Below, one piece after another: positions 1-64,000 of a stretch of DNA of 64,000 nt. Numbering within the stretch: position 1 is the stretch's first letter; each line of letters begins with the position of its first letter. The stretch is from a bacterium (GTDB taxonomy: Bacteria; Patescibacteriota; Gracilibacteria; Peribacterales; Peribacteraceae). Where the stretch lies: the NCBI GenBank assembly GCA_029558515.1, contig JAKQEM010000041.1, positions 1 through 64,000 of the forward strand, in the 5' to 3' direction. A program made the position numbers and the translations under genes. Under the pieces are notes generated by a model. It was not told the DNA's origin, did not search any database, and saw only the letters and a list, made by a program, of their open reading frames with translations.

Positions 1-153
1 ACAGGACAAACCAAATGGTAGAGGAGAAGAGTGACATTGTGACTCTTATGAATGTGCTTACTGTCAGTCATGGGAAGAGTCTACTCTGTTTCACGCGTAG
101 CATCGCTCTCGAAGAGCGGGGTATTTACCCGACAGAATAAACAACACATATAT

Positions 154-1023
154 ATGACGCATCTCTCCATCGGTCTTCTCTGCGCTTTTCTCGCGGCTCT
201 CTGTTGGGGATTCGGTGATTTCTTCATTCAGAAAGCGACGCGCACCATCGGGACATACCAGGCGCTCTTCTGCATAGGCGCACTCGGCTCCGTCGCTCTG
301 CTGCCATTCGTCTCCTCCACGCTGCATGTGCTTTCCGGACACGATGTTCTGCTTCTGCTGCTGCTGGGAATCATCACCACCATCGCAGCCGTGTTCGATT
401 TCGAAGCACTCAAGCGGGGAAAAATCGCCGTCGTAGAACCCGTGATCAGCCTGGAGCTTCCCCTCACCGTCGCACTGAGCATCTCCCTGGCCGGCGACAT
501 ACTCACCGTCACACAGGGGGCACTCATCACTCTGGTGTTCATCGGCATCATTCTCACGATCACATCGCATCCGCAGTACACCTTCTCGGCACGGCTCTTC
601 ATCGAACGCGGTGCCATCATCGCGGCAGTCGGCGCGGTGGGGCTCGCATTGGTCAATACGCTGGTCGGTATCGCCAGTCGCGAAACGCTCCCTCTCCTGA
701 CCATCTGGTTCACCCATACGTTCGTGGCACTTACGAGCGCGATCGTGCTGCTCCTGCAAAGAGAATGGCCGTCGTTTCTCACGAACGTGCGACGGAACGC
801 CGGTGTGACACTCGCACAGTCCGTCTTCGACAATGCGGGCTGGATCGCCTATGCCTTCGCCACCACCGTCCTCTCCATCGCCGTTGCCAACACCATCGCC
901 GAAACGTACGTCATCCTTGCGGTCATACTGGGCATCGCGTTCAATGGCGAACGACTGCGGACATCGCAACACGTAGGAATCGCACTTGCGATCATCGGCG
1001 TACTGGCGCTCGCCGGCCTCTGA
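154..1023 (+). CDS. EamA/DMT-superfamily membrane transporter
   Basis: Predicted integral membrane protein of 289 residues with about ten hydrophobic segments, the layout of EamA-type drug/metabolite transporters (two repeats of five helices). The N-terminal segment holds the small-residue, Trp/Gly-rich stretch ALCWGFGDFF, typical of the first helix in this family. The last helices contain the segment NTIAETYVILAVILGIAFNG with a conserved-looking Glu, also typical. I start at the ATG at 154 because the upstream in-frame extension is polar and has no transmembrane character. The substrate cannot be read from sequence. It stands alone, followed about 95 bases later by the release-factor-like gene on the same strand. 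Family assignment is fairly sure; function beyond export or import of a small metabolite is not. Confidence 0.8.
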   Translation: MTHLSIGLLCAFLAALCWGFGDFFIQKATRTIGTYQALFCIGALGSVALLPFVSSTLHVLSGHDVLLLLLLGIITTIAAVFDFEALKRGKIAVVEPVISLELPLTVALSISLAGDILTVTQGALITLVFIGIILTITSHPQYTFSARLFIERGAIIAAVGAVGLALVNTLVGIASRETLPLLTIWFTHTFVALTSAIVLLLQREWPSFLTNVRRNAGVTLAQSVFDNAGWIAYAFATTVLSIAVANTIAETYVILAVILGIAFNGERLRTSQHVGIALAIIGVLALAGL

Positions 1024-1118
1024 TGCGGAGAGGAAATCCTTTTGCATTTGGCATTCCCCTTCTTCATCATGCCATGTGCTCCCCGCTCCCGCACCCGCGG
1101 AGTGGTGCATCTCCTTCC

Positions 1119-1523
1119 ATGTCCGACTTCCCCGTTGATCTCCCGGCCGACATCGCCGCGATTGCCGCGGACTTGCAGATCAATCCGCAAGACGTGGAGG
1201 AGCACTTCGTGCGCGGAGGCGGGCCGGGCGGGCAGAAGATCAATAAGACGAACAGTGCGGTGCAGTTGCTCCATGGCCCCACGGGCATCGAGGTGAAGGT
1301 GCAGCGACACAGGGAGCAGAGCCTCAACCGCCTCAGCGCGTGGAAGCTCTTGATCTTGAACATCGAGGAACGGGAGAAAGGGGAACGCTCGCGTCTGCAA
1401 CAGGAACAATTCAAAATTCGCAAACAAAAGCAGCGCCGCAGTACGCGCGCAAAGCAAAAGATGCTCGACGAAAAGCACCGCCGCGCACAGATCAAAGAAG
1501 AGCGGAGGAGTTGTGAACCGTGA
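1119..1523 (+). CDS. arfB: ArfB-like peptidyl-tRNA hydrolase (ribosome rescue)
   Basis: 134-residue protein with a class I release-factor catalytic domain. The GGQ motif sits in RGGGPGGQKINKTNSAV (about residues 29-45), followed by the conserved KVQRHREQSLN segment. There is no codon-recognition domain. The C-terminus (from about residue 95) is a long Lys/Arg-rich helix, as in ArfB/ICT1, where the basic tail enters the mRNA channel of stalled ribosomes and the GGQ loop hydrolyses the peptidyl-tRNA. The ATG at 1119 gives the expected family length; the open frame upstream is low-quality and overlaps the preceding transporter gene. PrfH-type factors are an alternative, but the basic tail favours ArfB. 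Confidence 0.8.
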   Translation: MSDFPVDLPADIAAIAADLQINPQDVEEHFVRGGGPGGQKINKTNSAVQLLHGPTGIEVKVQRHREQSLNRLSAWKLLILNIEEREKGERSRLQQEQFKIRKQKQRRSTRAKQKMLDEKHRRAQIKEERRSCEP

Positions 1524-1570
1524 GTTCCCAGAAACGAATAAACGAAATAACGAGATAACGAGCGTCGCCC

Positions 1571-1612
1571 CTACTCCCTACCACCTACAACCTACTCCCT
1601 ACCCCCCAACCC
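1571..1612. repeat. heptamer array at the rpmB 3' end
   Basis: Six consecutive 7-nt units of the form CTACNNC (ctactcc, ctaccac, ctacaac, ctactcc, ctacccc, ccaaccc). The next bases, ctac, contain the complement of the rpmB TAG stop at 1613-1615. Just upstream (about 1533-1560) is a short run of 8-nt words of the cgaaataa type. Confidence 0.8.
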
Positions 1613-1822
1613 CTACGCCGCTTTCCCCTGCTGCATCCTCTTGCTCAAGGTGCGCAGATAGGAAGCGGAAACTTTCATGGTCTTGAACGCGCCCGTCACG
1701 GGGTCATACACGCGCTTCTTTTGAATATTGGCCTTCCAAGCACGTCGGGTGGCACGCAGCGAGTGGCTCCGGGTATTGCCGAAGGCGGTTTTCTTGCCGG
1801 TTTTGGCGCAGATGCGAGCCAT
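1613..1822 (-). CDS. rpmB: Large ribosomal subunit protein bL28
   Basis: 69-residue basic protein beginning MARICAKTGKKTAFGNTRSH, which matches the bL28 N-terminal signature (Cys/Thr-Gly-Lys followed by G-N-x-R-S-H). The middle segment SLRATRRAWKANIQ and the VSASYLRTLSK end also fit. Length is normal for bL28. The start at 1822 is chosen because upstream in-frame residues do not resemble any L28. bL28 is a 50S subunit protein placed near the E site. It lies 67 bases downstream of the five-gene secreted-protein operon on the same strand and may share its transcript. Its TAG stop lies at the edge of a heptamer array. Confidence 0.95.
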   Translation of the reverse strand: MARICAKTGKKTAFGNTRSHSLRATRRAWKANIQKKRVYDPVTGAFKTMKVSASYLRTLSKRMQQGKAA

Positions 1823-1889
1823 GGAAGTTGCGAGAAAGTACCAGAGAGCAGAGGTGGAGTCAAACGATCTTCGTGGGAAGCCGGAGCCC

Positions 1890-3506
1890 TTATTGGGCAT
1901 CCACCGCCTCCTTACACTTCTCCCAACGGGGATCATCCTCGGTATCCTGCAGAAATTCACCGTTGGTGTAGGGGAAACATGCGTCGGCGAAGGCGGTTTT
2001 CAGAACACGATCGAGGACCAAGTTGCACGGACGATGGATGCAGGTCCGGCGGAGAAAGGAAGCGTAGCGGAGGACGAACGCACGAAGACCGTCCTGATCT
2101 CGCGCCAGGCGCGCAATGCGGCCGACGGAATCCTGCAGCGGAGCAAGCGCTTCGTGCACCTCGCGCTGCGGATCGACCGTGCGTACGAAGAGCGGCGACT
2201 CCCGGGTGCTCTGCAATCTGCTGACGGAGCGGAGAAAATCACGCAAGGACTGGCGAATGGCGGTGAGAAAACCTGTCTTCTCCTCCTCTTCCCGTTGCGA
2301 CTTCACCGCTTCGTTGCCCGGACCGAATTCCGCGGACGTCTTCAGATCATCCTTGAACGTGCGGGAGACTTCTTGCGCAGCGCGCTCGCCGAGGAACTCA
2401 TTGAGAATGGCGAACTGATCTTTTTCCAGCGAAAACGGTCCGCGCAACGCATGCGTCGGCGGAAGACCCCGGGTGTTCTCCATGCAGAGCCCCGCTCCTT
2501 CGCAATCGGTGTCATCCAGACAACGACGTATGCGATTCTCCGCGCAGACACCCTCGGGGAACGCGCATGATTCGGCGCCGGCGGCCGTGCACTCGTCATC
2601 CGTCATACAGCGCACGCTGTGATCCCCTCTGCACACGCCGCCGTTCCATCCGCATCCGAACGCGTTCAGGTGCACGCGCTCCGACGGAGGCGGCGGGAGG
2701 GGAGACTCGCGTCCGAAGACGGCATCGATCTCCTGCTGGATGGTCAAAAATTCCCGGGCCGCGTCCCGATACGCGTCCACCTGTTCCTCGATGATGCGCT
2801 GCGCCTCCCACTCGGAACGCAGCGACCCCAAAAGCGGCGCGAACGTCGTGAACGGTTCCATCGTCTCGGCGTCGCACCCAAAACCGACGGGGAAGGCCGG
2901 CGCATAATCGGCATCATACGGACAGAGCGGCTCCGCCGGAGCGGAGGATGATGCGCTGGCCGCACTGAGGGCGACGGGGGAATCAAAATCATCGTACTGG
3001 TGCCAGGTCACATCTTCATAGAGCGGATCGGAGGCGCCGGTCGCCAGATGGAACGTGCGCTCATTGAGAAATGTCAGAAGCCTTTGGAGCACCAGGATCC
3101 CCGAGATCGATCCGCGCTCGAACTGTCGCTCCATGGCGGTACGCACTTCGTCCATGGCGCACTCCAGCAGAAGCAGATCTGTATGCAGGCAGGCGGTGTG
3201 CTGCGTCAATCCCTGCTGCCGGAGCGTCAGGCGCAGATCGGCCTCCAGGAGACTCTCCCACGCCGACTGGATGCTGAGCGCCCAATCCGGCAGGTACATG
3301 CCAAAATCCTGCTGGGTCTGCATGGTATCCGCCAGGGCGATGCCGTTTTGCGCGCGGAGAAGCACTTCCTGGGTGTAGTGCGTCGAAACGGGGACAATCA
3401 GTCCCAATTCCCAGTTCTCGTACAGCTGTGCGCACTCCGTCTGCGCGAATGCCGCCGTGGGAAGGAGCAAGACCAGTGCCGATGCGAGCGAGAGACGCAT
3501 CATCAT
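1890..3506 (-). CDS. Exported Cys-rich protein, operon gene 5 (unknown function)
   Basis: 538-residue protein starting with three Met codons and a clear signal peptide (hydrophobic core followed by TAAFAQ, cleavage probably before TEC). The mature chain is acidic and mostly soluble-looking. It carries a Cys-rich block at about residues 285-342 with spaced motifs such as CRGDHSVRCMTDDEC and CLDDTDCEGAGLC, which look like small disulfide-rich modules. The start overlaps the stop of the upstream gene by four bases (ATGA), so translation is probably coupled. This is the last gene of a five-gene set in which every product has an export signal. I do not recognise a family and give no function. Confidence 0.85.
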   Translation of the reverse strand: MMMRLSLASALVLLLPTAAFAQTECAQLYENWELGLIVPVSTHYTQEVLLRAQNGIALADTMQTQQDFGMYLPDWALSIQSAWESLLEADLRLTLRQQGLTQHTACLHTDLLLLECAMDEVRTAMERQFERGSISGILVLQRLLTFLNERTFHLATGASDPLYEDVTWHQYDDFDSPVALSAASASSSAPAEPLCPYDADYAPAFPVGFGCDAETMEPFTTFAPLLGSLRSEWEAQRIIEEQVDAYRDAAREFLTIQQEIDAVFGRESPLPPPPSERVHLNAFGCGWNGGVCRGDHSVRCMTDDECTAAGAESCAFPEGVCAENRIRRCLDDTDCEGAGLCMENTRGLPPTHALRGPFSLEKDQFAILNEFLGERAAQEVSRTFKDDLKTSAEFGPGNEAVKSQREEEEKTGFLTAIRQSLRDFLRSVSRLQSTRESPLFVRTVDPQREVHEALAPLQDSVGRIARLARDQDGLRAFVLRYASFLRRTCIHRPCNLVLDRVLKTAFADACFPYTNGEFLQDTEDDPRWEKCKEAVDAQ

Positions 3507-6382
3507 GGACGGACGGGAGCGGGAAGACCTGGACTGATGGGGCACATCTGCGTGGGGAAACTGATCGTCGTCATGTCCGCAAGCAGGTCCGCGGCGGTGC
3601 GCAGAAGCAGCGCGAACGATCGGCTCGATTCCTCCAGGTAACGGGCATAGAGCGCCGTGCCCGCCCGCGCGCCCAATGCGGGCGACAGGGAGAGAAGATC
3701 CGTGTCCGTCTCCTGCTGTTCCTTGGTCTGCTGCAAGAGTCCCCAGGCCGCCTCCCATCCGATGCCTTGCTCGAAGCTGAGCCGCCGCTGCGCGGAAAGC
3801 GCGCAGAGAATGGGAGGAGTGCGAGGCGGCATGCCCTGTGCCTGGCAGAGAGCGGTTTCCATGGTGCGCAGGAGCAGCTCCGGCCGGTAGGAGGGGAAGC
3901 GCGTGAGGGTGAGAGGAGGTTGCATCAGAAGCGCACCGAGCGGCGTACCCGTGAACGGATCGTCCCAGGGCGCGACGGAATCCGCCACGACGGAGGGCGT
4001 GCGTCCGGGAAGCACGCGGTGACGTTCCAGCGATTGTTCGACGCACTGACCGATGAAGCAGAGGTGGCTGCCGATGCGGCTGTCGTAGCGACTCACGCTC
4101 TCCGGGTCGCAGACAGCGGTACCGGCATCGATCGCTTCGGCAAATCCCGCCGCGCGCGGATCGGTGATCGTTGTCTTCCCATCCACCCGTGTCACCAGAC
4201 TGCTGCACGTCGCAGGCACTTGTGCGGGATTATCCGCCAGATGAAACATCTTCTGCACAAAAGCCTCCGGATACGCACGCGAGAGATAACACCCCTTCCC
4301 TCCCTCTCGCTGCCTGCAGGTGCTGTCCGTCCATACCTCCGCGCACGTTTCGGCGTTGAGAGGAATACCGTCCATGCTGCCGCCCGCCGCTGCAAACACA
4401 CCGTCGCGCTCCATCAGATCGCACTGCGCGCGGTACGCGGTCCCCTCATGCTCGCAGCAGAGGACATCATTGGACTCTCGGATCGCCGCCGCAACTTCCG
4501 ATGACGCTCCCGCGGGAATCTCCCGGTACACCGTCGTGCCGGGAGGCAGGCCGCAGTAGTACTGCGCGTGGACCAATTCGTGGTACAGCAAGTACGTGTT
4601 GTTGATGTCGGGTGACTGCTCCATCAAACAAATATTCACCGTTCCGTCCGCTCCTTTGCCGTACGTGATGGCACTGTTATTCGCAGGAACGGAACACCCG
4701 GGCGCACATTGAATGTTCAACTGACACGTATGCTGCACGGCATCCGAAGAGGAAGCCTCCGGATGGAGGTACGGTATCTCCCGGCACACATCCGCTCCCG
4801 CCGCCGTAAAACGACTCTCATCCGCCGGCATCACGCACCCATTCGCCCTGCATCCCGTCGCATCGACGGAAGGACTGCCACCCTGCAGCGAACACTCCGT
4901 GGAATTGATCGTGCGCTTGCACTGCGCGCCCTCACCCGGCACGCAGCACCACATGGGATTGACGGGGGGTTCGGGACAACCGTTGGCTACGCATCCCGCG
5001 GGAGAGCCCGACGGTGAACCGCCCGCTTGCGTACAGGACACCGCCGAAGCCGCATATCTGCAACGATTCTCGTCCCGCATGCAACACCACTCGCCCTCCG
5101 GGGCACCGGACTGCTCGTCTTTGCACCACACCAAACTGATGGTATGGGGCGGGAGATCAGCCGGAGCCGGACAGCGTTCGGTGGCATCGGGCGGATCAAT
5201 GGGGCGACAGAGGTACCCGCGCATCCCCGCGGGACTCGTGCAGAGACCGTCGCCGTCCACGGGCAGAGAAGGAGCCGTGGAGCCGCTCATGGCGTTCTTC
5301 ACGGGTGCGGGCGGATAGGTGCCGCCGAGGATGGGCTGCTCTCCGTGCGTCAGAGAGGGCAGCACGGGTTCCAGCGGAACGTGCCACTGCAGACCGACGT
5401 CTCCCATTGGATGGATGCTGTCCGCGTCGATCCGCGCCCACAGGAGGATGTTGCCGGGAAGGAGATTCTGCAGCTCCTCCGGAAAAACGAGCAGCGCGGT
5501 TTCCCCGGATCGTAACGGAGGCGTGAAGAACCGGGGATCCGCCGCCGCCGCCAGCATCTCCTGCCAAACGGCGAGGAGCTTGCCCTCCAGATCGGGATCG
5601 TCGTCCCACCGATGAAAGAGGAACTGACGCTCGGTGCCGGGACCGCTATCGGAAAGCGTGTACGTATGAGGCGCCGGAAAACGCGGTGCGCGCTCATTGC
5701 GCACCAGCCGCACGCCGTACTGGTAACGCCACACGGCGGCCACCCGTTCCTCCCCATCCAACGTGGTAAGTGCGGAACCGACGTCACCGAGGAGTTGCCG
5801 GTACAGGGCAGGATTTGCCTTGATGCGCGGCGCGAGGGACGTCACCCGCACCATCGTTCCGCTCTGACTGGTGGCGACCGCTCCGCCCCCGGCTCCCCAT
5901 ATGTTCAGGATGCCTCGCAAATCCGCGGCTACCTGCGCGGAGCGACCGGGCAGATCGGAAATCGGCAATTCGTACCCGGAGGCTTCCGCCTGCAACAGAC
6001 GACCGAGCTTGCGCACCCGCATCTCATCGGAGGCGAGGCGCCGGACCCTCTCGACGATCGTCAGACAATCCAGCCGATTGGCGGGTCCCTCATGCCCTTC
6101 CAGCCGTCCGCAGACATCGGTCCATTCATCACGCAGGATAGCGGAGATATCGGCTTCCTTGGGCACGCGTCGCTCGACATCGGCGGGAGCAATGCCCTCC
6201 GACAATAACTGCTTCCGGAAGATCGCACGAATGTACGCCGTCACTTCCGGATCGAGACCGGGAACGGAAATCTCCCGCTCCACGATCGTCTTCATCTGAT
6301 CGTATAAGAGTCCGCCCGATCCCGCGGAGGCAGCCGTGGGCAGGAGGAGCAAGCCGATGAGAACGGGGAGAATGCGACGCAT
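3503..6382 (-). CDS. Exported Cys-rich protein with HExxH motif, operon gene 4
   Basis: 959-residue protein with a signal peptide (MRRILPVLIGLLLLPTAASA). Around residue 601 it holds YHELVHAQYY, an HExxH zinc-protease-type motif, preceded by a hydrophobic stretch as in true metallopeptidases. About 85-150 residues before it (roughly 450-515) are tandem Cys-rich units sharing the pattern WCC...C...C..GGSPS...GC.ANGC. The N-terminal half has no obvious motif. It starts five bases after the preceding stop and overlaps the next gene by four bases, so it belongs to the coupled operon. A secreted or surface peptidase is an inference from one motif; the third zinc ligand was not identified. Confidence 0.85.
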   Translation of the reverse strand: MRRILPVLIGLLLLPTAASAGSGGLLYDQMKTIVEREISVPGLDPEVTAYIRAIFRKQLLSEGIAPADVERRVPKEADISAILRDEWTDVCGRLEGHEGPANRLDCLTIVERVRRLASDEMRVRKLGRLLQAEASGYELPISDLPGRSAQVAADLRGILNIWGAGGGAVATSQSGTMVRVTSLAPRIKANPALYRQLLGDVGSALTTLDGEERVAAVWRYQYGVRLVRNERAPRFPAPHTYTLSDSGPGTERQFLFHRWDDDPDLEGKLLAVWQEMLAAAADPRFFTPPLRSGETALLVFPEELQNLLPGNILLWARIDADSIHPMGDVGLQWHVPLEPVLPSLTHGEQPILGGTYPPAPVKNAMSGSTAPSLPVDGDGLCTSPAGMRGYLCRPIDPPDATERCPAPADLPPHTISLVWCKDEQSGAPEGEWCCMRDENRCRYAASAVSCTQAGGSPSGSPAGCVANGCPEPPVNPMWCCVPGEGAQCKRTINSTECSLQGGSPSVDATGCRANGCVMPADESRFTAAGADVCREIPYLHPEASSSDAVQHTCQLNIQCAPGCSVPANNSAITYGKGADGTVNICLMEQSPDINNTYLLYHELVHAQYYCGLPPGTTVYREIPAGASSEVAAAIRESNDVLCCEHEGTAYRAQCDLMERDGVFAAAGGSMDGIPLNAETCAEVWTDSTCRQREGGKGCYLSRAYPEAFVQKMFHLADNPAQVPATCSSLVTRVDGKTTITDPRAAGFAEAIDAGTAVCDPESVSRYDSRIGSHLCFIGQCVEQSLERHRVLPGRTPSVVADSVAPWDDPFTGTPLGALLMQPPLTLTRFPSYRPELLLRTMETALCQAQGMPPRTPPILCALSAQRRLSFEQGIGWEAAWGLLQQTKEQQETDTDLLSLSPALGARAGTALYARYLEESSRSFALLLRTAADLLADMTTISFPTQMCPISPGLPAPVRP

Positions 6383-6387
6383 GGAAA

Positions 6388-7104
6388 TCAATCGGCGAGA
6401 TCGCGAAGGGAGCCGCGTGCGTCCCAGCTTCGCGGCAGACAGGCGGTGGCTTCGGCGGCCAGACCGAGCACGTTGCGCAGATCCAAGGACGTGCGTTTCA
6501 GGCATTCGGTGCCGTAGGAGAGCGGCCGCAGACGGTCGAAGCCCGAGACGATGAGCAGCGTGCGTTCCAACGCGGGTTTCGCCACGGTGAGTTCGCGCGT
6601 AATCAGCGTATTCTCCGCCTCGAGCCGCACGCTGCGCGCTCCGACATCGGCACCGGACAACGACTTGGACCAGCGTACATCCTTCCATTCATTGAAGGAG
6701 CACTCGTAGATCCGCAAAAATTCCAGCAGCACCGTCGTCAGTTCCGATTCGCTGAGAGAATCCGCGCGGGACTTCCACGCCGGCAGCGAACGAGCAAGCT
6801 CGCGCAATTCTTCGGTTGCTTCCTCCACCCGGATGGTCTCCGAAGCGGTGCACTGCAGCGGCACCTCCGCGATGCCACCCATCTGACGCAGATGCGCGTC
6901 CACCGCCTGCGCGACGGTACGATGGTACATCTCGGGCCACGCGGAAAGCGGCAGAGATGCAAACGGGGAACCGACTGCGGTGCACGCAGCCAGGTGCGCG
7001 GACTGATCGGCCTCTCGCCGACCCTCTCCCGCGCACGAGGCGAGCAGCAGGCACAGCAGTGCCAATGTCATCGGCGAGCCGACGGAGCGGGAGCGGTCAC
7101 TCAT
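6388..7104 (-). CDS. Predicted lipoprotein, operon gene 3 (unknown function)
   Basis: 238-residue protein. The start MSDRSRS at 7104 gives a short basic leader followed by TLALLCLLLASC, a lipobox (LLAS before Cys), so the mature protein is probably a lipid-anchored extracytoplasmic protein. The rest is helical, with heptad-like Leu spacing and few Cys. It overlaps the end of the upstream gene by eight bases and is followed five bases later by the HExxH gene. It may anchor the operon's other products to the membrane, but this is inferred only from context. No family recognised. Confidence 0.8.
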   Translation of the reverse strand: MSDRSRSVGSPMTLALLCLLLASCAGEGRREADQSAHLAACTAVGSPFASLPLSAWPEMYHRTVAQAVDAHLRQMGGIAEVPLQCTASETIRVEEATEELRELARSLPAWKSRADSLSESELTTVLLEFLRIYECSFNEWKDVRWSKSLSGADVGARSVRLEAENTLITRELTVAKPALERTLLIVSGFDRLRPLSYGTECLKRTSLDLRNVLGLAAEATACLPRSWDARGSLRDLAD

Positions 7105-7915
7105 CACACTGAGAGAGGAAGCAGGGGAGATGATCGAGCGATCCGAGCATGCGGAGCGCCTGCCACAGAGGCTGCAGGAGCGGCAGACGTACGTCGGCGA
7201 GGAACCCCTCGAAGCCGCCGCCAAACTGCAACACGGACCGGTAAGCGCCGTCATACGCGATGAGCAGGTGCAGGAGTCGTCCTTCACGCTCCATGATGGA
7301 ATCCACCGTACCCGCGCACGTTCCAAACCCGATATCGTTGAGATCCCGCGGCGTGCAACTTACAAGCGGTGCAGCGGTCACGGGCAGACATCCCTCCACT
7401 TGCACCGTGATCGTCGCGGGCGATTCGGGAGACTCGGGAGACTCGGGAGACTCGGGTGACTCGCGCACGCGACTCAGTTCACACACGGATCGCAGCCTGC
7501 ACTGCAGTGCCCGCAACGACTGCAGTATCGGCGGGAGCAGATCGGACGTGGGTGTGCGCCGCTGTTCGAGCAATCCCCGCCGGGGCGGCACGTCCGCACG
7601 TTCATCCATCAATGCATCTCCCCACGTCGTCTCTGCAAATCCTTCAGCCAGCGATCGCCAGGAGCCGGTACCTGTTTTCATCCAGAGACGAAAATCGGTA
7701 TCCGTGCGCGTACTGCCGATGGGGAGATCCGCGGATGCCTTCTGCCCGAAGAGGACGCTGCGGTACAGCCGCTGCTCCCGGTCCATCAGACGGTAGACGT
7801 CTCCGGTGCACGACCGGTTGAGCGTGTCTTGCGCGGATGCGGAAGGAGAAAGAACCATCTGCGATAGCACGACAACGATGCAGAGGAAGCCGGTGCGGAC
7901 GACGGCAATGTTCAC
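7097..7915 (-). CDS. Exported protein with SPE repeats, operon gene 2
   Basis: 272-residue protein with an N-terminal hydrophobic signal ending SPSASAQ. The start codon is GTG at 7915 and overlaps the upstream TGA by four bases (GTGA), again suggesting translational coupling. In the middle is a low-complexity SPESPESPESPESP linker made by a perfect 9-nt DNA repeat. It separates two halves that both contain a Cys and a similar phrase (CTGDVYRLMDREQRLYRSVL early, CAGTVDSIMEREGRLLHLLI late). The protein therefore looks like an internally duplicated module, two copies of a C-T/G-x-V-x-x-(L/I)-M-(D/E)-R-E helix. No known family recognised. Confidence 0.82.
   Translation of the reverse strand: MNIAVVRTGFLCIVVVLSQMVLSPSASAQDTLNRSCTGDVYRLMDREQRLYRSVLFGQKASADLPIGSTRTDTDFRLWMKTGTGSWRSLAEGFAETTWGDALMDERADVPPRRGLLEQRRTPTSDLLPPILQSLRALQCRLRSVCELSRVRESPESPESPESPESPATITVQVEGCLPVTAAPLVSCTPRDLNDIGFGTCAGTVDSIMEREGRLLHLLIAYDGAYRSVLQFGGGFEGFLADVRLPLLQPLWQALRMLGSLDHLPCFLSQCDE
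7422..7466. repeat. 9-nt tandem repeat encoding the SPE linker
   Basis: Five units of gactcggga (first and last degenerate) inside operon gene 2. The unit length is a multiple of three, so copy-number change keeps the frame. Confidence 0.85.
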
Positions 7916-10900
7916 GGGGAGGTCGGAGCGGAAGAGGGAACGGAGGACGGCGGAGTCAGATCGATGGGACGGGGCACGTCGTAGACGGGGAGGATCTCCT
8001 CCAGGGGGAATGCCGTGCGCGGGAATGCCCCCGGCTGCCGCGTACCGATGGGCTGAGGAAGCGTTGCATCACGTACGGCCTTCCGCATCTGCTCCGCACC
8101 GTCCTCCCACTCTGCCGGCCCCAGAATCTCCCAACGGAGTCGCGGGGCGTCCGCCTCGGGATGGAGCGGAGGACAGACATCGTTCTCCGGCGGGCAGGGA
8201 ACGAACACCTGTTCCGAGCCGATGGAACGGTAGTCCTCCTGCAACTGCACATCGGGGCGGGACGCGATGCGCGTGATGCGCTCGATGAGATCCATCTCGA
8301 CGTGCTGACAGAGCGCGTCATCCCAATCGGCGCACTGCAGATGATTCTTGCGCCACAGATGACTGCCCTCCACGTCGACCTGCGCATCACGTTCCTCCGG
8401 ACGCAGCGGCCCAATACTCTCCCAGAACAAGCGCGTTCTCTCATCCATGCCCGTCACGAGGGCCCCCATCCGGTCGATGCTTGCGAGCAGTGGATCGAGC
8501 TGCGGACCCAGGGCCGGCGGAAAATCGGGGGCCGGCGGCACCGGCGCGTTTGCGGCGGAGGGAGGATCGGGCAGGGCGGCGGCGGCCAATCGCACCGCAT
8601 CGAGAATGGGCTGTATGGGAGGCAGCTGCGGAAGGGGATCCGTGAGTCCATGCGGCTTCGTGATCGCGGGAGGTGCGGGCAAATCGGTGATGCGGATCTG
8701 GACGGGCTTGAGGACGGGGAGACGGAGAGACCCCGTGGAGAAGGAGAGGACGGAGAGATCGACGATGAGATCTTCCGGTCGCGGCACCGTCAGAGAGGGG
8801 AGCACGAGAGAGTAATCTTCCACCGTATTGCGCACGCTGCCGTCCTGCGCACGCGAAGACATCCATGTATCCAGCAGCGAGTAGATGGGCAACGTGAAGC
8901 GTTGGTTCATGCACCACGGTCGATTGCTGACGGATTGATAACGCTCCATGGTCTCCTGCACGGGACGCCAGCGCTCCTTCACCGCATCGGCGATGCTGCG
9001 CTGTTCGGCCAGAATGGCGCGGTAGGCATCGACGTGTGCACGCACCCACTCCTGCAACGGACGCGTCAACCCGCTCTGGAGCGCAAGGAGCTCGCCGGCA
9101 TAGCGAGCCAGTTCGCCACGAAGCATCCGCACATCCTCGATGCGATCGGCGTAGGAAAACAGCGTCTCGCGCAGCGCCCGCACTTCGGCCGGCGCATCCT
9201 CGCAATTGCGTCTCCCCTCCCCCTGTCGCATCCACCACAGACACCAAGCCTCGGCCACGGCCCGAAACTCCACGGGAGACCCCAGCGGCACCACCACGGG
9301 TACCGGCTCCTCCTGCACGCGCAGAATGAGCGATCGCTCCAACGCCCGGAGCGCCGTTCCCAACGTATCCTCATCGGCATCGATCTGCACTTCGATGCGC
9401 TCTCCGCGTCGATCAACGATGTCGGCGGCGACCGTGGCCGCCGGCGAGAGGAGCGGATCGAAGGGGTCTGCGCCCAGCGCCCAGCCGGCCGGGAGAAGCA
9501 GGCGGATGACCGGACGATGCAGCAATGCGCTCACCTCCGCCTGCTGCTTCTGCCACCACGTCACGATGGTCCGCTCCACGGCGGTATCGTCGAAGGAACG
9601 GATCAGTCGGCTCTGTGCCAGCGGACGGGCACTGTCGAGTTGAGGGGGCGTTGTCTGCACCGCCTGATCGGGTGTCTGCAGGTACGCAGCCGAAAGGTCC
9701 CCGTCGTAATCGCGATGAAACACTTTTTCACTGAGCAGTGAAAATCCCGCTCCCAAGTTCAGATACCACAGATCCGTCTCCGCGTCGTAGGATGTATCGC
9801 GCGGCGGGGGGAGCGAATCGGGCAGATTGGATCCCTCGCCGTAACTGCCCTTGCCCTTCTGCGTCTCGCGCCTGTCGGCGACATCGATGTCGAGCACGCA
9901 GCGTCGATCTCTGCCGTGCGTCTGCCGTTTCTTGGGATCGAATTCATCGTAGAAACCATAGCAGGCGACGGGGATGGCCTCTTCCGCGGCTTGATCGTCC
10001 GCCGCCTGCGGCACGGGGTCACGAAAAAACGAGGCGACGTACCGACGGAAATAGGAAAAGTAGGGGCGGGGGGCGACGGGTCGCATATCGCGCTCTTGCG
10101 GAGCCGGCGTGGAAGTGGCGCATCCGGGATCTCCCGCCTTGCCGCATCGGCATTCGCTTCCGACGCACGCACGCGCGTTGGGTCCGCCCGTCAAATCACC
10201 CGGCATGCAGCTGCCCCCCTCGCGCACCGGCACGTCGGTGCACAGATAACGCATTCCCATTCCTCCTTCCGCACAGGTAAAGATCACATTTCCATCTGCA
10301 TCCACAACAGGATCTCCCGCCGCATCCCGTATGACATCGAAAGCCAGACAATCCTCATACTGCCACTTGTTCAAGTACTCGCACATCGAAGCGCATGTCG
10401 GCGGCGAGAGGTCCGGCCGATCCCCGAATGTCATCGTCCCATCGGGAGCGACGTTCACCGTTTGTTCGGTGAAATCCTGAGACGCAAACGGAGCATCGGG
10501 AGGCAGGGGAATCGGCGGATCCCCCGCGGCAAGCCGCCACCGGCAGAGAGGGTCCCAGAAGTAGGGGTGTCCGAATTCCTTCACAACGTACTGGTGCGAA
10601 GGTTCATCCCATACATATTTGGGAATGCTGGAGAATCCTTGATCGCACGTCGTCACAAACCCCGTCGTCGCATCGGGAAACTGATAGTCCTCACTGCGCA
10701 CCGCCATACCCGAGAGCAGTGCGCCGTCCCAATCGCCGCTGCGCCCCGGCACCCCCGTCACGGTGGCGATTTTCCCTTCCACGGATTGACTGAGATCCCA
10801 TCCGCCGCACTGCGATGCTTCCAGATAGGAGGGGATCTCCTGCGTCGTCTGCCGACGCACCACAGCAAAATCCGCAGGCGTTTGATTCTCGATGACGTAC

Positions 10901-10974
10901 GGCGCGCGCGCGGTGGCGATCGAAAGCGGCAGCATCAAGCCGACGGTCGGGAGCAGAAAGCGAACGCAACGCAT
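7912..10974 (-). CDS. Large exported protein, operon gene 1 (unknown function)
   Basis: 1020-residue protein with a signal peptide (MRCVRFLLPTVGLMLPLSIATARA). The N-terminal third carries scattered Cys pairs, including a block ending CVGSECRCGKAGDPGC. The middle is helical and charged. A Pro-rich stretch (many PP and PxP steps, roughly residues 790-840) precedes a C-terminal third with further Cys. The chain ends in a Ser/Pro/Thr tail without a membrane anchor. The Met at 10974 is chosen because it starts a textbook signal sequence; the longer in-frame extension is not signal-like. It is the first gene of the five-gene operon, and its stop overlaps the GTG of the next gene. No family recognised. 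Confidence 0.85.
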   Translation of the reverse strand: MRCVRFLLPTVGLMLPLSIATARAPYVIENQTPADFAVVRRQTTQEIPSYLEASQCGGWDLSQSVEGKIATVTGVPGRSGDWDGALLSGMAVRSEDYQFPDATTGFVTTCDQGFSSIPKYVWDEPSHQYVVKEFGHPYFWDPLCRWRLAAGDPPIPLPPDAPFASQDFTEQTVNVAPDGTMTFGDRPDLSPPTCASMCEYLNKWQYEDCLAFDVIRDAAGDPVVDADGNVIFTCAEGGMGMRYLCTDVPVREGGSCMPGDLTGGPNARACVGSECRCGKAGDPGCATSTPAPQERDMRPVAPRPYFSYFRRYVASFFRDPVPQAADDQAAEEAIPVACYGFYDEFDPKKRQTHGRDRRCVLDIDVADRRETQKGKGSYGEGSNLPDSLPPPRDTSYDAETDLWYLNLGAGFSLLSEKVFHRDYDGDLSAAYLQTPDQAVQTTPPQLDSARPLAQSRLIRSFDDTAVERTIVTWWQKQQAEVSALLHRPVIRLLLPAGWALGADPFDPLLSPAATVAADIVDRRGERIEVQIDADEDTLGTALRALERSLILRVQEEPVPVVVPLGSPVEFRAVAEAWCLWWMRQGEGRRNCEDAPAEVRALRETLFSYADRIEDVRMLRGELARYAGELLALQSGLTRPLQEWVRAHVDAYRAILAEQRSIADAVKERWRPVQETMERYQSVSNRPWCMNQRFTLPIYSLLDTWMSSRAQDGSVRNTVEDYSLVLPSLTVPRPEDLIVDLSVLSFSTGSLRLPVLKPVQIRITDLPAPPAITKPHGLTDPLPQLPPIQPILDAVRLAAAALPDPPSAANAPVPPAPDFPPALGPQLDPLLASIDRMGALVTGMDERTRLFWESIGPLRPEERDAQVDVEGSHLWRKNHLQCADWDDALCQHVEMDLIERITRIASRPDVQLQEDYRSIGSEQVFVPCPPENDVCPPLHPEADAPRLRWEILGPAEWEDGAEQMRKAVRDATLPQPIGTRQPGAFPRTAFPLEEILPVYDVPRPIDLTPPSSVPSSAPTSP

Positions 10975-11130
10975 GCGCGGCAAGTATAGGCGAAGCAGAA
11001 AGAACGTGTGTGCCGCGAATGCGCACCGCACACCGACCGCGTAATTTATCAATGCGATTTTCTGCATAACTCATGTGACATGGGTAGTCTCACGCTCCTT
11101 CAGTGACGAGTCCTGAGTGAGAAGTTTCCA

Positions 11131-11188
11131 GTTATGAGTTATGAGTTATGAGTTATGAGTTCCCAATCCCGAAGTCCCAATCCCGAAT
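11131..11188. repeat. heptamer arrays upstream of ssb
   Basis: Four perfect gttatga units (11131-11158) followed from 11161 by a second word set (tcccaat, cccgaag, tcccaat, cccgaat). They fill the divergent space between the secreted-protein operon and ssb. Confidence 0.85.
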
Positions 11189-11227
11189 CCCTATCCTTCG
11201 TCCCTAATTTCTACCCTCCTCTCCCAT

Positions 11228-12109
11228 ATGTTCTCGCTCAATCGGGTGCAGCTCATCGGCTACCAGACCCAGCCCGTCACTCTCCGTCAGACACCCGGCG
11301 GCACCAGCGTCACCGATTTGAACCTCGTCGTGCCCGTCCGCTTTCGGGGCGATAACGGCCAGATGATCCACGGCAAGAGCTTCCACACCGTCACGGCCTG
11401 GGGCGGACTCGCGGACATCGTCGGACAATTTGTGAAACCCGGCGCGCAGATCTTCATCGCGGGACGCCTGCAAACCGATAGCTGGGAAGACGCATCCTCC
11501 GGTGAGAAGCGGAGCAAGACCAAGATCGTCGCCACCGACATGATTCTGCTGGATCCCAAAACGGGACAACTGCCGGAACCCGCGGGCGCGTCGCTCATCT
11601 CCGGCAACTGCAATCGCGCCGATATCCTCGGCAACGTGACGCGCGACCCGGAACTGCGCACCACCACGAACGGACAGAAAATCGTTTCGCTGGGCGTCGC
11701 CACCAACGACCGCTGGAAGGACAAGGCCACGGGTGAAATGAAGGAGAAATCGGAATTTCACAACATCGTGGTCTGGGGGGATCTCGCCGATGAAGTCTCG
11801 CGCTTCGCGAAGAAGGGAAACCGCGTGTTCGTCTCCGGCCGTGTGCAGACGCGAAGCTGGGAAACGCAGGCGGGAGCCAAGCGCACGACCACCGAGATCA
11901 ACGCGGAGACGTTCTCCCTGCTGGGAACCAGGAATGCCGTCGCGGAAGAATCCATCCAGATGGACGGCGCGCCGCGTCCTTCCGCCGCAAACTCAATGCC
12001 CGCCCCTTTGGCAAACGGCGCGTTCGGCGAAGACCCCTCCCCGCAACTGCCTCCCATCCCCGCCGTGGAGTACGCCTCGGAAATCAAAGTGGAAGATTTG
12101 CCGTTTTGA
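11228..12109 (+). CDS. ssb: Single-stranded DNA-binding protein with two OB folds
   Basis: 293-residue SSB. Residues about 1-112 form one OB fold (NRVQLIGY..., TVTAWGGLADIVGQF, IFIAGRLQTDSWED). Residues about 124-225 form a second, more canonical one (ADILGNVTRDPELR, FHNIVVWGDLADEVSRF, VFVSGRVQTRSWE). A disordered linker leads to the acidic tail ending VEDLPF, the conserved docking peptide for replication and repair partners. Most bacterial SSBs have one OB fold per chain and act as tetramers; a double fold is known from Deinococcus-Thermus, where the protein is a dimer. It binds ssDNA during replication and repair. Here it is not between rpsF and rpsR, the usual place. Confidence 0.95.
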   Translation: MFSLNRVQLIGYQTQPVTLRQTPGGTSVTDLNLVVPVRFRGDNGQMIHGKSFHTVTAWGGLADIVGQFVKPGAQIFIAGRLQTDSWEDASSGEKRSKTKIVATDMILLDPKTGQLPEPAGASLISGNCNRADILGNVTRDPELRTTTNGQKIVSLGVATNDRWKDKATGEMKEKSEFHNIVVWGDLADEVSRFAKKGNRVFVSGRVQTRSWETQAGAKRTTTEINAETFSLLGTRNAVAEESIQMDGAPRPSAANSMPAPLANGAFGEDPSPQLPPIPAVEYASEIKVEDLPF

Positions 12110-12111
12110 CG

Positions 12112-12130
12112 AGGGAGTAGGGAGTAGGTT
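12112..12130. repeat. short heptamer array after ssb
   Basis: Two to three gagtagg-type units directly after the ssb TGA stop, the reverse complement of the CTACTCC word seen near rpmB. Confidence 0.6.
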
Positions 12131-12197
12131 TCTTGCAATGAATACTCCTTGGCCATGGGAACTGCCATTTCCTTTGACAGGAAACCCTCAAAGGCCG

Positions 12198-12226
12198 TTG
12201 ACATGAAACTGTGTGTCAGGTAAAAA
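12198..12226 (+). promoter_or_regulatory. Predicted sigma70-type promoter of the HPr gene
   Basis: TTGACA at 12198-12203, a 17-nt spacer, and TAAAAA at 12221-12226. It is 45 bases upstream of the HPr start. The leader is AT-rich. Confidence 0.6.
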
Positions 12227-12270
12227 GGGGCAACTGAAATTTGCTTTATTTCTTTTTTATTTTATAAAGT

Positions 12271-12567
12271 ATGGATTTACAGGCACACACCTTCACATTG
12301 ACCGTAGGATGTGAGAACGGTCTCCACATGCGTCCCGCTCTTGCAATTTCCGAGGCCATACAACAATACGCTGAGACCATTATGATTCTATTGCACAAGC
12401 AAGGCGGAGGAAGTGCAAATGCACACAGTATGCTCGCAATACTCGCACTTGGCGCACCCCGGGGCATAGAACTCACATTGGAAGTGAGGAATGCGGATCA
12501 CGAAACTGCCAATGAAATACACGGGAAAATCGCACGGTGTATGGGACATGTCGCCACCGCACTGTAA
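12271..12567 (+). CDS. ptsH: HPr-family phosphocarrier protein
   Basis: 98-residue HPr-fold protein. The active-site segment NGLHMRPA places the phosphorylated His at residue 19, with the usual Arg two positions later. The region SANAHSMLAILALGA corresponds to the regulatory Ser loop and helix of HPr (Ser53 here). HPr accepts phosphate from enzyme I and passes it to sugar permeases or regulatory kinases. No other PTS gene is in the window, so it may be an orphan or regulatory HPr. Base composition is clearly more AT-rich than the flanking genes, and it has its own promoter. Confidence 0.88.
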   Translation: MDLQAHTFTLTVGCENGLHMRPALAISEAIQQYAETIMILLHKQGGGSANAHSMLAILALGAPRGIELTLEVRNADHETANEIHGKIARCMGHVATAL

Positions 12568-12586
12568 ATCGAATATTCCTCTTGTG

Positions 12587-12621
12587 TACCTACTGCCTAC
12601 CACCTACCACCTACTCACTAA
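12587..12621. repeat. heptamer array overlapping the murB 3' end
   Basis: Units tacctac, tgcctac, cacctac, cacctac, tcactaa. The complement of the murB TAG stop (12611-12613) lies inside the fourth unit. Confidence 0.8.
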
Positions 12622-13528
12622 TACGCCCCTCCTCCCCGTAGAACCGCATCTCGATGTCCAGCGGTTCTTGGACGGTGCCACGCACGCGATCGATGATCGC
12701 CATCGCATCATCGAATGTTCCCTCCCCGGTATTTTCCAGAAAATTGGCATGCTTCTCCGTGATGCGCACGCCGCCGATGTGCAGTCCCCGTAATCCCGCG
12801 GCATCGATCAGCTGCCATGCGGGCGTCTTGCCGTGCGCCTTGAAGACCGATCCCGCGGTCTTGCGGTGCGGCTGCGTCCCGATGCGCTTCCGGAGGAGTT
12901 GCTCGATCGTCTCTTGTATCTGCGCGGGCTCTCCCCGCGGCACGCACAAGAGCGTTTCCCACACAATCGCACCCGCATACGCCGCTTCCTTGAAGACCGA
13001 ATGACGGTACCCAAATCCGCACGCCTCCCGTGGCATCTCCTTCCATGCGCCGCTCTGAAACACCGTCACGCTCCGCACGAAAGAATCAATCCAAATGCCC
13101 GTGGGCCCCTGGCCTGCGTTACCGACGATCGCTCCGCCGACGGTTCCCGGGATGCCGGTGAGAGGGGAGAGATCGAGACCTTGCGCCGCGCAGTCATTGA
13201 TGAGCATCGGCAGATTCTTTCCCGCTTGCACCGTCAGACATTTTGCATTTTGCCCGTCCGATCCGACTGTTGGCCGAGCGGGCATTTTGCATTTTGCATT
13301 CGTCTCCACCTCATCTGCACCGATTCTCACAACGACCGCATTGATCACCCCATCGGCAAAGATCGTATTCGACCCGCTGCCGAGTGCGATCAGCGGAATG
13401 TTTTCCTCCTGTGAAAACGCCCACGCCTGCTCCGCATCTTCCCGCGTTCGCACCTCTGCGAAAAAGCGCGCCGTTCCCCCGATGCGCATCGTCGTCTTGC
13501 CGGCGAGAGATACTCGTTCCTGTATCAT
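12611..13528 (-). CDS. murB: UDP-N-acetylenolpyruvoylglucosamine reductase
   Basis: 305-residue MurB, the FAD enzyme that reduces UDP-GlcNAc-enolpyruvate to UDP-MurNAc in peptidoglycan precursor synthesis. Visible signatures: the FAD-binding GSGSNTIF near residue 55, GIPGTVGGAIVGNAGQG, the substrate segment GYRHSVFK, KTAGSVFK with the catalytic Ser, and a closing segment with AGLRGLHIGGVRITEKHANF. Start is the Met at 13528 (MIQERVSLAGKTTMRIGG), which fits family N-termini. Odd: between IGADEVE and LTVQAGKN, a place where MurB normally has a short turn, lies about 20 extra residues encoded by a heptamer repeat (13239-13300). The TAG stop also lies inside an array. Confidence 0.95.
   Translation of the reverse strand: MIQERVSLAGKTTMRIGGTARFFAEVRTREDAEQAWAFSQEENIPLIALGSGSNTIFADGVINAVVVRIGADEVETNAKCKMPARPTVGSDGQNAKCLTVQAGKNLPMLINDCAAQGLDLSPLTGIPGTVGGAIVGNAGQGPTGIWIDSFVRSVTVFQSGAWKEMPREACGFGYRHSVFKEAAYAGAIVWETLLCVPRGEPAQIQETIEQLLRKRIGTQPHRKTAGSVFKAHGKTPAWQLIDAAGLRGLHIGGVRITEKHANFLENTGEGTFDDAMAIIDRVRGTVQEPLDIEMRFYGEEGRISE
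13239..13300. repeat. heptamer array inside murB coding sequence
   Basis: Two direct blocks of cattttg units (13239-13253 and 13283-13300), sharing 15 identical bases and separated by a GC-rich segment. The insert is in frame. The same word family occurs between ftsW and lspA. Confidence 0.8.
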
Positions 13529-13555
13529 CACAAGATACACAGTATACAGACGCTC

Positions 13556-13576
13556 ACCACTAACCACTAACCACTC
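13556..13576. repeat. heptamer array between murB and its neighbour
   Basis: Three accacta/accactc units, six bases from the stop of the upstream minus-strand membrane-protein gene. Confidence 0.7.
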
Positions 13577-13581
13577 ATCTC

Positions 13582-14058
13582 TCACTTCTTCGTCGACAGA
13601 TACGACGCCGTACGCTCCATTGCTTCCAGAAATTTCTCACCTTTCGGAGCACTCTTCTGCACCTTAATCAGTACGAAGAGTAGCAGGAGCACGCCGAGGA
13701 TGCTGCCGGCAACGATTGTGAGCTCACGCCACCCAAACGGCACTCCCGCGACAATCATACCCAGTTGCACCAGTGCCAGACCCAGAATACCGGCGAGCGC
13801 CCCGGCAATGAAGCTCACGAGCACCACGCCGCTGCGATTTTCCTGACTGTCCTGCGGCGCGGACGCAAGCGACGTGAGCAGTTCACTGGACACGACGATC
13901 GGGTCGCGCCCCCAGTGTTTGCAGAGCGGCAGCACTTTCTTCTGGAGCACCAATGTCACGAAATTCTGGAACGGCACGGCGGTCTTGCCTTCGATGACGG
14001 CGCGGCCGGTATCGGGCCGGACGTTGACTTCCAGTTCGGATGCGGTGGAGGTGTCCAT
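13582..14058 (-). CDS. Two-helix membrane protein, unknown function
   Basis: 158-residue protein. The N-terminal 75 residues are soluble-looking. Two strongly hydrophobic segments follow (around residues 78-100 and 110-132, GVVLVSFIAGALAGILGLAL and ELTIVAGSILGVLLLLFVLI), then a basic C-terminal tail ending in KK. It is predicted to sit in the cytoplasmic membrane with a cytoplasmic N-domain. It lies 13 bases downstream of gltX on the same strand and upstream of murB, so the three may be co-transcribed. I do not recognise a family. Confidence 0.8.
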   Translation of the reverse strand: MDTSTASELEVNVRPDTGRAVIEGKTAVPFQNFVTLVLQKKVLPLCKHWGRDPIVVSSELLTSLASAPQDSQENRSGVVLVSFIAGALAGILGLALVQLGMIVAGVPFGWRELTIVAGSILGVLLLLFVLIKVQKSAPKGEKFLEAMERTASYLSTKK

Positions 14059-14071
14059 GCGAAGGAGTGTA

Positions 14072-15577
14072 CTACCCGCAATGCTTCCTTGCCACTCGTA
14101 CCCGCCCCAGTGTCTCCTCCTTCCCCAGCGCCGCCGCGACTTCCACCGCGCCGGGGCTGTACTCGCGCCCGGTGAGGAGCGCGCGGAGCGGCCAGAGCAA
14201 CTGACCGAGCTTCAGTCCTTCTCGTTCGATGGTAGCGCGGACATCCGCAAGAATACGTTCCGCAGTCCAATCGCTCTCGGGTACGGCCGTCAGCAACGCA
14301 TCCATCAGCGCAAGCAAGCGCGGCAGCTCTTCTTTCGCCACCTTCTGCTTCGCATTGGCGAGCAGATCGACGGAGACAACCGGCCGCTCGTAGAAGAAGC
14401 CGAGCATGTCCGGCGCTTCCGGAAAGAACGTGATGCGCTCCTGGATGAGCGCGGCCAGCTGCGGAAAACGGGAATCGGTGTGTGCCGCGGGGTGGCGAGC
14501 AGCAACCAGCGGCAGGATGCGATCGGCGAATTCCTCTGCGGGAATGGCACGCATCCACTGCCCCTGCAGCCAATCGAGCTTGGTGAGATCAAACACGGCG
14601 CCCGCTTTCTGCACGCGATCCAAGCTGAAGGATGCGATGAGTTCGGAACGTGAAAATACCTCTTGGGTCGTACCGGGATTCCAGCCCAGCAACGCCAAAA
14701 AATTGAACAGCGCCTCCGGCAAATAGCCCTTCTGTACGTACTCCTCAACGGAAACGGACCCCTGCCGCTTGCTGAGCTTGGTCCTGTCGGCATTGAGCAG
14801 AAGCGGCACATGCGCGTAGCGCGGCGAATCCCAGCCAAACATCCGGAAGAGAAGCAAATGCTTGGGCAGACTGGAGAGCCACTCTTCCCCGCGGATGACG
14901 AGATCGATCTTCATGAGGTGATCGTCGACGACGTGCGCCAGGTGATAGGTGGGAAAGCCGTCGGATTTGAGGAGAATTTGATCCTCGACGGTGTGCAGCG
15001 GAAATGCCACTGTACCGCGAATGTCATCGTCAAAGCTGATCACGCGAGCACCGTCGATGTCCGATGGCGCCTGCATGCGGATGACGTGCGGTTCGCCCGC
15101 TTCAATGCGACGCCGCACTTCTTCCGCGGAAATCGTGTGCGCGTTCTTCATGCGCATCCGGACACCGGCGTTGTAGGACGGCGCTGGATTGCCGGCTTGC
15201 TGCTCTTCTTTTCGCATGCGATCGATCTCCTCGGGAGTATCAAAAGCGACGTAGGCGTGACCCGCCGCAAGCAACTGATCCACATACCGGCGATACAAGG
15301 CAAGGCGCTTGGATTGCCGATAGGGCCCGTACGCTCCACGCTCGATGGGAACGCCATTCTCCAGCATCACTCCTTCATCGGGGGTGATGCCCGCCCAGTG
15401 CAACACGTTCAACATTCCTTCAATCGCTCCCGGCACTTCGCGTTTCTGATCGGTATCCTCAACACGCACAAGAAATTCCCCCTGAGATTGCTTCGCGAGA
15501 AGGTACGCGTAAATCGCCGTGCGAAAATTGCCGACGTGCAGCGAGCCGGTGGGGGAGGGGGCAAAGCGGGTACGCAT
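14072..15577 (-). CDS. gltX: Glutamyl-tRNA synthetase
   Basis: 501-residue class I aminoacyl-tRNA synthetase, charging tRNA-Glu (and possibly tRNA-Gln in a non-discriminating role). The class I signature is PSPTGSLHVGNFRTAIY near the N-terminus, the KMSKS-equivalent is RTKLSKRQGS, and the Glu-specific segments VEDTDQKR and LVIRGEEWLSSLPKHLLL are present. The C-terminal helical anticodon-binding part is complete. Start is ATG at 15577; a much longer in-frame extension upstream is entirely translated repeat sequence (GIGYWVL units) and is rejected. The upstream flank is a heptamer array and a terminator. Confidence 0.96.
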   Translation of the reverse strand: MRTRFAPSPTGSLHVGNFRTAIYAYLLAKQSQGEFLVRVEDTDQKREVPGAIEGMLNVLHWAGITPDEGVMLENGVPIERGAYGPYRQSKRLALYRRYVDQLLAAGHAYVAFDTPEEIDRMRKEEQQAGNPAPSYNAGVRMRMKNAHTISAEEVRRRIEAGEPHVIRMQAPSDIDGARVISFDDDIRGTVAFPLHTVEDQILLKSDGFPTYHLAHVVDDHLMKIDLVIRGEEWLSSLPKHLLLFRMFGWDSPRYAHVPLLLNADRTKLSKRQGSVSVEEYVQKGYLPEALFNFLALLGWNPGTTQEVFSRSELIASFSLDRVQKAGAVFDLTKLDWLQGQWMRAIPAEEFADRILPLVAARHPAAHTDSRFPQLAALIQERITFFPEAPDMLGFFYERPVVSVDLLANAKQKVAKEELPRLLALMDALLTAVPESDWTAERILADVRATIEREGLKLGQLLWPLRALLTGREYSPGAVEVAAALGKEETLGRVRVARKHCG

Positions 15578-15580
15578 GAT

Positions 15581-15608
15581 GGAGTATGGAGTATGCGGTA
15601 TTGTGTAT
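15581..15608. repeat. heptamer array upstream of the gltX start
   Basis: Units ggagtat, ggagtat, gcggtat, tgtgtat, beginning three bases from the gltX start codon. Confidence 0.75.
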
Positions 15609-15629
15609 TGCGAGGAAAGGCGGAAATAG

Positions 15630-15650
15630 AAAAAGGGCGCCGAAGCGCCC
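15630..15650 (-). terminator. Rho-independent terminator after the cyclophilin gene
   Basis: Read on the minus strand: GGGCGC, a TTCG tetraloop, GCGCCC, then five T. It lies between the cyclophilin stop and gltX and should end leftward transcription there. Confidence 0.85.
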
Positions 15651-15651
15651 A

Positions 15652-15714
15652 TACCCAATACCCAATACCCAATACCCAATACCCAATACCCAATACCCAA
15701 TACCCAATCCCTAA
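15652..15714. repeat. tacccaa heptamer array (nine units)
   Basis: Eight perfect tacccaa units (15652-15707) and one degenerate unit (tccctaa) that contains the complement of the cyclophilin TAG stop at 15711-15713. It is the longest and cleanest array in the window. Confidence 0.92.
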
Positions 15715-16364
15715 TCCCGAACTTCCACCGTATACGTCAACGGCTCCGTCGGTCTGTCATTCGCATCGCGTTCCACTGCAGCAATGGCGTCCACCACGTC
15801 CATCCCTTCCGTCACCATGCCAAAGACGGTGTGCCTGCCCTGCAGCCACGGCGTGCTCTCGGCCTGCACAATGAAGAACTGGCTGCCGTTCGTATTCGGA
15901 CCGCGATTGGCCATGGCAATCGCACCGCGCGCCATCGGAAGATCATTGGCTTCGTCTTCGAAACTCTCACCGAAGATGCTCGATCCGCCCGTGCCGTCGC
16001 CGTTGGGATCGCCGCCTTGAATCATGAAATCGGGAATCACGCGATGGAAGGTCAACCCGTCGTAGTAGCCCATGCGCGCGAGCACCACGAAGTTCGTGAC
16101 GGTCTTGGGCGCTTTGTCGGCGTTGAGTTCCACGGTGATATCGCCTTTCGTCGTTTTCAGGACCACTGTCTGCATGCCGGAAAGGAGTTGGCCATCGAAG
16201 CCGGGAGGCGTGGGGTTCTGTGCATCGTTCGGATCAATCATCACGGAATCGGGGGAAGAAGAGGTATCGGTGGAATCGGTGGTGTCAGTGAAGGGTGTGG
16301 ATGTGCAGCCGATGAGGAGAGCCAACGCAAAAAGCGGAATGAGGAATTTGTACCAAGAGTGCAT
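15711..16364 (-). CDS. Cyclophilin-type peptidyl-prolyl isomerase, lipoprotein
   Basis: 217-residue protein. The N-terminus is a signal peptide ending in a lipobox (LALLIGC), then a Thr/Ser/Asp-rich linker, then a compact cyclophilin domain from about residue 65. Motifs: FHRVIPDFMIQGGDPNGDG with the catalytic Arg, MANRGPNTNGSQFFI, and LQGRHTVFGMV. It is therefore a membrane-anchored extracytoplasmic prolyl isomerase for folding exported proteins, which fits the many secreted proteins encoded nearby. The ATG at 16364 is preferred; a GTG three codons upstream is possible. It starts 12 bases after the murG stop, so the two are probably co-transcribed. Confidence 0.9.
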   Translation of the reverse strand: MHSWYKFLIPLFALALLIGCTSTPFTDTTDSTDTSSSPDSVMIDPNDAQNPTPPGFDGQLLSGMQTVVLKTTKGDITVELNADKAPKTVTNFVVLARMGYYDGLTFHRVIPDFMIQGGDPNGDGTGGSSIFGESFEDEANDLPMARGAIAMANRGPNTNGSQFFIVQAESTPWLQGRHTVFGMVTEGMDVVDAIAAVERDANDRPTEPLTYTVEVRD

Positions 16365-16376
16365 AGTAGGCACAGG

Positions 16377-17459
16377 TTAGTGAGCGACGCGCGCCGATGC
16401 AATCCTTTGTGACAGAATTTTTGCGATGCGTCGAGCGGCTTCAGGATGGCTCAATGCGCGGATAAAAACCCCCATCTTCTCCCTAGTATTCGCATCATCG
16501 ACCAAAGCGACGATCGTTGGAACAATCTCCGCATCCGCTCGCGACTGCGGAAGGTGAATGCACCCGCCGGAGAGAGCAGCCGTCTCGGCATTCTTCACCT
16601 GATGATCGCCGGCCAGCCCCGCGATGGGAACGAGGATGGCGGGAATGCCATGAGCCGCCAGTTCCCCGATGTTGCTTGCACCCGCACGGCTCACCGCCAG
16701 ATCGGCGATGGCATAGAAGTGCGCCAGTTCGCCATACGCAAACTCCATGGAAACATATCCGGCTCGGACCCCGGCACCCTGCTTTCCTTTCCCCGTCAGA
16801 TGAATGATGTCACAGTGCGGAAGCAACTGATCGATGTGCGTGATGACCGCGTCATTCAATGCCTGCGCCCCCTGACTCCCGCCGTACACGAGGAGGATCG
16901 GCTTCTTCCCGCTCAGTCCCGTGATGCGCAGTCCCTCCGCGCGTGACCCCCGTGTGATCTCCGGGCGAATGGGATTCCCCGTGAAGACAAGTTTTGAGTT
17001 TTGAGTTTTGAGTGTTGAGTCCCCGTCACTCATCACTTCCGTCGTCATCCCCACACACACCACATCCGCAATCCTCGCCACGATCCTGTTCGCCCTCCCC
17101 ATCACCGCATCGGACTCATGCAGAACAATCGGAATCTTTCGCAGCCTCGCCGCCAGACAACAGGGCACGCTCACGGCGCCGCCTTTGCTGAAAACGATGT
17201 CGGGGCGGAATGTGCGCAGCATCCTCCGACTCTTCAGGAAGTTGCGGATGAATGTGATCGGCAGTGACACGGATCTTCGCGGCAACGGCAACACATCAAA
17301 CATCACATGCTCCCGTTGCAGAAACAATCGATCCGCCTCCTGATCGACACACAAATAAAGCATCTCCGCTTCGGGGTGCAATTCCCCAAACGCACGCCCG
17401 ACCGCCACCATCGGCGCAAGGTGCCCGCCGGATCCGCCGCTGACGAGGAGGAGACGCAT
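16377..17459 (-). CDS. murG: UDP-GlcNAc:lipid I N-acetylglucosaminyltransferase
   Basis: 360-residue GT28 enzyme that converts lipid I to lipid II at the inner face of the membrane. Motifs: VSGGSGGHLAP (first glycine loop), HESDAVMGRANR, YGGSQGAQALN, SRAGASNIGELAAHG and AGDHQVKNAE, the last two being the UDP-GlcNAc-binding signature. Length is normal. Odd: between VCVGMTTEV and FTGNPIRPEI is a stretch STLKTQNSKL encoded by four 7-nt repeats (16992-17019), so the repeat family has entered this gene at a surface loop while keeping the frame. Upstream, ftsW lies on the same strand, recalling a dcw-type grouping. Confidence 0.95.
   Translation of the reverse strand: MRLLLVSGGSGGHLAPMVAVGRAFGELHPEAEMLYLCVDQEADRLFLQREHVMFDVLPLPRRSVSLPITFIRNFLKSRRMLRTFRPDIVFSKGGAVSVPCCLAARLRKIPIVLHESDAVMGRANRIVARIADVVCVGMTTEVMSDGDSTLKTQNSKLVFTGNPIRPEITRGSRAEGLRITGLSGKKPILLVYGGSQGAQALNDAVITHIDQLLPHCDIIHLTGKGKQGAGVRAGYVSMEFAYGELAHFYAIADLAVSRAGASNIGELAAHGIPAILVPIAGLAGDHQVKNAETAALSGGCIHLPQSRADAEIVPTIVALVDDANTREKMGVFIRALSHPEAARRIAKILSQRIASARVAH
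16992..17019. repeat. heptamer array inside murG coding sequence
   Basis: Three ttttgag units plus tgttgag. They lie in frame in murG, in a loop before the conserved TGNP motif. Confidence 0.85.
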
Positions 17460-17543
17460 GGAAGTGGAGTATAGCGGGATTTGGGATTCGAAAAGAGAAC
17501 TTCGCTCCGTGACACACCGTGCAAAGCGTCATATCATCCTCAT

Positions 17544-17765
17544 ATGAATCCCTTAGGAAAGCCGCCGACGGTAGAAGAGCGGATGCTGCAATGGGAAAAT
17601 GCAAGAGTGGAAGATCTGGTTATGTATCTTTCAATGGCATCAATAGATGAATTGAATGAAATGCTAAGATTCGCTGATGGCTTTCCCCCTTCACATATCG
17701 ATGAAATTGAACAGCGGCAACGCGAATTAGAAGAGCAAGAAGCATCTGAAACACTTGCAGTCTGA
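17544..17765 (+). CDS. Small hypothetical protein (73 aa)
   Basis: 73 residues, acidic, predicted helical, ending in a Glu/Gln-rich helix (HIDEIEQRQRELEEQEA). No signal peptide or membrane segment. The ATG at 17544 is chosen because the upstream frame runs into the divergent murG promoter region. Base composition is more AT-rich than the neighbours, like several other small genes in the window. No family recognised. Confidence 0.6.
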   Translation: MNPLGKPPTVEERMLQWENARVEDLVMYLSMASIDELNEMLRFADGFPPSHIDEIEQRQRELEEQEASETLAV

Positions 17766-17784
17766 TGAATGCAGACATCTTGAA

Positions 17785-17812
17785 TTTGGGAATTAGGAAT
17801 TGGAAAATTGGA
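17785..17812. repeat. heptamer array before the ftsW 3' end
   Basis: Units tttggga, attagga, attggaa, aattgga, followed at about 17830-17847 by words of opposite polarity (tatccat, tattcat). It lies between two convergent genes. Confidence 0.65.
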
Positions 17813-17878
17813 TATTCGTTCTGCGTCATTATCCATTATTCATTCGCCCTTCATCCTTCCTGCCCTTCCTCACTTCCC

Positions 17879-19087
17879 CTATCCCCACAACCACCCGCTC
17901 TTCTGTCGGCGGGACTGAATACCCTGCGCGGCACGTCCTCGGCGTTCACTGATGGCGTTCTCGGTGGAATACGTGGAGATGTTGATGAGAATCCCCATGC
18001 CGATGAGTATGGACAGCAGTGACGAACCGCCCGAACTGATGAAGGGGAGCGTGAGGCCCGTGAGCGGGAAGAGTGAGAGATTGACGGCGATATTGAGGAT
18101 GCTCTGGAACGCGATCCACGTCGTGATGCCCGCGGCCAGCAGGAAGCCGAAGCGATCGGGCGCCTCACGTGCGATTTTGAATCCGCGGATGATGAGAATG
18201 GCGTACATCGTGAGGATGATGAGCAGCCGAAAGAAGCCGAGTTCCTCCGCCATCGCGGAAAAGATCATGTCGGCCTGCACCTCCGGCAGGTAGCCGAACT
18301 TCTGAATGGACTTTCCATACCCCACGCCGAACGGCCCGCCGCTTCCCACCGCGATGAGCGCCTGGATGATCTGGTACCCGCCCTCCTCGCGAATGTTCTG
18401 ATTATTGGGATCCATCATGAGCGTAAAGAACGCCCGAAAGCGATCGCGCACGTACTCCTGACTGAGGATCATCGGCAGACCCATCACGCCGGCAAGGGAA
18501 AAACCGATACACAGATGCAAAATATTGCCCCCCGCGATGAAGAACATGGTGGACGCGATGGTGGCAAGCACGAGAAAAGATCCCAAATCCGGCTGCACGG
18601 CGACGAGGAATGTGGAGAGAACGATGAGCGCGGCGAAGGGAAGGAATCCTTCCTGGAACGTACTGATGAGCGACTCGCGCTTCTGCAGCCACAGTGCGAG
18701 ATAGAAGATGAGCGTGAGCTTCAGAAATTCCGACGGTTGCAGGGAAAAACCGAACACCTGCAGCCAGCTCTGCGCGGTCCCGTACTCGTTGCCGAGTCCC
18801 GGGATAAAGAGGAGGAGGAGCAAACCGATGGTCAGGGCAAAGAGGGGAAGCGCGAGCTTCTCCCACAGGCGGTAGGGCGTGAACATGGCGAGCGCCATTG
18901 CGCCAAAACCGATGAGCACGTGCAGGAAGCTGCGCCATAGGAAGAATGAGTTGCTCGGCGCATCCAGAACGCCACGCTCCGCCAATCGCTGGGTCAACTG
19001 ATAGCTCTCAAACACGCTCACACTGGCGATCATGGCGAGCCCGAAGAGGGTCAGCCCGATCACGATGCCGAGGAGCAGTACGTCCAT
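17879..19087 (-). CDS. ftsW: FtsW/RodA-type SEDS peptidoglycan polymerase
   Basis: About 402 residues with ten predicted transmembrane helices. SEDS-family signatures: QPSEFLKLTLIFYLALWL, AVQPDLGSFLVL with the catalytic Asp, GYQIIQALIAVGSGGPFGVG, and TGLTLPFISSGGSSLL near the end. SEDS proteins polymerise glycan from lipid II together with a class B PBP. The ISSGGSS end and the location beside murG favour FtsW, but RodA cannot be excluded by sequence alone. ATG at 19087 is preferred; a GTG four codons upstream would also work. The C-terminal tail is basic and cytoplasmic. Confidence 0.92.
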   Translation of the reverse strand: MDVLLLGIVIGLTLFGLAMIASVSVFESYQLTQRLAERGVLDAPSNSFFLWRSFLHVLIGFGAMALAMFTPYRLWEKLALPLFALTIGLLLLLFIPGLGNEYGTAQSWLQVFGFSLQPSEFLKLTLIFYLALWLQKRESLISTFQEGFLPFAALIVLSTFLVAVQPDLGSFLVLATIASTMFFIAGGNILHLCIGFSLAGVMGLPMILSQEYVRDRFRAFFTLMMDPNNQNIREEGGYQIIQALIAVGSGGPFGVGYGKSIQKFGYLPEVQADMIFSAMAEELGFFRLLIILTMYAILIIRGFKIAREAPDRFGFLLAAGITTWIAFQSILNIAVNLSLFPLTGLTLPFISSGGSSLLSILIGMGILINISTYSTENAISERRGRAAQGIQSRRQKSGWLWG

Positions 19088-19115
19088 CCGACGGAACACA
19101 GCGAGGAGTATAGAG

Positions 19116-19230
19116 GAAATGAGAAATGCAAAATGAGAAATCAGAAATGATTTGGGAGGAATGATTCTCTGCTCCGTACATTCTCCTCCAGCACAACATT
19201 TTACATTTTACATTTTGCATTTAGCATTGG
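19116..19230. repeat. inverted pair of heptamer arrays between ftsW and lspA
   Basis: Left arm 19116-19150 has five gaaatga-type units. Right arm 19196-19230 has five acatttt/gcattta units of roughly complementary word. The arms could pair around a 45-base loop, between two divergent gene starts. Confidence 0.75.
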
Positions 19231-19234
19231 TGCG

Positions 19235-19708
19235 ATGTATCTCTTCTCCCTCACCGCCCTCCTCGCCTTTCTCATAAGTTTTGCCTCCGCGGTGCTCGCA
19301 AACTCATTCCTCGTTGAACGCATCCCGATCCTCGGCGACTTCCTCGGACTGACACTCTCACAGAATCCCGGCATCGCCTTCGGCTGGAGATTCCCGCCTG
19401 TTATCCAGACTCTCCTCATTTTCGCAGCACTCGTCGTCGTGTGTGTCCTCGCGGTGCGCACGGTGCGGGAACGCACGCACGATCCTATCCGCACACAGGG
19501 AAGGTTGCGGCTGGCTGCGATCGGCTACGGGCTGATCATCGGCGGGGCACTGGGAAATATCGTGGATCGTCTGCCGCGCGGGCTTGTCACAGACTTCATC
19601 CAGGTGGGATCGTTCCCCGTCTTCAATGTCGCAGACAGCTGCATCACCGTCGGCGTGGCGTTTGTCCTTGCTGCAAGCATAAAATTGAATCATAATAGCA
19701 AAGATTGA
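19235..19708 (+). CDS. lspA: Lipoprotein signal peptidase (signal peptidase II)
   Basis: 157-residue membrane aspartyl protease with four hydrophobic segments. It cleaves the signal peptide of diacylglyceryl prolipoproteins. Family motifs: LSQNPGIAFGW, GGALGNIVDRLPRG with the first catalytic Asp, and FPVFNVADSCITVG with the second. Length is typical. The presence of LspA agrees with the lipobox-bearing proteins in the window (operon gene 3, the cyclophilin and the giant LamG protein). It is divergent from ftsW. Confidence 0.95.
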   Translation: MYLFSLTALLAFLISFASAVLANSFLVERIPILGDFLGLTLSQNPGIAFGWRFPPVIQTLLIFAALVVVCVLAVRTVRERTHDPIRTQGRLRLAAIGYGLIIGGALGNIVDRLPRGLVTDFIQVGSFPVFNVADSCITVGVAFVLAASIKLNHNSKD

Positions 19709-19761
19709 TGAGGCCCGGAGTTGGCCCCGTGCCCGATTGGCGTTAGGCTTGCTTGTCCTCC

Positions 19762-20556
19762 ATGATTTACGCATCCGTTTTCATCGTCTCGCTGTCGGGG
19801 ATCGCTCTCATCCTCAGCATCCGCCTGCTCCTGCGACAACGAACGGTCCGCCGATTCGTCCGGTCCATCCGCCAGCGCTTCGAATCCGCGGAAGACCGCG
19901 GCGTGCAACTCATCGAAGAAACACCCGTGCGCAAGCCGCGTAAAAACCCGCGCGCATCCGCCATCGAGATGCAGCAGGTGCGCACACTCGTGCACAGTGC
20001 GGAGAAAGCGGAAAAGCAGGGGAAGATCGATGAAGTGGAACGACTGCTCATTCAGGCACTCACCATCCACCCGCACGACACGGATGTCCGGGCGCAGCTC
20101 GCCAAGCTCTACCTGACGACGGAACGCGAGGGGAAGGCCGAGGCGATGTACCGCGAGCTCCTGCAGCAACGCGACGATGCGTCCTTTCACGCAAACCTCG
20201 GACTCGCGCTGTACCGTCAGACCAAGTACGAGGACGCGTGCTTTGCCTACCAAGAAGCGCTCAACCGGGACCCGAAGAACCCCGAGCGCTCCGCGGCACT
20301 GGGGCGCGCATGCATCGCCGCACGGAGATTCGAGGAAGCAATATCCCTTCTGGAAAAAGCGAGTCTCTTCCTCTCACGCGACACCGACATTCTGCACCTT
20401 TTGGCCGAGTGCTACCTGCAAATCGATCAGCGCGAAAAAGCCGAGGACGCCTACCGTCGCATCAACAGACTGGAACCGTACAATGAGGACGTGAAAGCGA
20501 AAATGCGGGAGATTCGGGAGGGGATGGAGGACGGAGGATCGGGGACGAAGGACTAG
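19762..20556 (+). CDS. Membrane-anchored TPR-repeat protein
   Basis: 264 residues. An N-terminal transmembrane helix (IYASVFIVSLSGIALILSI) precedes a basic stretch and a series of tetratricopeptide repeats from about residue 70 to the end (for example LGLALYRQTKYEDACFAYQE, LGRACIAARRFEEAISLLEK and LAECYLQIDQREKAEDAYRR). The TPR part is predicted to be cytoplasmic and to act as a protein-binding scaffold; the partner is unknown. It lies 53 bases downstream of lspA and is probably in the same transcript. The TAG stop is inside a heptamer array, so the last residues (SGTKD) are array-encoded. Confidence 0.88.
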   Translation: MIYASVFIVSLSGIALILSIRLLLRQRTVRRFVRSIRQRFESAEDRGVQLIEETPVRKPRKNPRASAIEMQQVRTLVHSAEKAEKQGKIDEVERLLIQALTIHPHDTDVRAQLAKLYLTTEREGKAEAMYRELLQQRDDASFHANLGLALYRQTKYEDACFAYQEALNRDPKNPERSAALGRACIAARRFEEAISLLEKASLFLSRDTDILHLLAECYLQIDQREKAEDAYRRINRLEPYNEDVKAKMREIREGMEDGGSGTKD

Positions 20557-20578
20557 GGACGAAGGATTGGGATCTGGG
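20537..20578. repeat. heptamer array over the TPR gene stop
   Basis: Six units (gatcggg, gacgaag, gactagg, gacgaag, gattggg, atctggg). The TAG stop (20554-20556) is in the third unit. Confidence 0.8.
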
Positions 20579-20598
20579 AATAGCAGTGAGGGGATTTT

Positions 20599-20674
20599 CG
20601 TTATTTCGTTGATTCGTTATTTCGTGTAGTGTAACTATCCTTGTAGCAGAAACGAGATAATGAAGTAACGAAGC
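20599..20674. repeat. inverted pair of 8-nt word arrays (possible bidirectional terminator)
   Basis: Left arm cgttattt, cgttgatt, cgttattt (20599-20622). Right arm aacgagat, aatgaagt, aacgaagc (20651-20674). It lies between two convergent genes and ends five bases from the ferredoxin stop. A hairpin would be imperfect. Confidence 0.7.
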
Positions 20675-20678
20675 GCCT

Positions 20679-20963
20679 TCAATATTCGACGACCTCCACC
20701 GTGGTGTCGCCCTGCACCTGCGCCTGGCACCCGAGGCGCTCCGCATCTTCCGTCACACCCATGTTCTCCTCGCGGTCATTGCGGGGACTGAGATGATCCG
20801 CTCCTTCCTTCACCTTGCAAAGACACGTGGTGCAAAACCCGTTCCCCCCGCACGCATGTTCCATGACGATGTCGTGATCCAGCGCGATTTGGAGCAGCGT
20901 TTCGCCCTCCTTCCCTTCCACGGTGACGGGCTCGCCGTTGATGATGTACGTAACCTTAGGCAT
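20679..20963 (-). CDS. 2Fe-2S plant-type ferredoxin
   Basis: 94-residue soluble electron carrier. The cluster ligands fit the pattern C-x5-C-x2-C then a distant C: ACGGNGFCTTCLC (Cys38, Cys44, Cys47) and LGCQAQ (about Cys79). The N-terminal beta-grasp segment VTYIINGEPVTVEGKEGETL is typical. It may serve Fe-S cluster assembly (Suf genes lie elsewhere in the window) or a reductase; the partner is not evident. It is transcribed convergently with the TPR gene. Confidence 0.9.
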   Translation of the reverse strand: MPKVTYIINGEPVTVEGKEGETLLQIALDHDIVMEHACGGNGFCTTCLCKVKEGADHLSPRNDREENMGVTEDAERLGCQAQVQGDTTVEVVEY

Positions 20964-21000
20964 GAGGGAATGCTAAATGCAAAAAAGGGAAATGGGAAAT

Positions 21001-21080
21001 AGAATAACAGATTAACAGAGTAACGGAATAACAGGAACGTACGTACTGTTACTCTGATCCCTGTTATTCTGTTATTCTCG
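21001..21080. repeat. inverted pair of 8-nt word arrays upstream of nrdR
   Basis: Left arm agaataac, agattaac, agagtaac, ggaataac. Right arm (from 21047) the complementary gttactct, gttattct, gttattct words. It fills the divergent region between the ferredoxin and nrdR starts. Confidence 0.75.
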
Positions 21081-21113
21081 TCCTGTTCTTCTCATTCCTG
21101 ATACTCTCTCTCC

Positions 21114-21563
21114 ATGCGCTGCTCCCGCTGCAAATCGCAGGATACGTCCGTCATCGACTCCCGCCTGACCGAGGAAGGCAGGTCCGTGCGTCGCCGACGA
21201 GAGTGCACGAACTGTCACTATCGCTTCACCACCTTCGAGCGACAGGAAATGACCTCGCTCATCGTGGTCAAACGGGACGGCACGCGCGAGCCCTACGCCC
21301 GGCCCAAGCTGGAACGGGGAATCTGGCTTTCCTGCACGAAGCGCCCGGTCACTCGCGAACAGCTGGACTCCCTGCTCTCGCGATTGGAGGAAGAGTGGGC
21401 GGCGGAAGGGCAGGAAGTCACCTCCGCGAAGATCGGCGAATCGGTGATGCTGGAACTCAAGAAACTCGATTCCGTGGCCTACATCCGCTTCGCCTCCGTT
21501 CATAGGGAATTCAAAGATGTGGAGGAGTTCAAGGAGGAGCTGGGGAAGATATTCCACAAATGA
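21114..21563 (+). CDS. nrdR: NrdR transcriptional repressor
   Basis: 149-residue repressor of ribonucleotide reductase genes. The N-terminal zinc ribbon shows two Cys pairs (MRCSRCKSQDT and RRRRECTNCHYRFTTFE). An ATP-cone follows from about residue 48 (IVVKRDGTREPYARPKLERG) through VAYIRFASVHREFKDVEEF. It senses nucleotide state through the ATP-cone and binds NrdR boxes. Length and motifs are canonical. No nrd gene is in the window. Confidence 0.96.
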   Translation: MRCSRCKSQDTSVIDSRLTEEGRSVRRRRECTNCHYRFTTFERQEMTSLIVVKRDGTREPYARPKLERGIWLSCTKRPVTREQLDSLLSRLEEEWAAEGQEVTSAKIGESVMLELKKLDSVAYIRFASVHREFKDVEEFKEELGKIFHK

Positions 21564-21587
21564 AGGCAGAAACGGCGAGAGGGGGGC

Positions 21588-21603
21588 AGAAAGGGCAGAA
21601 AGG
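21588..21603. repeat. left arm of a 16-bp inverted repeat around the four-helix-bundle gene
   Basis: agaaagggcagaaagg at 21588-21603 is the exact reverse complement of 22009-22024. The pair brackets the gene at 21619-21981. Confidence 0.85.
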
Positions 21604-21618
21604 TTGTATGATTCGTCC

Positions 21619-21981
21619 ATGCAACGAAAACTGGATACAGGCTTTCGCAGGCTAATTGTGTGGCAAGAGGCCAAAAAGCTAACAATCAAAATATACGTTC
21701 TCACGAAAAAATTCCCATCGGAAGAACAATTTCATTTGGTAAGCCAACTGCGACGCGCATCCAGTTCTATCATGGCAAACATTGCTGAAGGTTCGGCCAT
21801 GCCAACAAAATCCCATAGAAATGCGTATTATGTACGAGCTCGTGGATCAGTGGTAGAAGTGGATAATTTTACGGAACTCTGCAAAGATTTAGACCTGTTT
21901 TCGGAGAAGGAAGCTCTCGATATCACCGATCACTGCGCCCGCCTGAGCTATCTCCTTACACAATTGATCAAAAGTAGCTAA
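21619..21981 (+). CDS. Four-helix-bundle protein of the 23S rRNA IVS-protein family
   Basis: 120-residue helical protein. The pattern FRRLIVWQEAKKLTIKIYVL, then LVSQLRRASSSIMANIAEGS and ARGSVVEVDNFTELCKDL, matches the family first seen encoded by intervening sequences in 23S rRNA genes (also called S23/IVP, TIGR02436-type). Such proteins form four-helix bundles with a poorly known RNA-linked role. Here the gene is free-standing, AT-rich compared with its neighbours, and bracketed by a perfect 16-bp inverted repeat. The start is the ATG at 21619. It lies between nrdR and aspS on the same strand. Confidence 0.88.
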   Translation: MQRKLDTGFRRLIVWQEAKKLTIKIYVLTKKFPSEEQFHLVSQLRRASSSIMANIAEGSAMPTKSHRNAYYVRARGSVVEVDNFTELCKDLDLFSEKEALDITDHCARLSYLLTQLIKSS

Positions 21982-22008
21982 CCTTTCTTTCCTTCCTCCC
22001 TTTTCTTA

Positions 22009-22024
22009 CCTTTCTGCCCTTTCT
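22009..22024. repeat. right arm of a 16-bp inverted repeat
   Basis: cctttctgccctttct, the reverse complement of 21588-21603, inside a pyrimidine-rich stretch upstream of aspS. Confidence 0.85.
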
Positions 22025-22048
22025 CCCTTTTCTTACTTTCCTTCCCTC

Positions 22049-23809
22049 ATGCTACGCTCCCATACCTGCGGTGAACTCCGTCCCGAGCACGTTGGTCAAT
22101 CCGTCACCCTGTGCGGATGGGTCCACCGGCGGCGCGACCACGGCGGTCTCATCTTCATCGATCTCCGCGATCACTACGGCATCACGCAGGTGGTGATTCG
22201 GCCGGAACAAACGGACATTTTCAACGCAGCGGAACGCGTCCGCTCCGAATGGGTGCTGCAAGTGGAGGGAGTCGTGCAAAAGAGACAGGCGGGTGCGGAG
22301 CGAGAAGACAATCCCACGGGAGCCATCGAGCTCGATGTGAACACACTGACCGCCCTCAGCGAATCCGCCACGCCGCCGTTTGAAATCGATCAGGAGAAAG
22401 AGATCAACGAAGAGCTGCGTTTGAAGTACCGCTTCCTCGACCTGCGCCGTCCCCGCATGCAGGAGATCATGAGCAAGCGCGACAAGCTGATCACGCACAT
22501 TCGGGAGTACATGCATCGAAATGAATTCACGGAGGTGCAGACGCCGATCCTCGCCAACTCCTCGCCGGAGGGCGCCCGCGATTACCTCGTTCCCAGCCGC
22601 CTCCACCCGGGACAGTTCTATGCGCTCCCGCAGGCTCCGCAGCAATTCAAGCAACTCCTCATGGTGGCGGGGCTGGATCGCTATTTTCAGATCGCCCCGT
22701 GCTTCCGCGACGAAGATCCGCGCGCCGATCGTCATCCGGGAGAATTCTATCAGCTCGATCTCGAAATGAGCTTCGTGGAGCAGGAGGATGTCTTCAAGGT
22801 TACCGAACCGCTGATGGTGGAACTGACGCACGCGTTCAGCGATAAGAAAGTGATGTGGGACCCGTTCCCGCGCATCAAGTGGCGCGATGCGCTGAACACC
22901 TACGGCTCCGATAAACCGGATCTCCGCTTCGAACTGAAGATACAAGACGTCTCAGACAGAGTGAAACAGTCGGGATTCTCCGTCTTCGCAAGCGCAGTGG
23001 AAGGGGGAGGAGTGGTGAAGGCGCTCGTCGTACCGGGGGGCGCATCCTTCACGCGCAAAGACATCGATGAACTCACGGAAACCGCCAAGGTCTACGGCGG
23101 GAAAGGCCTCGCGTACATAGTGATGAAAGACGGCCGGCCGCAATCGCCCATCGTCAAATTCCTCGGGGAGGATCTGTCGAAACAACTGATGGAGACGCTC
23201 GGGGCGAAGGAGGGTGACGCCGTGTTCTTCGCAGCGGACAAGTGGCTCACCGCCTGCGTCAGCCTCGGCCAAGTGCGCGCGCATGCCGCCCGCAAGCAGC
23301 GTCTCGACGATCCGAAAAAAGCGGCCTGGGCGTGGATCGTTGATTTTCCGATGTACGAGTGGAACGAAGAGGAGCAGAAGATCGACTTCTCGCATAACCC
23401 CTTCTCCATGCCGCAGGGGGGAATGGAAGCGCTGATGACGAAAGACCCGCTGGATATCATCGCTTTCCAGTACGACTTCGTCTGCAACGGCTTTGAGCTG
23501 ACGAGCGGCGCCATCCGCAACCACCGACCCGACATCATGTACAAGGCATTCGAGATCGCGGGGTATCCGAAATCGGAGGTCGATCGTCGCTTCGGCGGCA
23601 TGATCCGCGCCTTTGAGTACGGCGCTCCCCCGCACGGCGGCTGCGCACCCGGCATCGACCGTCTCATGATGGTGCTGTGGGAATGCCCCTCTATCCGCGA
23701 CATCTACGCCTTCCCGAAGAACGGCAAAGCGCAGGATGTCTTAATGGGCGCCCCGTCGATGGTCTTCGACCGGCAACTCAAGGAACTGCACATCAAGGTG
23801 ACGGATTGA
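22049..23809 (+). CDS. aspS: Aspartyl-tRNA synthetase
   Basis: 586-residue class IIb synthetase of bacterial type. Order: N-terminal OB anticodon-binding domain (VTLCGWVHRRRDHGGLIFIDLRDH in the first 50 residues), catalytic core with motif 2 (CFRDEDPRADRHPGEFYQLD), an inserted GAD-type domain around residues 300-420, and motif 3 (GGCAPGIDRLMMVL). It ends with the bacterial tail DVLMGAPSMV. Length is typical. The last about 70 bases are duplicated downstream at 24655-24725. Whether it also charges tRNA-Asn was not determined. Confidence 0.97.
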   Translation: MLRSHTCGELRPEHVGQSVTLCGWVHRRRDHGGLIFIDLRDHYGITQVVIRPEQTDIFNAAERVRSEWVLQVEGVVQKRQAGAEREDNPTGAIELDVNTLTALSESATPPFEIDQEKEINEELRLKYRFLDLRRPRMQEIMSKRDKLITHIREYMHRNEFTEVQTPILANSSPEGARDYLVPSRLHPGQFYALPQAPQQFKQLLMVAGLDRYFQIAPCFRDEDPRADRHPGEFYQLDLEMSFVEQEDVFKVTEPLMVELTHAFSDKKVMWDPFPRIKWRDALNTYGSDKPDLRFELKIQDVSDRVKQSGFSVFASAVEGGGVVKALVVPGGASFTRKDIDELTETAKVYGGKGLAYIVMKDGRPQSPIVKFLGEDLSKQLMETLGAKEGDAVFFAADKWLTACVSLGQVRAHAARKQRLDDPKKAAWAWIVDFPMYEWNEEEQKIDFSHNPFSMPQGGMEALMTKDPLDIIAFQYDFVCNGFELTSGAIRNHRPDIMYKAFEIAGYPKSEVDRRFGGMIRAFEYGAPPHGGCAPGIDRLMMVLWECPSIRDIYAFPKNGKAQDVLMGAPSMVFDRQLKELHIKVTD

Positions 23810-23814
23810 CCGAC
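23744..23814 (+). repeat. aspS 3'-end repeat, copy 1
   Basis: Last 66 bases of aspS plus five bases beyond the stop. It matches 24655-24725 with only about three mismatches by eye. Confidence 0.88.
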
Positions 23815-23971
23815 ATCCATCGGTATACGCACATGCCGGCATGACGAAATGAAAAACGACGTTGCTGCTCTGCACGAAATACCTGGAACGAAAAAAGATT
23901 GTCGATTCTATTGACTGTAGATCATTATGCATATATATTCATTACGTACTATTTCTTTCCCATCCATTTTT

Positions 23972-24214
23972 ATGCCAGCATTTGACGGAACAGGACCAAA
24001 CGGCAACGGTCCGATGACCGGTTGGAGCAGGGGCATGTGTGCCAACAGAGGTTTCGGACCTCGATGGGGCGCCGGCCGCAGGGGTTTCTGCAACGTATTC
24101 GGCCGCCGCACTCCCCGCACGGACGACCGCGAGTGGATCGCGGAGGAAATTCAAGCGGTAACAGAGTACCTCGAAGACCTTCGCGCACAAGAAAAGGAAC
24201 TCCATAAGACTTGA
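23972..24214 (+). CDS. DUF5320-like small Gly/Arg-rich protein
   Basis: 80 residues starting MPAFDGTGPNGNGPMTGWSR, the Gly/Pro/Met-rich opening typical of the DUF5320 family, with a further Gly-rich segment FGPRWGAGRRGF and a C-terminal helix (EEIQAVTEYLEDLRAQEKEL). Such proteins are often encoded beside DUF134 regulators, as here. Function is unknown. The Met at 23972 is chosen because the family signature begins there; a Met 15 codons earlier is open. The gene lies in the segment bounded by the two aspS tail copies. Confidence 0.8.
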   Translation: MPAFDGTGPNGNGPMTGWSRGMCANRGFGPRWGAGRRGFCNVFGRRTPRTDDREWIAEEIQAVTEYLEDLRAQEKELHKT

Positions 24215-24286
24215 AGGTACGCATTACGGCCAAAGCAAACCATCGACGCAATACACATACTCTGTGTATTCCGATACTGTAGACGC

Positions 24287-24580
24287 ATGGTACGCCCTCT
24301 CAAGCCTCGCACCATCGGTCGTTCACCCGGCGCAACGTACTTCAAACCGCGCGGCATACCGCTGCGCGCTCTGTCACATGTCATCCTGACACTGGATGAA
24401 GTGGAAGCGATGCGTCTGAGCGATATGAATGGAATGAACCAAACGGATGCAGCGAAGAGCATGGGCGTATCGCAGAGCACATTCCATCGCATTCTCGCAA
24501 CCGCACACCACAAAACCGCCGACGCTCTCCTGAACGGCAAGGCAATGAAAATTGAAGGAGGATCAATCCTGCATGCATAA
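24287..24580 (+). CDS. DUF134 (UPF0251) helix-turn-helix protein
   Basis: 97-residue DNA-binding protein. It has the family opening MVRPLKPRTIG, then YFKPRGIPLRAL, LTLDEVEAMRLSDMNGMNQ, and the helix-turn-helix TDAAKSMGVSQSTFHRILAT. It is a likely regulator, probably of the adjacent DUF5320 gene. The C-terminus is shorter than in many members. It lies 72 bases after the DUF5320 gene on the same strand, inside the block between the aspS tail copies. Confidence 0.9.
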   Translation: MVRPLKPRTIGRSPGATYFKPRGIPLRALSHVILTLDEVEAMRLSDMNGMNQTDAAKSMGVSQSTFHRILATAHHKTADALLNGKAMKIEGGSILHA

Positions 24581-24654
24581 AAAAGGTAACTACCCCCTGA
24601 TGCGGGGGGCGTCATGGCGATCCTGCCAAATCCATGACGTACGAGCTGAATGGT

Positions 24655-24725
24655 ATGGTCGCCCCGTCGATGGTCTTCGACCGGCAACTCAAGGAACTGC
24701 ACATCAAGGTGGTGGATTGACCGAC
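24655..24725 (+). repeat. aspS 3'-end repeat, copy 2
   Basis: Non-coding duplicate of the aspS 3' end (see 23744-23814), 911 bases downstream. It includes the equivalent of the stop codon and the following ccgac. Confidence 0.88.
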
Positions 24726-24768
24726 CACCCCTTGGCAAAGCGGTGTACACGGATTACCATATGCCACT

Positions 24769-25197
24769 ATGCAAAAAGTCCTCTTGCACGTTGATGACGA
24801 TCCCGGGTGGCGAACAATACTTGCTGAATTAATTAATGATTTTGTTGGAGCTGACATTCAAGTTATGCCTGCAGCAACTGTGCAAGAAGGCATTGCGCAG
24901 TTTCATAAGTTATACGCTGAATCGGATGCGGGCCGGATACTCTTTACTGGCATCGTCCTCGACCTCTATCTTGATCAAGAATGTCGCACAACAACTGTAC
25001 GAATATATGAAACAATTATTCGTACAGATCCTCAAATGGCGAATAAAGTTGTTGTTTGTTCAACTAACAATGCTCAAGACGTTGCAAGAGCATTCACTGG
25101 AGAAAATGTTGCGTGCCCGTTGACGATAATCAGTAAGTGGGAAGTGCAATCGCTCATCGCATTCATGAATAATCTGATTGCTGCACTCGAAACCTAG
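24769..25197 (+). CDS. Orphan response-regulator receiver domain
   Basis: 142-residue stand-alone receiver (REC) domain. The acidic pair and following residues VLLHVDDDPGW give the metal-binding Asps. TGIVLDLYLDQ carries the phospho-acceptor Asp (about residue 65). VVVCSTNN supplies the switch Thr/Ser, and IISKWE the conserved Lys. There is no output domain, so it probably acts by protein contact. No histidine kinase is nearby. It is strongly AT-rich compared with aspS and the VIT1 gene, and lies just after the second aspS tail copy, suggesting recent acquisition. Confidence 0.82.
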   Translation: MQKVLLHVDDDPGWRTILAELINDFVGADIQVMPAATVQEGIAQFHKLYAESDAGRILFTGIVLDLYLDQECRTTTVRIYETIIRTDPQMANKVVVCSTNNAQDVARAFTGENVACPLTIISKWEVQSLIAFMNNLIAALET

Positions 25198-25334
25198 GTT
25201 GGACATTGGCATGATGATAAGAAGAACGACGTGACCGCTCTGCGCTCTGCATGCGAACAGCGGGGAATCATGCCTGCATGAGGAAATGCCCTCACGCTCA
25301 TGAATCTACGCATCACTGTGGCAGACACGTAAAG

Positions 25335-25351
25335 ACGTTCCGACGGAACGT
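25335..25351 (-). terminator. Hairpin after the VIT1-type gene
   Basis: Perfect 7-bp stem acgttcc/ggaacgt with a 3-nt loop, five bases past the gene's stop when read leftward. The following bases are only partly T-rich, so terminator function is uncertain. Confidence 0.45.
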
Positions 25352-25356
25352 ATCGG

Positions 25357-26100
25357 TCAGACCGCCGCCCCCGTCAGCCCCTTGAGCAGCACGCCGATCG
25401 CGTACGCCACGCCGGTACTGAGGAAGCCGACGAGGAGAATTTCGACGATGCCGCGGATGCGACGTGCATTCGTGACGATGCTCCGTGTGATACCCAGCAG
25501 GAACAGTGCCGCAAAAACCGACAGGACGGCGACGAGAAACTGATGCACCCCGCCGAATCCCAGCACGTAGGGCAGCAGCGGAATGCTTCCGAAAAGTACG
25601 AAGGAGAGGAATGTCACGACGGCATGCAGCAACGGACGATCCGTCGTCTGCCGCAGGAGACCGTGCTCCTCCCGCATCATCGTCTCCACCCAGAGCGTGC
25701 GATTGCTCGTGAGGATGGCCGTGAGCGCATCAAGTGATTCCCCGACGATGCCCTGCTTCTGAAACGCCTCGCGCACCTCCTCTCGCTCCGCCTCGGGATG
25801 ACTGTCAATTTCCTCCTCTTCCTCTCTGCGAATGCGCCGGTACTGATCTCGCTCGGCCTTGAGGGAGAGGTACGCTCCCGATGCCATCGACATCCCATCA
25901 CCCACAAGATTGGCGAGACCCAGAATGACGATGACGTACGTCGGCATGGCGGCGCCCACCGTGCCCGCGACGATGGCGAACGTCGTGACGATGCCGTCAT
26001 TGCCGCCGTACACGATGTCTTGGACGAAGGAACCCAATCGCAGACCGTGCGATTCGTCATGGTGTCCCCGGCCGGTGGGATGTTGCGTAACAACCATCAT
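25357..26100 (-). CDS. VIT1/CCC1-family Fe2+/Mn2+ transporter
   Basis: 247-residue membrane protein. The family motif [23 protein letters not shown] and [17 protein letters not shown] are plain, followed by a Glu-rich cytoplasmic loop ([18 protein letters not shown]), the metal-binding membrane-proximal region of this family. Three hydrophobic helices form the C-terminal half. It probably exports or sequesters ferrous iron or manganese. The start ATG at 26100 overlaps the stop of the upstream SLH-protein gene by four bases, so the two are translationally coupled. Confidence 0.92.
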
Positions 26101-27515
26101 GACGACGGCGATGAAACGGATGATGAAGAGGATACGCCCCATTGGAACGACGCGATAATGGCATCGGCGATCGCATCCTGTCCGGCAAAATTGAGGAGCG
26201 TCACCCGGTCGTCTCGCACGAAGAACGCGTAGTATGCCGACGGCATATCCGGTGCCGTCTTTGGAAACACGGTATGGAGTTCTCCGCCGTCATGCACGAC
26301 GGTTTGAAAGTCGCTTTCTTCAACGGAAGGCAGCAATGTTTCCCGCAAGAATGAGAGGAATGACACGTCCGCCGGCTTGCCGACGTCCTCCGCGTCAAAC
26401 GTATCGATCATCATGCCGAATCCGTCCAGGGACGTCGGTCCCGCGTACGGCTGTCCTTTCGTCAGCGTCACGATCGGCGTACGTGATCCGTCCGCTGCAA
26501 ACGCTTGCCAATTGACGGGCAGAGCGAGAGAAAACAATCCTTCCGCATGCGCAAAACGGCTGTACGCCACCTCCGCAGGTACGCTCGACGCGGAGGAAGA
26601 TGTCACAGGGGACGAGGAGGCAATCGCCGGAGAGGACGCTGCCGCCGGAGAGGACGCTGCGCTCGACGATGATGCGGACGAAGCGATGAGCGCATCGTAC
26701 GTCTGCGTGTCCCGCTGGAGATCGGGAACATGCAAACGATGGATCATATCCGCCATGTCACCGCGCGTCAGACGATGATCAAACGATGTGATGCTTAGGG
26801 GGAGAGCGTGTTGCAGTGCCAGAGCCTCCGTCGCCGCGCGGTACCACGGTTCCTGCACGGCGGATGAGGAAGATGATGCGGAGAGCAGACCGAATGCGCG
26901 CGCAAGCACGGCGGCGGCTTCCGCAAAATTAATGTCCGTTTCAGGCCGGAACGTACCGTCGGGATGCCCGTGTGTGACGCCTTCCTCCGCTGCGACGCAG
27001 AGGAACGGTGCGTACCAAGCCGTGTCATCGACATCCGAAAAACGCTCTCCTTCGCATCGACGGATGCGCTCGCGATCGAAGAGGGCGGCGATGATGATCT
27101 TCGTGAATTCCGCGCGATTGATGGACGCATTCGGTCGGTACTCCCGAACTGTCGTTGCGCCGCGCATCACGGAATATCCCTCCACGATGCCAAGCGATAC
27201 GGCATGTCGAACGGCGGCGTACAGTGGATGACGCTCGGGCACGTCGACGAATGCGGGAAGCGACGCAGCGCATCGATCGGTCGTAATCAGACTCTTATCG
27301 CACCAGTTATACCATCCCTCCTGCGACGTGCCGATCTCCATACAGGAGGACAGACAGCCCGCACACGTGGCATAATCCACCAGAATGCCCGATTGATACC
27401 ACCCCTCGCTCCTCGTCCCGACCGCCTCGCATACGGGACGCATGTCGATGCTCTGCGCGGTGCTAAGACGCGGCAGGCAGAGGATCAAGACGAAGAAGAA
27501 CATGCGTCGCAGCAT
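26097..27515 (-). CDS. SLH-domain surface protein
   Basis: 472 residues with a signal peptide ([16 protein letters not shown]). After a short Cys-containing segment come S-layer-homology domains: [20 protein letters not shown] with [14 protein letters not shown], then [20 protein letters not shown] with [19 protein letters not shown], and a weaker third. A Ser/Ala/Pro linker (about residues 280-310) leads to a C-terminal globular domain of about 150 residues. SLH domains usually bind cell-wall-linked glycans. The gene is translationally coupled to the VIT1-type gene and divergent from the exosortase-like gene. Confidence 0.9.
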
Positions 27516-27589
27516 GCACACAGCGTACCAGTGAGAAGAGTCGCACGCATCCTTGCCCGCATCGTGTGCATCCACTACCGTTCTCTCGC

Positions 27590-28561
27590 ATGCTTCCCTC
27601 ACTGTTTCGCACAAGCGAATGTGCACTTTGGCTGCGCCTGAGCACCGCGGGGGTCCTGTCCGCCGCAATGGTCCGGCTGATGAAATCCGGAGCGGCTGAC
27701 GCGCTGTTCCTCCATCCGCTCGTCGAGCAAACGGCACCCGTCGCGTGGGCGTTCGTTCTGCCTCTCACGCTGTACTGCTTCCTCGGCATCACCGTGCGCA
27801 GGGACGTGCGATCGCACCCCTCTCTTGCCCGACCTTCTTTCGAACACGGCGGCATGGCGCTGATCAGCACGGGCTTGCTTCTGCTGCTTTCCCTGTGGCT
27901 GCTCCATCCCACACCCGCGCACTTTGCCGCACTGCAATCGTTCGGCATGCGATTCCCCGTCATCGGCGATCCGCTGCTCAACGCACTCGTCGGCGTCATT
28001 CTCCTTGTGCCGACACTGCCGCTGCCCCTGCTCACCCTCCCTCCTTCCCTCCTCCTGCGCCATCGCACGAGCATGCTTCTCGGCCTGCTCTCCATCATCG
28101 GATTCCTTCTCTTCCCCGTACTGGAAGCTCTGTACTTCGGGGTCACGGGCCCGCCGCTGGTGGCCGCGGTCCAGTGGCTCCTCGGATGGCTGCCGGGTTC
28201 CCCGCCCGCGGATTTGAGCCGCTGGCAGGTGGGGTACGGTGATTTCAGCGCAACCGTGGGGTATGCGTGCACGGAGCTTTCCTCCGTCACGCTCTTCCTG
28301 GGCCTCCTCTGCATCGCACTGCTCTCGCTGCGCCGCACGCAATCCATCTCCCCGTTCCGCGTCGTCGTCACCATGCTGCTGGGCATCGTTCTCCTTTGGC
28401 TGCTCAACGTGCTGCGCATCGCCGCCATCGTCATCATCGGCTCCTACCACCGCACATTCGCTCTCACGCTCTTCCACAGCGGCATCGGCCTCATCCTCTT
28501 CCTCCTCTTCTTCGCCGTCTTCATCAGGCTGTCGTTGCCGTTCGTGCGGAAAAAGGAATGA
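27590..28561 (+). CDS. Exosortase/archaeosortase-like membrane protein
   Basis: 323 residues with about eight transmembrane helices. The C-terminal half has the spacing of the exosortase/archaeosortase active site: VGYACTELSS (Cys227), LNVLRIAAIVIIGSYHR (Arg276) and LTLFHSGIGLIL (His296). These enzymes process or transfer proteins bearing a C-terminal motif, a helix and a basic end. The start is ATG at 27590; a GTG eight codons earlier is possible. It is divergent from the SLH-protein gene. A possible substrate-like protein (LPGSG tail) is encoded at 45326-46585. The assignment rests on the triad and topology only. Confidence 0.72.
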   Translation: MLPSLFRTSECALWLRLSTAGVLSAAMVRLMKSGAADALFLHPLVEQTAPVAWAFVLPLTLYCFLGITVRRDVRSHPSLARPSFEHGGMALISTGLLLLLSLWLLHPTPAHFAALQSFGMRFPVIGDPLLNALVGVILLVPTLPLPLLTLPPSLLLRHRTSMLLGLLSIIGFLLFPVLEALYFGVTGPPLVAAVQWLLGWLPGSPPADLSRWQVGYGDFSATVGYACTELSSVTLFLGLLCIALLSLRRTQSISPFRVVVTMLLGIVLLWLLNVLRIAAIVIIGSYHRTFALTLFHSGIGLILFLLFFAVFIRLSLPFVRKKE

Positions 28562-28568
28562 ATCTCAC

Positions 28569-29288
28569 TCATCCCCCCATCACCTGCCCCAGGAGCCCGC
28601 CGCCCTTGGAGCGTTCGCGATCGCGGAGGAAAGGGTTGAGTGTCTCGGCGAAGGTGCGCAGATTGCGCGTCTGCAGGTAGAGCGTTCCCGGGCCGGTGAA
28701 ACTCGTCACGAGTCCTTCGCCCGTCGTCACCATGCTGAGCATGCCCGACCCCGCCTGTCGGATGTCGTAGCGCATGGAGGAGGAAAACGCGACGATGTGG
28801 CCGTTATCGACAAGGAACTGTTCGCCTGCGCGCAATTCCTTCCGCAGGATGCCCCCGAACCCCGAGAGGAACAGCTGCCCCGTCCCGCGGGCCTTGATCA
28901 TGAAAATACCCTCGCCGCTCAGAAAGCCCCGCCAACCGGTGAACTTGCTGTCCGTCTCGATGCCGACGGCGGACGCAAGGAATGATCCGCCCTGCACGAG
29001 ATACTCTTCACCCGAAAGTTCCAGCACCTCCATGTCTCCGGTTGCGCGGGGAGCGAGGTACACTTCGGTATCGTTCCGCGTCGCCTTGATCGTCGTCACG
29101 AAGAAGCTCTCGCTGGTAAGGAGCGCGCGTTTCAGGCCGCTCATGAGGCCGCCCTTCACGGTGCCTTCGATGGTCGCCGTCGCATCCATCCCTAGCATCG
29201 CGCCGGATTCGGCATGAATCTCTTCGCCTTGATCAAGCGTCAGGCGCAGCGCGGCGTACGATGGCTTGCTGAGGATTTCGTGCTGCAT
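28569..29288 (-). CDS. AIM24/TIGR00266-family protein
   Basis: 239-residue Gly-rich beta protein. It begins MQHEILSKPSYAALRLTLDQ and continues with GEEIHAESGAMLGMDA and GGLMSGLKRALLTSESFF, then repeated strands such as GEEYLVQGGSFLAS, GEGIFMIKARGTGQLFLSGF and GEGLVTSFTGPGTLYLQTRN. This is the AIM24 pattern (double-stranded beta-helix). Function is poorly known in bacteria. The Met at 29288 is chosen because the extension upstream reads into tRNA-proximal non-coding DNA. It lies convergent to the exosortase-like gene with seven bases between. Confidence 0.92.
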   Translation of the reverse strand: MQHEILSKPSYAALRLTLDQGEEIHAESGAMLGMDATATIEGTVKGGLMSGLKRALLTSESFFVTTIKATRNDTEVYLAPRATGDMEVLELSGEEYLVQGGSFLASAVGIETDSKFTGWRGFLSGEGIFMIKARGTGQLFLSGFGGILRKELRAGEQFLVDNGHIVAFSSSMRYDIRQAGSGMLSMVTTGEGLVTSFTGPGTLYLQTRNLRTFAETLNPFLRDRERSKGGGLLGQVMGG

Positions 29289-29413
29289 AAGGGCTGAGGG
29301 AAGTGCAAGGATGAGTATGCGCTTTGCATTCGGCAGGATCAACAAACACACTCCGAATCATCCGGGAGAGCAGCCTGTCTTTCCCTCTTCATTCGTGATT
29401 CAATAGGAAGCAT

Positions 29414-29499
29414 GCCGGGGTGGCGAAATGGCAGACGCACCAGCCTTAGGAGCTGGTGGGAGCAATCCCATGGAGGTTCAAGTCCTCTCCCCGGCACCA
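29414..29499 (+). tRNA. tRNA-Leu(UAG)
   Basis: 86-nt type II tRNA. The acceptor stem gccgggg/ccccggc pairs fully and CCA is encoded. The anticodon stem ccagc/gctgg encloses the loop cttagga, giving anticodon UAG. A long variable arm (tgggagcaatccca) is typical of Leu. The T-arm ggttcaagtcc is canonical. Confidence 0.97.
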
Positions 29500-29561
29500 T
29501 TCGACTTGCTTCTCACATGTGCGCAATGCTCGCTCATGTCAAAATGAGAGGCGCCCTATCC

Positions 29562-30410
29562 TCACCCCCTCCGCAGGAACCCTTCCGTTCCCTCGCGGCG
29601 CTTTTCGGCTTCCTTCTTGCGACGCTCCGCATCGGCGGCGGCTGACGTTTCCTTGCGATCCATGTCGCGCCGCACTTCTGCCTCCAGTCGCTCGCAGCGC
29701 GTACGAATATCCTGCATCTGCCGGGCAAGCCACGCATCCGTCTCGGAAATCTCCCGATTGGCGCGCCGTTTGGCATCCAGGAGCGCCTGGTCTAAAGCGG
29801 GATCGCGTGACCGCAGCGCGGCTTTCTTGGCATCGGCGACCGCGGCGAGAGCCGCCTCCCTGCGGCGAGCCGCTTCCATCTCCGCTTTGCGTTCCTCCTG
29901 CCTGCGCTCCGATGCGATGTGTTCCATCGCATGCGCGAGTTCCAGTTGCATGCTGCGGCCCTGCGCCGCATGACGCTCCGTGATGCGCTGCTTCGCGCGC
30001 GTCTCCTCATGGCGGGCGGCGGCGATGCGCTGCTCCACTTTGATGCGCACCGCGCGCTCGTGCAGTTCCTGCATCTTCTTCTGCCGCTCCGTGCGGGCGG
30101 CCTCTTCCTTGCGTTTGCGCTCCTCCTCCGCGCGTCCGGCTTCCTCCGCTTTGCGCTTCTCCGCTTCCGCCTCCCGCTGCTTCTCATGCTGCGCCCGGCG
30201 CCATTCCTCCCGCTCCGCGGACCGCTCCTCCTCCCTCTTCACTTCTGCCAGAGCGGCCGTCCGCTCCTGCTGCGCCTGCGCCTCCTGTGCGCGTTCCCTC
30301 TCCTCCCGCACGAGTCGATCGCGCTCGATCTGCTCCCGCCGCATCGCCCCGATCTTCTCCCACTGCGCACGGCGGTCACTGTCACTCTGTGATGACGGGT
30401 CTGTGGGCAT
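29562..30410 (-). CDS. Long coiled-coil protein
   Basis: 282 residues, almost entirely Glu/Arg/Ala/Lys with heptad spacing from about residue 20 to 270, so a single long coiled coil or single alpha-helix. No signal peptide or membrane segment; no Cys or Trp clusters. The start MPTDPSSQSDSDRR at 30410 follows a sensible non-helical leader. It is likely structural or a scaffold. Low complexity makes homology calls unreliable and I name no family. It is convergent with tRNA-Leu and downstream of mfd on the same strand. Confidence 0.75.
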   Translation of the reverse strand: MPTDPSSQSDSDRRAQWEKIGAMRREQIERDRLVREERERAQEAQAQQERTAALAEVKREEERSAEREEWRRAQHEKQREAEAEKRKAEEAGRAEEERKRKEEAARTERQKKMQELHERAVRIKVEQRIAAARHEETRAKQRITERHAAQGRSMQLELAHAMEHIASERRQEERKAEMEAARRREAALAAVADAKKAALRSRDPALDQALLDAKRRANREISETDAWLARQMQDIRTRCERLEAEVRRDMDRKETSAAADAERRKKEAEKRREGTEGFLRRG

Positions 30411-30556
30411 CCGTACATTGTACCACGAATCCTGAGCTGTAAGCCACATCTCGAGTACCTGCGGACAAGAGATTCAATAGCGCAACTATCCATCATCCCA
30501 CACGAAAAAACCCTTATTTGTCACTCAAAACGCATCACCCGCAGCTCCCGTCTCCC

Positions 30557-30591
30557 GGTCCTTAGTCCTTCGTCTATACCCCTCCGTCCTT
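30557..30591. repeat. heptamer array over the mfd stop
   Basis: Units ggtcctt, agtcctt, cgtctat, acccctc, cgtcctt. The complement of the mfd TAG stop (30574-30576) lies in the third unit. Confidence 0.75.
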
Positions 30592-33500
30592 CTTTCCCCG
30601 TCCTCGCTCCTTCTTCTCCTTGATCGGCCGAATCAATGCCTGCACCTCGCGCGTGAGCTCAAGGAGGATGTCGGTATCGGATCCCGCTTTCTGCAAATCG
30701 GCTTCCGCGATGCGCAGCGAACTGCCGCTGATTTTCCAGTGAGCGTTGACTTGGAGGAGTCGCATGATATCCGTCGCTTCCACGCGGGGGCTCAAGTGGA
30801 GCACGATCTCCCGCCCGCTGCGACCCGCCTCCTCCGCCTTCACGCGTTGGACGCCCGCCTTGCGGCACGCGAGCTTCAGACGCAGGACGGCAAAGAGACT
30901 GAGTACCTGGCGCGGCAACTCCCCGAATTCCTCATGCAGATCCCGGGCGAATTCCTCCAGCGTCGCTTCATCTTCGCTGCCGGCGAGCTTCTGGTACACG
31001 GAAATTTTCTCATCGGAGTCGGGAATGTAGAACGTCGGAATGAGCGCTTCCACGGGGAGGAGAATCTCGACGTTGATTTCCTCGGTGACCTCCGCCTTCC
31101 CGCCCGCCTTCAATTCCTCCACGGCGTTTTTGAGCATCCGCAAATAGTGACTGACGCCGACGGTGTTCATGGTACCCGCCTGACTCACTCCGAGGATTTC
31201 GCCCGCGCCGCGAATCTCCAGATCACGCATGGCCACCTGGAACCCGGATCCCAGTTCACAGGCTTCCACAATGGCGCGCAGACGCTTCTTGGCGTCGTCC
31301 CGGAGCCGTTGCGAGTGGTACAGGAGGTATGCGAACGCCTGCACGTTGGAGCGCCCAACGCGCCCGCGGAGCTGGTAGAGCTGCGAGAGACCGAAGCGCT
31401 CGGCTTCGTTGACGATGAGCGTGTTGGCACGGGGAAGGTCGATGCCGTTTTCGATGATCGTGGAACTCACGAGAACCAGATGTTTTCCCTCTTTGAACGA
31501 GAGAATGCGCTCCTCCAGATCATCGGGCTTCAGTTGCCCGTGCGCCACCACGAAGCTCGCCTCCGGCACCAGGTGCCTGAGCTTCTGCGCGTACGCATCG
31601 ATGGTCTCCACGCGGTTATGCAGCACGAACACCTGCCCGCCGCGTTGTATCTCGTGGAGGATGGCCTGCCGTACGAGCGAATCGGAATACTTTCGCACCT
31701 CGGTGATGATGGGCAGACGCCCCGGGGGCGGCGTGGTGATGGTGGAAATGTCGCGGAGTTTATGCAATCCCAAGTTCAATGTGCGGGGAATGGGCGTCGC
31801 AGTGAGGGTGAGAATATCCACCGAGGCGCGCATCTCCTTGAATTTCTCTTTCTGCTTCACGCCAAACCTCTGCTCCTCATCGACGACAACGAGCCCGAGA
31901 TTGAAAAACGACACGTCCTCTTGCAGCAGCCGGTGCGTACCGATGATGATATCGAGATCGCCTTTGCGAAGCTTGTGCAGGATCTTCTCCTGCTCGGCGT
32001 GCGTTCGAAAGCGCGAGAGCATGTCGATGCGCACAGGAAATCCTTTCATGCGCTCCAGAAAGCTGCGGTAGTGCTGATCGGCCAAGATGGTGATGGGCGC
32101 GACGACCGCAACCTGCTTGCCGTCCTGCACCGCTTTGAACGCCGCGCGCATGGCCACTTCCGTCTTGCCGAACCCCACGTCGCCGCAGACGAGGCGGTCC
32201 ATCGGATGATCATCCTCCATGTCGCCCTTTATGTCCTCGATCGCTTTGCGCTGCCCGGGAGTTTCTTGATAGGGGAACGCTTCCTCGAACGCCCGCATGC
32301 CGGCGCCGTCGTCCCCGTACGCGAATCCCTTGGCGGAAGCGCGCTTGGCATAGAGCGTCAGGAGGTCTTTGGCGATCTCAGCCGTTTCCTTCTTGATCTT
32401 CTCACTGATGCGCTTCCACTCCGCTTCCCCCAGGCGCATGAGCACCGGCTCCGCACCCTCCTCATGCACGTACTTGCTCAGCTTGTCGGCTTGGTCGACC
32501 GGGATGAAGAGCTTGTCGCCCTGCGCGTAGGTCAGTTCCAGATATTCACGCAGCGTATCGTCGATGCTCTTCTGCGTCATCCCTTCAAACCGCCCGATGC
32601 CGTGCTCCATGTGCACCACGTAATCGCCGGGTGAGAGGGAGACGAGAAAATCGAGCGCAAGCTTCTGGATGCTCTTCTGACGGCCTCCTTTGCGCAGGCT
32701 GAAGATCTCGCGATCGGTGAGGAGCGCCAGACGAAGGTCGGGGTTCTGGATGGAGTGCGGCAGCACATCCTCCTCGCCCGCACGCACCAGCGTCACCGCA
32801 CCATCCTCCCGCTCGTTGACGGAGCAGCGCACGTGCTCCTCTTTGAAAATATTCTGCAATTCCTCGCTCCGCCGCGTCACGATGAGCAGATGCCATCCCT
32901 GCTGCAATTTGTCTTTGACGTCATTGAGGAAATCGGAGAGCGTGTAAAACTTCAGAACGGAGAGATACCGCAGGTGCACATGATGCTCCATCGACTCGGG
33001 GAAGACGGTAAACCGCAGGCACGACCCGGTCTTGGGTGCGGGGAGATCATCCTGATCGTCGAGGACGAGGAGTGCTTCCGCGGGGAATTGGCGCAGAAGC
33101 GGCGCGGTCTCGGTGTAACTGATGGGGAGCAGCGTGACGGAGGTGTGCGCGGTCCCCGTCGCCCCGTCGATCAGCGGCGCAATGGATTCGACCGTATCGA
33201 ACGCAAAGACGATGCGCCATGCGGTGGGGGATTGAATGGGGAAAATATCCAGCATATCTCCCTGGCGTCGATACTGCCCCGGCGCGACGATGGAATCGGG
33301 CGTGTGCTCGTAGCCGTTGTCGATCAACTGCTCCACGAAGGTGATGAAGGGAACGTGCTGTCCGACGTGCAGCTGAAGCGCACGCGACAGCAGCTCCCGT
33401 TCCAGCGGAAACCCCATGTCCCGGAGTGCGCGCGGCGCGAGGAACACCTGCTTCGCTCCGCCCATGAAGAGGAGAATCTGACGCAGTGCGTCGAGTGTCA

Positions 33501-33756
33501 GCGGTTCGTCTTTCTCCATGGGAATACGCACGGTCGGCATCTCGAAAAATTCCAGCCAGTGCGAGAGCGTCTCCATGTGCGCGGCGTCTTCCGTGAGGAG
33601 CAGGGTGGGAGAGGGACGATGATGGAGGAGGTGACTGAGGAGGAGGGCTTTGGCCGTCTCATTCCCGGCGCCGGAGATCGTCAAAGACCTCTCGGTGGAG
33701 AGGAGATCACTGAGTTCCCGGTGCGTGTCCCGTCCGATGAGGAGGGAGGGTTTCAT
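30574..33756 (-). CDS. mfd: Transcription-repair coupling factor
   Basis: 1060-residue Mfd. Order: UvrB-homology region in the first about 330 residues; RNA-polymerase-interaction (CarD-like) domain about 375-470 (SPGDYVVHMEHGIGRFEGMT, LFIPVDQADKLSKYV); SF2 translocase with Walker A CGDVGFGKTEVAMRAAF, DEEQ box VVDEEQRFGVKQ and TATPIPRTL; C-terminal TRCF/D7 domain. It displaces stalled RNA polymerase and recruits UvrA. Length is slightly below the usual about 1150. The TAG stop lies in a heptamer array. A matching promoter lies upstream. Confidence 0.97.
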   Translation of the reverse strand: MKPSLLIGRDTHRELSDLLSTERSLTISGAGNETAKALLLSHLLHHRPSPTLLLTEDAAHMETLSHWLEFFEMPTVRIPMEKDEPLTLDALRQILLFMGGAKQVFLAPRALRDMGFPLERELLSRALQLHVGQHVPFITFVEQLIDNGYEHTPDSIVAPGQYRRQGDMLDIFPIQSPTAWRIVFAFDTVESIAPLIDGATGTAHTSVTLLPISYTETAPLLRQFPAEALLVLDDQDDLPAPKTGSCLRFTVFPESMEHHVHLRYLSVLKFYTLSDFLNDVKDKLQQGWHLLIVTRRSEELQNIFKEEHVRCSVNEREDGAVTLVRAGEEDVLPHSIQNPDLRLALLTDREIFSLRKGGRQKSIQKLALDFLVSLSPGDYVVHMEHGIGRFEGMTQKSIDDTLREYLELTYAQGDKLFIPVDQADKLSKYVHEEGAEPVLMRLGEAEWKRISEKIKKETAEIAKDLLTLYAKRASAKGFAYGDDGAGMRAFEEAFPYQETPGQRKAIEDIKGDMEDDHPMDRLVCGDVGFGKTEVAMRAAFKAVQDGKQVAVVAPITILADQHYRSFLERMKGFPVRIDMLSRFRTHAEQEKILHKLRKGDLDIIIGTHRLLQEDVSFFNLGLVVVDEEQRFGVKQKEKFKEMRASVDILTLTATPIPRTLNLGLHKLRDISTITTPPPGRLPIITEVRKYSDSLVRQAILHEIQRGGQVFVLHNRVETIDAYAQKLRHLVPEASFVVAHGQLKPDDLEERILSFKEGKHLVLVSSTIIENGIDLPRANTLIVNEAERFGLSQLYQLRGRVGRSNVQAFAYLLYHSQRLRDDAKKRLRAIVEACELGSGFQVAMRDLEIRGAGEILGVSQAGTMNTVGVSHYLRMLKNAVEELKAGGKAEVTEEINVEILLPVEALIPTFYIPDSDEKISVYQKLAGSEDEATLEEFARDLHEEFGELPRQVLSLFAVLRLKLACRKAGVQRVKAEEAGRSGREIVLHLSPRVEATDIMRLLQVNAHWKISGSSLRIAEADLQKAGSDTDILLELTREVQALIRPIKEKKERGRGKKDGGV

Positions 33757-33849
33757 GGAAGAAGACCGGTGGTGTGAAGAGAAAATGCCCGGATGCCACG
33801 GAAAAAATCCTTGGAACCCCTTGGCGTTCCATCACTGATGTACGGACCT

Positions 33850-33878
33850 ATTGTACAATGAAGAAGAATGTGAAACAA
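33850..33878 (-). promoter_or_regulatory. Predicted promoter of mfd
   Basis: On the minus strand TTGTTT, 17-nt spacer, TACAAT, about 95 bases upstream of the mfd start. Confidence 0.5.
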
Positions 33879-33903
33879 GAGCGCTCTTTGCCATTATTCT
33901 CAC

Positions 33904-33984
33904 TCGTTGCTCGTTTTTCGTTCTTCGTTTATCGTTATTCTTGTAAGTGACAAACGAACAACGATCAAACAAGAAACCAATAAC
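33904..33984. repeat. inverted pair of heptamer arrays between dnaN and mfd
   Basis: Left arm tcgttgc, tcgtttt, tcgttct, tcgttta, tcgttat (33904-33938). Right arm acaaacg, aacaacg, atcaaac, aagaaac, caataac (33950-33984). The words are roughly complementary. It ends four bases from the dnaN stop. Confidence 0.8.
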
Positions 33985-33988
33985 AAAA

Positions 33989-35146
33989 TTATTCCTGCAT
34001 CCTTAGCGGCATCACCAAGTGCAACAAATGATCGTTGCCCGGCAGATGGAAGACGGCCGGGTGCATGCTGTCCACCATATGAAGCGTCACCGCTTCGCCT
34101 TCCGCATGTGTGAGAAAATCGAGGAGGTACCCGGAGCTGAGTGCGATCTTCCCTTCGCTATGCAGCCCCTCCACGGCAATCGTCGCCTCGTCTTTTCCTA
34201 TGGGCGTCTGCGGCGTGGTGATCTGCACCTGCCCCGGCGTAAAGGAAAAAGTAAGCGTGTTGTTCACTTCTTTGGCGAAGTAGTGCATGCGGCGAACGGC
34301 CGTCGTCAGATCTTTGAGGGGGAGGAGTGCGGTGAGCGCATGCTCTTTCGGAATGATCTGCCGGTAATCGGGGAACGTTCCCTCGATGAGTCGGGAGAGG
34401 AGATGCGTCTCACCCACCCGCAATTCAATCTGCTGCGCACCCAGAACAACGGTCACCGGCAGCGCTTCGCTGCGCGCTCCTTCCGGCTCCGCCTCTTCGG
34501 TCGGCGTACGTTTGGGAAGCTTCTTCCCCGCGAGGAGCACTTTGAGTTCGTCGAGCACTTTCACCGGGATGATGCAGGCGAGATCTTTCGGAGCATCCGC
34601 TTTGATGGAGTATTCCGAGAGGCGATAGCTGTCCGTAGCGACGAAGACGATATGCCCGTCCTCCGCCCGCAGAGAAACGCCGGAGAGCACCGGACGCAGG
34701 CTGCTCTTGGCGGAAGCAAAGGTGACGTAATGCAGCGCATCCAACAACGTCGCGCCATCCACGGAGAAAGATCGTTCACTCTCCACCATGCTGATCGACG
34801 GATAATTGGATGCGGCTTCGCCGGAGAGAACCGTCTTTCCATGCGCCGCCCTGCAGTGCACTTGCGTTCCGTCTTTGACGGTGATCGTCACCTCCGCATC
34901 GGATGTGAATTGCGCAAAGTTGAGAATGGCTTTGGCCGGCACCGTGACCGATCCTGCGGTTTCCACGTTCGCGGGGATGGCGGTCACGATGGACAATTCC
35001 AAATCCGTCGCGCTCAGTGTGCAGCGATCATCCTTCGCCTGCAGAAGAATGTTTCCTAAAATCGGCAGCGCCTGTTGTCCACTGATCGCACGACTCGTGA
35101 GTTGCAATGCTTGTAAGAGTGAAGATGTGGAACAAGTGAACTGCAT
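33989..35146 (-). CDS. dnaN: DNA polymerase III sliding clamp (beta subunit)
   Basis: 385-residue beta clamp with three clamp domains. It starts MQFTCSTSSLLQALQLTSRA, includes LPILGNILLQA, YPSISMVESE, FVATDSYRLSEYSI and FPDYRQIIP, and ends HLVMPLRMQE, the canonical C-terminus. An insert of about 15 residues, KRTPTEEAEPEGARSE, lies in the second-to-third domain region. It encircles DNA and tethers the polymerase. It is transcribed away from the probable origin at 35.2-35.5 kb. dnaA is not in the window. Confidence 0.97.
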   Translation of the reverse strand: MQFTCSTSSLLQALQLTSRAISGQQALPILGNILLQAKDDRCTLSATDLELSIVTAIPANVETAGSVTVPAKAILNFAQFTSDAEVTITVKDGTQVHCRAAHGKTVLSGEAASNYPSISMVESERSFSVDGATLLDALHYVTFASAKSSLRPVLSGVSLRAEDGHIVFVATDSYRLSEYSIKADAPKDLACIIPVKVLDELKVLLAGKKLPKRTPTEEAEPEGARSEALPVTVVLGAQQIELRVGETHLLSRLIEGTFPDYRQIIPKEHALTALLPLKDLTTAVRRMHYFAKEVNNTLTFSFTPGQVQITTPQTPIGKDEATIAVEGLHSEGKIALSSGYLLDFLTHAEGEAVTLHMVDSMHPAVFHLPGNDHLLHLVMPLRMQE

Positions 35147-35640
35147 GATGATAAGAAGAAATGGAAAATAACTATACTGAATTCGTCATCATCATACCAC
35201 TGGCGGAAGGAGGGGCGAATGAAGGGTGATCTGTGGAAAATGGGGTGGAAAGAAAGAGGAACGTGCGTAAATCGCGCAATACCCCTTCTTGAATACATGT
35301 GGTGTGTGGGAGAGATGTGGAAAACTCGTGGAGAAAGGGGGCGGCGGCGCGCAGTGAAGCCATTTACTCTATTACCGCTGTGTGAAGCCAAAAACTATTA
35401 GACCTGTGCACAACCATCCTCTTTATGTGGAGAAGGGAAAGCCAGGGTTATCCACATTCATTGTGGATAACTTTTGTGATCGATGAGTTGGGGGGAGTTG
35501 TCCCCATATGGTGCACAGGGGCGGGAGGATGTAGGGAAAGTGATTCTTTACCGAAAATCACCGAATGCGAATGTTATATTTTTTGTTTCCTCTATTGTTT
35601 CAAATGCGACGCGCAAGGCGTGCGATAGGTGTTGATCCAA
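35147..35640. other. Probable replication origin region (oriC) next to dnaN
   Basis: No good gene in this stretch. It carries DnaA-box-like 9-mers: a perfect TTATCCACA at 35448-35456 facing TGTGGATAA at 35462-35470, TGTGCACAA at 35405-35413, and TGTGGAAAA at 35232-35240 and 35316-35324. AT-rich runs follow (about 35370-35400 and 35570-35605, possible unwinding element). Position beside dnaN is a common origin location. The origin call is inferred; no GC-skew calculation was made. Confidence 0.65.
35448..35470. promoter_or_regulatory. Head-to-head pair of perfect DnaA boxes
   Basis: TTATCCACA then five bases then TGTGGATAA, both matching the DnaA-box consensus exactly. Confidence 0.8.
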
Positions 35641-35696
35641 AAGAATACTGCCGGGAAAACTGACTTCCAGTTGCCCAAAGAGCTCATCGCAATACG

Positions 35697-35945
35697 ATGG
35701 GCTCAGGACAACGACTCCCTGAAAATCAAAAAAGAATTGGTGACCTTCTTTTTCAACTTGGCAACCTGCGGCGATATAGCCATAAAAGCATCGTGGCCTT
35801 CCTCTTGTGTGACGAGGAATTTCCCGAGGGTGCTGACAGCGAAGCGATCCATATCAATATCGTTGACGGGAAGAGACGTTCGCTCCAGAAGAGAACGGCA
35901 AATCGGATTGTTCGGGTATCGTTCGCTCGCGCGCAGCCTGGATGA
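35697..35945 (+). CDS. Doubtful small hypothetical protein (82 aa)
   Basis: 82 residues with a mixed, plausible composition (RLPENQKRIGDLLFQLGNLR, IVAFLLCDEEFPEGADSEAI, HINIVDGKRRSL). It lacks a visible ribosome binding site, signal peptide or recognised domain. An overlapping frame is also open, so this may be chance. It sits between the probable origin and the AT-rich defence-like genes and could be a remnant of a longer gene. Confidence 0.35.
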   Translation: MGSGQRLPENQKRIGDLLFQLGNLRRYSHKSIVAFLLCDEEFPEGADSEAIHINIVDGKRRSLQKRTANRIVRVSFARAQPG

Positions 35946-35975
35946 TTATCGAGAGAATGTGATTCATAAGAGAAA

Positions 35976-36992
35976 TTATCTTGTTTGCTTAATAACTTCT
36001 GCAGCAATTCCACCTGCACATTTAGAAATGGATTCAGCAACTTTTTCAATTGCCGAAAGACCAGGTGGCGAATCTTTGTGGCTTTTGCTGTCAAGTGTAA
36101 TCGAAGGGTTATAACCGACCATTTTTACAAGTTCTTCCATAAGCTGTTCTTTTATTTGTCGAGACTTGTCTGACTCATCAAGTTTTTCAACCTGAGCACG
36201 ATACCCTTCAAATGATTTTGCCATAGTTCCTTTATGTATGTATTCCTGCTGCAATCTCTTATTTTGACTATCTTTTCTGCTGGCAAAAAGTGCAATCCAA
36301 ACAAGTGGAATGAAAAAAGTCATTTTGGTAAGCAACGCAATTAATTCCTTGCCTAAATCTTCTTCAGCTTCAAAAGCAATAAAGGACCAAAATGCAACTA
36401 CAAGCATTGCTAAGATCGAAATACCAAACAAAGTAATCCACCAACCACTTTTATATTTTCCAGACTGATCTACATATGCTTTTGCAAGGCCAACAGTAGT
36501 TGCCCCCGGAAGCAACTCTGTATTTATCTTATCTGATAACTGATTGAATTTTTCTTTTTGCCCTTGCAAGTATGATTCTATCTCTTCAAGTAAGCCCGGC
36601 TCTTTTATCGTCTCTCCTGTTTTCTCATCTACTTTTTTTACACCAAAATATTTATCTTCAAATTTACCAGCTAATTTACTTATCTCTTTGAATGACTCAA
36701 CTAATTCTTCTAACTCGGTTTTAATTGAATCAGCCTGATCAGTATCTACACAAATTTCATCATATGCCTTCTGAATTTCTTCTTGCTGTATTTTTGCATC
36801 AGCAACCAGCTCTACAATTTGGTCTTTTAAGCCTCCTTTATCTTCTATCAAATCTCGTGAACTTTGTGCTTCACCAAGTAACTTTAATATTGACTCTTGG
36901 ACAGAGTGTATTTTGTTGATTCCCTGTATCGTCTTTTCAATCAGCTCTACTAGTTGCCCCCTCTTCATTCTTTTAATTGTTATTTCACTCAT
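35976..36992 (-). CDS. Coiled-coil membrane protein paired with a type IIG-like methylase
   Basis: 338 residues. The N-terminal about 180 residues are charged and predicted coiled coil (for example IVELVADAKIQQEEIQKAYD). Two transmembrane helices follow (WWITLFGISILAMLVVAFWSF and LLTKMTFFIPLVWIALFAS), then a C-terminal helical region. No catalytic motif is seen. The start MSEITIK is 16 bases after the stop of the methylase gene, so they form an operon. The gene is strongly AT-rich, unlike housekeeping genes here. A membrane partner or effector for the restriction system is an inference from position only. Confidence 0.8.
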   Translation of the reverse strand: MSEITIKRMKRGQLVELIEKTIQGINKIHSVQESILKLLGEAQSSRDLIEDKGGLKDQIVELVADAKIQQEEIQKAYDEICVDTDQADSIKTELEELVESFKEISKLAGKFEDKYFGVKKVDEKTGETIKEPGLLEEIESYLQGQKEKFNQLSDKINTELLPGATTVGLAKAYVDQSGKYKSGWWITLFGISILAMLVVAFWSFIAFEAEEDLGKELIALLTKMTFFIPLVWIALFASRKDSQNKRLQQEYIHKGTMAKSFEGYRAQVEKLDESDKSRQIKEQLMEELVKMVGYNPSITLDSKSHKDSPPGLSAIEKVAESISKCAGGIAAEVIKQTR

Positions 36993-37008
36993 AGTAGTAA
37001 TTAGGGAA

Positions 37009-40000
37009 TTATGAAAAGAGTTTTGTAACAGTCTCATCCACCTCCTTCTCCAACTTCTTTATCTCCTCTTCGTTGCCCTCGCTCGCCGCCAACTTGTGCA
37101 GTTCCTTCGATAACGTACTCAATTTCTCATGCAGCGTGTTCTTCGGATCAAACTTCGGAATGCCGACGTGCTGCATGACGGACGGAGTTCCGAATCCTCG
37201 TCCAGCGGACGAGAAAGACTTAATAAAATCACGAACCGATGTTGAATTCAGAATCGCACAAATGAAATGAGCCTCATCCTCATTGTCTGACGGAATTAAT
37301 GAAGTTGTGTGTGTTGATAAAACATTCCTATAACCAAATGTTGTTTTCTCTTGTGAAACCACGGCTGCTACAACATCACTTGCCATTCCTTTCCAAAGAA
37401 CCTTGTATTTTGCCATTGTATACGGACCTACCCCTAATACTGCGTAGAATGCACTTCTATTAGCCAATGCTTTTACAGCCTTTGAGGCTTGAACATCAAA
37501 AGCAGGTTTTAGTTTCGCCAGATACTCATACGTTCGGGGATACTCTTCTTTTAGAAATACTTCCGGTAGCGGCTCCCTTTTTTCATGATCTTGCACAAAC
37601 AAAAGATAAATACCCGATTTTGCATTCCACCTTTCAATATCTTTTCCTCTAATCGCCGGGAATAGTCGATCATTCTCCACAACCATCTCAACTTTTTGCA
37701 CCTTTGTTTTTCCTGCTTCGTTCAAGTTTTCAATGAGCGCATCGTTATTCGAGAGAACCTGCTTAACCTTAACCCAAAAAACACCGTACGGCACCGCACG
37801 TATGCCCAGAAAGGCTTTATATTTGTTGTTGCCCTTGATTCTCGTAACCGACTCATTCCCTTTCTCTGTTGTTTGCCAAGATGCAACTGATGTACCCATC
37901 GGATTCGCTTCCAGTTTCTTCTTGTTCATCATCTTCAGCGCATCTTCGTACGGCGTATCCGTCGGAATTCTTCCCACCCCTTTCTTCCTCGTCCAGACTG
38001 TATACGGCACCGGATACGTCGTCTCCTCACTGCGCTTGAGAAAAATGGCCGCCGTCTTATTCGCCGCGCCTTCGAAGGGCTGCACCGTGACGAGATCATG
38101 TGCCTGCCAGACGCGGAACTTCTCGGTCTGCCCAAGGCAAAACCTCCGGAAACCCTCGCCCGCGCCTTTGGATTTGAAGAGTTCCTGCGTAATGAGGAAC
38201 CCGAGTTTGCCGCCCTTGCGGACAAAACGGTCAAATGCCGCATACGTGAAGAGCATGGAGAAATCCTTCTCGCCGCCGCCCAGACGCGCCGCATGTCCTT
38301 TGAGTGAGAAAAGACCGTAGTTCTTCCAGAGTTCCAGCGTCGCCTGACGGTACTCGTCGGCAAGATATCCCCATCGAATCCACGGCGGATTGCCGATGAC
38401 GTAATCGAATTTACCCGCATTGGCGGGAGCGAAGACGTTTTTGAGGAACCGCGCCCAGATGCCGTTTTTACCTTCTTTCTCCAGTATCAAAAGTTGCTCG
38501 TAAAAATCCCGAACCGTCTGTTGTGACCCCGGGAGTACCAACCCTTTACTTTCCAGAATTTTCAACGCAATTTCCGTTTCTTCCTCACGCGCTACCAGCG
38601 TTTCCACTTCCTCCGCCGCCTGCTGCATCTGCAAACCCTTGTTAGCCAGCCAATGAGCGGGAATGAAAAATTCCGTGACAGATGTCTTCATGGGATAGTA
38701 GTCTCCGAAGAGTCCGGCGCTCACCTTCTTCTCCGTCGGCGAGAGGACGGAATCCGCCAAGTACACCGGAATCTCAAAATTCCTCTGTTCATGGATCAGA
38801 TCGCCAAGGGCGAAAATGTAGTTGGTGCGCGAGGCGATGACGGCAAGCGGATTCAAATCAAAGCCCCAGATGTTCTGTCCGATCGTCTTCGCGATCTCCT
38901 GCTTCGGTGCCTTGTGCTCCTTTGCCCATTCTTTCGCCCGCTGGATGGCGAGCACGAGGAACGTGCCGGAGCCGCACGAAGGATCGAGCATGCGGTCATC
39001 CAGCTTGCCCTTGTATCCCGTCTCATTCATGACGAGTTCTGCAAGCCAGTCCGGCGTGTAGTACTCGCCGAGCTTGTGTCGAATAAGTTGAGGTACGAGA
39101 TACTGATAGAGTTTCTTAAGAAGATCGCGCGCGGTCTTCGGATGGATGGTCGTCGTCGCCGGTTCGAAATCGCTCAGTTCCCGCGCCACTTCGCGCAGCG
39201 CCTCCTTGAGCGACGGCGACCAAGAGTCGAGATACCAACGGAAGAAATCCCCCTCAAGAAAGTTGGTAATGCCCCTATTCGCGAAGACGCCGCCGTTTTC
39301 TATGTCCTCAAGTTGCCGCTTCAGTTCGTCATCATCCGCATGTGCCAGCTTGGACGAAAACGACTCGCTGAGCGATGACTCCTCGTCGCGCATGGCGAGA
39401 ATTTCGATCGCGATCAGCTTCATCAGATACGCGAAGTACGTATGAACGCAGAAGAGCAATTTTTGGAACTCCGTTTTCTTCTTCACGCCGTATTTCTCCA
39501 TGAGCACCTGTGCTTCTTCATCCTGCGCCGCCGCAAATTGCTCGCCATAGACAATCCCAAAAAGCCTCTTCCACTCATTGAAGAACACTTCCGACCGCTT
39601 GCTTCCCCAATTGTCCAGCGCATCCACGAGCGCGGACACGATTTTCGAAGCCAGAGGACTGTCGGGGCCGAAGGATTCTGTGAGAGTTTCCGGAATGAGT
39701 GGCTTGCGCGAGAGGCCGCGCAGATGCATAAGGAATGTCCGCGCGCTCTCGACGTCGAACGGATACGGACCATGCCGCACGAATTCCTGTGTTTGCGCAC
39801 CGTCGCTGAATTCCACGAAGAATATCTCCTCGCCGTCGAAACCCACGCCAACGGGTCTCTCGAAGAGCGTCTTTGCATCGGCTCCCTGCACGTATCCTTC
39901 AGCCTTCAGGTACCCGTGCAACTGTTCTTCCGCGTGTTCGACGACTCCTTTTTTGCGGAAGGAGGCGGGCGGCTCGTATTCGATGATCACCTTTCCGTGA

Positions 40001-40212
40001 ATGGCGTCAGGCCGACCGCGATACTCGGATGCGGTCTTTCCCGTATGTCTCTCATAGCGCGATCCCCTGATGCCGATTGCTTCTAAAACGGGAGACAGAT
40101 GAATCTCAAATTTGAGACGGAGATCTTCTTCCGTTTTCGCTTCCCTCATGATTTCCCCGGCACTGCGAACGAGTGCGTGTACAAAGCCGCTGGATTGGTC
40201 GGCATTCTTCAT
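37009..40212 (-). CDS. Type IIG-like restriction-modification protein (N6-adenine methylase)
   Basis: 1067 residues. The N-terminal part has RGRPDAIHGKVIIEYEPP (about residues 65-82), which resembles a PD-(D/E)xK nuclease core but has a non-standard last position. A methyltransferase core follows: GEYYTPDWLAELV, motif I MLDPSCGSGTFLVLAI, motif IV YVIGNPPWIRWG. The rest is a target-recognition region of the TaqI/Eco57I type. Residues about 750-994 are encoded by visibly AT-rich DNA while the flanks are GC-rich, suggesting replacement of the specificity domain. ATG at 40212 is chosen; a TACAAT -10-like box lies about nine bases upstream, so the mRNA may be nearly leaderless. Confidence 0.88.
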   Translation of the reverse strand: MKNADQSSGFVHALVRSAGEIMREAKTEEDLRLKFEIHLSPVLEAIGIRGSRYERHTGKTASEYRGRPDAIHGKVIIEYEPPASFRKKGVVEHAEEQLHGYLKAEGYVQGADAKTLFERPVGVGFDGEEIFFVEFSDGAQTQEFVRHGPYPFDVESARTFLMHLRGLSRKPLIPETLTESFGPDSPLASKIVSALVDALDNWGSKRSEVFFNEWKRLFGIVYGEQFAAAQDEEAQVLMEKYGVKKKTEFQKLLFCVHTYFAYLMKLIAIEILAMRDEESSLSESFSSKLAHADDDELKRQLEDIENGGVFANRGITNFLEGDFFRWYLDSWSPSLKEALREVARELSDFEPATTTIHPKTARDLLKKLYQYLVPQLIRHKLGEYYTPDWLAELVMNETGYKGKLDDRMLDPSCGSGTFLVLAIQRAKEWAKEHKAPKQEIAKTIGQNIWGFDLNPLAVIASRTNYIFALGDLIHEQRNFEIPVYLADSVLSPTEKKVSAGLFGDYYPMKTSVTEFFIPAHWLANKGLQMQQAAEEVETLVAREEETEIALKILESKGLVLPGSQQTVRDFYEQLLILEKEGKNGIWARFLKNVFAPANAGKFDYVIGNPPWIRWGYLADEYRQATLELWKNYGLFSLKGHAARLGGGEKDFSMLFTYAAFDRFVRKGGKLGFLITQELFKSKGAGEGFRRFCLGQTEKFRVWQAHDLVTVQPFEGAANKTAAIFLKRSEETTYPVPYTVWTRKKGVGRIPTDTPYEDALKMMNKKKLEANPMGTSVASWQTTEKGNESVTRIKGNNKYKAFLGIRAVPYGVFWVKVKQVLSNNDALIENLNEAGKTKVQKVEMVVENDRLFPAIRGKDIERWNAKSGIYLLFVQDHEKREPLPEVFLKEEYPRTYEYLAKLKPAFDVQASKAVKALANRSAFYAVLGVGPYTMAKYKVLWKGMASDVVAAVVSQEKTTFGYRNVLSTHTTSLIPSDNEDEAHFICAILNSTSVRDFIKSFSSAGRGFGTPSVMQHVGIPKFDPKNTLHEKLSTLSKELHKLAASEGNEEEIKKLEKEVDETVTKLFS

Positions 40213-40258
40213 TTTTCGACATTGTACAGCTTTTGCATGCGCGTACCATATCCTTTGC

Positions 40259-41767
40259 ATGCCCTTTATCACAGCCTCCAAACTCTACGATTACATCCAG
40301 TGTCCGCACCGCGTCTGGCGGGATCTCAACGGTCCGCAGGAGGAAAAGAATCCGGAATCCAATTCTTTCGTCGAACTGCTGTGGGAAAAAGGAGTGAAAC
40401 ACGAAGAGAAGATTGTGGCGCATCTTGGAGAATATCTCGATCTCAGCGAAGGAACGCACGAAGAGCGTTTCTCACGGACGGTCCAGGCGATGAAAACCAA
40501 AACGCCACTGATCTATCAGGGCGTACTCATCCATGAAAATATGCTCGGGATTCCCGATCTTCTGAAAAAGTTGCCCGATGATACGTACATGCCGATCGAC
40601 ATCAAATCCGGCATGGGATTCGAAGGTGCCGACGAGGAGGAAGGAGAGGAAGGCAAACCGAAGAAACACTACGCGGTGCAGCTCTGCCTGTATAACGACC
40701 TGCTCAAGCGACTCGGATTCTGTTCGCACAGTAGCGGGCAAGTCATCGATATTCACGGTAAGACAGTGGAATATGATCTGACAGCTCTCATGGGTCCGCG
40801 GTCGAAGAAGACGTGGTGGGAGTATTACGAAGAAGTGAAGAAACATGTTGATTTTCTCCTCAAAGATCAACACAGAAACAAGCCGGCTTCGGCGGGTATT
40901 TGTAAGCTCTGCCCATGGTACAACTCCTGCAAAAAGTGGTGTGAAGAAACGAAAGACCTTACAAGCGTCTTTTACCTCGGCAGAAGCAATCGCGACAGAA
41001 TCAATGAAGACCTCTTGATCGAAAACCTTGATGAATTCATCGGGTTGGATGTTGCAGGAGTCATGAAACAGAAAGAGGAGGAAAAGAGAGCGGGCAATAC
41101 GGAATTCCTGTACCGAATCGGGGAAGACAGCCTTGCCAAAGCGCTCCGTCGCGCAATCATCCTCCACCAAACAAAAAAGCCCGTCGCATACGGAACCATG
41201 GATTTCCCGCAGGTAAGCCATGAGCTCTTCTTCGATATCGAGGACGATCCAACGCAGGATTTCGTGTATCTGCACGGCGTGTATGAGCGCGCCGGAAAAA
41301 ACGAACGTTTCGTACACTTCACGGCTACGGAACTTTCTGAAGAAGAAGAAAAGCGTGTGTGGCAGGAATTCTGGAGTTACATTTCATCGCTCCCACAGGA
41401 TGATTTCGCCGTTTACTACTACTCTCATCACGAAGAGACAACATACAAGAGGCTGCAGAAACGGTATTCCGATGTCATCAGTGCCGAAGCAGTAGAACAG
41501 TTCTTCGATCATCCGCATGTGGTCGATCTCTACGATACGGTGCAGAAGAAAACCGACTGGCCGATTGGGAGCTACTCCCTAAAAGCTCTCGCGACGTATT
41601 TAGGCTTCTCGTGGAGAGATGAAACTCCATCGGGTGCGCTGTCCATTCAGTGGTTCAATACGTATCTCGAATCAAAAGATGATGCGATTTTAAAGAGGCT
41701 CCTTGAATACAACGAAGATGACTGCAAAGCGACGATGGTGCTCAAAGACGCATTGGAAAGATTATAA
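40259..41767 (+). CDS. RecB-family nuclease (TM0106-like, RNase H-fold C-terminus)
   Basis: 502 residues. It starts MPFITASKLYDYIQCPHRVWRD, the usual opening of TM0106-family RecB-like nucleases. The N-terminal nuclease part has GIPDLLKK and MPIDIKSGMGF (catalytic Asp and D-x-K), then a Cys cluster CKLCPWYNSCKKWC that could bind an Fe-S cluster as in Cas4/AddB-type nucleases. The C-terminal half has a ribonuclease H-like domain with FFDIEDDP, AVYYYSHHEE and LLEYNEDDCKAT acidic motifs. It is divergent from the methylase gene with 46 bases between. Defence or DNA repair are both possible. Confidence 0.88.
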   Translation: MPFITASKLYDYIQCPHRVWRDLNGPQEEKNPESNSFVELLWEKGVKHEEKIVAHLGEYLDLSEGTHEERFSRTVQAMKTKTPLIYQGVLIHENMLGIPDLLKKLPDDTYMPIDIKSGMGFEGADEEEGEEGKPKKHYAVQLCLYNDLLKRLGFCSHSSGQVIDIHGKTVEYDLTALMGPRSKKTWWEYYEEVKKHVDFLLKDQHRNKPASAGICKLCPWYNSCKKWCEETKDLTSVFYLGRSNRDRINEDLLIENLDEFIGLDVAGVMKQKEEEKRAGNTEFLYRIGEDSLAKALRRAIILHQTKKPVAYGTMDFPQVSHELFFDIEDDPTQDFVYLHGVYERAGKNERFVHFTATELSEEEEKRVWQEFWSYISSLPQDDFAVYYYSHHEETTYKRLQKRYSDVISAEAVEQFFDHPHVVDLYDTVQKKTDWPIGSYSLKALATYLGFSWRDETPSGALSIQWFNTYLESKDDAILKRLLEYNEDDCKATMVLKDALERL

Positions 41768-42157
41768 TGGTCGCTCCTTCAATCTACTCAAAAAGTTGCT
41801 TTTCGCCCGAAACCACAAAATGGCGAAAAGTTATGAGAGAATGGAGGAATGGATGCTACCGTCGCTGTCGGTCCCTTCTGCGGTCACGGAAATTTCCGTA
41901 GTTCGGTCTTGTCGGCATACATTCGCATTCATCAGTGTGGAGTAATCCGGCACATTGTGAATGAACATCTTGGGTTCCATCACCCAATGTGTCATCTTTT
42001 TGATGAGCTTCGCGCAGTACATCTTCTATTTCTCTCTCACAAAGAAGCAATTGACCCATGGCAGCAGGGGAAACAGAGCAGATGACAAAACTCTACTACC
42101 CCCTCCCCCTTGTCCACCCTTTTTGCTTTGCACCCCGCCGGTGCTTTTTCCTATCCC
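41768..42157. other. Gene-poor stretch after the RecB-like gene
   Basis: No confident gene. A hairpin (cttttcgcc 41799-41807 with ggcgaaaag 41822-41830) lies just after the RecB-like gene and could end transcription. A 67-codon minus-strand frame (41856-42059, with several Cys) is open but has no supporting signal. The last bases form a C-rich heptamer array over the next gene's stop. Confidence 0.5.
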
Positions 42158-42185
42158 CTACACCCCCCTCCTGTACCCCTCCCTC
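42151..42185. repeat. heptamer array over the GlmU-like gene stop
   Basis: Units ctatccc, ctacacc, cccctcc, tgtaccc, ctccctc. The complement of the TAG stop (42158-42160) begins the second unit. Confidence 0.65.
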
Positions 42186-43453
42186 CCCTCCGGCCGGGGA
42201 GCGCGCGCCGTATTGGGAGACGTTACCAGGCGACCGTCTTTCATGCGGGCGAAAACGGAGTCGGGGAGATCATGCTCAATGAGGCAGCCGCTGCTCACGA
42301 AGGTTCCTCTGCCGATCTTCACGCCGGGATTGAGTGCCGCGGAAATACCGATGCGTACATCGGAGCCGATGATTGCGCCGAGCTTCGTCGTGCCCGTCGT
42401 CATCTTCTCCTCTCCGACGGTCGACGTGATCTCCGCTTCATCCAATCGTAAGTTGCCCGTCACCGTTCCCGCGCCAAACGATACGTTCTCCCCGATGACG
42501 GAATCACCCAGGTACGTCGAATGCGTCCAGACGTGATCCGCCAGAATCGAACTCTTCACTTCCGTGGCAAAACCGATCACACAGTCATTGCCGATGGAGC
42601 TGCCCCGCACCAGCGCGTTATTGCCGATGATCGTCCGATCACCGATGACGCAGGGTCCCTTGATGCAGGCAAACGGCAGGACGCGCACCCCCTCTCCGAT
42701 CACCACATTTCCCTCAATGACGGCCGTCGGGTGGATGGTCGCGGTGGGATGGATGGTCCGGCCCTTCACAGAATCGAGCACATGAGGGAGGAGGGACAGG
42801 AGGTGCCACGGGTACTTCACCGCCTGCCAGAAGCCCTCGTAAGGAACGGCACTGTAGTGTTTGTCGGGAAACAGCTTCGCCAGTGCCTGCTCGTACCCGT
42901 CGTCCGTCGCAGTATCGATGTCCTGCAATGCCCGGAAGAGCGCGGTGGAATCTTTGTGGTAGTGGCAGACGATGTTCACCAAATCGCTCGGCTCGTTTCC
43001 TTCCCCCGGTTTCTCCACAATGCCTGTGATGCGGTTTGCACTTGTCGAGAGGTAGCCACCGGGGAAATAGCGCGTGACGCGTTGCGCCAACATCGCTCCG
43101 TCCGCTTTCTTCCCCGCTTCCACCGTCGCCCGGTATGCGGATGCGTCAATGACGTCATTGCTGCTGACCAGCAGAATGTCCTCGCCGGGGATTTGCGGCA
43201 GCGCGGACAGGAGCGCACCGCGCATGCCCAGCTCCAACTGTTCCTGCTCGATGGTCTGCAGCTTTGGGAAGGAGGACCGAACTGCGTGCACGTTATGCTT
43301 CCCTCCCACGACGATGATGTCGTCGCACCCCGCCTCCTTCAGCCGGCCGATGATGTGCGCAAGCAGCGACTTCCCGCAGACGGGAAACAGCGCTTTTTCA
43401 TGGAGCGGCCAGAATCGCCGGCTTCTGCCCGCGACGAGGAGGAGGGTCTTCAT
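42158..43453 (-). CDS. GlmU-like sugar-1-phosphate nucleotidyltransferase with left-handed beta-helix
   Basis: 431 residues. The N-terminal nucleotidyltransferase domain (about 1-225) starts MKTLLLVAGRSRRFWPLHEK, with the signature loop altered from the usual G-x-G-T-R-(L/M) to AGRSRRFWPL, and has KALFPVCGKSLLAHII and SSNDVIDA. The C-terminal left-handed beta-helix (about 240-400) shows hexapeptide steps such as TIHPTAVIEGNVVIGEG and VIGDRTIIGNNALVRGSSIG. This is the architecture of GlmU and GlmU-like enzymes that make UDP- or dTDP-sugars. The atypical signature leaves the substrate open. Start ATG at 43453, preceded by a heptamer array. Confidence 0.85.
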   Translation of the reverse strand: MKTLLLVAGRSRRFWPLHEKALFPVCGKSLLAHIIGRLKEAGCDDIIVVGGKHNVHAVRSSFPKLQTIEQEQLELGMRGALLSALPQIPGEDILLVSSNDVIDASAYRATVEAGKKADGAMLAQRVTRYFPGGYLSTSANRITGIVEKPGEGNEPSDLVNIVCHYHKDSTALFRALQDIDTATDDGYEQALAKLFPDKHYSAVPYEGFWQAVKYPWHLLSLLPHVLDSVKGRTIHPTATIHPTAVIEGNVVIGEGVRVLPFACIKGPCVIGDRTIIGNNALVRGSSIGNDCVIGFATEVKSSILADHVWTHSTYLGDSVIGENVSFGAGTVTGNLRLDEAEITSTVGEEKMTTGTTKLGAIIGSDVRIGISAALNPGVKIGRGTFVSSGCLIEHDLPDSVFARMKDGRLVTSPNTARAPRPEGREGYRRGV

Positions 43454-43462
43454 GGGGGGAGT

Positions 43463-43497
43463 ATAATGGATAATGAGCAATGGATAATGGATAATAT
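43463..43497. repeat. heptamer array upstream of the GlmU-like gene
   Basis: Units ataatgg, ataatga, gcaatgg, ataatgg, ataatat, starting nine bases from the start codon. The rest of the space to 43745 shows no gene or RNA that I can support. Confidence 0.8.
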
Positions 43498-43745
43498 GGG
43501 AAGAAGGTTGCAGAGCCCCCGTGCGGAAGTGGATGGACACGACTGCTGCCACAACGGTGTCGGAAGTAACGAATTGGCTTATTTACCTTTGGGAAGCCAG
43601 GCTACAGGGCTCAATTCCGATGGTGATCCGGAAGAGCCAAAGCGTCAGCGGCGCAAGCTTCGAAGTCGTCTCCTCATCTCAGCCGAATGGCGAAAATCTC
43701 AGAAACGCACAAATTGCGCTCGAGGTATTCGACATGTCCAATGAC

Positions 43746-44057
43746 TCATTGGAGGGGGATTTCTTGCTTCTGTTCCTCAATGATCTTCCGAAACGCTTCA
43801 CTCGTCACTGCCCAGTCGACGACATCGACCTTGAAGGGGAGATTGGATTCGCTGAATGCGTCTTTCACGTCGCCCATCGTGCGCAGGTCGAGGGGTTCTG
43901 TTCCGAGAATGGCCAGATCAAGATCGGAGGTCTTCTTCGCCATTCCCTTGGCGCGTGAGCCGAATGCCCATACGGTGCGATCCGGCACATGCGCGCGCAG
44001 AATGTCTTGGACCATCTGCAGGTGATCGGGCCGGAGATCAAGGGTTGGTGCGTTCAA
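43746..44057 (-). CDS. MNT-type minimal nucleotidyltransferase (antitoxin-like)
   Basis: 103 residues. The nucleotidyltransferase core is WAFGSRAKGMAKKTSDLDLAI (GS and DxD metal ligands), followed by VDVVDWAVTSEAFRKII. This is the MNT partner of HEPN proteins (HI0073-type), which in characterised pairs can inactivate the HEPN toxin by nucleotidylation. No good ATG precedes the core: the likely start is TTG at 44057, which overlaps the HEPN gene end by 20 bases and gives LDLRPDHLQMVQDIL at the N-terminus. A Met at 44015 is an alternative. Confidence 0.85.
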   Translation of the reverse strand: MNAPTLDLRPDHLQMVQDILRAHVPDRTVWAFGSRAKGMAKKTSDLDLAILGTEPLDLRTMGDVKDAFSESNLPFKVDVVDWAVTSEAFRKIIEEQKQEIPLQ

Positions 44058-44436
44058 GGCGAGAGAGGAGGAGTTCGGCTTCCGGCAGAAATCGTTTCGA
44101 TGCTTCAAACACGATGGCGGCGACGTTTTCATCATAAGTATGTGCCGTCTTGTTGCGATCATCGCGAAAGCCAAACCAGAGCGTAGGATCGGAAATGAGA
44201 CCATGTTCAAATGCGCAGCGCAGCATGTCTCGAAAGGGCATGGTATCCACCTGCTCCGCAAATTGGATTTCCAACACGCGTTTGATCATTTTAATGCACA
44301 GTTCGAAACTGTACTCATATCGCTGTATGGCACCGTCGCGAATAATATCCTGATACGGTTGTCGTTCCGCTTCCGCGATCCCTTCGCGCAGTTGTACCAG
44401 GGCATTGCTCAAGGGCGTGAAGTCAAGGGTTGCCAT
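44038..44436 (-). CDS. HEPN/HI0074-family partner of the nucleotidyltransferase
   Basis: 132-residue helical protein of the HI0074 family. It contains RDGAIQRYEYSFELCIKMIK and the segment RDDRNKTAHTYDE, which matches the HEPN Rx4-6H ribonuclease motif (Arg...His). It is the upstream gene of the pair and overlaps the MNT gene, as in toxin-antitoxin operons. Whether it is an active RNase or a substrate-binding subunit is unknown. Confidence 0.87.
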   Translation of the reverse strand: MATLDFTPLSNALVQLREGIAEAERQPYQDIIRDGAIQRYEYSFELCIKMIKRVLEIQFAEQVDTMPFRDMLRCAFEHGLISDPTLWFGFRDDRNKTAHTYDENVAAIVFEASKRFLPEAELLLSRLERTNP

Positions 44437-44445
44437 ACGCTCATA

Positions 44446-44466
44446 GCCTACTCCCTGCTCCCTATC
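44446..44466. repeat. short heptamer array over the ComEC-like gene stop
   Basis: Units gcctact, ccctgct, ccctatc. The complement of the TAG stop (44448-44450) is in the first unit. Confidence 0.6.
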
Positions 44467-45290
44467 ACCTCAATCGCCCCCTCCTCCGCCGTATTTCGTA
44501 TCGCCATGCCCAGAATCTGCAATCGTTGTACGACGGACGGATGCGGATGGCCGAAGGAGTTGTCGCGTCCCGCGGAGATGACGGCGAGATCCGCGCCGAC
44601 TGCGAGGAGGAATCCCGTCGAGGAACTCGTGCTGCTGCCATGGTGTCCCACTTTCAGGATGTCTGCGCGCACATCGGCGCCGGAAGCGAGGAGTGCGCTT
44701 TCGGCCGCTTCTCCCAAATCACCCGTGAAGAGAATGCTCGTTTCTCCATGCGTGACTCTCAGGGTGACGGAGAGGTCGTTGCGATCGTCAAACCGGGCGA
44801 GTGCATCGTCGGTCGGCCATAAGATGTCGAGCAGCACACCGTCGCCCAGATCGATATGCTGCGCGGGATTAGCGAGCAGAACGGGGATACGCTGCTGCGT
44901 GAGCATTGCGGTGAACTCTCGAAAGCGCGGTACGTCCGCGTCGACTGCGGGGAACAGGACGCTTGTCACGGTGTAACGCCGCAGCACGTCTATGCAGCCG
45001 CCGATGTGGTCGAGGTCGGCGTGCGAGAGGATCAGGAGATCGATGGAGCGATCGAAGAAGGACATGCGCTTCCCCAGCCCCTGCAGCAGCGCCGTATCCG
45101 GACCGCAGTCGATGAGAATCTGCCGGCCGGATGGCGTCTGCAGGAAAGCCGCATCGCCCTGCCCCACGTCCAGAAAGACGGTGTGCAGCCGTCCGTCGGG
45201 CGCCACTGCGTACTCGCGCCAGAGCAGCAGACACGCGCAGAGGAGCAGCGCGGGGAGGAGGAAGCGGCGCAGGGAACCGGCTGTATCCAT
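44448..45290 (-). CDS. ComEC C-terminal-like metallo-beta-lactamase-fold hydrolase
   Basis: 280 residues. An N-terminal hydrophobic segment (FLLPALLLCACLLLW) acts as a signal or anchor. The MBL fold follows: TVFLDVGQGDAAFL, LILSHADLDHIGG (HxDxDH-type metal site), ILFTGDLGEAAE and ILKVGHHGSSTS. This is the extracytoplasmic domain normally fused to the ComEC channel in DNA uptake; here it is a stand-alone protein without the competence membrane domain. It may be a secreted nuclease. It lies 11 bases upstream of the HEPN gene on the same strand. The last codons fall in a heptamer array. Confidence 0.88.
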   Translation of the reverse strand: MDTAGSLRRFLLPALLLCACLLLWREYAVAPDGRLHTVFLDVGQGDAAFLQTPSGRQILIDCGPDTALLQGLGKRMSFFDRSIDLLILSHADLDHIGGCIDVLRRYTVTSVLFPAVDADVPRFREFTAMLTQQRIPVLLANPAQHIDLGDGVLLDILWPTDDALARFDDRNDLSVTLRVTHGETSILFTGDLGEAAESALLASGADVRADILKVGHHGSSTSSSTGFLLAVGADLAVISAGRDNSFGHPHPSVVQRLQILGMAIRNTAEEGAIEVIGSRE

Positions 45291-45325
45291 GCTTCCAGCA
45301 TACTCCGCATGAGGTCATCCGACGG

Positions 45326-46585
45326 TCAGATCCGTGCTGCCGCAAGATGCATCCGCTTGCGCATCGTCACGAGTCCGATGATGGATCCGACGAGCGTCAT
45401 CAGCAGCCACACGCCGGGGCCGCTGCCGGGCAGCGAGCCGCTTCCCTCCGTGGATGCGGACACAATGGGCGACGGTTGCACCTGTCCCGTGACGGGGCCG
45501 GACGTCAGCGCGGCGCCGGGCAGATCGATCACATGCGTGAGGCCGTCGGTGCGCGTGCCGTCCGCCTGCATCGCTCGGATGAACATGCCGAAGCTGCCGG
45601 GAGTCACGCCCGGAATGCGCACCGCCGTGGTGGTCGGGGGTACGGTGGTCACGGCGCCGAAGGTGCGGCCGCCGTCCGTGGTTTGCAGCAGTTCGTAGCC
45701 CACGACGGGTTGGAGAGGAGCGCGCCAAGTGGCTTCCACCGTGAAGAGGCCGTTGCTCGGTTGCGCGCGGAGAATGAGGTCCGTGACGTCCGGTCCGGCT
45801 GCGGGGGAGGGCTGGGGGGAGGGCTGGGGAGAGGGGGAAGGGAGGGGGGGAGGAATGCGCCCCGTGAAGAGCATCGGCATTTGATCGGGGGAGATCGCAA
45901 TGGTTTTGCCGTCAATGTCCGTCCCGGTGACGTCCATCTCCGGTCGCACGCGGTAGATGACGCCGGCCTTCTGCTCGGCGGTCGTGATGCGGAGCGTCAT
46001 TCCCGAGGCGGTTACCCGGGAGAGGGGCAGGCGGACGCCGCCGGATGTTTCGATGATGAGTGCCTCAAGCGCCCGGTCCTGCGGCACGGAGACGGCGTGC
46101 GAGAAGGTGAGGAGCAGGTCGGTGGGCGAGAGGCTCTCCGCTTGTAGCAGGTGGAGCGTGGCGTCCGTATCGATTCCCGGGGGGGCGAGCGAGGGGGTGG
46201 TCTCCAGTGACGGGAGCGAAGACGACGAGAGGGTGATCGTCGCCTCTTCCACGAAGAACGGGCTCTCCTCGCCCTGTGCGTCCACCGCGAGCACCGCGAC
46301 GGTCAGTGACTGAGCCGGAGGGACATTGCGCAGCAGATGCGTCGTGACCGATCCGTCCACCACTTCAAAATCGTCGAAGAGGCCGCCATGGTCCAGAATG
46401 GATTGCGTGCTGTAAAAGATGCGGTACGAGGCGACGTCCTCCGTTACCGGCTGCCACGATACGCGCACGCCGTCTGCTTCCACTATCGTCGTGATGCCCG
46501 TGACGTTGCCCGGTGCGGCCAGAGCCACCGTCGGGATCACAAGCATCGTGAGGAGAACCAGGCCGAAACGCAGGCGCGATTGCAT
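45326..46585 (-). CDS. Fn3 surface protein with an LPGSG-helix-basic C-terminal tail
   Basis: 419 residues with a signal peptide (FGLVLLTMLVIPTVALAA). It has a fibronectin type III-like domain at about residues 25-110 (VRVSWQPVTEDVASYRIFYS), a middle beta region, a Pro/Ser linker (PPPLPSPSPQPSPQPSP), a second Fn3-like domain (EATWRAPLQPVVGYELLQTT), then a Ser/Thr/Gly-rich stretch. The C-terminus is tripartite: SLPGSGPG, a hydrophobic helix (VWLLMTLVGSIIGLVTM) and RKRMHLAAARI. That layout is typical of sortase or exosortase substrates. It is likely surface-attached. A strong divergent promoter lies upstream. Confidence 0.85.
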   Translation of the reverse strand: MQSRLRFGLVLLTMLVIPTVALAAPGNVTGITTIVEADGVRVSWQPVTEDVASYRIFYSTQSILDHGGLFDDFEVVDGSVTTHLLRNVPPAQSLTVAVLAVDAQGEESPFFVEEATITLSSSSLPSLETTPSLAPPGIDTDATLHLLQAESLSPTDLLLTFSHAVSVPQDRALEALIIETSGGVRLPLSRVTASGMTLRITTAEQKAGVIYRVRPEMDVTGTDIDGKTIAISPDQMPMLFTGRIPPPLPSPSPQPSPQPSPAAGPDVTDLILRAQPSNGLFTVEATWRAPLQPVVGYELLQTTDGGRTFGAVTTVPPTTTAVRIPGVTPGSFGMFIRAMQADGTRTDGLTHVIDLPGAALTSGPVTGQVQPSPIVSASTEGSGSLPGSGPGVWLLMTLVGSIIGLVTMRKRMHLAAARI

Positions 46586-46611
46586 GGGGGTGGGTGTGAG
46601 TATTTCTGGAT

Positions 46612-46640
46612 ATTGTAGCAGAACAATCGATTCTTGCCAA
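46612..46640 (-). promoter_or_regulatory. Predicted promoter of the Fn3 protein gene
   Basis: Minus strand TTGGCA, 17-nt spacer, TACAAT. The -35 bases overlap the -35 of the divergent promoter. Confidence 0.65.
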
Positions 46641-46661
46641 TATGCGAACACGGCGTATGAT
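46634..46661 (+). promoter_or_regulatory. Predicted promoter of the 78-aa gene
   Basis: TTGCCA at 46634-46639, 16-nt spacer, TATGAT at 46656-46661. The leader to the ATG is about 25-30 bases. Confidence 0.65.
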
Positions 46662-46690
46662 GCGGATATTTCCCCCCTATTGTCTTAAAA

Positions 46691-46927
46691 ATGTCAAAAT
46701 TTGCACGATTGCCGGGTCCGGATGATTTTTTTCCCACGCCTGCTGAAAAACAGGTCATGAGAAACTTGGGCGAATTTCACGAGCGATCCGGAGAAGGTGC
46801 ATTTGTATATGGACTACCCATGGAGCAACAGCGTGAATTTTTTGAGAATAAATTAAGACAGGATGTCGCCACGGAGCAACAGAATTCTGCTCGGAAAGTA
46901 GCCGAAACGAGAGCTCTTGCCGTGTGA
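46691..46927 (+). CDS. Small hypothetical protein (78 aa)
   Basis: 78 residues, mostly polar: MSKFARLPGPDDFFPTPAEK, then a helical Glu/Gln/Arg-rich second half. No signal peptide, membrane helix or recognised motif. It is more AT-rich than its neighbours. A good promoter upstream and a clean ATG support it as a real gene. It is convergent with yebC, 33 bases apart. Confidence 0.65.
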   Translation: MSKFARLPGPDDFFPTPAEKQVMRNLGEFHERSGEGAFVYGLPMEQQREFFENKLRQDVATEQQNSARKVAETRALAV

Positions 46928-46960
46928 GGCCTGATGAGCGAGGGAGTCGAATACTTTCCC

Positions 46961-47719
46961 TTACGCCTCCAGAGAGGGAAGGAGCTCTTCCGCGATGTCC
47001 GCATTCGTGTGCACCTCGGAGACGTCGTCGTCTTCCTCCAAGAGTTCGATGATGTGCAGCAGTTTGCGGGCGGTTTCCAGGTCTTTGACGGTTGCTTTCT
47101 GCACGGGGACGAACTTCAGTCCCGCGGAGAGGATTTCCCACCCGTTGCTCTTCAGAAAATCCCGCACTTGCGACCAATCCGCCATGCCCGTCGTCACCGT
47201 CAGCACATCCCCTTCTTCCTCCAGATCTTCCGCACCGAAATCGATGAGCTCCAGTTCCAGCGTATTCCTCTCCCGCGTTCCGTGCTTCGTATCCTTCCCC
47301 GTCACCACGCCTTTCCGCTGAAACATCCAGAGCACCGATGCGGATTCCGCGAAGACGGCGCCGTGCTTCGTCAGGATCATCTTCACGCCGGAAAGCGTAC
47401 GGTTCCTATTATCCGTCAGACATTCCACAAGGACCGCGACATTCCCGGGTGCGATGCCCGCGTACAGGACCTCCTCCATTTGATCGCCCTTCAATGCGCC
47501 CGTTCCTTTTTTGATGGCGCGCTCGATATTCGCATTGGGAACGTTGTCCGCCTTGGCGTTGTCGATGGCCGTGCGCAAACTCGGGTTCATGTCGGCATCG
47601 CCGCCGCGCTGGGCCGCGATTTGGATCAGCTTGGCATGACGTGTATAGATCTTCCCGCGAGCGGAATCCGCTGCGGTTTTCTTGACCCGAATATTATGCC
47701 ATTTGCTATGACCGGACAT
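46961..47719 (-). CDS. yebC: YebC/PmpR-family protein (translation or transcription factor)
   Basis: 252 residues with the family opening MSGHSKWHNIRVKKTAADS, then LIQIAAQRGGDADMNPSLR, NVPNANIERAIKKGTG and a three-domain alpha/beta layout of normal length. YebC proteins were described as DNA-binding regulators; work on bacterial and mitochondrial homologues also links them to ribosome stalling at proline stretches. It is probably monocistronic. Confidence 0.95.
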   Translation of the reverse strand: MSGHSKWHNIRVKKTAADSARGKIYTRHAKLIQIAAQRGGDADMNPSLRTAIDNAKADNVPNANIERAIKKGTGALKGDQMEEVLYAGIAPGNVAVLVECLTDNRNRTLSGVKMILTKHGAVFAESASVLWMFQRKGVVTGKDTKHGTRERNTLELELIDFGAEDLEEEGDVLTVTTGMADWSQVRDFLKSNGWEILSAGLKFVPVQKATVKDLETARKLLHIIELLEEDDDVSEVHTNADIAEELLPSLEA

Positions 47720-47846
47720 GGATCATGAGGAAAAGAAATATGTTGCTTGCCCTGAGCGAGCGGAGCGAGTCGAAGGGTGCCACTTGCTGTGCCCGGACAT
47801 TGGGAGGAGGAAAGAGTGATCGGAGTATATCGCAAATTCGTATCCT

Positions 47847-47926
47847 CGTTGATTCGTTATCTGGTTATTTCGAATGATCCCTCATGCCACTACGAAGGAA
47901 CGAAATAACGAAGAAACGAAGTAACG
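47847..47926. repeat. inverted pair of 8-nt word arrays before the rpsR stop
   Basis: Left arm cgttgatt, cgttatct, ggttattt. Right arm aacgaaat, aacgaaga, aacgaagt, aacg. The right arm ends one base from the rpsR stop. The word family is the same as at 20599-20674. Confidence 0.78.
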
Positions 47927-47927
47927 C

Positions 47928-48179
47928 TTACTTCCGGTACGCCAACATACCCAGAAATCGCGCGCGTTCCACGGCTTCGCGGAGCTTCTTCTGATGACGC
48001 AGACACACGCCGGAGTAGTAGCGGCTGCGGATGTTGCCGAAGTAATCGATGAACGGCTTGAGGACACCGTAATCTTTGTAGTCAATGTGCGCGGTGCCGC
48101 TCTCGCAGAAAGCGCACTTTTTGAGGCGGGGATCGCCACGCTGCTGTTGCTTCTGGGAAGAGCGGGAAGGGGAAGCCAT
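47928..48179 (-). CDS. rpsR: Small ribosomal subunit protein bS18
   Basis: 83 residues. Conserved core KKCAFCESGTAHIDYKDYGV, LKPFIDYFGNIRSRYYSGVC and HQKKLREAVERARFLGMLAY, the usual bS18 pattern. The CxxC plus a later Cys and His could bind zinc, as in Cys-positive S18 forms. It lies just downstream of rpsF on the same strand, with a G-rich heptamer array between; ssb, normally between them, is elsewhere (11.2 kb) and rplI is absent. Confidence 0.96.
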   Translation of the reverse strand: MASPSRSSQKQQQRGDPRLKKCAFCESGTAHIDYKDYGVLKPFIDYFGNIRSRYYSGVCLRHQKKLREAVERARFLGMLAYRK

Positions 48180-48201
48180 GGGGGAGGGGGGACGGGGACG
48201 G

Positions 48202-48243
48202 GGGACTAGGGACTAGGGATTGGAGATTGGGGACTAGGGATTG
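48202..48243. repeat. heptamer array between rpsR and rpsF
   Basis: Six units: gggacta, gggacta, gggattg, gagattg, gggacta, gggattg. It sits where ssb would normally be. Confidence 0.88.
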
Positions 48244-48258
48244 GGGGCAGAGAACTCG

Positions 48259-48807
48259 TCAGATGTCCAGATCTTTGTCGGAGATCAGTTTGTCGAGCTG
48301 CGCGTTCAGGGCTTCGCCCGTGACGGCGGGTTTCTCTTTCTTGGCAGCGGCGGGTGCCGCCTTGCGCTTTGCCTTGTCGAGCATCTGCTTCTTGAGACGT
48401 TCCTCTTTCTCCGAGATGCGGGTGGCATCTTCCAGGCGCGCTTTCTCTTTCCACTGCTTCTCGGCATTGGCGAAGGAGCGAATCTCCAGACCTTCCGGCG
48501 GCTTGACGATCATGTGGCGGAGGACGCCTTTCAGGATCCGCAGCTGCTGGTCGATGTCCTTCAGCTTGCGGGGGTCGAGCTCCTGGTAGTAGATGATGAA
48601 GTTTGCCTCCGCACATCCGCCGATCTTGTAGGCGAGTCCCCGGCGGCCCCAAACATCCCGGAAGATTTCCTTTGCTTTGGCATCGGCGAAAATGCCGTCG
48701 ATTGCTTTCAACAGTTCGGCCTCTTCCTTCTGATGCATCGGGAACGGGTAGAGGACTGCGATCTCGTAGAGACGGACGTCCTCGGAGGTGGGGGTGTAGC
48801 TAACCAT
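48259..48807 (-). CDS. rpsF: Small ribosomal subunit protein bS6
   Basis: 182 residues; the S6 fold covers about residues 12-110 (LYEIAVLYPF, DVWGRRGLAYKIGGCAEANF, IIYYQELDPRKLKDIDQQLR). A Lys/Ala/Glu-rich helical tail of about 70 residues follows, longer than in most S6 proteins. It binds S18 on the 30S platform. ATG at 48807 matches the family start; an upstream frame extension is not S6-like. Confidence 0.93.
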   Translation of the reverse strand: MVSYTPTSEDVRLYEIAVLYPFPMHQKEEAELLKAIDGIFADAKAKEIFRDVWGRRGLAYKIGGCAEANFIIYYQELDPRKLKDIDQQLRILKGVLRHMIVKPPEGLEIRSFANAEKQWKEKARLEDATRISEKEERLKKQMLDKAKRKAAPAAAKKEKPAVTGEALNAQLDKLISDKDLDI

Positions 48808-48948
48808 ATGGGGCGGTTCGTGGGTAAAACCATGTACCCAAGCGGCACATGGGAAACGCTGGACGGCGACTATAGAAAAGGAGAGAGGCAGCGTCAAGCC
48901 TTTTTGGCCTCACTCGCCTCTCCGGCATACGCTTCGCCATGGCTCCCG

Positions 48949-50499
48949 TCAGCCGGCAGGTACGTGCGGATGCTCGCACTGCAACAGATACGCCGCAGCG
49001 CCCTGCTCCCGCAGGACGGACACGACGGTGACGCGGGGGCGGAGCACACGCTCCAGTATGTCGCCGCCCAGCGTGCCGCGTCCCGCCACCACGACCCACA
49101 CGCGCGTCAGGGGAGCACGCTCTTGGCACACATGCAGCAGATCTTCCTTCAGCGCTTCGAACGTGACAGTCGGCTTCATATCTTCCCACTGACCGATGAG
49201 TGCGAGATCCCGCAATGCGGTGTGCGTGTAATAGCGATAGGAAAATCGTGCGGTCGGATGCACGCGGAGCAGATCGGAAGGCTGACGCTCCTGCTCCAAA
49301 CGCGCCAGTAACGGCTGCATCTCCGCGATCATCCAGGATAATTTGTCATTGGCCGTGTGCGCATTGAGCGGAGGAATCAGCAGAGCCAGCACCGTGAACG
49401 CCACGACGGGACCGGCGCTCCCCATGCTGCGTGCGACGCGCTCCAGACCGATGGATGCGATGCTGATGACCAGCGGGATCAAGAAGAATGACGGTCGCAT
49501 CCCTCCGAAGGGATAGAGGCGCACCATGGATGCACCCACCGTCGTTGCCAACAGAACCACCGGCGCGCTGCTCGCCGCAGGAGAGCGACGAAACATGTGG
49601 AGCCATCCTATGCCCGTCAGCACTACGCCCGCCACTGCGACGCCCTGCTGTACGGCGTGCCAAGCAGCAGCCTGTCCGAACCCGTACAGGGCAAATTGCC
49701 ACAACTGCCGTACGGCGACGATCATGGCGGAGGGGCTGAAGGGGAGAGGCAGGAACTGATCGATCTGATCCCAGTAATCAAACAGCCACGGCGTTTGTTC
49801 CGGCCGGACAATGAAGAAGAATTGAAGAACGAACAGCATCCCCGCCCCCAAGGTATAGAACGCCGTTTCCCCCCATCTGCGCCATTGCGGCAGAACATCC
49901 GCACGCAAAAGGAGACGGAGAGAGATCATCGGCACTGCGAAGATCGCCGGATGTGACAACCCGATTCCCAGACACGTTGCGAGCAAGAGGAGCACCCATG
50001 ATCGCCATCCTCCTCCGCGCGCATGCCGCTCCGTGATGCACAAAAGCGCCAACAGGACGCATGCATCCGTGGAATACTGCTTGAGTTCGTGCGCGTACAG
50101 AAGAGCCAGAGGATGGAACGCCCACAGCAGAGCGGCGATCCATGAGGCGGGGAGACTGTGAGACCAAAGGTAGGTCAGCCGACCGATCAGCGCGACGGAC
50201 GCGACCCCCGCGATGGCCGGCAGGAGTCGCAGTGTCGCCTCTGAGTACCCCAGCACTCCCGTGATCCAACGGACGATCAACAGAAAGAGCGGCGGCGTCG
50301 ACTGGGCGTACCAGTCCGGGAACAGCATGTCGCGCAGTGTCGGCGCATCGATGCTGAGCGCCACCCATGCTTCATCCGTCCAGAGGTCATACAATCCCAA
50401 ATCAGCGAAACGCAGCCATGCTCCTGCCAAAAGGATCACGCATCCCACCGGGAACCATGCGCCATGCACTTGAGTGAACGCGGCAAACAATCTTCGCAT
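48949..50499 (-). CDS. GT39-like (PMT/ArnT superfamily) membrane glycosyltransferase
   Basis: 516 residues with about eleven hydrophobic segments. The first periplasmic loop carries LYDLWTDEAWVALS, with the Asp-Glu pair used by lipid-linked sugar transferases of the GT-C fold, and the second has the FHPLALLYAHELKQYSTD loop. A soluble C-terminal domain of about 130 residues follows the last helix. It transfers a sugar from a polyprenyl-phosphate donor to an extracytoplasmic acceptor, perhaps surface proteins encoded nearby; the acceptor is not known. It is 24 bases downstream of the giant LamG gene and likely in the same operon. Confidence 0.85.
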   Translation of the reverse strand: MRRLFAAFTQVHGAWFPVGCVILLAGAWLRFADLGLYDLWTDEAWVALSIDAPTLRDMLFPDWYAQSTPPLFLLIVRWITGVLGYSEATLRLLPAIAGVASVALIGRLTYLWSHSLPASWIAALLWAFHPLALLYAHELKQYSTDACVLLALLCITERHARGGGWRSWVLLLLATCLGIGLSHPAIFAVPMISLRLLLRADVLPQWRRWGETAFYTLGAGMLFVLQFFFIVRPEQTPWLFDYWDQIDQFLPLPFSPSAMIVAVRQLWQFALYGFGQAAAWHAVQQGVAVAGVVLTGIGWLHMFRRSPAASSAPVVLLATTVGASMVRLYPFGGMRPSFFLIPLVISIASIGLERVARSMGSAGPVVAFTVLALLIPPLNAHTANDKLSWMIAEMQPLLARLEQERQPSDLLRVHPTARFSYRYYTHTALRDLALIGQWEDMKPTVTFEALKEDLLHVCQERAPLTRVWVVVAGRGTLGGDILERVLRPRVTVVSVLREQGAAAYLLQCEHPHVPAG

Positions 50500-50523
50500 G
50501 CGTGCATCGTACCGAATGCGTTG

Positions 50524-53500
50524 TCAGAGCGCACTCGCCGTGATCGTGACCGTCGTTTGATAGGTGCCGCTCGGCTGGATCTTCAGCGCACCGATTTCGA
50601 CGCGCAGGGAGAGCTGCTCCGTTGATCCGCTCGGGTCGGTGGCGCTGTCACGACTCACGACTACGGTCGATCCCGTGCCGACATTGAGCCACTTTTCGTC
50701 CGTCGAATCGGTTCCCCACTTGGCGTCCGTATCGGTACTCGCCGAGCGCAGACGACCGCCCCACGCCGATGCGGTCTCAGCGACGGACCACGTCTCGGGC
50801 ACGTCGGCAGTTGTCGGCCGGTACGGCGGAATCGTGTGTTCCAACGGATCGATGAGTGAGCCGGTCGCGGTACCGCCGCTGCCAGAGAGCACTTGCCAAT
50901 TCAAGCTGTATCCCGTTGGATTCGTGGTGCTGACCGTACAGAGGAAGGTCGTGTCCGCCGTGCCGCTGAAGAGGATGCTCCCGATGGCGGCTTGCAGCGC
51001 GCAGCTCAGAGAGACTTCGGAGGATACAGACTCTTCTTGCCGGTAGCCCGCGTCCAATACGTAGGTATCGGATGTGCTCGGGCCGATGATCGGTTCGCCG
51101 AGCGTGTCGGCCAGGAGGTAGTTGCTCGAGAGTGCCGCCTCCCCGCCGCCGGCAGCGATCACATCCGGTGACAATTGATGTGTGGTGCTCAACAGCGGTT
51201 GCCATTCTCCCTGGCCGGCCGTGCCGGACAAACCCGTTATCACCCAATCTTCTCCCTCAACGGACACAGTAATACCCTCCGTGCTGACCCCCTCGGCCGT
51301 TTCAATGATTTCCCCTTCTTCGTTCGCCAGGAAACTCCAATCGTCTTCGTCCGTACATCCGATGGTCGCCTTGCCGTTGCATATGCGCAGCGCATTGTGC
51401 TCAGCACTCTTGGGGACTGCAAGGCTATAGGGGACGGTGATGCCGGCATGCACGGTTGCGCCGTGGAATACGGAGGAGAACAGAGAGGTGTCACGCAGGA
51501 TCGTGAGTGTGCTGAAATCCAGTTCCCCTGTGTCAAAATCAAAGGATACGTCCGCCACTCTTCCCGATAGATACAGCAGGCGAACCGTTTGCACTCCCAC
51601 CTGTCGCACCTGCGTCACGTCGACGGAGATATTGTTTGCCAGCACCGCATCGTGATCGTTCGAAGGGAGTGCACTGATGTCATGTCCCGCGTAGATCACA
51701 ATCGCGCTTCCGTCGGCGATGTTCGTGGCGGGGAGCGTCGTCGTCGTCTGTTCGTTGCCCACCGTATCCAGGGCGCTCTGATTGGTAATGGAGCTCACCG
51801 TGAGATCCGCGGACTCATTTCCGGCTTGCACAACGTACGTGCCGCTCAATGTCGTGCCCTGTCTGGTGGAAAGAACGACGCTTTCTCCCGTATCCAGCAT
51901 GACGGTGAGCACGGAGCTCTCCGACAGTGTTTCATCGTAGGTTGCGATGATTTCGATGGTCGCCCCGGAGCTGTACGTGCCATCCGCTGTTCCCGAGGAA
52001 AATGACAGAAGATCCGGATCATCCGTATCCACGGTCAGCGTCACGGTGTTGCTCGCAGCGCTCTCGATATCCACTGCACTCGTTTCCTTGGCGTGCAAAA
52101 CGTACGTTTGATCCGTCAGTGTGGAGGTGGTGCAACTCCAGGCGAAGTCGGGGCCGGCGCCCACCGTGGTGAGGCAGAGCACGGTCGCGCCGCTGTACGC
52201 TTTCAGCACATTGGCTGCTTCCGATCCGGTTCCCGTGAGGATCGGGGTCGCGGAACCCGTGGAAGAACCTGTGACGGGAGAGAGGATGGTGGGGGGAGTG
52301 GGGGGAGTGGCGGCGAACAACCAATTCGTCGTATTCCCGTTGTCGACGCAATCTTCGGAGTCGGTGAGGCACACGAGCTCTTGCCCCCCGCTTGCGTCAC
52401 TGTCTTGCACATCCAAGTACTTGAGGAACTCTTGCGTCCCACTGTCTCCGTCCACTAACAGATTCGACGCACTTCCCGTTTTTGTGCTTCTCACGCTCAG
52501 CAATCCCCCCTCGACTCCCATCAGATTCAACGCTCCTGAGAACGACTGTCGCGCAGAGTGATCGAAGAACAGGGTCGTGGCCGCCGTCACCATTTTTGTG
52601 AAACTACCGAAGATCGTGCTGCCCGACACGGTCTGTGCCACGCCGTCCGCGGCATCCAGCGTCACGGTTCCGCCTCTCGCAGTAAATTCTCCTTGATTCA
52701 CCCAGTTTCCCGCGACGGTAATGCCGTAATTACCGCTCGAGACATCGAGCGTGGCATCATAGAGCCGGAGGCTGCCGTTGATGTCCAGCGCGCTCCCGAG
52801 GACATACATGCCGCTCCCTGTCACCGGTGCTCCGCTGGCGAGTGATGCCACTTCCGAAGCGGAAAGTGCCCTGTTATAGATGCGGACGTCGTCGAGGAGA
52901 CCGTCCAGATAATTGTATGACGTCTGATCATTTTGATTATTTTGGTATCGGCCAATATTCAGATTCTTTGTCGTTTCCGGGAAATTGGACGACGAGTATG
53001 TCTGCGGGGTCTCCCCGATGCCGTTTTTGAAGAATGAAATGGCGGTTTTGTCATAGGTGACAGCAACATGCGTCCATTCTCCCAGCGCGACGGTTGCCGA
53101 AGAGTATAAGCAGTGCCATCCGCTCAAATATGTGCAGAATCCTATTTGGTTTGAAGCATTGGTCCCAACCTCATAACGCAAATCATTGGTGTACGGTTCT
53201 CCTTTGCCCAAAAAATCACCATTTATTTCTTGCAGATTGATCCAGAGGCTCCACGTTGCGGGAACAGTTTTCCCGACATTGACAGTGGCTGCATGCGGAA
53301 CGTCCACATAATCATCCACTCCATCGAACTCCAGCCCTCCTGCGTTGAAACTTCGGAGGGCAGGCGCACCGGCAACCCAGCCCGTAGAGGTCTGCACACC
53401 CGTGTAGTTGGTGAGCGTTCCGTTGTTCCCATTCCCCGAATCATCCCGCGCGACCGTGCTCCCCGATCCGTCATCAAACTTCCAGTAGCCGACGAGGCCG

Positions 53501-56500
53501 TTGTGAATCGTCAGATTCCGAAACGCATTGCTCCCCATGGTCAATTGCTCGGGCGCTCCTGCGTCGCCGTCTAATGCAATCAAGGAGGTCCCCGTAGAAG
53601 TGGTGAACGTTCCGGCACTCGTCACAATCGATCCGCTGACCGTGAGTCCGTTCGTCCCCATGGCCATGCTCCCGAGGACGGTGAGGTCATGCGTCTTCAC
53701 TCTGCCCCCCGGCACGAATTCCGTGGCGCCGTAGATGGAAGAATCCCACACAAAAAGCTCCTTCCCTGAGGCAAGCTGCAAGGTGGCATCGGAATCTGTC
53801 ATCCGGTAGATTGCGCCGATATCCGTATCGCCGACGTTATCCGCCGCGGCGAGGTGCGCGTTCGTCACCGTCCCCCCCGTCTCGCTGCGCACGATCAGCC
53901 TGTTCTGGTAGATGTTCACTCCGGTCATCGTCGATCCTGAAGATATGGTGACCGTCACGCCCTGCGGGCTGGCATTGTTATTCAGGTACACGGTTGCAAC
54001 CGCTCCCGCCTGCAGGCCGGCGCCAGAAAGTGTGAACCAACCTTGTGCGTCCGTCGTGACGGATTCGGCGTCGGAGAGGCCGCCGATGCTGAGGGAGACG
54101 GTGGTGGAGGCGAGAGGCGTCACGCCTTCGTCGCTGAACGCGCGGCCGGTGATGGGGTGGCGCGGCGACATCGGGTTTGCGACCGTTTCGCCGAAGATGT
54201 CGTCCGGAGCAGGATCAGTCCACGTCGCGCAGATGCGCTCATCGGACATCAGGTTCACGGTAACGTTGCGCAGATCCGCTGCGGAACTGTTCAGTGCGGC
54301 GCTCTCGGCCCCCCAGGTCGTCATGCCATCCGTTGATTTTTTGTAGACGACATTATGCGCGGACGTCGTTCCGGTTTGGTAGACGGCGTAGATGTCTCCA
54401 TTGTTTTCATCGCGCGAGAGCACCACGTCGAGCACGCTGCCGTTTGTGATCACATCGGTCTTCGTCGTCCAACTCATGAGGGATGTCGCAGTGTTGTACG
54501 CACCCGTCGCCGTACGGATGTCGTCATCCGTCCCGATGGTGGCGATATCCGCGAGGTAGGCAAGGTAGATCGTGTTATCGGATCTGCGGAGAGTGGCGGC
54601 GATGGTCTTCGCATAGGTCGTGTTGTCCGCCGCTTCCGCATCAATGGTCTGCCATGCTGCCGTCCACGCGTCCCCGGTGCTGTCGTAGGCCTTGTAGCGC
54701 ACATCTTCTGCGGAAATATCATGGTTCAGCAGCAGGACATCTCCGCCGGGGAGCGGCAGGAGAATCACGGCATCATCCGCCTGATCCGTAATACCCGTCC
54801 CTTCCTTCGCCCAATTGCTTGCAGTGCCGCAGGAATCTCCGCTGATGGTGCAGGCGAGCGGTGCATCGTAGTCGGTATCCGCTTCGGAGGTGACGACGAA
54901 GAGTCTCCCGTCGGTGGATTTTGTGATGGAAACGGAATTGGTTACTCCCAGCGCAGCAGTCACGTTCGTCACGTTCGTTTCGCCGAGTTGCGCATCGCCG
55001 CTCGAGGTATCGATGCGTTCGTAGTGAATGTCGTCCGTCCCGGAATCGATCATGGCGATGTGGATGAAGTTGCCGGTCGTGTCGCCGGGCGTCCAGCGAT
55101 CGTACCAGACGGCCATGCCGACCACGGTGCCCGCCATGAGGACGACGGGTGTTCCCCAGTTGGCGCCGCCGTCCGTTGTTTTGGCATAGACGGCATCATT
55201 GGCGTTGGTGGCGTCGACATAGAATGCATAGCAGACGAGATCCGTCACGCAGACAACCAAGGGATTTTCATTCATGTGCGCCGCCGTGGTGGTCGTGACG
55301 CTGTCATCGATGGTGACCGCGGCGTCATTTGCGATTTGCCACGTGCGCTGTTCGTGCAGCGATGGGTCGCTCGTTTTGTTCATGGCATCCAATCGCAAGG
55401 GGCCGATCAGATAAAACTGCGGGGAAATATCCGGCGCGTCGTAGAGGTAGCTGAAGGTGGCGGTTTCTCCTTTCTTCCAAGACCCCTGCCAGCTGATGGT
55501 TTGCCCTTGAGAGTTGTGAGTTTCGTTGTTCTCATCACGCAAGACTCTCAACTCATGACTGATAGGAGAAATGTCGGAGAGGACAAATCCATCGGGAACA
55601 GTATCCGTGATCGTTCCTTCAAAGTCCTCGAAGAACTCCACGGTGACGGTCATGGAAGACGGGCCGAACGGGTAGAGGCGGGTGGCGGCGGTGCGAGTAA
55701 TGATCACGGGAGGCGCGGGAGCAACGGTCACCTCTGTTTCCATCATGGAGAGGGAGTGCACGTCCGTGTGACGATCGGCCCGGAGGCGCAGCGCGTACGT
55801 CCCCGTTTCCGTAAACAGGACATCCGTCTCGTAATCGGGCGAGAGGAGGCCGACCGTTTTTTCCCCACAGGTATTCGTTCTTCGAATGGTGCCCGCCGCA
55901 GTGGAGAGAGTGGTCGTCGTGCCGGAGGGGGCGACGACGGTGAGCAGCAGTGCCGCGTCACACACGATCTCACCGTACGCGTCCAGCACGCCGATCGCGA
56001 TGTGTCCGGTATCGCCGGGGCGGTACCGATCGGCATCGGTGTTCAAGGCGAGCACTCCCCATGGGAACATCTGTTCCGTCGTCTCGACTGTTCCTGTCTG
56101 TTGATTGGTGCGTGTGAGAAGGAGCGTGTAGAAACCCGGCGTGAAGCGGCGGTCATCCATGCTGATCGTTGCCCCGCCGTCCTCAAAGTGATAGTGCGGT
56201 TCAATCGTATTCCCCCGCGGGCCCCGTAGCAGCACCGAGGGCGCCCGTCCGTTCTCCGTCGGTCCGTTTCCGCCTCCGTCACCATTGTCGCGGGCGGGAT
56301 CGGAAGGGGGAGGAGTCGCGGGAGGGGTGGCACCCGCGGACGGGTATGTTTCCGCTGCGGGGTTACGCACGTTGTTCGTGGGCGCTCTGACCGAAGGTAC
56401 TCCTCCTCCGCCATGGATCGCGAGCCGTGTGCCGTACGGAACGGAGCCGGAGGGGGTGGGAGTCTCATTGCCTGTGTCCTTTGCCGCCGGTCCGCCGATG

Positions 56501-56670
56501 ACCGGTTTCTCTCCTACCATACGTCTTGCATCGCCATTCAGGGGAAAGGTGATGGAGAGCAGGCCTGCGGCAGATCCCTCCAACAGACTGCATCCTGCCA
56601 CGAGGAGCAGGAGCAGGAGCAGTGCGATGAGAATGCGGCGGCGCGTCCTGCGCCCGCGTGATACGGCCAT
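50524..56670 (-). CDS. Giant LamG-domain surface lipoprotein (2048 aa)
   Basis: 2048 residues. The N-terminus is basic then hydrophobic, ending in LLLVAGC, a lipobox, so a lipid anchor is likely. Next are beta-sandwich regions with macroglobulin-like features (about 150-330), a repetitive beta-propeller-like section with many AVYYK/DIHYE-type strands (about 450-830), and a carboxypeptidase-regulatory-like repeat around 840-900. A LamG/concanavalin-like domain lies about 1050-1270 (LVGYWKFDDGSGSTV, GLEFDGVDDYVDVPHAATVN, LDGLLDDVRIYNRALSASEV), followed by Ig-like and SbsA-like repeats. It is probably a cell-surface adhesin. The glycosyltransferase gene follows directly. Confidence 0.88.
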   Translation of the reverse strand: MAVSRGRRTRRRILIALLLLLLLVAGCSLLEGSAAGLLSITFPLNGDARRMVGEKPVIGGPAAKDTGNETPTPSGSVPYGTRLAIHGGGGVPSVRAPTNNVRNPAAETYPSAGATPPATPPPSDPARDNGDGGGNGPTENGRAPSVLLRGPRGNTIEPHYHFEDGGATISMDDRRFTPGFYTLLLTRTNQQTGTVETTEQMFPWGVLALNTDADRYRPGDTGHIAIGVLDAYGEIVCDAALLLTVVAPSGTTTTLSTAAGTIRRTNTCGEKTVGLLSPDYETDVLFTETGTYALRLRADRHTDVHSLSMMETEVTVAPAPPVIITRTAATRLYPFGPSSMTVTVEFFEDFEGTITDTVPDGFVLSDISPISHELRVLRDENNETHNSQGQTISWQGSWKKGETATFSYLYDAPDISPQFYLIGPLRLDAMNKTSDPSLHEQRTWQIANDAAVTIDDSVTTTTAAHMNENPLVVCVTDLVCYAFYVDATNANDAVYAKTTDGGANWGTPVVLMAGTVVGMAVWYDRWTPGDTTGNFIHIAMIDSGTDDIHYERIDTSSGDAQLGETNVTNVTAALGVTNSVSITKSTDGRLFVVTSEADTDYDAPLACTISGDSCGTASNWAKEGTGITDQADDAVILLPLPGGDVLLLNHDISAEDVRYKAYDSTGDAWTAAWQTIDAEAADNTTYAKTIAATLRRSDNTIYLAYLADIATIGTDDDIRTATGAYNTATSLMSWTTKTDVITNGSVLDVVLSRDENNGDIYAVYQTGTTSAHNVVYKKSTDGMTTWGAESAALNSSAADLRNVTVNLMSDERICATWTDPAPDDIFGETVANPMSPRHPITGRAFSDEGVTPLASTTVSLSIGGLSDAESVTTDAQGWFTLSGAGLQAGAVATVYLNNNASPQGVTVTISSGSTMTGVNIYQNRLIVRSETGGTVTNAHLAAADNVGDTDIGAIYRMTDSDATLQLASGKELFVWDSSIYGATEFVPGGRVKTHDLTVLGSMAMGTNGLTVSGSIVTSAGTFTTSTGTSLIALDGDAGAPEQLTMGSNAFRNLTIHNGLVGYWKFDDGSGSTVARDDSGNGNNGTLTNYTGVQTSTGWVAGAPALRSFNAGGLEFDGVDDYVDVPHAATVNVGKTVPATWSLWINLQEINGDFLGKGEPYTNDLRYEVGTNASNQIGFCTYLSGWHCLYSSATVALGEWTHVAVTYDKTAISFFKNGIGETPQTYSSSNFPETTKNLNIGRYQNNQNDQTSYNYLDGLLDDVRIYNRALSASEVASLASGAPVTGSGMYVLGSALDINGSLRLYDATLDVSSGNYGITVAGNWVNQGEFTARGGTVTLDAADGVAQTVSGSTIFGSFTKMVTAATTLFFDHSARQSFSGALNLMGVEGGLLSVRSTKTGSASNLLVDGDSGTQEFLKYLDVQDSDASGGQELVCLTDSEDCVDNGNTTNWLFAATPPTPPTILSPVTGSSTGSATPILTGTGSEAANVLKAYSGATVLCLTTVGAGPDFAWSCTTSTLTDQTYVLHAKETSAVDIESAASNTVTLTVDTDDPDLLSFSSGTADGTYSSGATIEIIATYDETLSESSVLTVMLDTGESVVLSTRQGTTLSGTYVVQAGNESADLTVSSITNQSALDTVGNEQTTTTLPATNIADGSAIVIYAGHDISALPSNDHDAVLANNISVDVTQVRQVGVQTVRLLYLSGRVADVSFDFDTGELDFSTLTILRDTSLFSSVFHGATVHAGITVPYSLAVPKSAEHNALRICNGKATIGCTDEDDWSFLANEEGEIIETAEGVSTEGITVSVEGEDWVITGLSGTAGQGEWQPLLSTTHQLSPDVIAAGGGEAALSSNYLLADTLGEPIIGPSTSDTYVLDAGYRQEESVSSEVSLSCALQAAIGSILFSGTADTTFLCTVSTTNPTGYSLNWQVLSGSGGTATGSLIDPLEHTIPPYRPTTADVPETWSVAETASAWGGRLRSASTDTDAKWGTDSTDEKWLNVGTGSTVVVSRDSATDPSGSTEQLSLRVEIGALKIQPSGTYQTTVTITASAL

Positions 56671-56722
56671 GGCACCATGGTACCACGTCCGTCTCCCGCT
56701 CCGTGCAATGAAGAAAAACTTG

Positions 56723-56750
56723 TTGACGATCGCAATGCGAAGGGTAAGCT
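56723..56750 (+). promoter_or_regulatory. Predicted 16S rRNA promoter
   Basis: TTGACG, 16-nt spacer, TAAGCT, about 315 bases before the mature 16S start. Confidence 0.65.
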
Positions 56751-56787
56751 AGGCCAGCCCTCCGGGAATGGAGGGTGAAAGTTTTGC

Positions 56788-56823
56788 GGCTCTTTCACAC
56801 CATCGCGTCAAGAGAGATAGAGT
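56788..56823 (+). other. 16S precursor processing stem, 5' strand
   Basis: ggctctttcacaccatcgcg and following bases pair with 59866-59898 (acgcgatggtgtgaaagagt and preceding bases), giving a long stem enclosing the 16S gene, the usual RNase III substrate. Confidence 0.8.
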
Positions 56824-57071
56824 CATCTGTGCGTTGCACAGCATGACAGTGCCGGTTTCCGCTCTTTGGAGCGCGAATGCCGGACCCCAATTCCTTTGGA
56901 ATTATTTACCCGGCAAAGCTCGCAAGAGCGGCGTCGGGCAGTGCGAAGGCACTTAAAAAACTTAACCAAGTGATCACTCGATCACCGCATGTTCGAAGTA
57001 TCGAACGTGCCACGAGCACAATCACTCTCGAAGCCCGCACATCCCGCAAGGGGTGTAACGGATTCATTCGA

Positions 57072-57106
<35 letters not shown>

Positions 57107-57225
57107 TGCGCCTAAAACATGCAAGTCGAGTGGGTTTAGACCCACGGCGAACGGCTGCGTAACACATGGGTACCTGCCCCGAACTCAGGGATATCCCGCC
57201 GAAAGGCGGAGTAATACCGGATGGT

Positions 57226-57524
57226 CCCCGCACCTTTTTGTCTTTTGCTAGAATGAAAACATGCATTATGTCTATCTGCTCTACAGCGAGACAACGGACA
57301 AATTCTATGTAGGCTCAACAAGCAATCTCGACCAAAGACTTCATGCTCATAATGCCGGTAACAATACTTCTACCCGGTACGGAGCTCCATGGAGACTAAC
57401 GTACTATGAAGCCTACGAAGAAAAATCCGATGCTCTCATCCGTGAACAGAAATTGAAACATCACGGAAAAGGCATTGCAGAATTGAAGAAACGACTTTCA
57501 TGCAGAAGGCAAAAAGGTGCGGGG
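57226..57524 (+). mobile_element. Stem-bounded intervening cassette in 16S rRNA
   Basis: A perfect 15-bp inverted repeat (ccccgcacctttttg 57226-57240, caaaaaggtgcgggg 57510-57524) encloses the GIY-YIG gene, so the RNA folds as an extended helix with the coding part in the loop. It is not an intron by sequence: no group I or II core is visible. Confidence 0.8.
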
Positions 57525-57527
57525 TAA
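57261..57527 (+). CDS. GIY-YIG endonuclease inside 16S rRNA
   Basis: 88 residues. It starts [20 protein letters not shown], with both halves of the GIY-YIG motif (YVYLL, FYVGS), followed by [12 protein letters not shown] with the conserved Arg and His, and a Glu ([10 protein letters not shown]). This is the compact YhbQ/UvrC-N-like form. It lies in the loop of the rRNA cassette; its last codons use the right arm of the stem. It may act as a homing endonuclease that spreads the cassette, but this is inferred; the family also has repair members. Confidence 0.85.
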
Positions 57528-57654
57528 AGCTTTAGCGGTTCGGGAGGGGCCTGTGGCCTATCAGCTAGTTGGTACGGTAACGGCGTACCAAGGCTATGAC
57601 GGGTAGCTGATCTGAGAGGATGATCAGCCAGAATGGGACTGAGACACGGCCCAT

Positions 57655-57687
<33 letters not shown>

Positions 57688-58184
57688 GCAATGGGCGAAA
57701 GCCTGACGGAGCGACACCGCGTGAAGGATGAAGCCCTTACGGGCGTAAACTTCTGTTCTGAGGGACGAAATTTTTGACGGTACCTCAGGAGAAAGCACCG
57801 GCTAATTCTGTGCCAGCAGCCGCGGTAAGACAGAAGGTGCAAGCGTTACTCGGAATTACTGGGCGTAAAGCGTCTGTAGGTGTCTTGTCGCGTCTGATCT
57901 CAAATTGCGGGGCTCAACCCCGTACTCGGATCGGAAACGGGCGAGATCGAGTCATTCAGAGGCATCTGGAATGTCGTGTGTAGGGGTAAAATCCGTAGAT
58001 ACACGATGGAACGCCAAAAGCGAAGGCAGGATGCTGGGAATGTACTGACACTCAGAGACGAAAGCGTGGGGAGCAAAGGGGATTAGATACCCCCGTAGTC
58101 CACGCCCTAAACGATGCGTGCTCGGTGTGGGAGCTTCAATCTGCTCCCGTGCCTCAGCTTACGCGGTAAGCACGCCGCCTGGGA

Positions 58185-58216
<32 letters not shown>

Positions 58217-58583
58217 AGACGGGGACCCACACAAGCGGTGGAGCATGGGGTTTAATTCGATGACAAGCGAAGCACCTCACCCAGACTTGACATGTAGGGA
58301 ATCCGGCCGAAAGGTTGGAGTGCCGCAAGGAACCCTAACACAGGCGCTGCACGGTCGTCGTCAGCTCGTGCCTTGAGGTGTACTGTTCAGTCAGCCAACG
58401 AGCGCAACCCTGATCCTATGTTGTTTTTTCATAGGAGACTGCCGCCTCCAAGGCGGAGGAAGGTCAGGATGACGTCAGATCAGCGTGGCCCTTATGTCTG
58501 GGGCAACACCCGTGCTACAATGGTCGGTACAAACGGCGGCAAACCCGCGAGGGGGAGCAAATCCGACAAAACCGATCTCAGTC

Positions 58584-58615
<32 letters not shown>

Positions 58616-58842
58616 TTGGAATCGCTAGTAACCGTGAATCAGCTATGTCACGGTGAATACGTTCCTGGGTCTTGTACTCACCGCCCGTCAACTCATGGAA
58701 GGCAGGGGCACCCGAAGCTCCGTTACCCAGCACCCTTGCGATGGACTTGAAACAGTCCTCGCATCGATGTGAAGATATGATCTCACATCGCAAGGGTGCT
58801 GGGGCGGAACCACGGTGAAACTGCTGACTGGGAGTAAGTCGT

Positions 58843-59629
58843 GAACTGTTGCGACTCTTGGGGAGAAATCCCCTTGGGAAAACTTGGCTATTTGCTGGAA
58901 TATCTGTGTATCTGGAGATACTTGCGGAGCGGTGTACAATCGTACACGACCGTGAGTGATAATTCTTCCAGTGCAGGCAATCAGCAGGGAAGTCCTCCGC
59001 GCCATACTCAGCAGGTGCGTGACCCCTCAGAGACTACACGCCGAGCTCCTCATTTCGCAGAAATCCAAGCCTACTTGCTTGGTGCCATCCACGACGGGAC
59101 ATTCAATCAATTGCATGGAACATTCCGATTCTCCCAAAAAGGAAAATCCTGGCTTCTTCATCTTCGCGCTCTTCTTCGGAAGATCGGAGAGTGTGCCTGG
59201 ATCTACCGTGAAGGGAAAAATCGGGACGTCTTCGCACTCGAAACGACAGCATCATTTCTTGATCTGCATTTCGATCCTCTTTTGCTTCATAGACCTGAGG
59301 AACGTATCGCATACGTCCGCGGTTACTTTGATGCCGAAGGAGGAATTCCCCACTCGAAGCATGCTCGCTTCTACATTCAGCTCTGTCAGAAAAACAGGGA
59401 GGAACTCAGGAGCGTTCGTACAATTCTCGAAGAGCAGGGAATACGATGCGGAGTGGTGCATAATCCAAGTAATACGATTGACCCCGATTACTGGAGATTC
59501 TTCGTTCGAACGCAATCGCATACTGCATTCATTTCGATGATCTCTACATGGCACCCGAGGAAGCGAACATTTTTGCGGAAGAGGATGATGATATAGTCCA
59601 TGCCTCATGGCGACATGAGGAGAATCATG
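58843..59629 (+). mobile_element. Group I intron in 16S rRNA (after E. coli U1498)
   Basis: 787 nt. Exon end agtcgt pairs with the internal guide gcgact at 58851-58856, including the required U-G wobble at the splice site. P4 can form from tgctg (about 58893) and cagca (58982-58986). The R element cctcagagactaca is at 59025-59038, and the S element gatatagtcc near 59590-59599; they form P7. The intron ends in G at 59629. The LAGLIDADG gene lies between the two P7 strands. Confidence 0.9.
59015..59596 (+). CDS. LAGLIDADG homing endonuclease (intron-encoded)
   Basis: About 193 residues with two LAGLIDADG motifs: YLLGAIHDGTF (acidic Asp at the catalytic position) and YVRGYFDAEGG. A monomeric enzyme that cuts intronless 16S alleles is expected. 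There is no in-frame ATG; the GTG at 59015 is a possible start, and the open frame continues back to 58841 through the intron core. The TAG stop lies in the S element. AT content is intermediate. Maturase activity is possible but not shown. Confidence 0.85.
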   Translation: MRDPSETTRRAPHFAEIQAYLLGAIHDGTFNQLHGTFRFSQKGKSWLLHLRALLRKIGECAWIYREGKNRDVFALETTASFLDLHFDPLLLHRPEERIAYVRGYFDAEGGIPHSKHARFYIQLCQKNREELRSVRTILEEQGIRCGVVHNPSNTIDPDYWRFFVRTQSHTAFISMISTWHPRKRTFLRKRMMI

Positions 59630-59865
59630 AACAAGGTATCCGTAGGAGAACCTGCGGATGGAACATCTCCTTACCAGGGAGAAACTCGCTGAAGCGAATT
59701 GAGTATTTTCTATTCATTCGCGAAGCAACAGATATGCTCTGAGCGATCGTTCAATCTCATCATATCTTTGATTGCCCGGGGAATGATCCCCGGCGCTTGC
59801 AAGCGTCTTGGTACTTCACTTTCGGGTGACAGTGCCATCTCGCTCGCGGGCGCCGCGGCCCGGAG

Positions 59866-59898
59866 AACTCTCTCTTACGCGATGGTGTGAAAGAGTCG
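59866..59898 (+). other. 16S precursor processing stem, 3' strand
   Basis: Complementary to 56788-56823. Its end overlaps a second possible hairpin (59889-59919, 15-bp stem), so the two structures compete. Confidence 0.75.
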
Positions 59899-59919
59899 TT
59901 TTTCAAAACGACTCTTTCA
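59889..59919 (+). terminator. Hairpin after 16S rRNA
   Basis: tgaaagagtcgtttt pairs with aaaacgactctttca. No T-run follows, so it may be a terminator or processing site. Confidence 0.45.
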
Positions 59920-60026
59920 TCCTGAGATTGTCGAATGGATGAAAGCGCCGCTTTTTTGTGTGCGTGATTTTGTCGTTTTTTCCGAGCGCGTCGAAAAACG
60001 GCTGATTTGTATTGTGTGATCCCTTT

Positions 60027-60056
60027 GCCACCTTTGTCAGTCGCAACAAAGGTGGC
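60027..60056. terminator. Hairpin, 11-bp perfect stem
   Basis: gccacctttgt/acaaaggtggc with an 8-nt loop. Function is uncertain. Confidence 0.4.
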
Positions 60057-60521
60057 GCCAAAATGCGACCGCCGCCAAATCACCTCCGGACGTGCCTTTG
60101 TGGTATGGACGTTCGCGGAATACCCCTTTTATCGCAACTCTTTACAGCTTGGCAAGGTTGTACATCTCCCCTTCACCCCCCTGTGGCGGCGGTGCCCCCC
60201 AACAATTCCATTACTCCTTTGAATCTCCTTTTTTTATGCCAAACCAGCCAACAGAAAAAAGTGAATGGGCTCGTTTTTGAATTGAGAATCATTAATCAAG
60301 CATATTGGATTTTGCATGCCCCCACTATACTATGTCCTTCATTTTTTCCATAATTCCTGTAAACAATCCTGTTGGGATGGAGGGGTCCGCGCGCATGGGG
60401 GGTGAAGGGGGAGCCCCGCCGCCATAGCGCGTGCGAGCCGTTTTCGACTGAAGCCCTGGAAGGAGAAAACGGCGAAGCGCGGGGCGGATGGAGGGGTGAT
60501 TGCGCGCGGCGCCTTTCTTTG

Positions 60522-60552
60522 CACCCTTTCTTTGGCGCTCAAAGAAAGGGTG
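60522..60552. terminator. Hairpin, 12-bp perfect stem
   Basis: caccctttcttt/aaagaaagggtg with a 7-nt loop, between the 16S region and the iron-permease gene. It could end transcription in either direction. Confidence 0.45.
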
Positions 60553-60783
60553 GAAGCACTCGTACCATTCCGATCACATTCAATAAGATGAACGTTCCTT
60601 GCAGCAGAACACCGTACCCCACACGATCACGGAAGAGTGCTCACGCGGGGGGCAATGACGCGATGGTGCCAAGTGAGAAAAACCACAACTCTGCGATCCA
60701 TCCCGCCGCAAACACTCCGTAATCGACGAGTGCGATGGTGGTCCCGCTCCAACCCAGCACCCGGTGCGTGCGAAGAGATCCTT

Positions 60784-61236
60784 TCATACGACTTCGCGTA
60801 TTTTCCCCGTATCCTTCCTCCCCGTGCGCAACCTCTCCCGCGCCTGCTCTGCCAGACGTTCGTATCGCTGCTTGATGACATTCAATTCGTGCTCCGTCAG
60901 TTCTTCGAGATCCAGCAGCGCATCGTGCGCATCTTTGTCCGAGCGGATGAGTTCATCGAGCTTGATTTGCATGGCGGCACTGTCACGATTCTGGGTGTTC
61001 TGGATGAGGAAGACCATCAAGAAGGTGGCGATGGTCGTGAAGGTATTGATGAAGAGTTGCCAGTGTTGGTTGAAGCCGAACGCGGGCCCTGCGACCGCCC
61101 AGACGACCACGATCAGGCAAGCGAAGAGAAACGTCGCCGGATGTCCCATGGCGCCGGAAACCCATCGTGCAAAATGCGTGAAGGGACGACGCGAAGAAGA
61201 ATGCTGCGCGAGTTCGGAAGCAGGGGTGCGTGACAT
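60784..61236 (-). CDS. Low-affinity iron permease-family protein
   Basis: 150 residues. The segment FLMVFLIQNTQNRDSAAMQIKLDELIR is the hallmark of this family (pfam04120 type), preceded by two transmembrane helices (FLFACLIVVVWAVAGPAFGF and FINTFTTIATFL). A helical cytoplasmic tail ends in a basic stretch. The family name comes from yeast Fet4; bacterial members are not shown to carry iron, so function is uncertain. It lies four bases downstream of the sufD-like gene, probably in one operon. Confidence 0.9.
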   Translation of the reverse strand: MSRTPASELAQHSSSRRPFTHFARWVSGAMGHPATFLFACLIVVVWAVAGPAFGFNQHWQLFINTFTTIATFLMVFLIQNTQNRDSAAMQIKLDELIRSDKDAHDALLDLEELTEHELNVIKQRYERLAEQARERLRTGRKDTGKIREVV

Positions 61237-61240
61237 GTGC

Positions 61241-62137
61241 CTACTCTATCCCTCTTGATGCATCCGCCGCCATCCCCAAAAATCCGCGAATGAACATGTT
61301 CCGTGCAGTTTCTTGTGCGATGCCGCGTGCGCCGAAGTAAAAGAGATCTTCGGGTGTGATGCGACGGACGGAGGCGGAGTGACTCGCTTTCACGTCATTG
61401 GTTTTGATTTCCAGTGCCGGAACAGCATCAACTTTCGCCGTCGGATCGAGCATCAGCACATCCTGTGTCAGGAACGTGTTCGTCCTGCTCCCGTGCTCCC
61501 CGACGATGACTTTTCCCAGCACGCGCAGGGTGGCGCGCTCCTCCGCAATGCCCCGAAGCGTCATCTCTCCGCTGCCTTGTGCCGCTTGGAACACATTCTC
61601 CGCCCGCAGAGAGCGCCGCTGCGTTCCCGATGCCCTGCATGTCCACACGATGTCGCTGCGCGCCTGCTCACCCGCCACCGTGGATCGCAGTGCGTGATCG
61701 ATGTCTCCGGCGCCGATCGCGCGCGTCTGCCACGTCAGCGTCGCATGCTTGCCGATCCGTGCCTCTTCGCGCATCGTCAAACGTGCACCGTCGTCACATT
61801 CCTGCACAACCGTAACAGCGCAGACCGCTCCGTCCCGCACGAGCATTTCCGTTGTATGTCGTCGCTCCCCGCCACTGCGCATGCGCACCCTCACCGTGAG
61901 CCGTGCTCCCGTCTCCGCCAGAATGAGCAAGTGCGTGTTCGCTTCATCCAAGACAATGGCTTCGACATCCTGGCTTTTTCCTGCAGGTACAAAAAGCACC
62001 GTTCCCTTCGCTTCCGGTTCCACGGGCAGCAGTGTGCCCCACACTCGTTGCGCTGTTTGTGGTGCCATTTTGATGGAGCCGAGGAAAGTGGAAGATTGAC
62101 GCATATCGAATTGCCACATGATACAGGATGATGGCAT
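61241..62137 (-). CDS. sufD: SufD-like Fe-S cluster assembly protein
   Basis: 298 residues, short for SufD (usually above 400), lacking the N-terminal helical region. The C-terminal beta-helix is clear: LGKVIVGEHGSRTNTFLTQD, DAVPALEIKTNDVKASHSAS, VRRITPEDLFYFGARGIAQE. SufB-SufD is the scaffold on which SufC ATPase acts to build Fe-S clusters. The start is uncertain: 62137, 62119 and 62104 are all possible Mets. It is downstream of sufB on the same strand but separated from it by an unrelated plus-strand gene. Confidence 0.85.
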   Translation of the reverse strand: MPSSCIMWQFDMRQSSTFLGSIKMAPQTAQRVWGTLLPVEPEAKGTVLFVPAGKSQDVEAIVLDEANTHLLILAETGARLTVRVRMRSGGERRHTTEMLVRDGAVCAVTVVQECDDGARLTMREEARIGKHATLTWQTRAIGAGDIDHALRSTVAGEQARSDIVWTCRASGTQRRSLRAENVFQAAQGSGEMTLRGIAEERATLRVLGKVIVGEHGSRTNTFLTQDVLMLDPTAKVDAVPALEIKTNDVKASHSASVRRITPEDLFYFGARGIAQETARNMFIRGFLGMAADASRGIE

Positions 62138-62165
62138 TCCCCCTTTTCCTGTCTGAAAAGCGCAC

Positions 62166-62194
62166 TTGACATATATATACTATTCATGAATAAT
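62166..62194 (+). promoter_or_regulatory. Predicted promoter of the AT-rich 139-aa gene
   Basis: TTGACA (62166-62171), 17-nt spacer, AATAAT (62189-62194), about 25 bases before the ATG. Confidence 0.7.
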
Positions 62195-62219
62195 CAATAC
62201 ACTTTTTCCTTCAGTCCTT

Positions 62220-62639
62220 ATGATTACTATGGAATACCAGATAACATTCCCGCCCGATTGTGCGGAAAATCAGATTGTAGCTACTACATTGATAGGCGAA
62301 TTGAAAACGAGTGGAACTGAGAAGAAGGGTGAACGTAATTTTGCTTCAAAAAAAGCTCCTGCGACATTTGATTCGCGTAGAATGGTGAGACTCAATTCTC
62401 GTGATTGTGAGGACACAGAAGCATTGAGATTAATTATGCAGGAAATTAACGATTTGCGTCAGCAACTGAAACAAATGTATCAAATTTGCATAATTTTGGG
62501 TGATTCGAACGTATCAGCTCTTATTTACGAAGTTCTTGAAAAAAGCATGCAATGTGAAGCAGAATCACCAGTTGATGTGAGAGATCAGTTGAAATTATTT
62601 AGGGAAAGAGCAAGGAATGAATTGAATTCTTTGGAATAA
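62220..62639 (+). CDS. AT-rich hypothetical protein between sufB and sufD
   Basis: 139 residues, mostly polar and helical in the second half (TEALRLIMQEINDLRQQLKQ, then SALIYEVLEKSMQ). No signal peptide, membrane segment or known motif. It runs opposite to the suf genes, is much more AT-rich than both, and has its own strong promoter. This suggests an inserted foreign gene that split the usual sufB-sufD pair. ATG at 62220; a second Met three codons on is possible. Confidence 0.65.
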   Translation: MITMEYQITFPPDCAENQIVATTLIGELKTSGTEKKGERNFASKKAPATFDSRRMVRLNSRDCEDTEALRLIMQEINDLRQQLKQMYQICIILGDSNVSALIYEVLEKSMQCEAESPVDVRDQLKLFRERARNELNSLE

Positions 62640-62661
62640 AAGACACGTTGGACTTCGATCC

Positions 62662-64000
62662 CTACCCCACACTTCCCTCCATCTCCAACTCAATCAGCCG
62701 GTTCATCTCCACTGCGTACTCCAGCGGAAGCCGGCGGACGATCGGTTCGATGAAGCCGTTCACGATCATCGCGCGGGCGTGTTCTTCCGTGATGCCGCGG
62801 CTGGTGAGGTAGAAGATGTCTTCGGCTGAGAGCTTGCCCACCGTCGCCTCGTGCGCGACGGTCACGTCGTTGTTGCGAATCTGCATGTCCGGGATGGTAT
62901 CGGTGCGACTCACGTCATCCAGAAGCAAGGCGTCACACCGTACGGAAGCGGTGCAATCGTGCGCCCGGGGACCCACCTTCACTTGCCCGCGGTACACCGC
63001 CGTTCCCCCGCCCTTGCTGATCGATTTACTCGTCACGGAACTGCTCGTGTGCGGGGCGAGGTGATGCACTTTCGCACCCGTATCCTGCCATTGGCCGGCA
63101 TTTGCAAACGCGATGCCCAAATGATCGCACCGTGCCCCTTCCCCCACCAGCATGCTGCACGGGTAGAGCATGGTGACGCCGCTGCCCATGTTGCCGCCGA
63201 CCCACTCCATCACGGCATCTTTCCGTACAATGGCGCGTTTGGTATTGAGGTTATACGTATCGCGGCTCCAGTTTTCGACCGAGCTGTAGCGGCACTTCGC
63301 GCCGTCCTGGACGAAAATTTCCACGAGGCCCGCATGCAACGCTTGCGAACCGTACTTCGGAGCGCTGCACCCCTCGATGTAGTGCACGCTCGCGCCTTCC
63401 TCCACCACGAGGAGCGTGTGTTCAAATTGCCCCATGTTCTTGGCATTCATGCGGAAGTACGCCTGCAGCGGTTCGCGGACATGCACGCCCTTGGGAACGT
63501 ACAGGAACGTCCCTCCGCTCCACACCGCCCCATGCAGCGCGGCGAATTTGTGGTCGGTGGCGGGCACGCACTGCATGAAGTACCGTCGCACGAGATCGGG
63601 ATACGCGCGCAGTGCATCGTCCATATCCAGAAAAATCACGCCTTGCGCTTCCCATTCTTTCTTCAGATTGTGATAGATCACATCGGACTCGTACTGCGCC
63701 CCGACGCCCGCGAGCATTTTTCTCTCCGCTTCCGGAATCCCCAAGCGATCGTAGACCTTGCGGATCTCCTCCGGCACTTTTCCCCAATCGCTCGTATTTT
63801 CCGCTCCCGACCGCGCGTAGTAGATGATGTTCTCCGGATCGAGCGTGGACAGATCCGCACCCCAGGCAGGCAACGGCTTTTCCCGGAAGATCCGCAAACT
63901 CTCCAGTCGATGCGCGAGCATCCACGCCGGTTCCCGTTTGTCCGCGCTGATTCGCCGCACCACTTCTTCATCCACCCCGCGTTTCGCTCCATCCGCGTAG
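62662..64000 (-). CDS. sufB: SufB Fe-S cluster assembly scaffold (5' end outside window)
   Basis: The frame is open to the window edge, so the gene is partial at its 5' end: upstream of the GTG at 63975 it continues as YADGAKRGVDEEVV, which resembles SufB N-termini better than a start there. About 445 residues are visible. Conserved segments: EPAWMLAHRLESLRIF, GTFLYVPKGVHVREPLQAYF, FEHTLLVVEEGASVHYIEGC, RDTYNLNTKRAIV, and DMQIRNNDVTVAHEATVGKL. It forms the SufBC2D complex; sufC is not in the window and may lie just beyond the edge. Confidence 0.95.
   Translation of the reverse strand, partial: YADGAKRGVDEEVVRRISADKREPAWMLAHRLESLRIFREKPLPAWGADLSTLDPENIIYYARSGAENTSDWGKVPEEIRKVYDRLGIPEAERKMLAGVGAQYESDVIYHNLKKEWEAQGVIFLDMDDALRAYPDLVRRYFMQCVPATDHKFAALHGAVWSGGTFLYVPKGVHVREPLQAYFRMNAKNMGQFEHTLLVVEEGASVHYIEGCSAPKYGSQALHAGLVEIFVQDGAKCRYSSVENWSRDTYNLNTKRAIVRKDAVMEWVGGNMGSGVTMLYPCSMLVGEGARCDHLGIAFANAGQWQDTGAKVHHLAPHTSSSVTSKSISKGGGTAVYRGQVKVGPRAHDCTASVRCDALLLDDVSRTDTIPDMQIRNNDVTVAHEATVGKLSAEDIFYLTSRGITEEHARAMIVNGFIEPIVRRLPLEYAVEMNRLIELEMEGSVG

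Follow-up and report, generated by a model that had tools for sequence, protein, structure and literature searches.

The window, by which we mean the whole 64-kb stretch of DNA analysed here, comes from a member of the Patescibacteria/CPR, a group of tiny, mostly uncultured groundwater bacteria. Five open reading frames, P1 to P5, lie end to end on its minus strand between positions 10974 and 1890 in the order P1-P2-P3-P4-P5, and their lengths and tight packing are as an earlier note on this DNA had described them. These genes and the features discussed below are:

10974-7912, minus strand: P1, 1020 aa, with a signal peptide and 23 cysteines; first gene of the cassette
8206-9615, minus strand: P1 core (residues ~454-923), common to giant SLH proteins and holding an 88-residue helix and a Pro-rich stretch
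7915-7097, minus strand: P2, 272 aa, with a GTG start and a signal peptide
7104-6388, minus strand: P3, 238 aa, a probable lipoprotein
7033-7044, minus strand: lipobox LASC of P3, residues 21-24 (Cys24), read from the sequence
6382-3503, minus strand: P4, 959 aa, with a signal peptide and 37 cysteines
4830-5090, minus strand: two tandem Cys-rich repeats in P4 (WCC...C...C...GG...GC..NGC), at alignment columns 701-820
4568-4582, minus strand: HELVH, a zincin-like sequence motif at P4 residue 601, within a variable insert
3506-1890, minus strand: P5, 538 aa, with a signal peptide
2469-2669, minus strand: Cys-rich block of P5 (CxxDxxC...C type), seen in the alignment and absent from most homologs

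The four junctions consist, from P1 to P5, of an overlap of 4 bases, an overlap of 8, a gap of 5 and a second overlap of 4. A hydrophobic N-terminal export signal can be recognised in the sequences of all five products, and the earlier note was right that each bears a signal peptide or, in P3, a lipobox. Cysteine makes up 2.3-3.9% of the five proteins vs 0.2-1.7% of the products of adjoining cytosolic genes. The note had also proposed that they share Cys-rich blocks; the raised cysteine content is indeed common to all, but the blocks of P4 and P5 are unlike, and profile comparison detects no homology among the five families beyond their signal peptides. The five genes are therefore rejected as mutual paralogs. 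As the note had stated, none of the products belongs to a recognised family, nor did our searches place each gene in a separate known one: Pfam gave no family at E<=1 for any of the window's P1-P5, NCBIfam nothing above cut-off, and a PDB sequence search with all five family profiles no credible match. Moreover, when all members of the deep P1-P5 alignments were scanned with Pfam, no family was common to more than two members of any one alignment. Promoter and terminator signals did not rise above the level found in shuffled sequence. Short tandem repeats (AGTTATG plus a 14-mer) occupy positions 11130-11196, where the cassette is separated from the divergent ssb gene.

The arrangement is strongly conserved within Peribacteraceae. 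The window's genome belongs with Candidatus Peribacteraceae: a genus-level alignment of P1 matches records that bear this name, Candidatus Peribacter or Peregrinibacteria. A search with P4 found matches in 21 of 40 genomes, including the window's own, all of them in one family. The P2 profile matched 62 of the ~74 genomes of the family (family and class ranks being throughout those assigned by the genome search resource). In 55 of 62 family loci retrieved the genes P1-P2-P3-P4-P5 follow one another in the same order and on the same strand, while the remaining seven are cut off by the edge of the contig or of the fetched region; with the order so widely kept and all exceptions edge-cut, the arrangement is not due to chance. 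The order of the genes, whose conservation among CPR relatives the note had put forward as a check, is thus decisively upheld. The modal junction in the family loci is again a 4-base overlap, although our choice of start codons favoured those near the upstream stop that carry a signal, so that the counts of overlaps and of signal peptides are partly built in, though this choice barely separates a spacing of -4 from nearby ones. This commonest junction supports the proposed translational coupling; the fixed stoichiometry proposed along with it is not supported, as gene overlaps cannot show it. All five genes are under purifying selection: when two species of one genus are compared, every one of them gives a dN/dS of 0.06-0.09, and in another genus P2-P5 give 0.22-0.50. 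Family alignments of all five proteins contain invariant cysteine columns.

In most relatives within the family the neighbourhood reads gltX-murB-ssb(divergent)-cassette-dnaE-tsaC-nrdR-aspS, where the genes downstream of the cassette are named from their sequences rather than by family search. The window has gltX-murB-ssb next to the cassette, followed on the other side by L28 in place of the usual genes, with aspS ~20 kb away. Two further regions of the window deserve mention in their own right. A low-GC island at 35976-40281 (~0.40 at 36-38 kb vs ~0.58) encodes a 1090-aa restriction-modification methylase of the Eco57I type, together with a partner of 353 aa to which Pfam assigns no family. 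At 50524-56670 lies the gene for a probable lipoprotein of 2048 aa that bears a Laminin_G_3 (concanavalin-like lectin) domain; the gene after it, on that strand too, encodes a 516-aa protein weakly similar to mannosyltransferase.

Twelve of the ~74 family genomes gave no match to the P2 profile. In two of them, G001 and G017, P4 and P5 are retained where a contig ends, and a third, G005, has no recognisable cassette; because the last genome is 100% complete, the cassette cannot be strictly essential. G005 does encode a P4-like protein on its own (L084:9229-12459, contig C17), 1,076 aa long and containing 66 cysteines, but the rest of the cassette was not found in that genome.

Weak P2 matches outside the family lay in the same gene arrangement. 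A P2 profile built from several families found the gene in 143 of 353 genomes, 97 of 208 genera and 18 families of the class, and in none of ~340 sampled genomes of the phylum outside the class. In fourteen further loci from seven families (f4, f15, f16, f28, f30, f32 and f34), P2 and P3 always come after a large opening gene; the P4 and P5 positions follow in thirteen of these loci, and in the remaining one the contig ends before them. Together with f9, f11 and f29, the five-position architecture is found in ten other families, f11 having the only locus in which P2 has no giant gene beside it. The mapped loci display a single order and no insertion over at least 11 families. Profile comparisons across families support the identity of most positions. 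For instance, hhalign gives a probability of 99.2% for P1 against the giants (E 3.3e-19, 396 columns, P1 residues ~454-923), for which direct HMM matches reach 3.5e-11, 98.3% for P2, 96.9% for P3 and 94.7% for P5 (82.9% once signal peptides are removed), while mismatched protein pairs used as a control stay at or below 11%. For the P4 slot a value of 78% fell to 0.4% without the signal peptides, and homology between families at this slot is consequently not supported; in other families P4 would have been either replaced or changed beyond recognition. The profiles point to homology of four of the five positions across families, with less certainty for P5. We conclude that the cassette, the identity of P4 excepted, is a real, old and class-wide operon.

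The nature of the first gene offers the best clue to function. In most of the other families it encodes a giant that includes the P1 core and reaches ~4,250 aa, the length of one frame with both ends closed. SLH domains, which bind wall polymer in other bacteria, occur in 16 of 23 giants (8/9 in one set and 8/14 in another, several of these proteins being cut by locus ends) and FG-GAP in 20 of 23 (6/9 and 14/14), and some giants also possess Big, Invasin_D3, TIG, TSP3 and DUF11 modules. SLH domains are themselves common in these bacteria, being found in all 40 relatives searched and 25 times in the window's genome. In one relative they also occur within an open frame 7,295 aa long (G007:C21:28389-30323). 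The P1 of the window has no Pfam match, SLH is absent from all 46 family homologs scanned, and Peribacteraceae P1 contains no SLH, FG-GAP or Ig module. Whether through loss or from the outset, this lineage lacks the wall-anchor and adhesin modules, and it has kept the core. For want of these modules, the surface role of Peribacteraceae P1 is carried over from its orthologs. An AlphaFold2 model of P1, for which 53 complete homologs were available, has a mean pLDDT of 74.9 and a pTM of 0.68, with a beta-rich N-terminal half and the long helix at residues 596-683. Neither the PDB nor viral structures provided a fold match to it at E<=0.001, and the P4 model (mean pLDDT 75.1, pTM 0.58) likewise has no PDB fold match at this threshold; as medium-confidence multi-domain models may miss such matches, these results weakly suggest that P1 and P4 could represent new folds.

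The small partners show their own pattern of constraint. The family alignment of P2 has 11 invariant columns, eight of which are cysteines. A nine-base tandem repeat at 7417-7463 of the window, within P2, codes for an SPE repeat. Homologs of P3 were found in ten other families. A simple lipobox pattern is matched by 10 of 59 P3 homologs, and most of them carry instead an N-terminal hydrophobic segment resembling a membrane anchor. The lipobox behind the probable lipid anchor of the earlier note is thus present in the P3 of the window and a minority of its relatives, but is not general.

Taken together, we think it probable that the five genes form one vertically inherited operon for a secreted, disulphide-rich, envelope-anchored complex built around the P1 core. 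Under this model P1 would be a large scaffold, whose FG-GAP and, usually, SLH domains (with Big or thrombospondin type 3 in some) would in the giants anchor it to the wall and reach outward, and which in Peribacteraceae would have been cut down to ~1,000 aa around the common core. P2, P3 and P5 would be made in step with P1 by coupled translation, exported, cross-linked by internal disulphides that stabilise the complex, and assembled on the P1 core. The membrane tether would be P3, through its lipobox or N-terminal segment, and sometimes P5, through a pilin-type membrane domain, while P4 may be a Cys-rich partner specific to each clade. Physical assembly, the disulphides, membrane tethering and the contact role are inferred. 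The probable job of such a complex would be surface architecture together with contact with other cells or surfaces. A surface role is likely, and the idea of a dedicated extracellular system is supported in the form of an extracellular or envelope system; contact with a host or partner cell, also proposed earlier, is plausible by analogy with the P1 orthologs and their SLH and adhesin modules.

One alternative is that P2, P3 and P5 serve as chaperones or a scaffold for the secretion, folding or mounting of giant P1, and perhaps of other SLH proteins. Their constant place behind the giant gene and the coupling of their translation would fit such helpers, as would their size, far below that of P1, the lack of adhesin modules in most of them and the predicted membrane anchoring of P3. 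However, all three are themselves exported and evolve at about the rate of P1, and no chaperone-like family or fold was found among them, so that we regard a helper function as unlikely.

We rate as similarly improbable the suggestion that the five are exported Cys-rich parts, comparable to mating-pair proteins, of a contact or DNA-transfer apparatus of the type IV secretion (T4SS) kind, with its pilin and ATPases encoded elsewhere in the genome. The suggestion comes from P5: in two species of genus g3 its C-terminal tail resembles T4SS_pilin (PF18895), the one scanned being above the Pfam cut-off. Moreover, the window's genome has 11 T4SS_pilin matches and, at C44:70151-71080, a VirB4/TraG-type ATPase gene ~5 kb from three of the pilin genes. 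However, T4SS_pilin domains occur in 40 of 40 relatives, some of the proteins that carry them being very large (3,635 aa in the longest open frame), so that they may anchor proteins to the membrane quite generally. In the window's genome the cassette shares no contig with the pilins or the VirB4-like gene, inspection of family loci revealed no T4SS gene within or next to it, and apart from the g3 tail no member of P1-P5 matches a T4SS subunit or a Tra/Trb family in Pfam. Hence the likeness to PF18895 and to F-type mating-pair proteins is confined to the fusion in one genus and to export and cysteine content, and with pilins everywhere in these genomes and none linked to the cassette, we lowered the standing of a T4SS component.

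That the five are functionally unrelated exported proteins sharing merely a promoter would agree with the lack of homology among them, but is very unlikely in view of their invariant, uninterrupted order in so many families.

In P4, conserved N-terminal (~1-420) and C-terminal (~750-950) parts flank a variable insert. Of the first 18 P4 proteins aligned, that of the window alone has the tandem Cys-rich repeats. One P4 homolog, at L083:505-8376 (G201:C16), reaches 2,623 aa with 259 cysteines and eight DUF4215 stretches within a cassette; this locus is one of the seven edge-cut ones, and its P4 was detected separately. The HExxH that the earlier note had reported is present as HELVH, and weak matches to Peptidase_M76 and to DUF6782 were obtained in two P4 homologs each (for M76, 20.4 bits in L022 vs a cut-off of 25.2). 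The window's own P4 has no match to Peptidase_M76 (PF09768), and the resemblance to that family is thus restricted to the HExxH segment, with a score below cut-off where given. Only 32 of the 59 P4 homologs contain HExxH, and versions of 600-650 aa lack the segment altogether although the rest of the operon is kept; therefore catalysis is not the common function of P4. With the motif not conserved and no catalytic family for the other four proteins, we reject the substrate-degrading role once proposed and consider it most improbable that the cassette encodes a secreted system for proteolysis or nutrient scavenging in which P4 is the metalloprotease.

The known systems closest to the complex in the form favoured here, secreted and anchored around P1, include SLH-anchored S-layer and adhesin proteins (PF00395): the P1 orthologs are large and exported and usually combine SLH with FG-GAP, some also with Big, TIG or TSP3, whereas the window's P1 has none of these modules. 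To our knowledge, no SLH system comes with such a fixed set of four genes for exported partners. Large Cys-rich extracellular proteins, for which attachment was suggested, have been described in Candidatus Peribacter riflensis (PMC4736985), where the sections consulted list some twenty proteins very rich in cysteine (7.2% Cys, mean length 1,655 aa), a cluster of 14 genes among them. They share with the cassette the lineage, export and enrichment in cysteine, but at a level well above its own, and the operon is not described in those sections. Giant exported adhesin-like proteins proposed for host recognition are also reported, in the portions consulted, from the CPR epibionts Vampirococcus lugosii (PMC8080830) and Strigamonas methylophilicida (PMC13059738), the latter with SLH surface proteins; they recall the giant P1 orthologs, but these portions mention no five-gene cassette. 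A description of the operon was not found in the main text of open-licence papers, and the earlier note's view that the families are undescribed is supported.

A further-reaching version of the proposal, which we hold only tentatively, is that the cassette encodes a surface machine that defines the class, nucleated by the P1 core and made of families and folds without known relatives, which anchors cells to partners or builds an outer coat. Little is known of the surface organisation of CPR cells or of how they attach to others, and most of their exported proteins are without annotation. The invariant five-gene cassette, traced by P2 through 18 families, provides a compact, defined group of proteins for expression, co-folding, localisation and imaging. 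Moreover, a giant adhesin-like protein that is trimmed in one family while its partners are kept suggests what the core of the complex may be.
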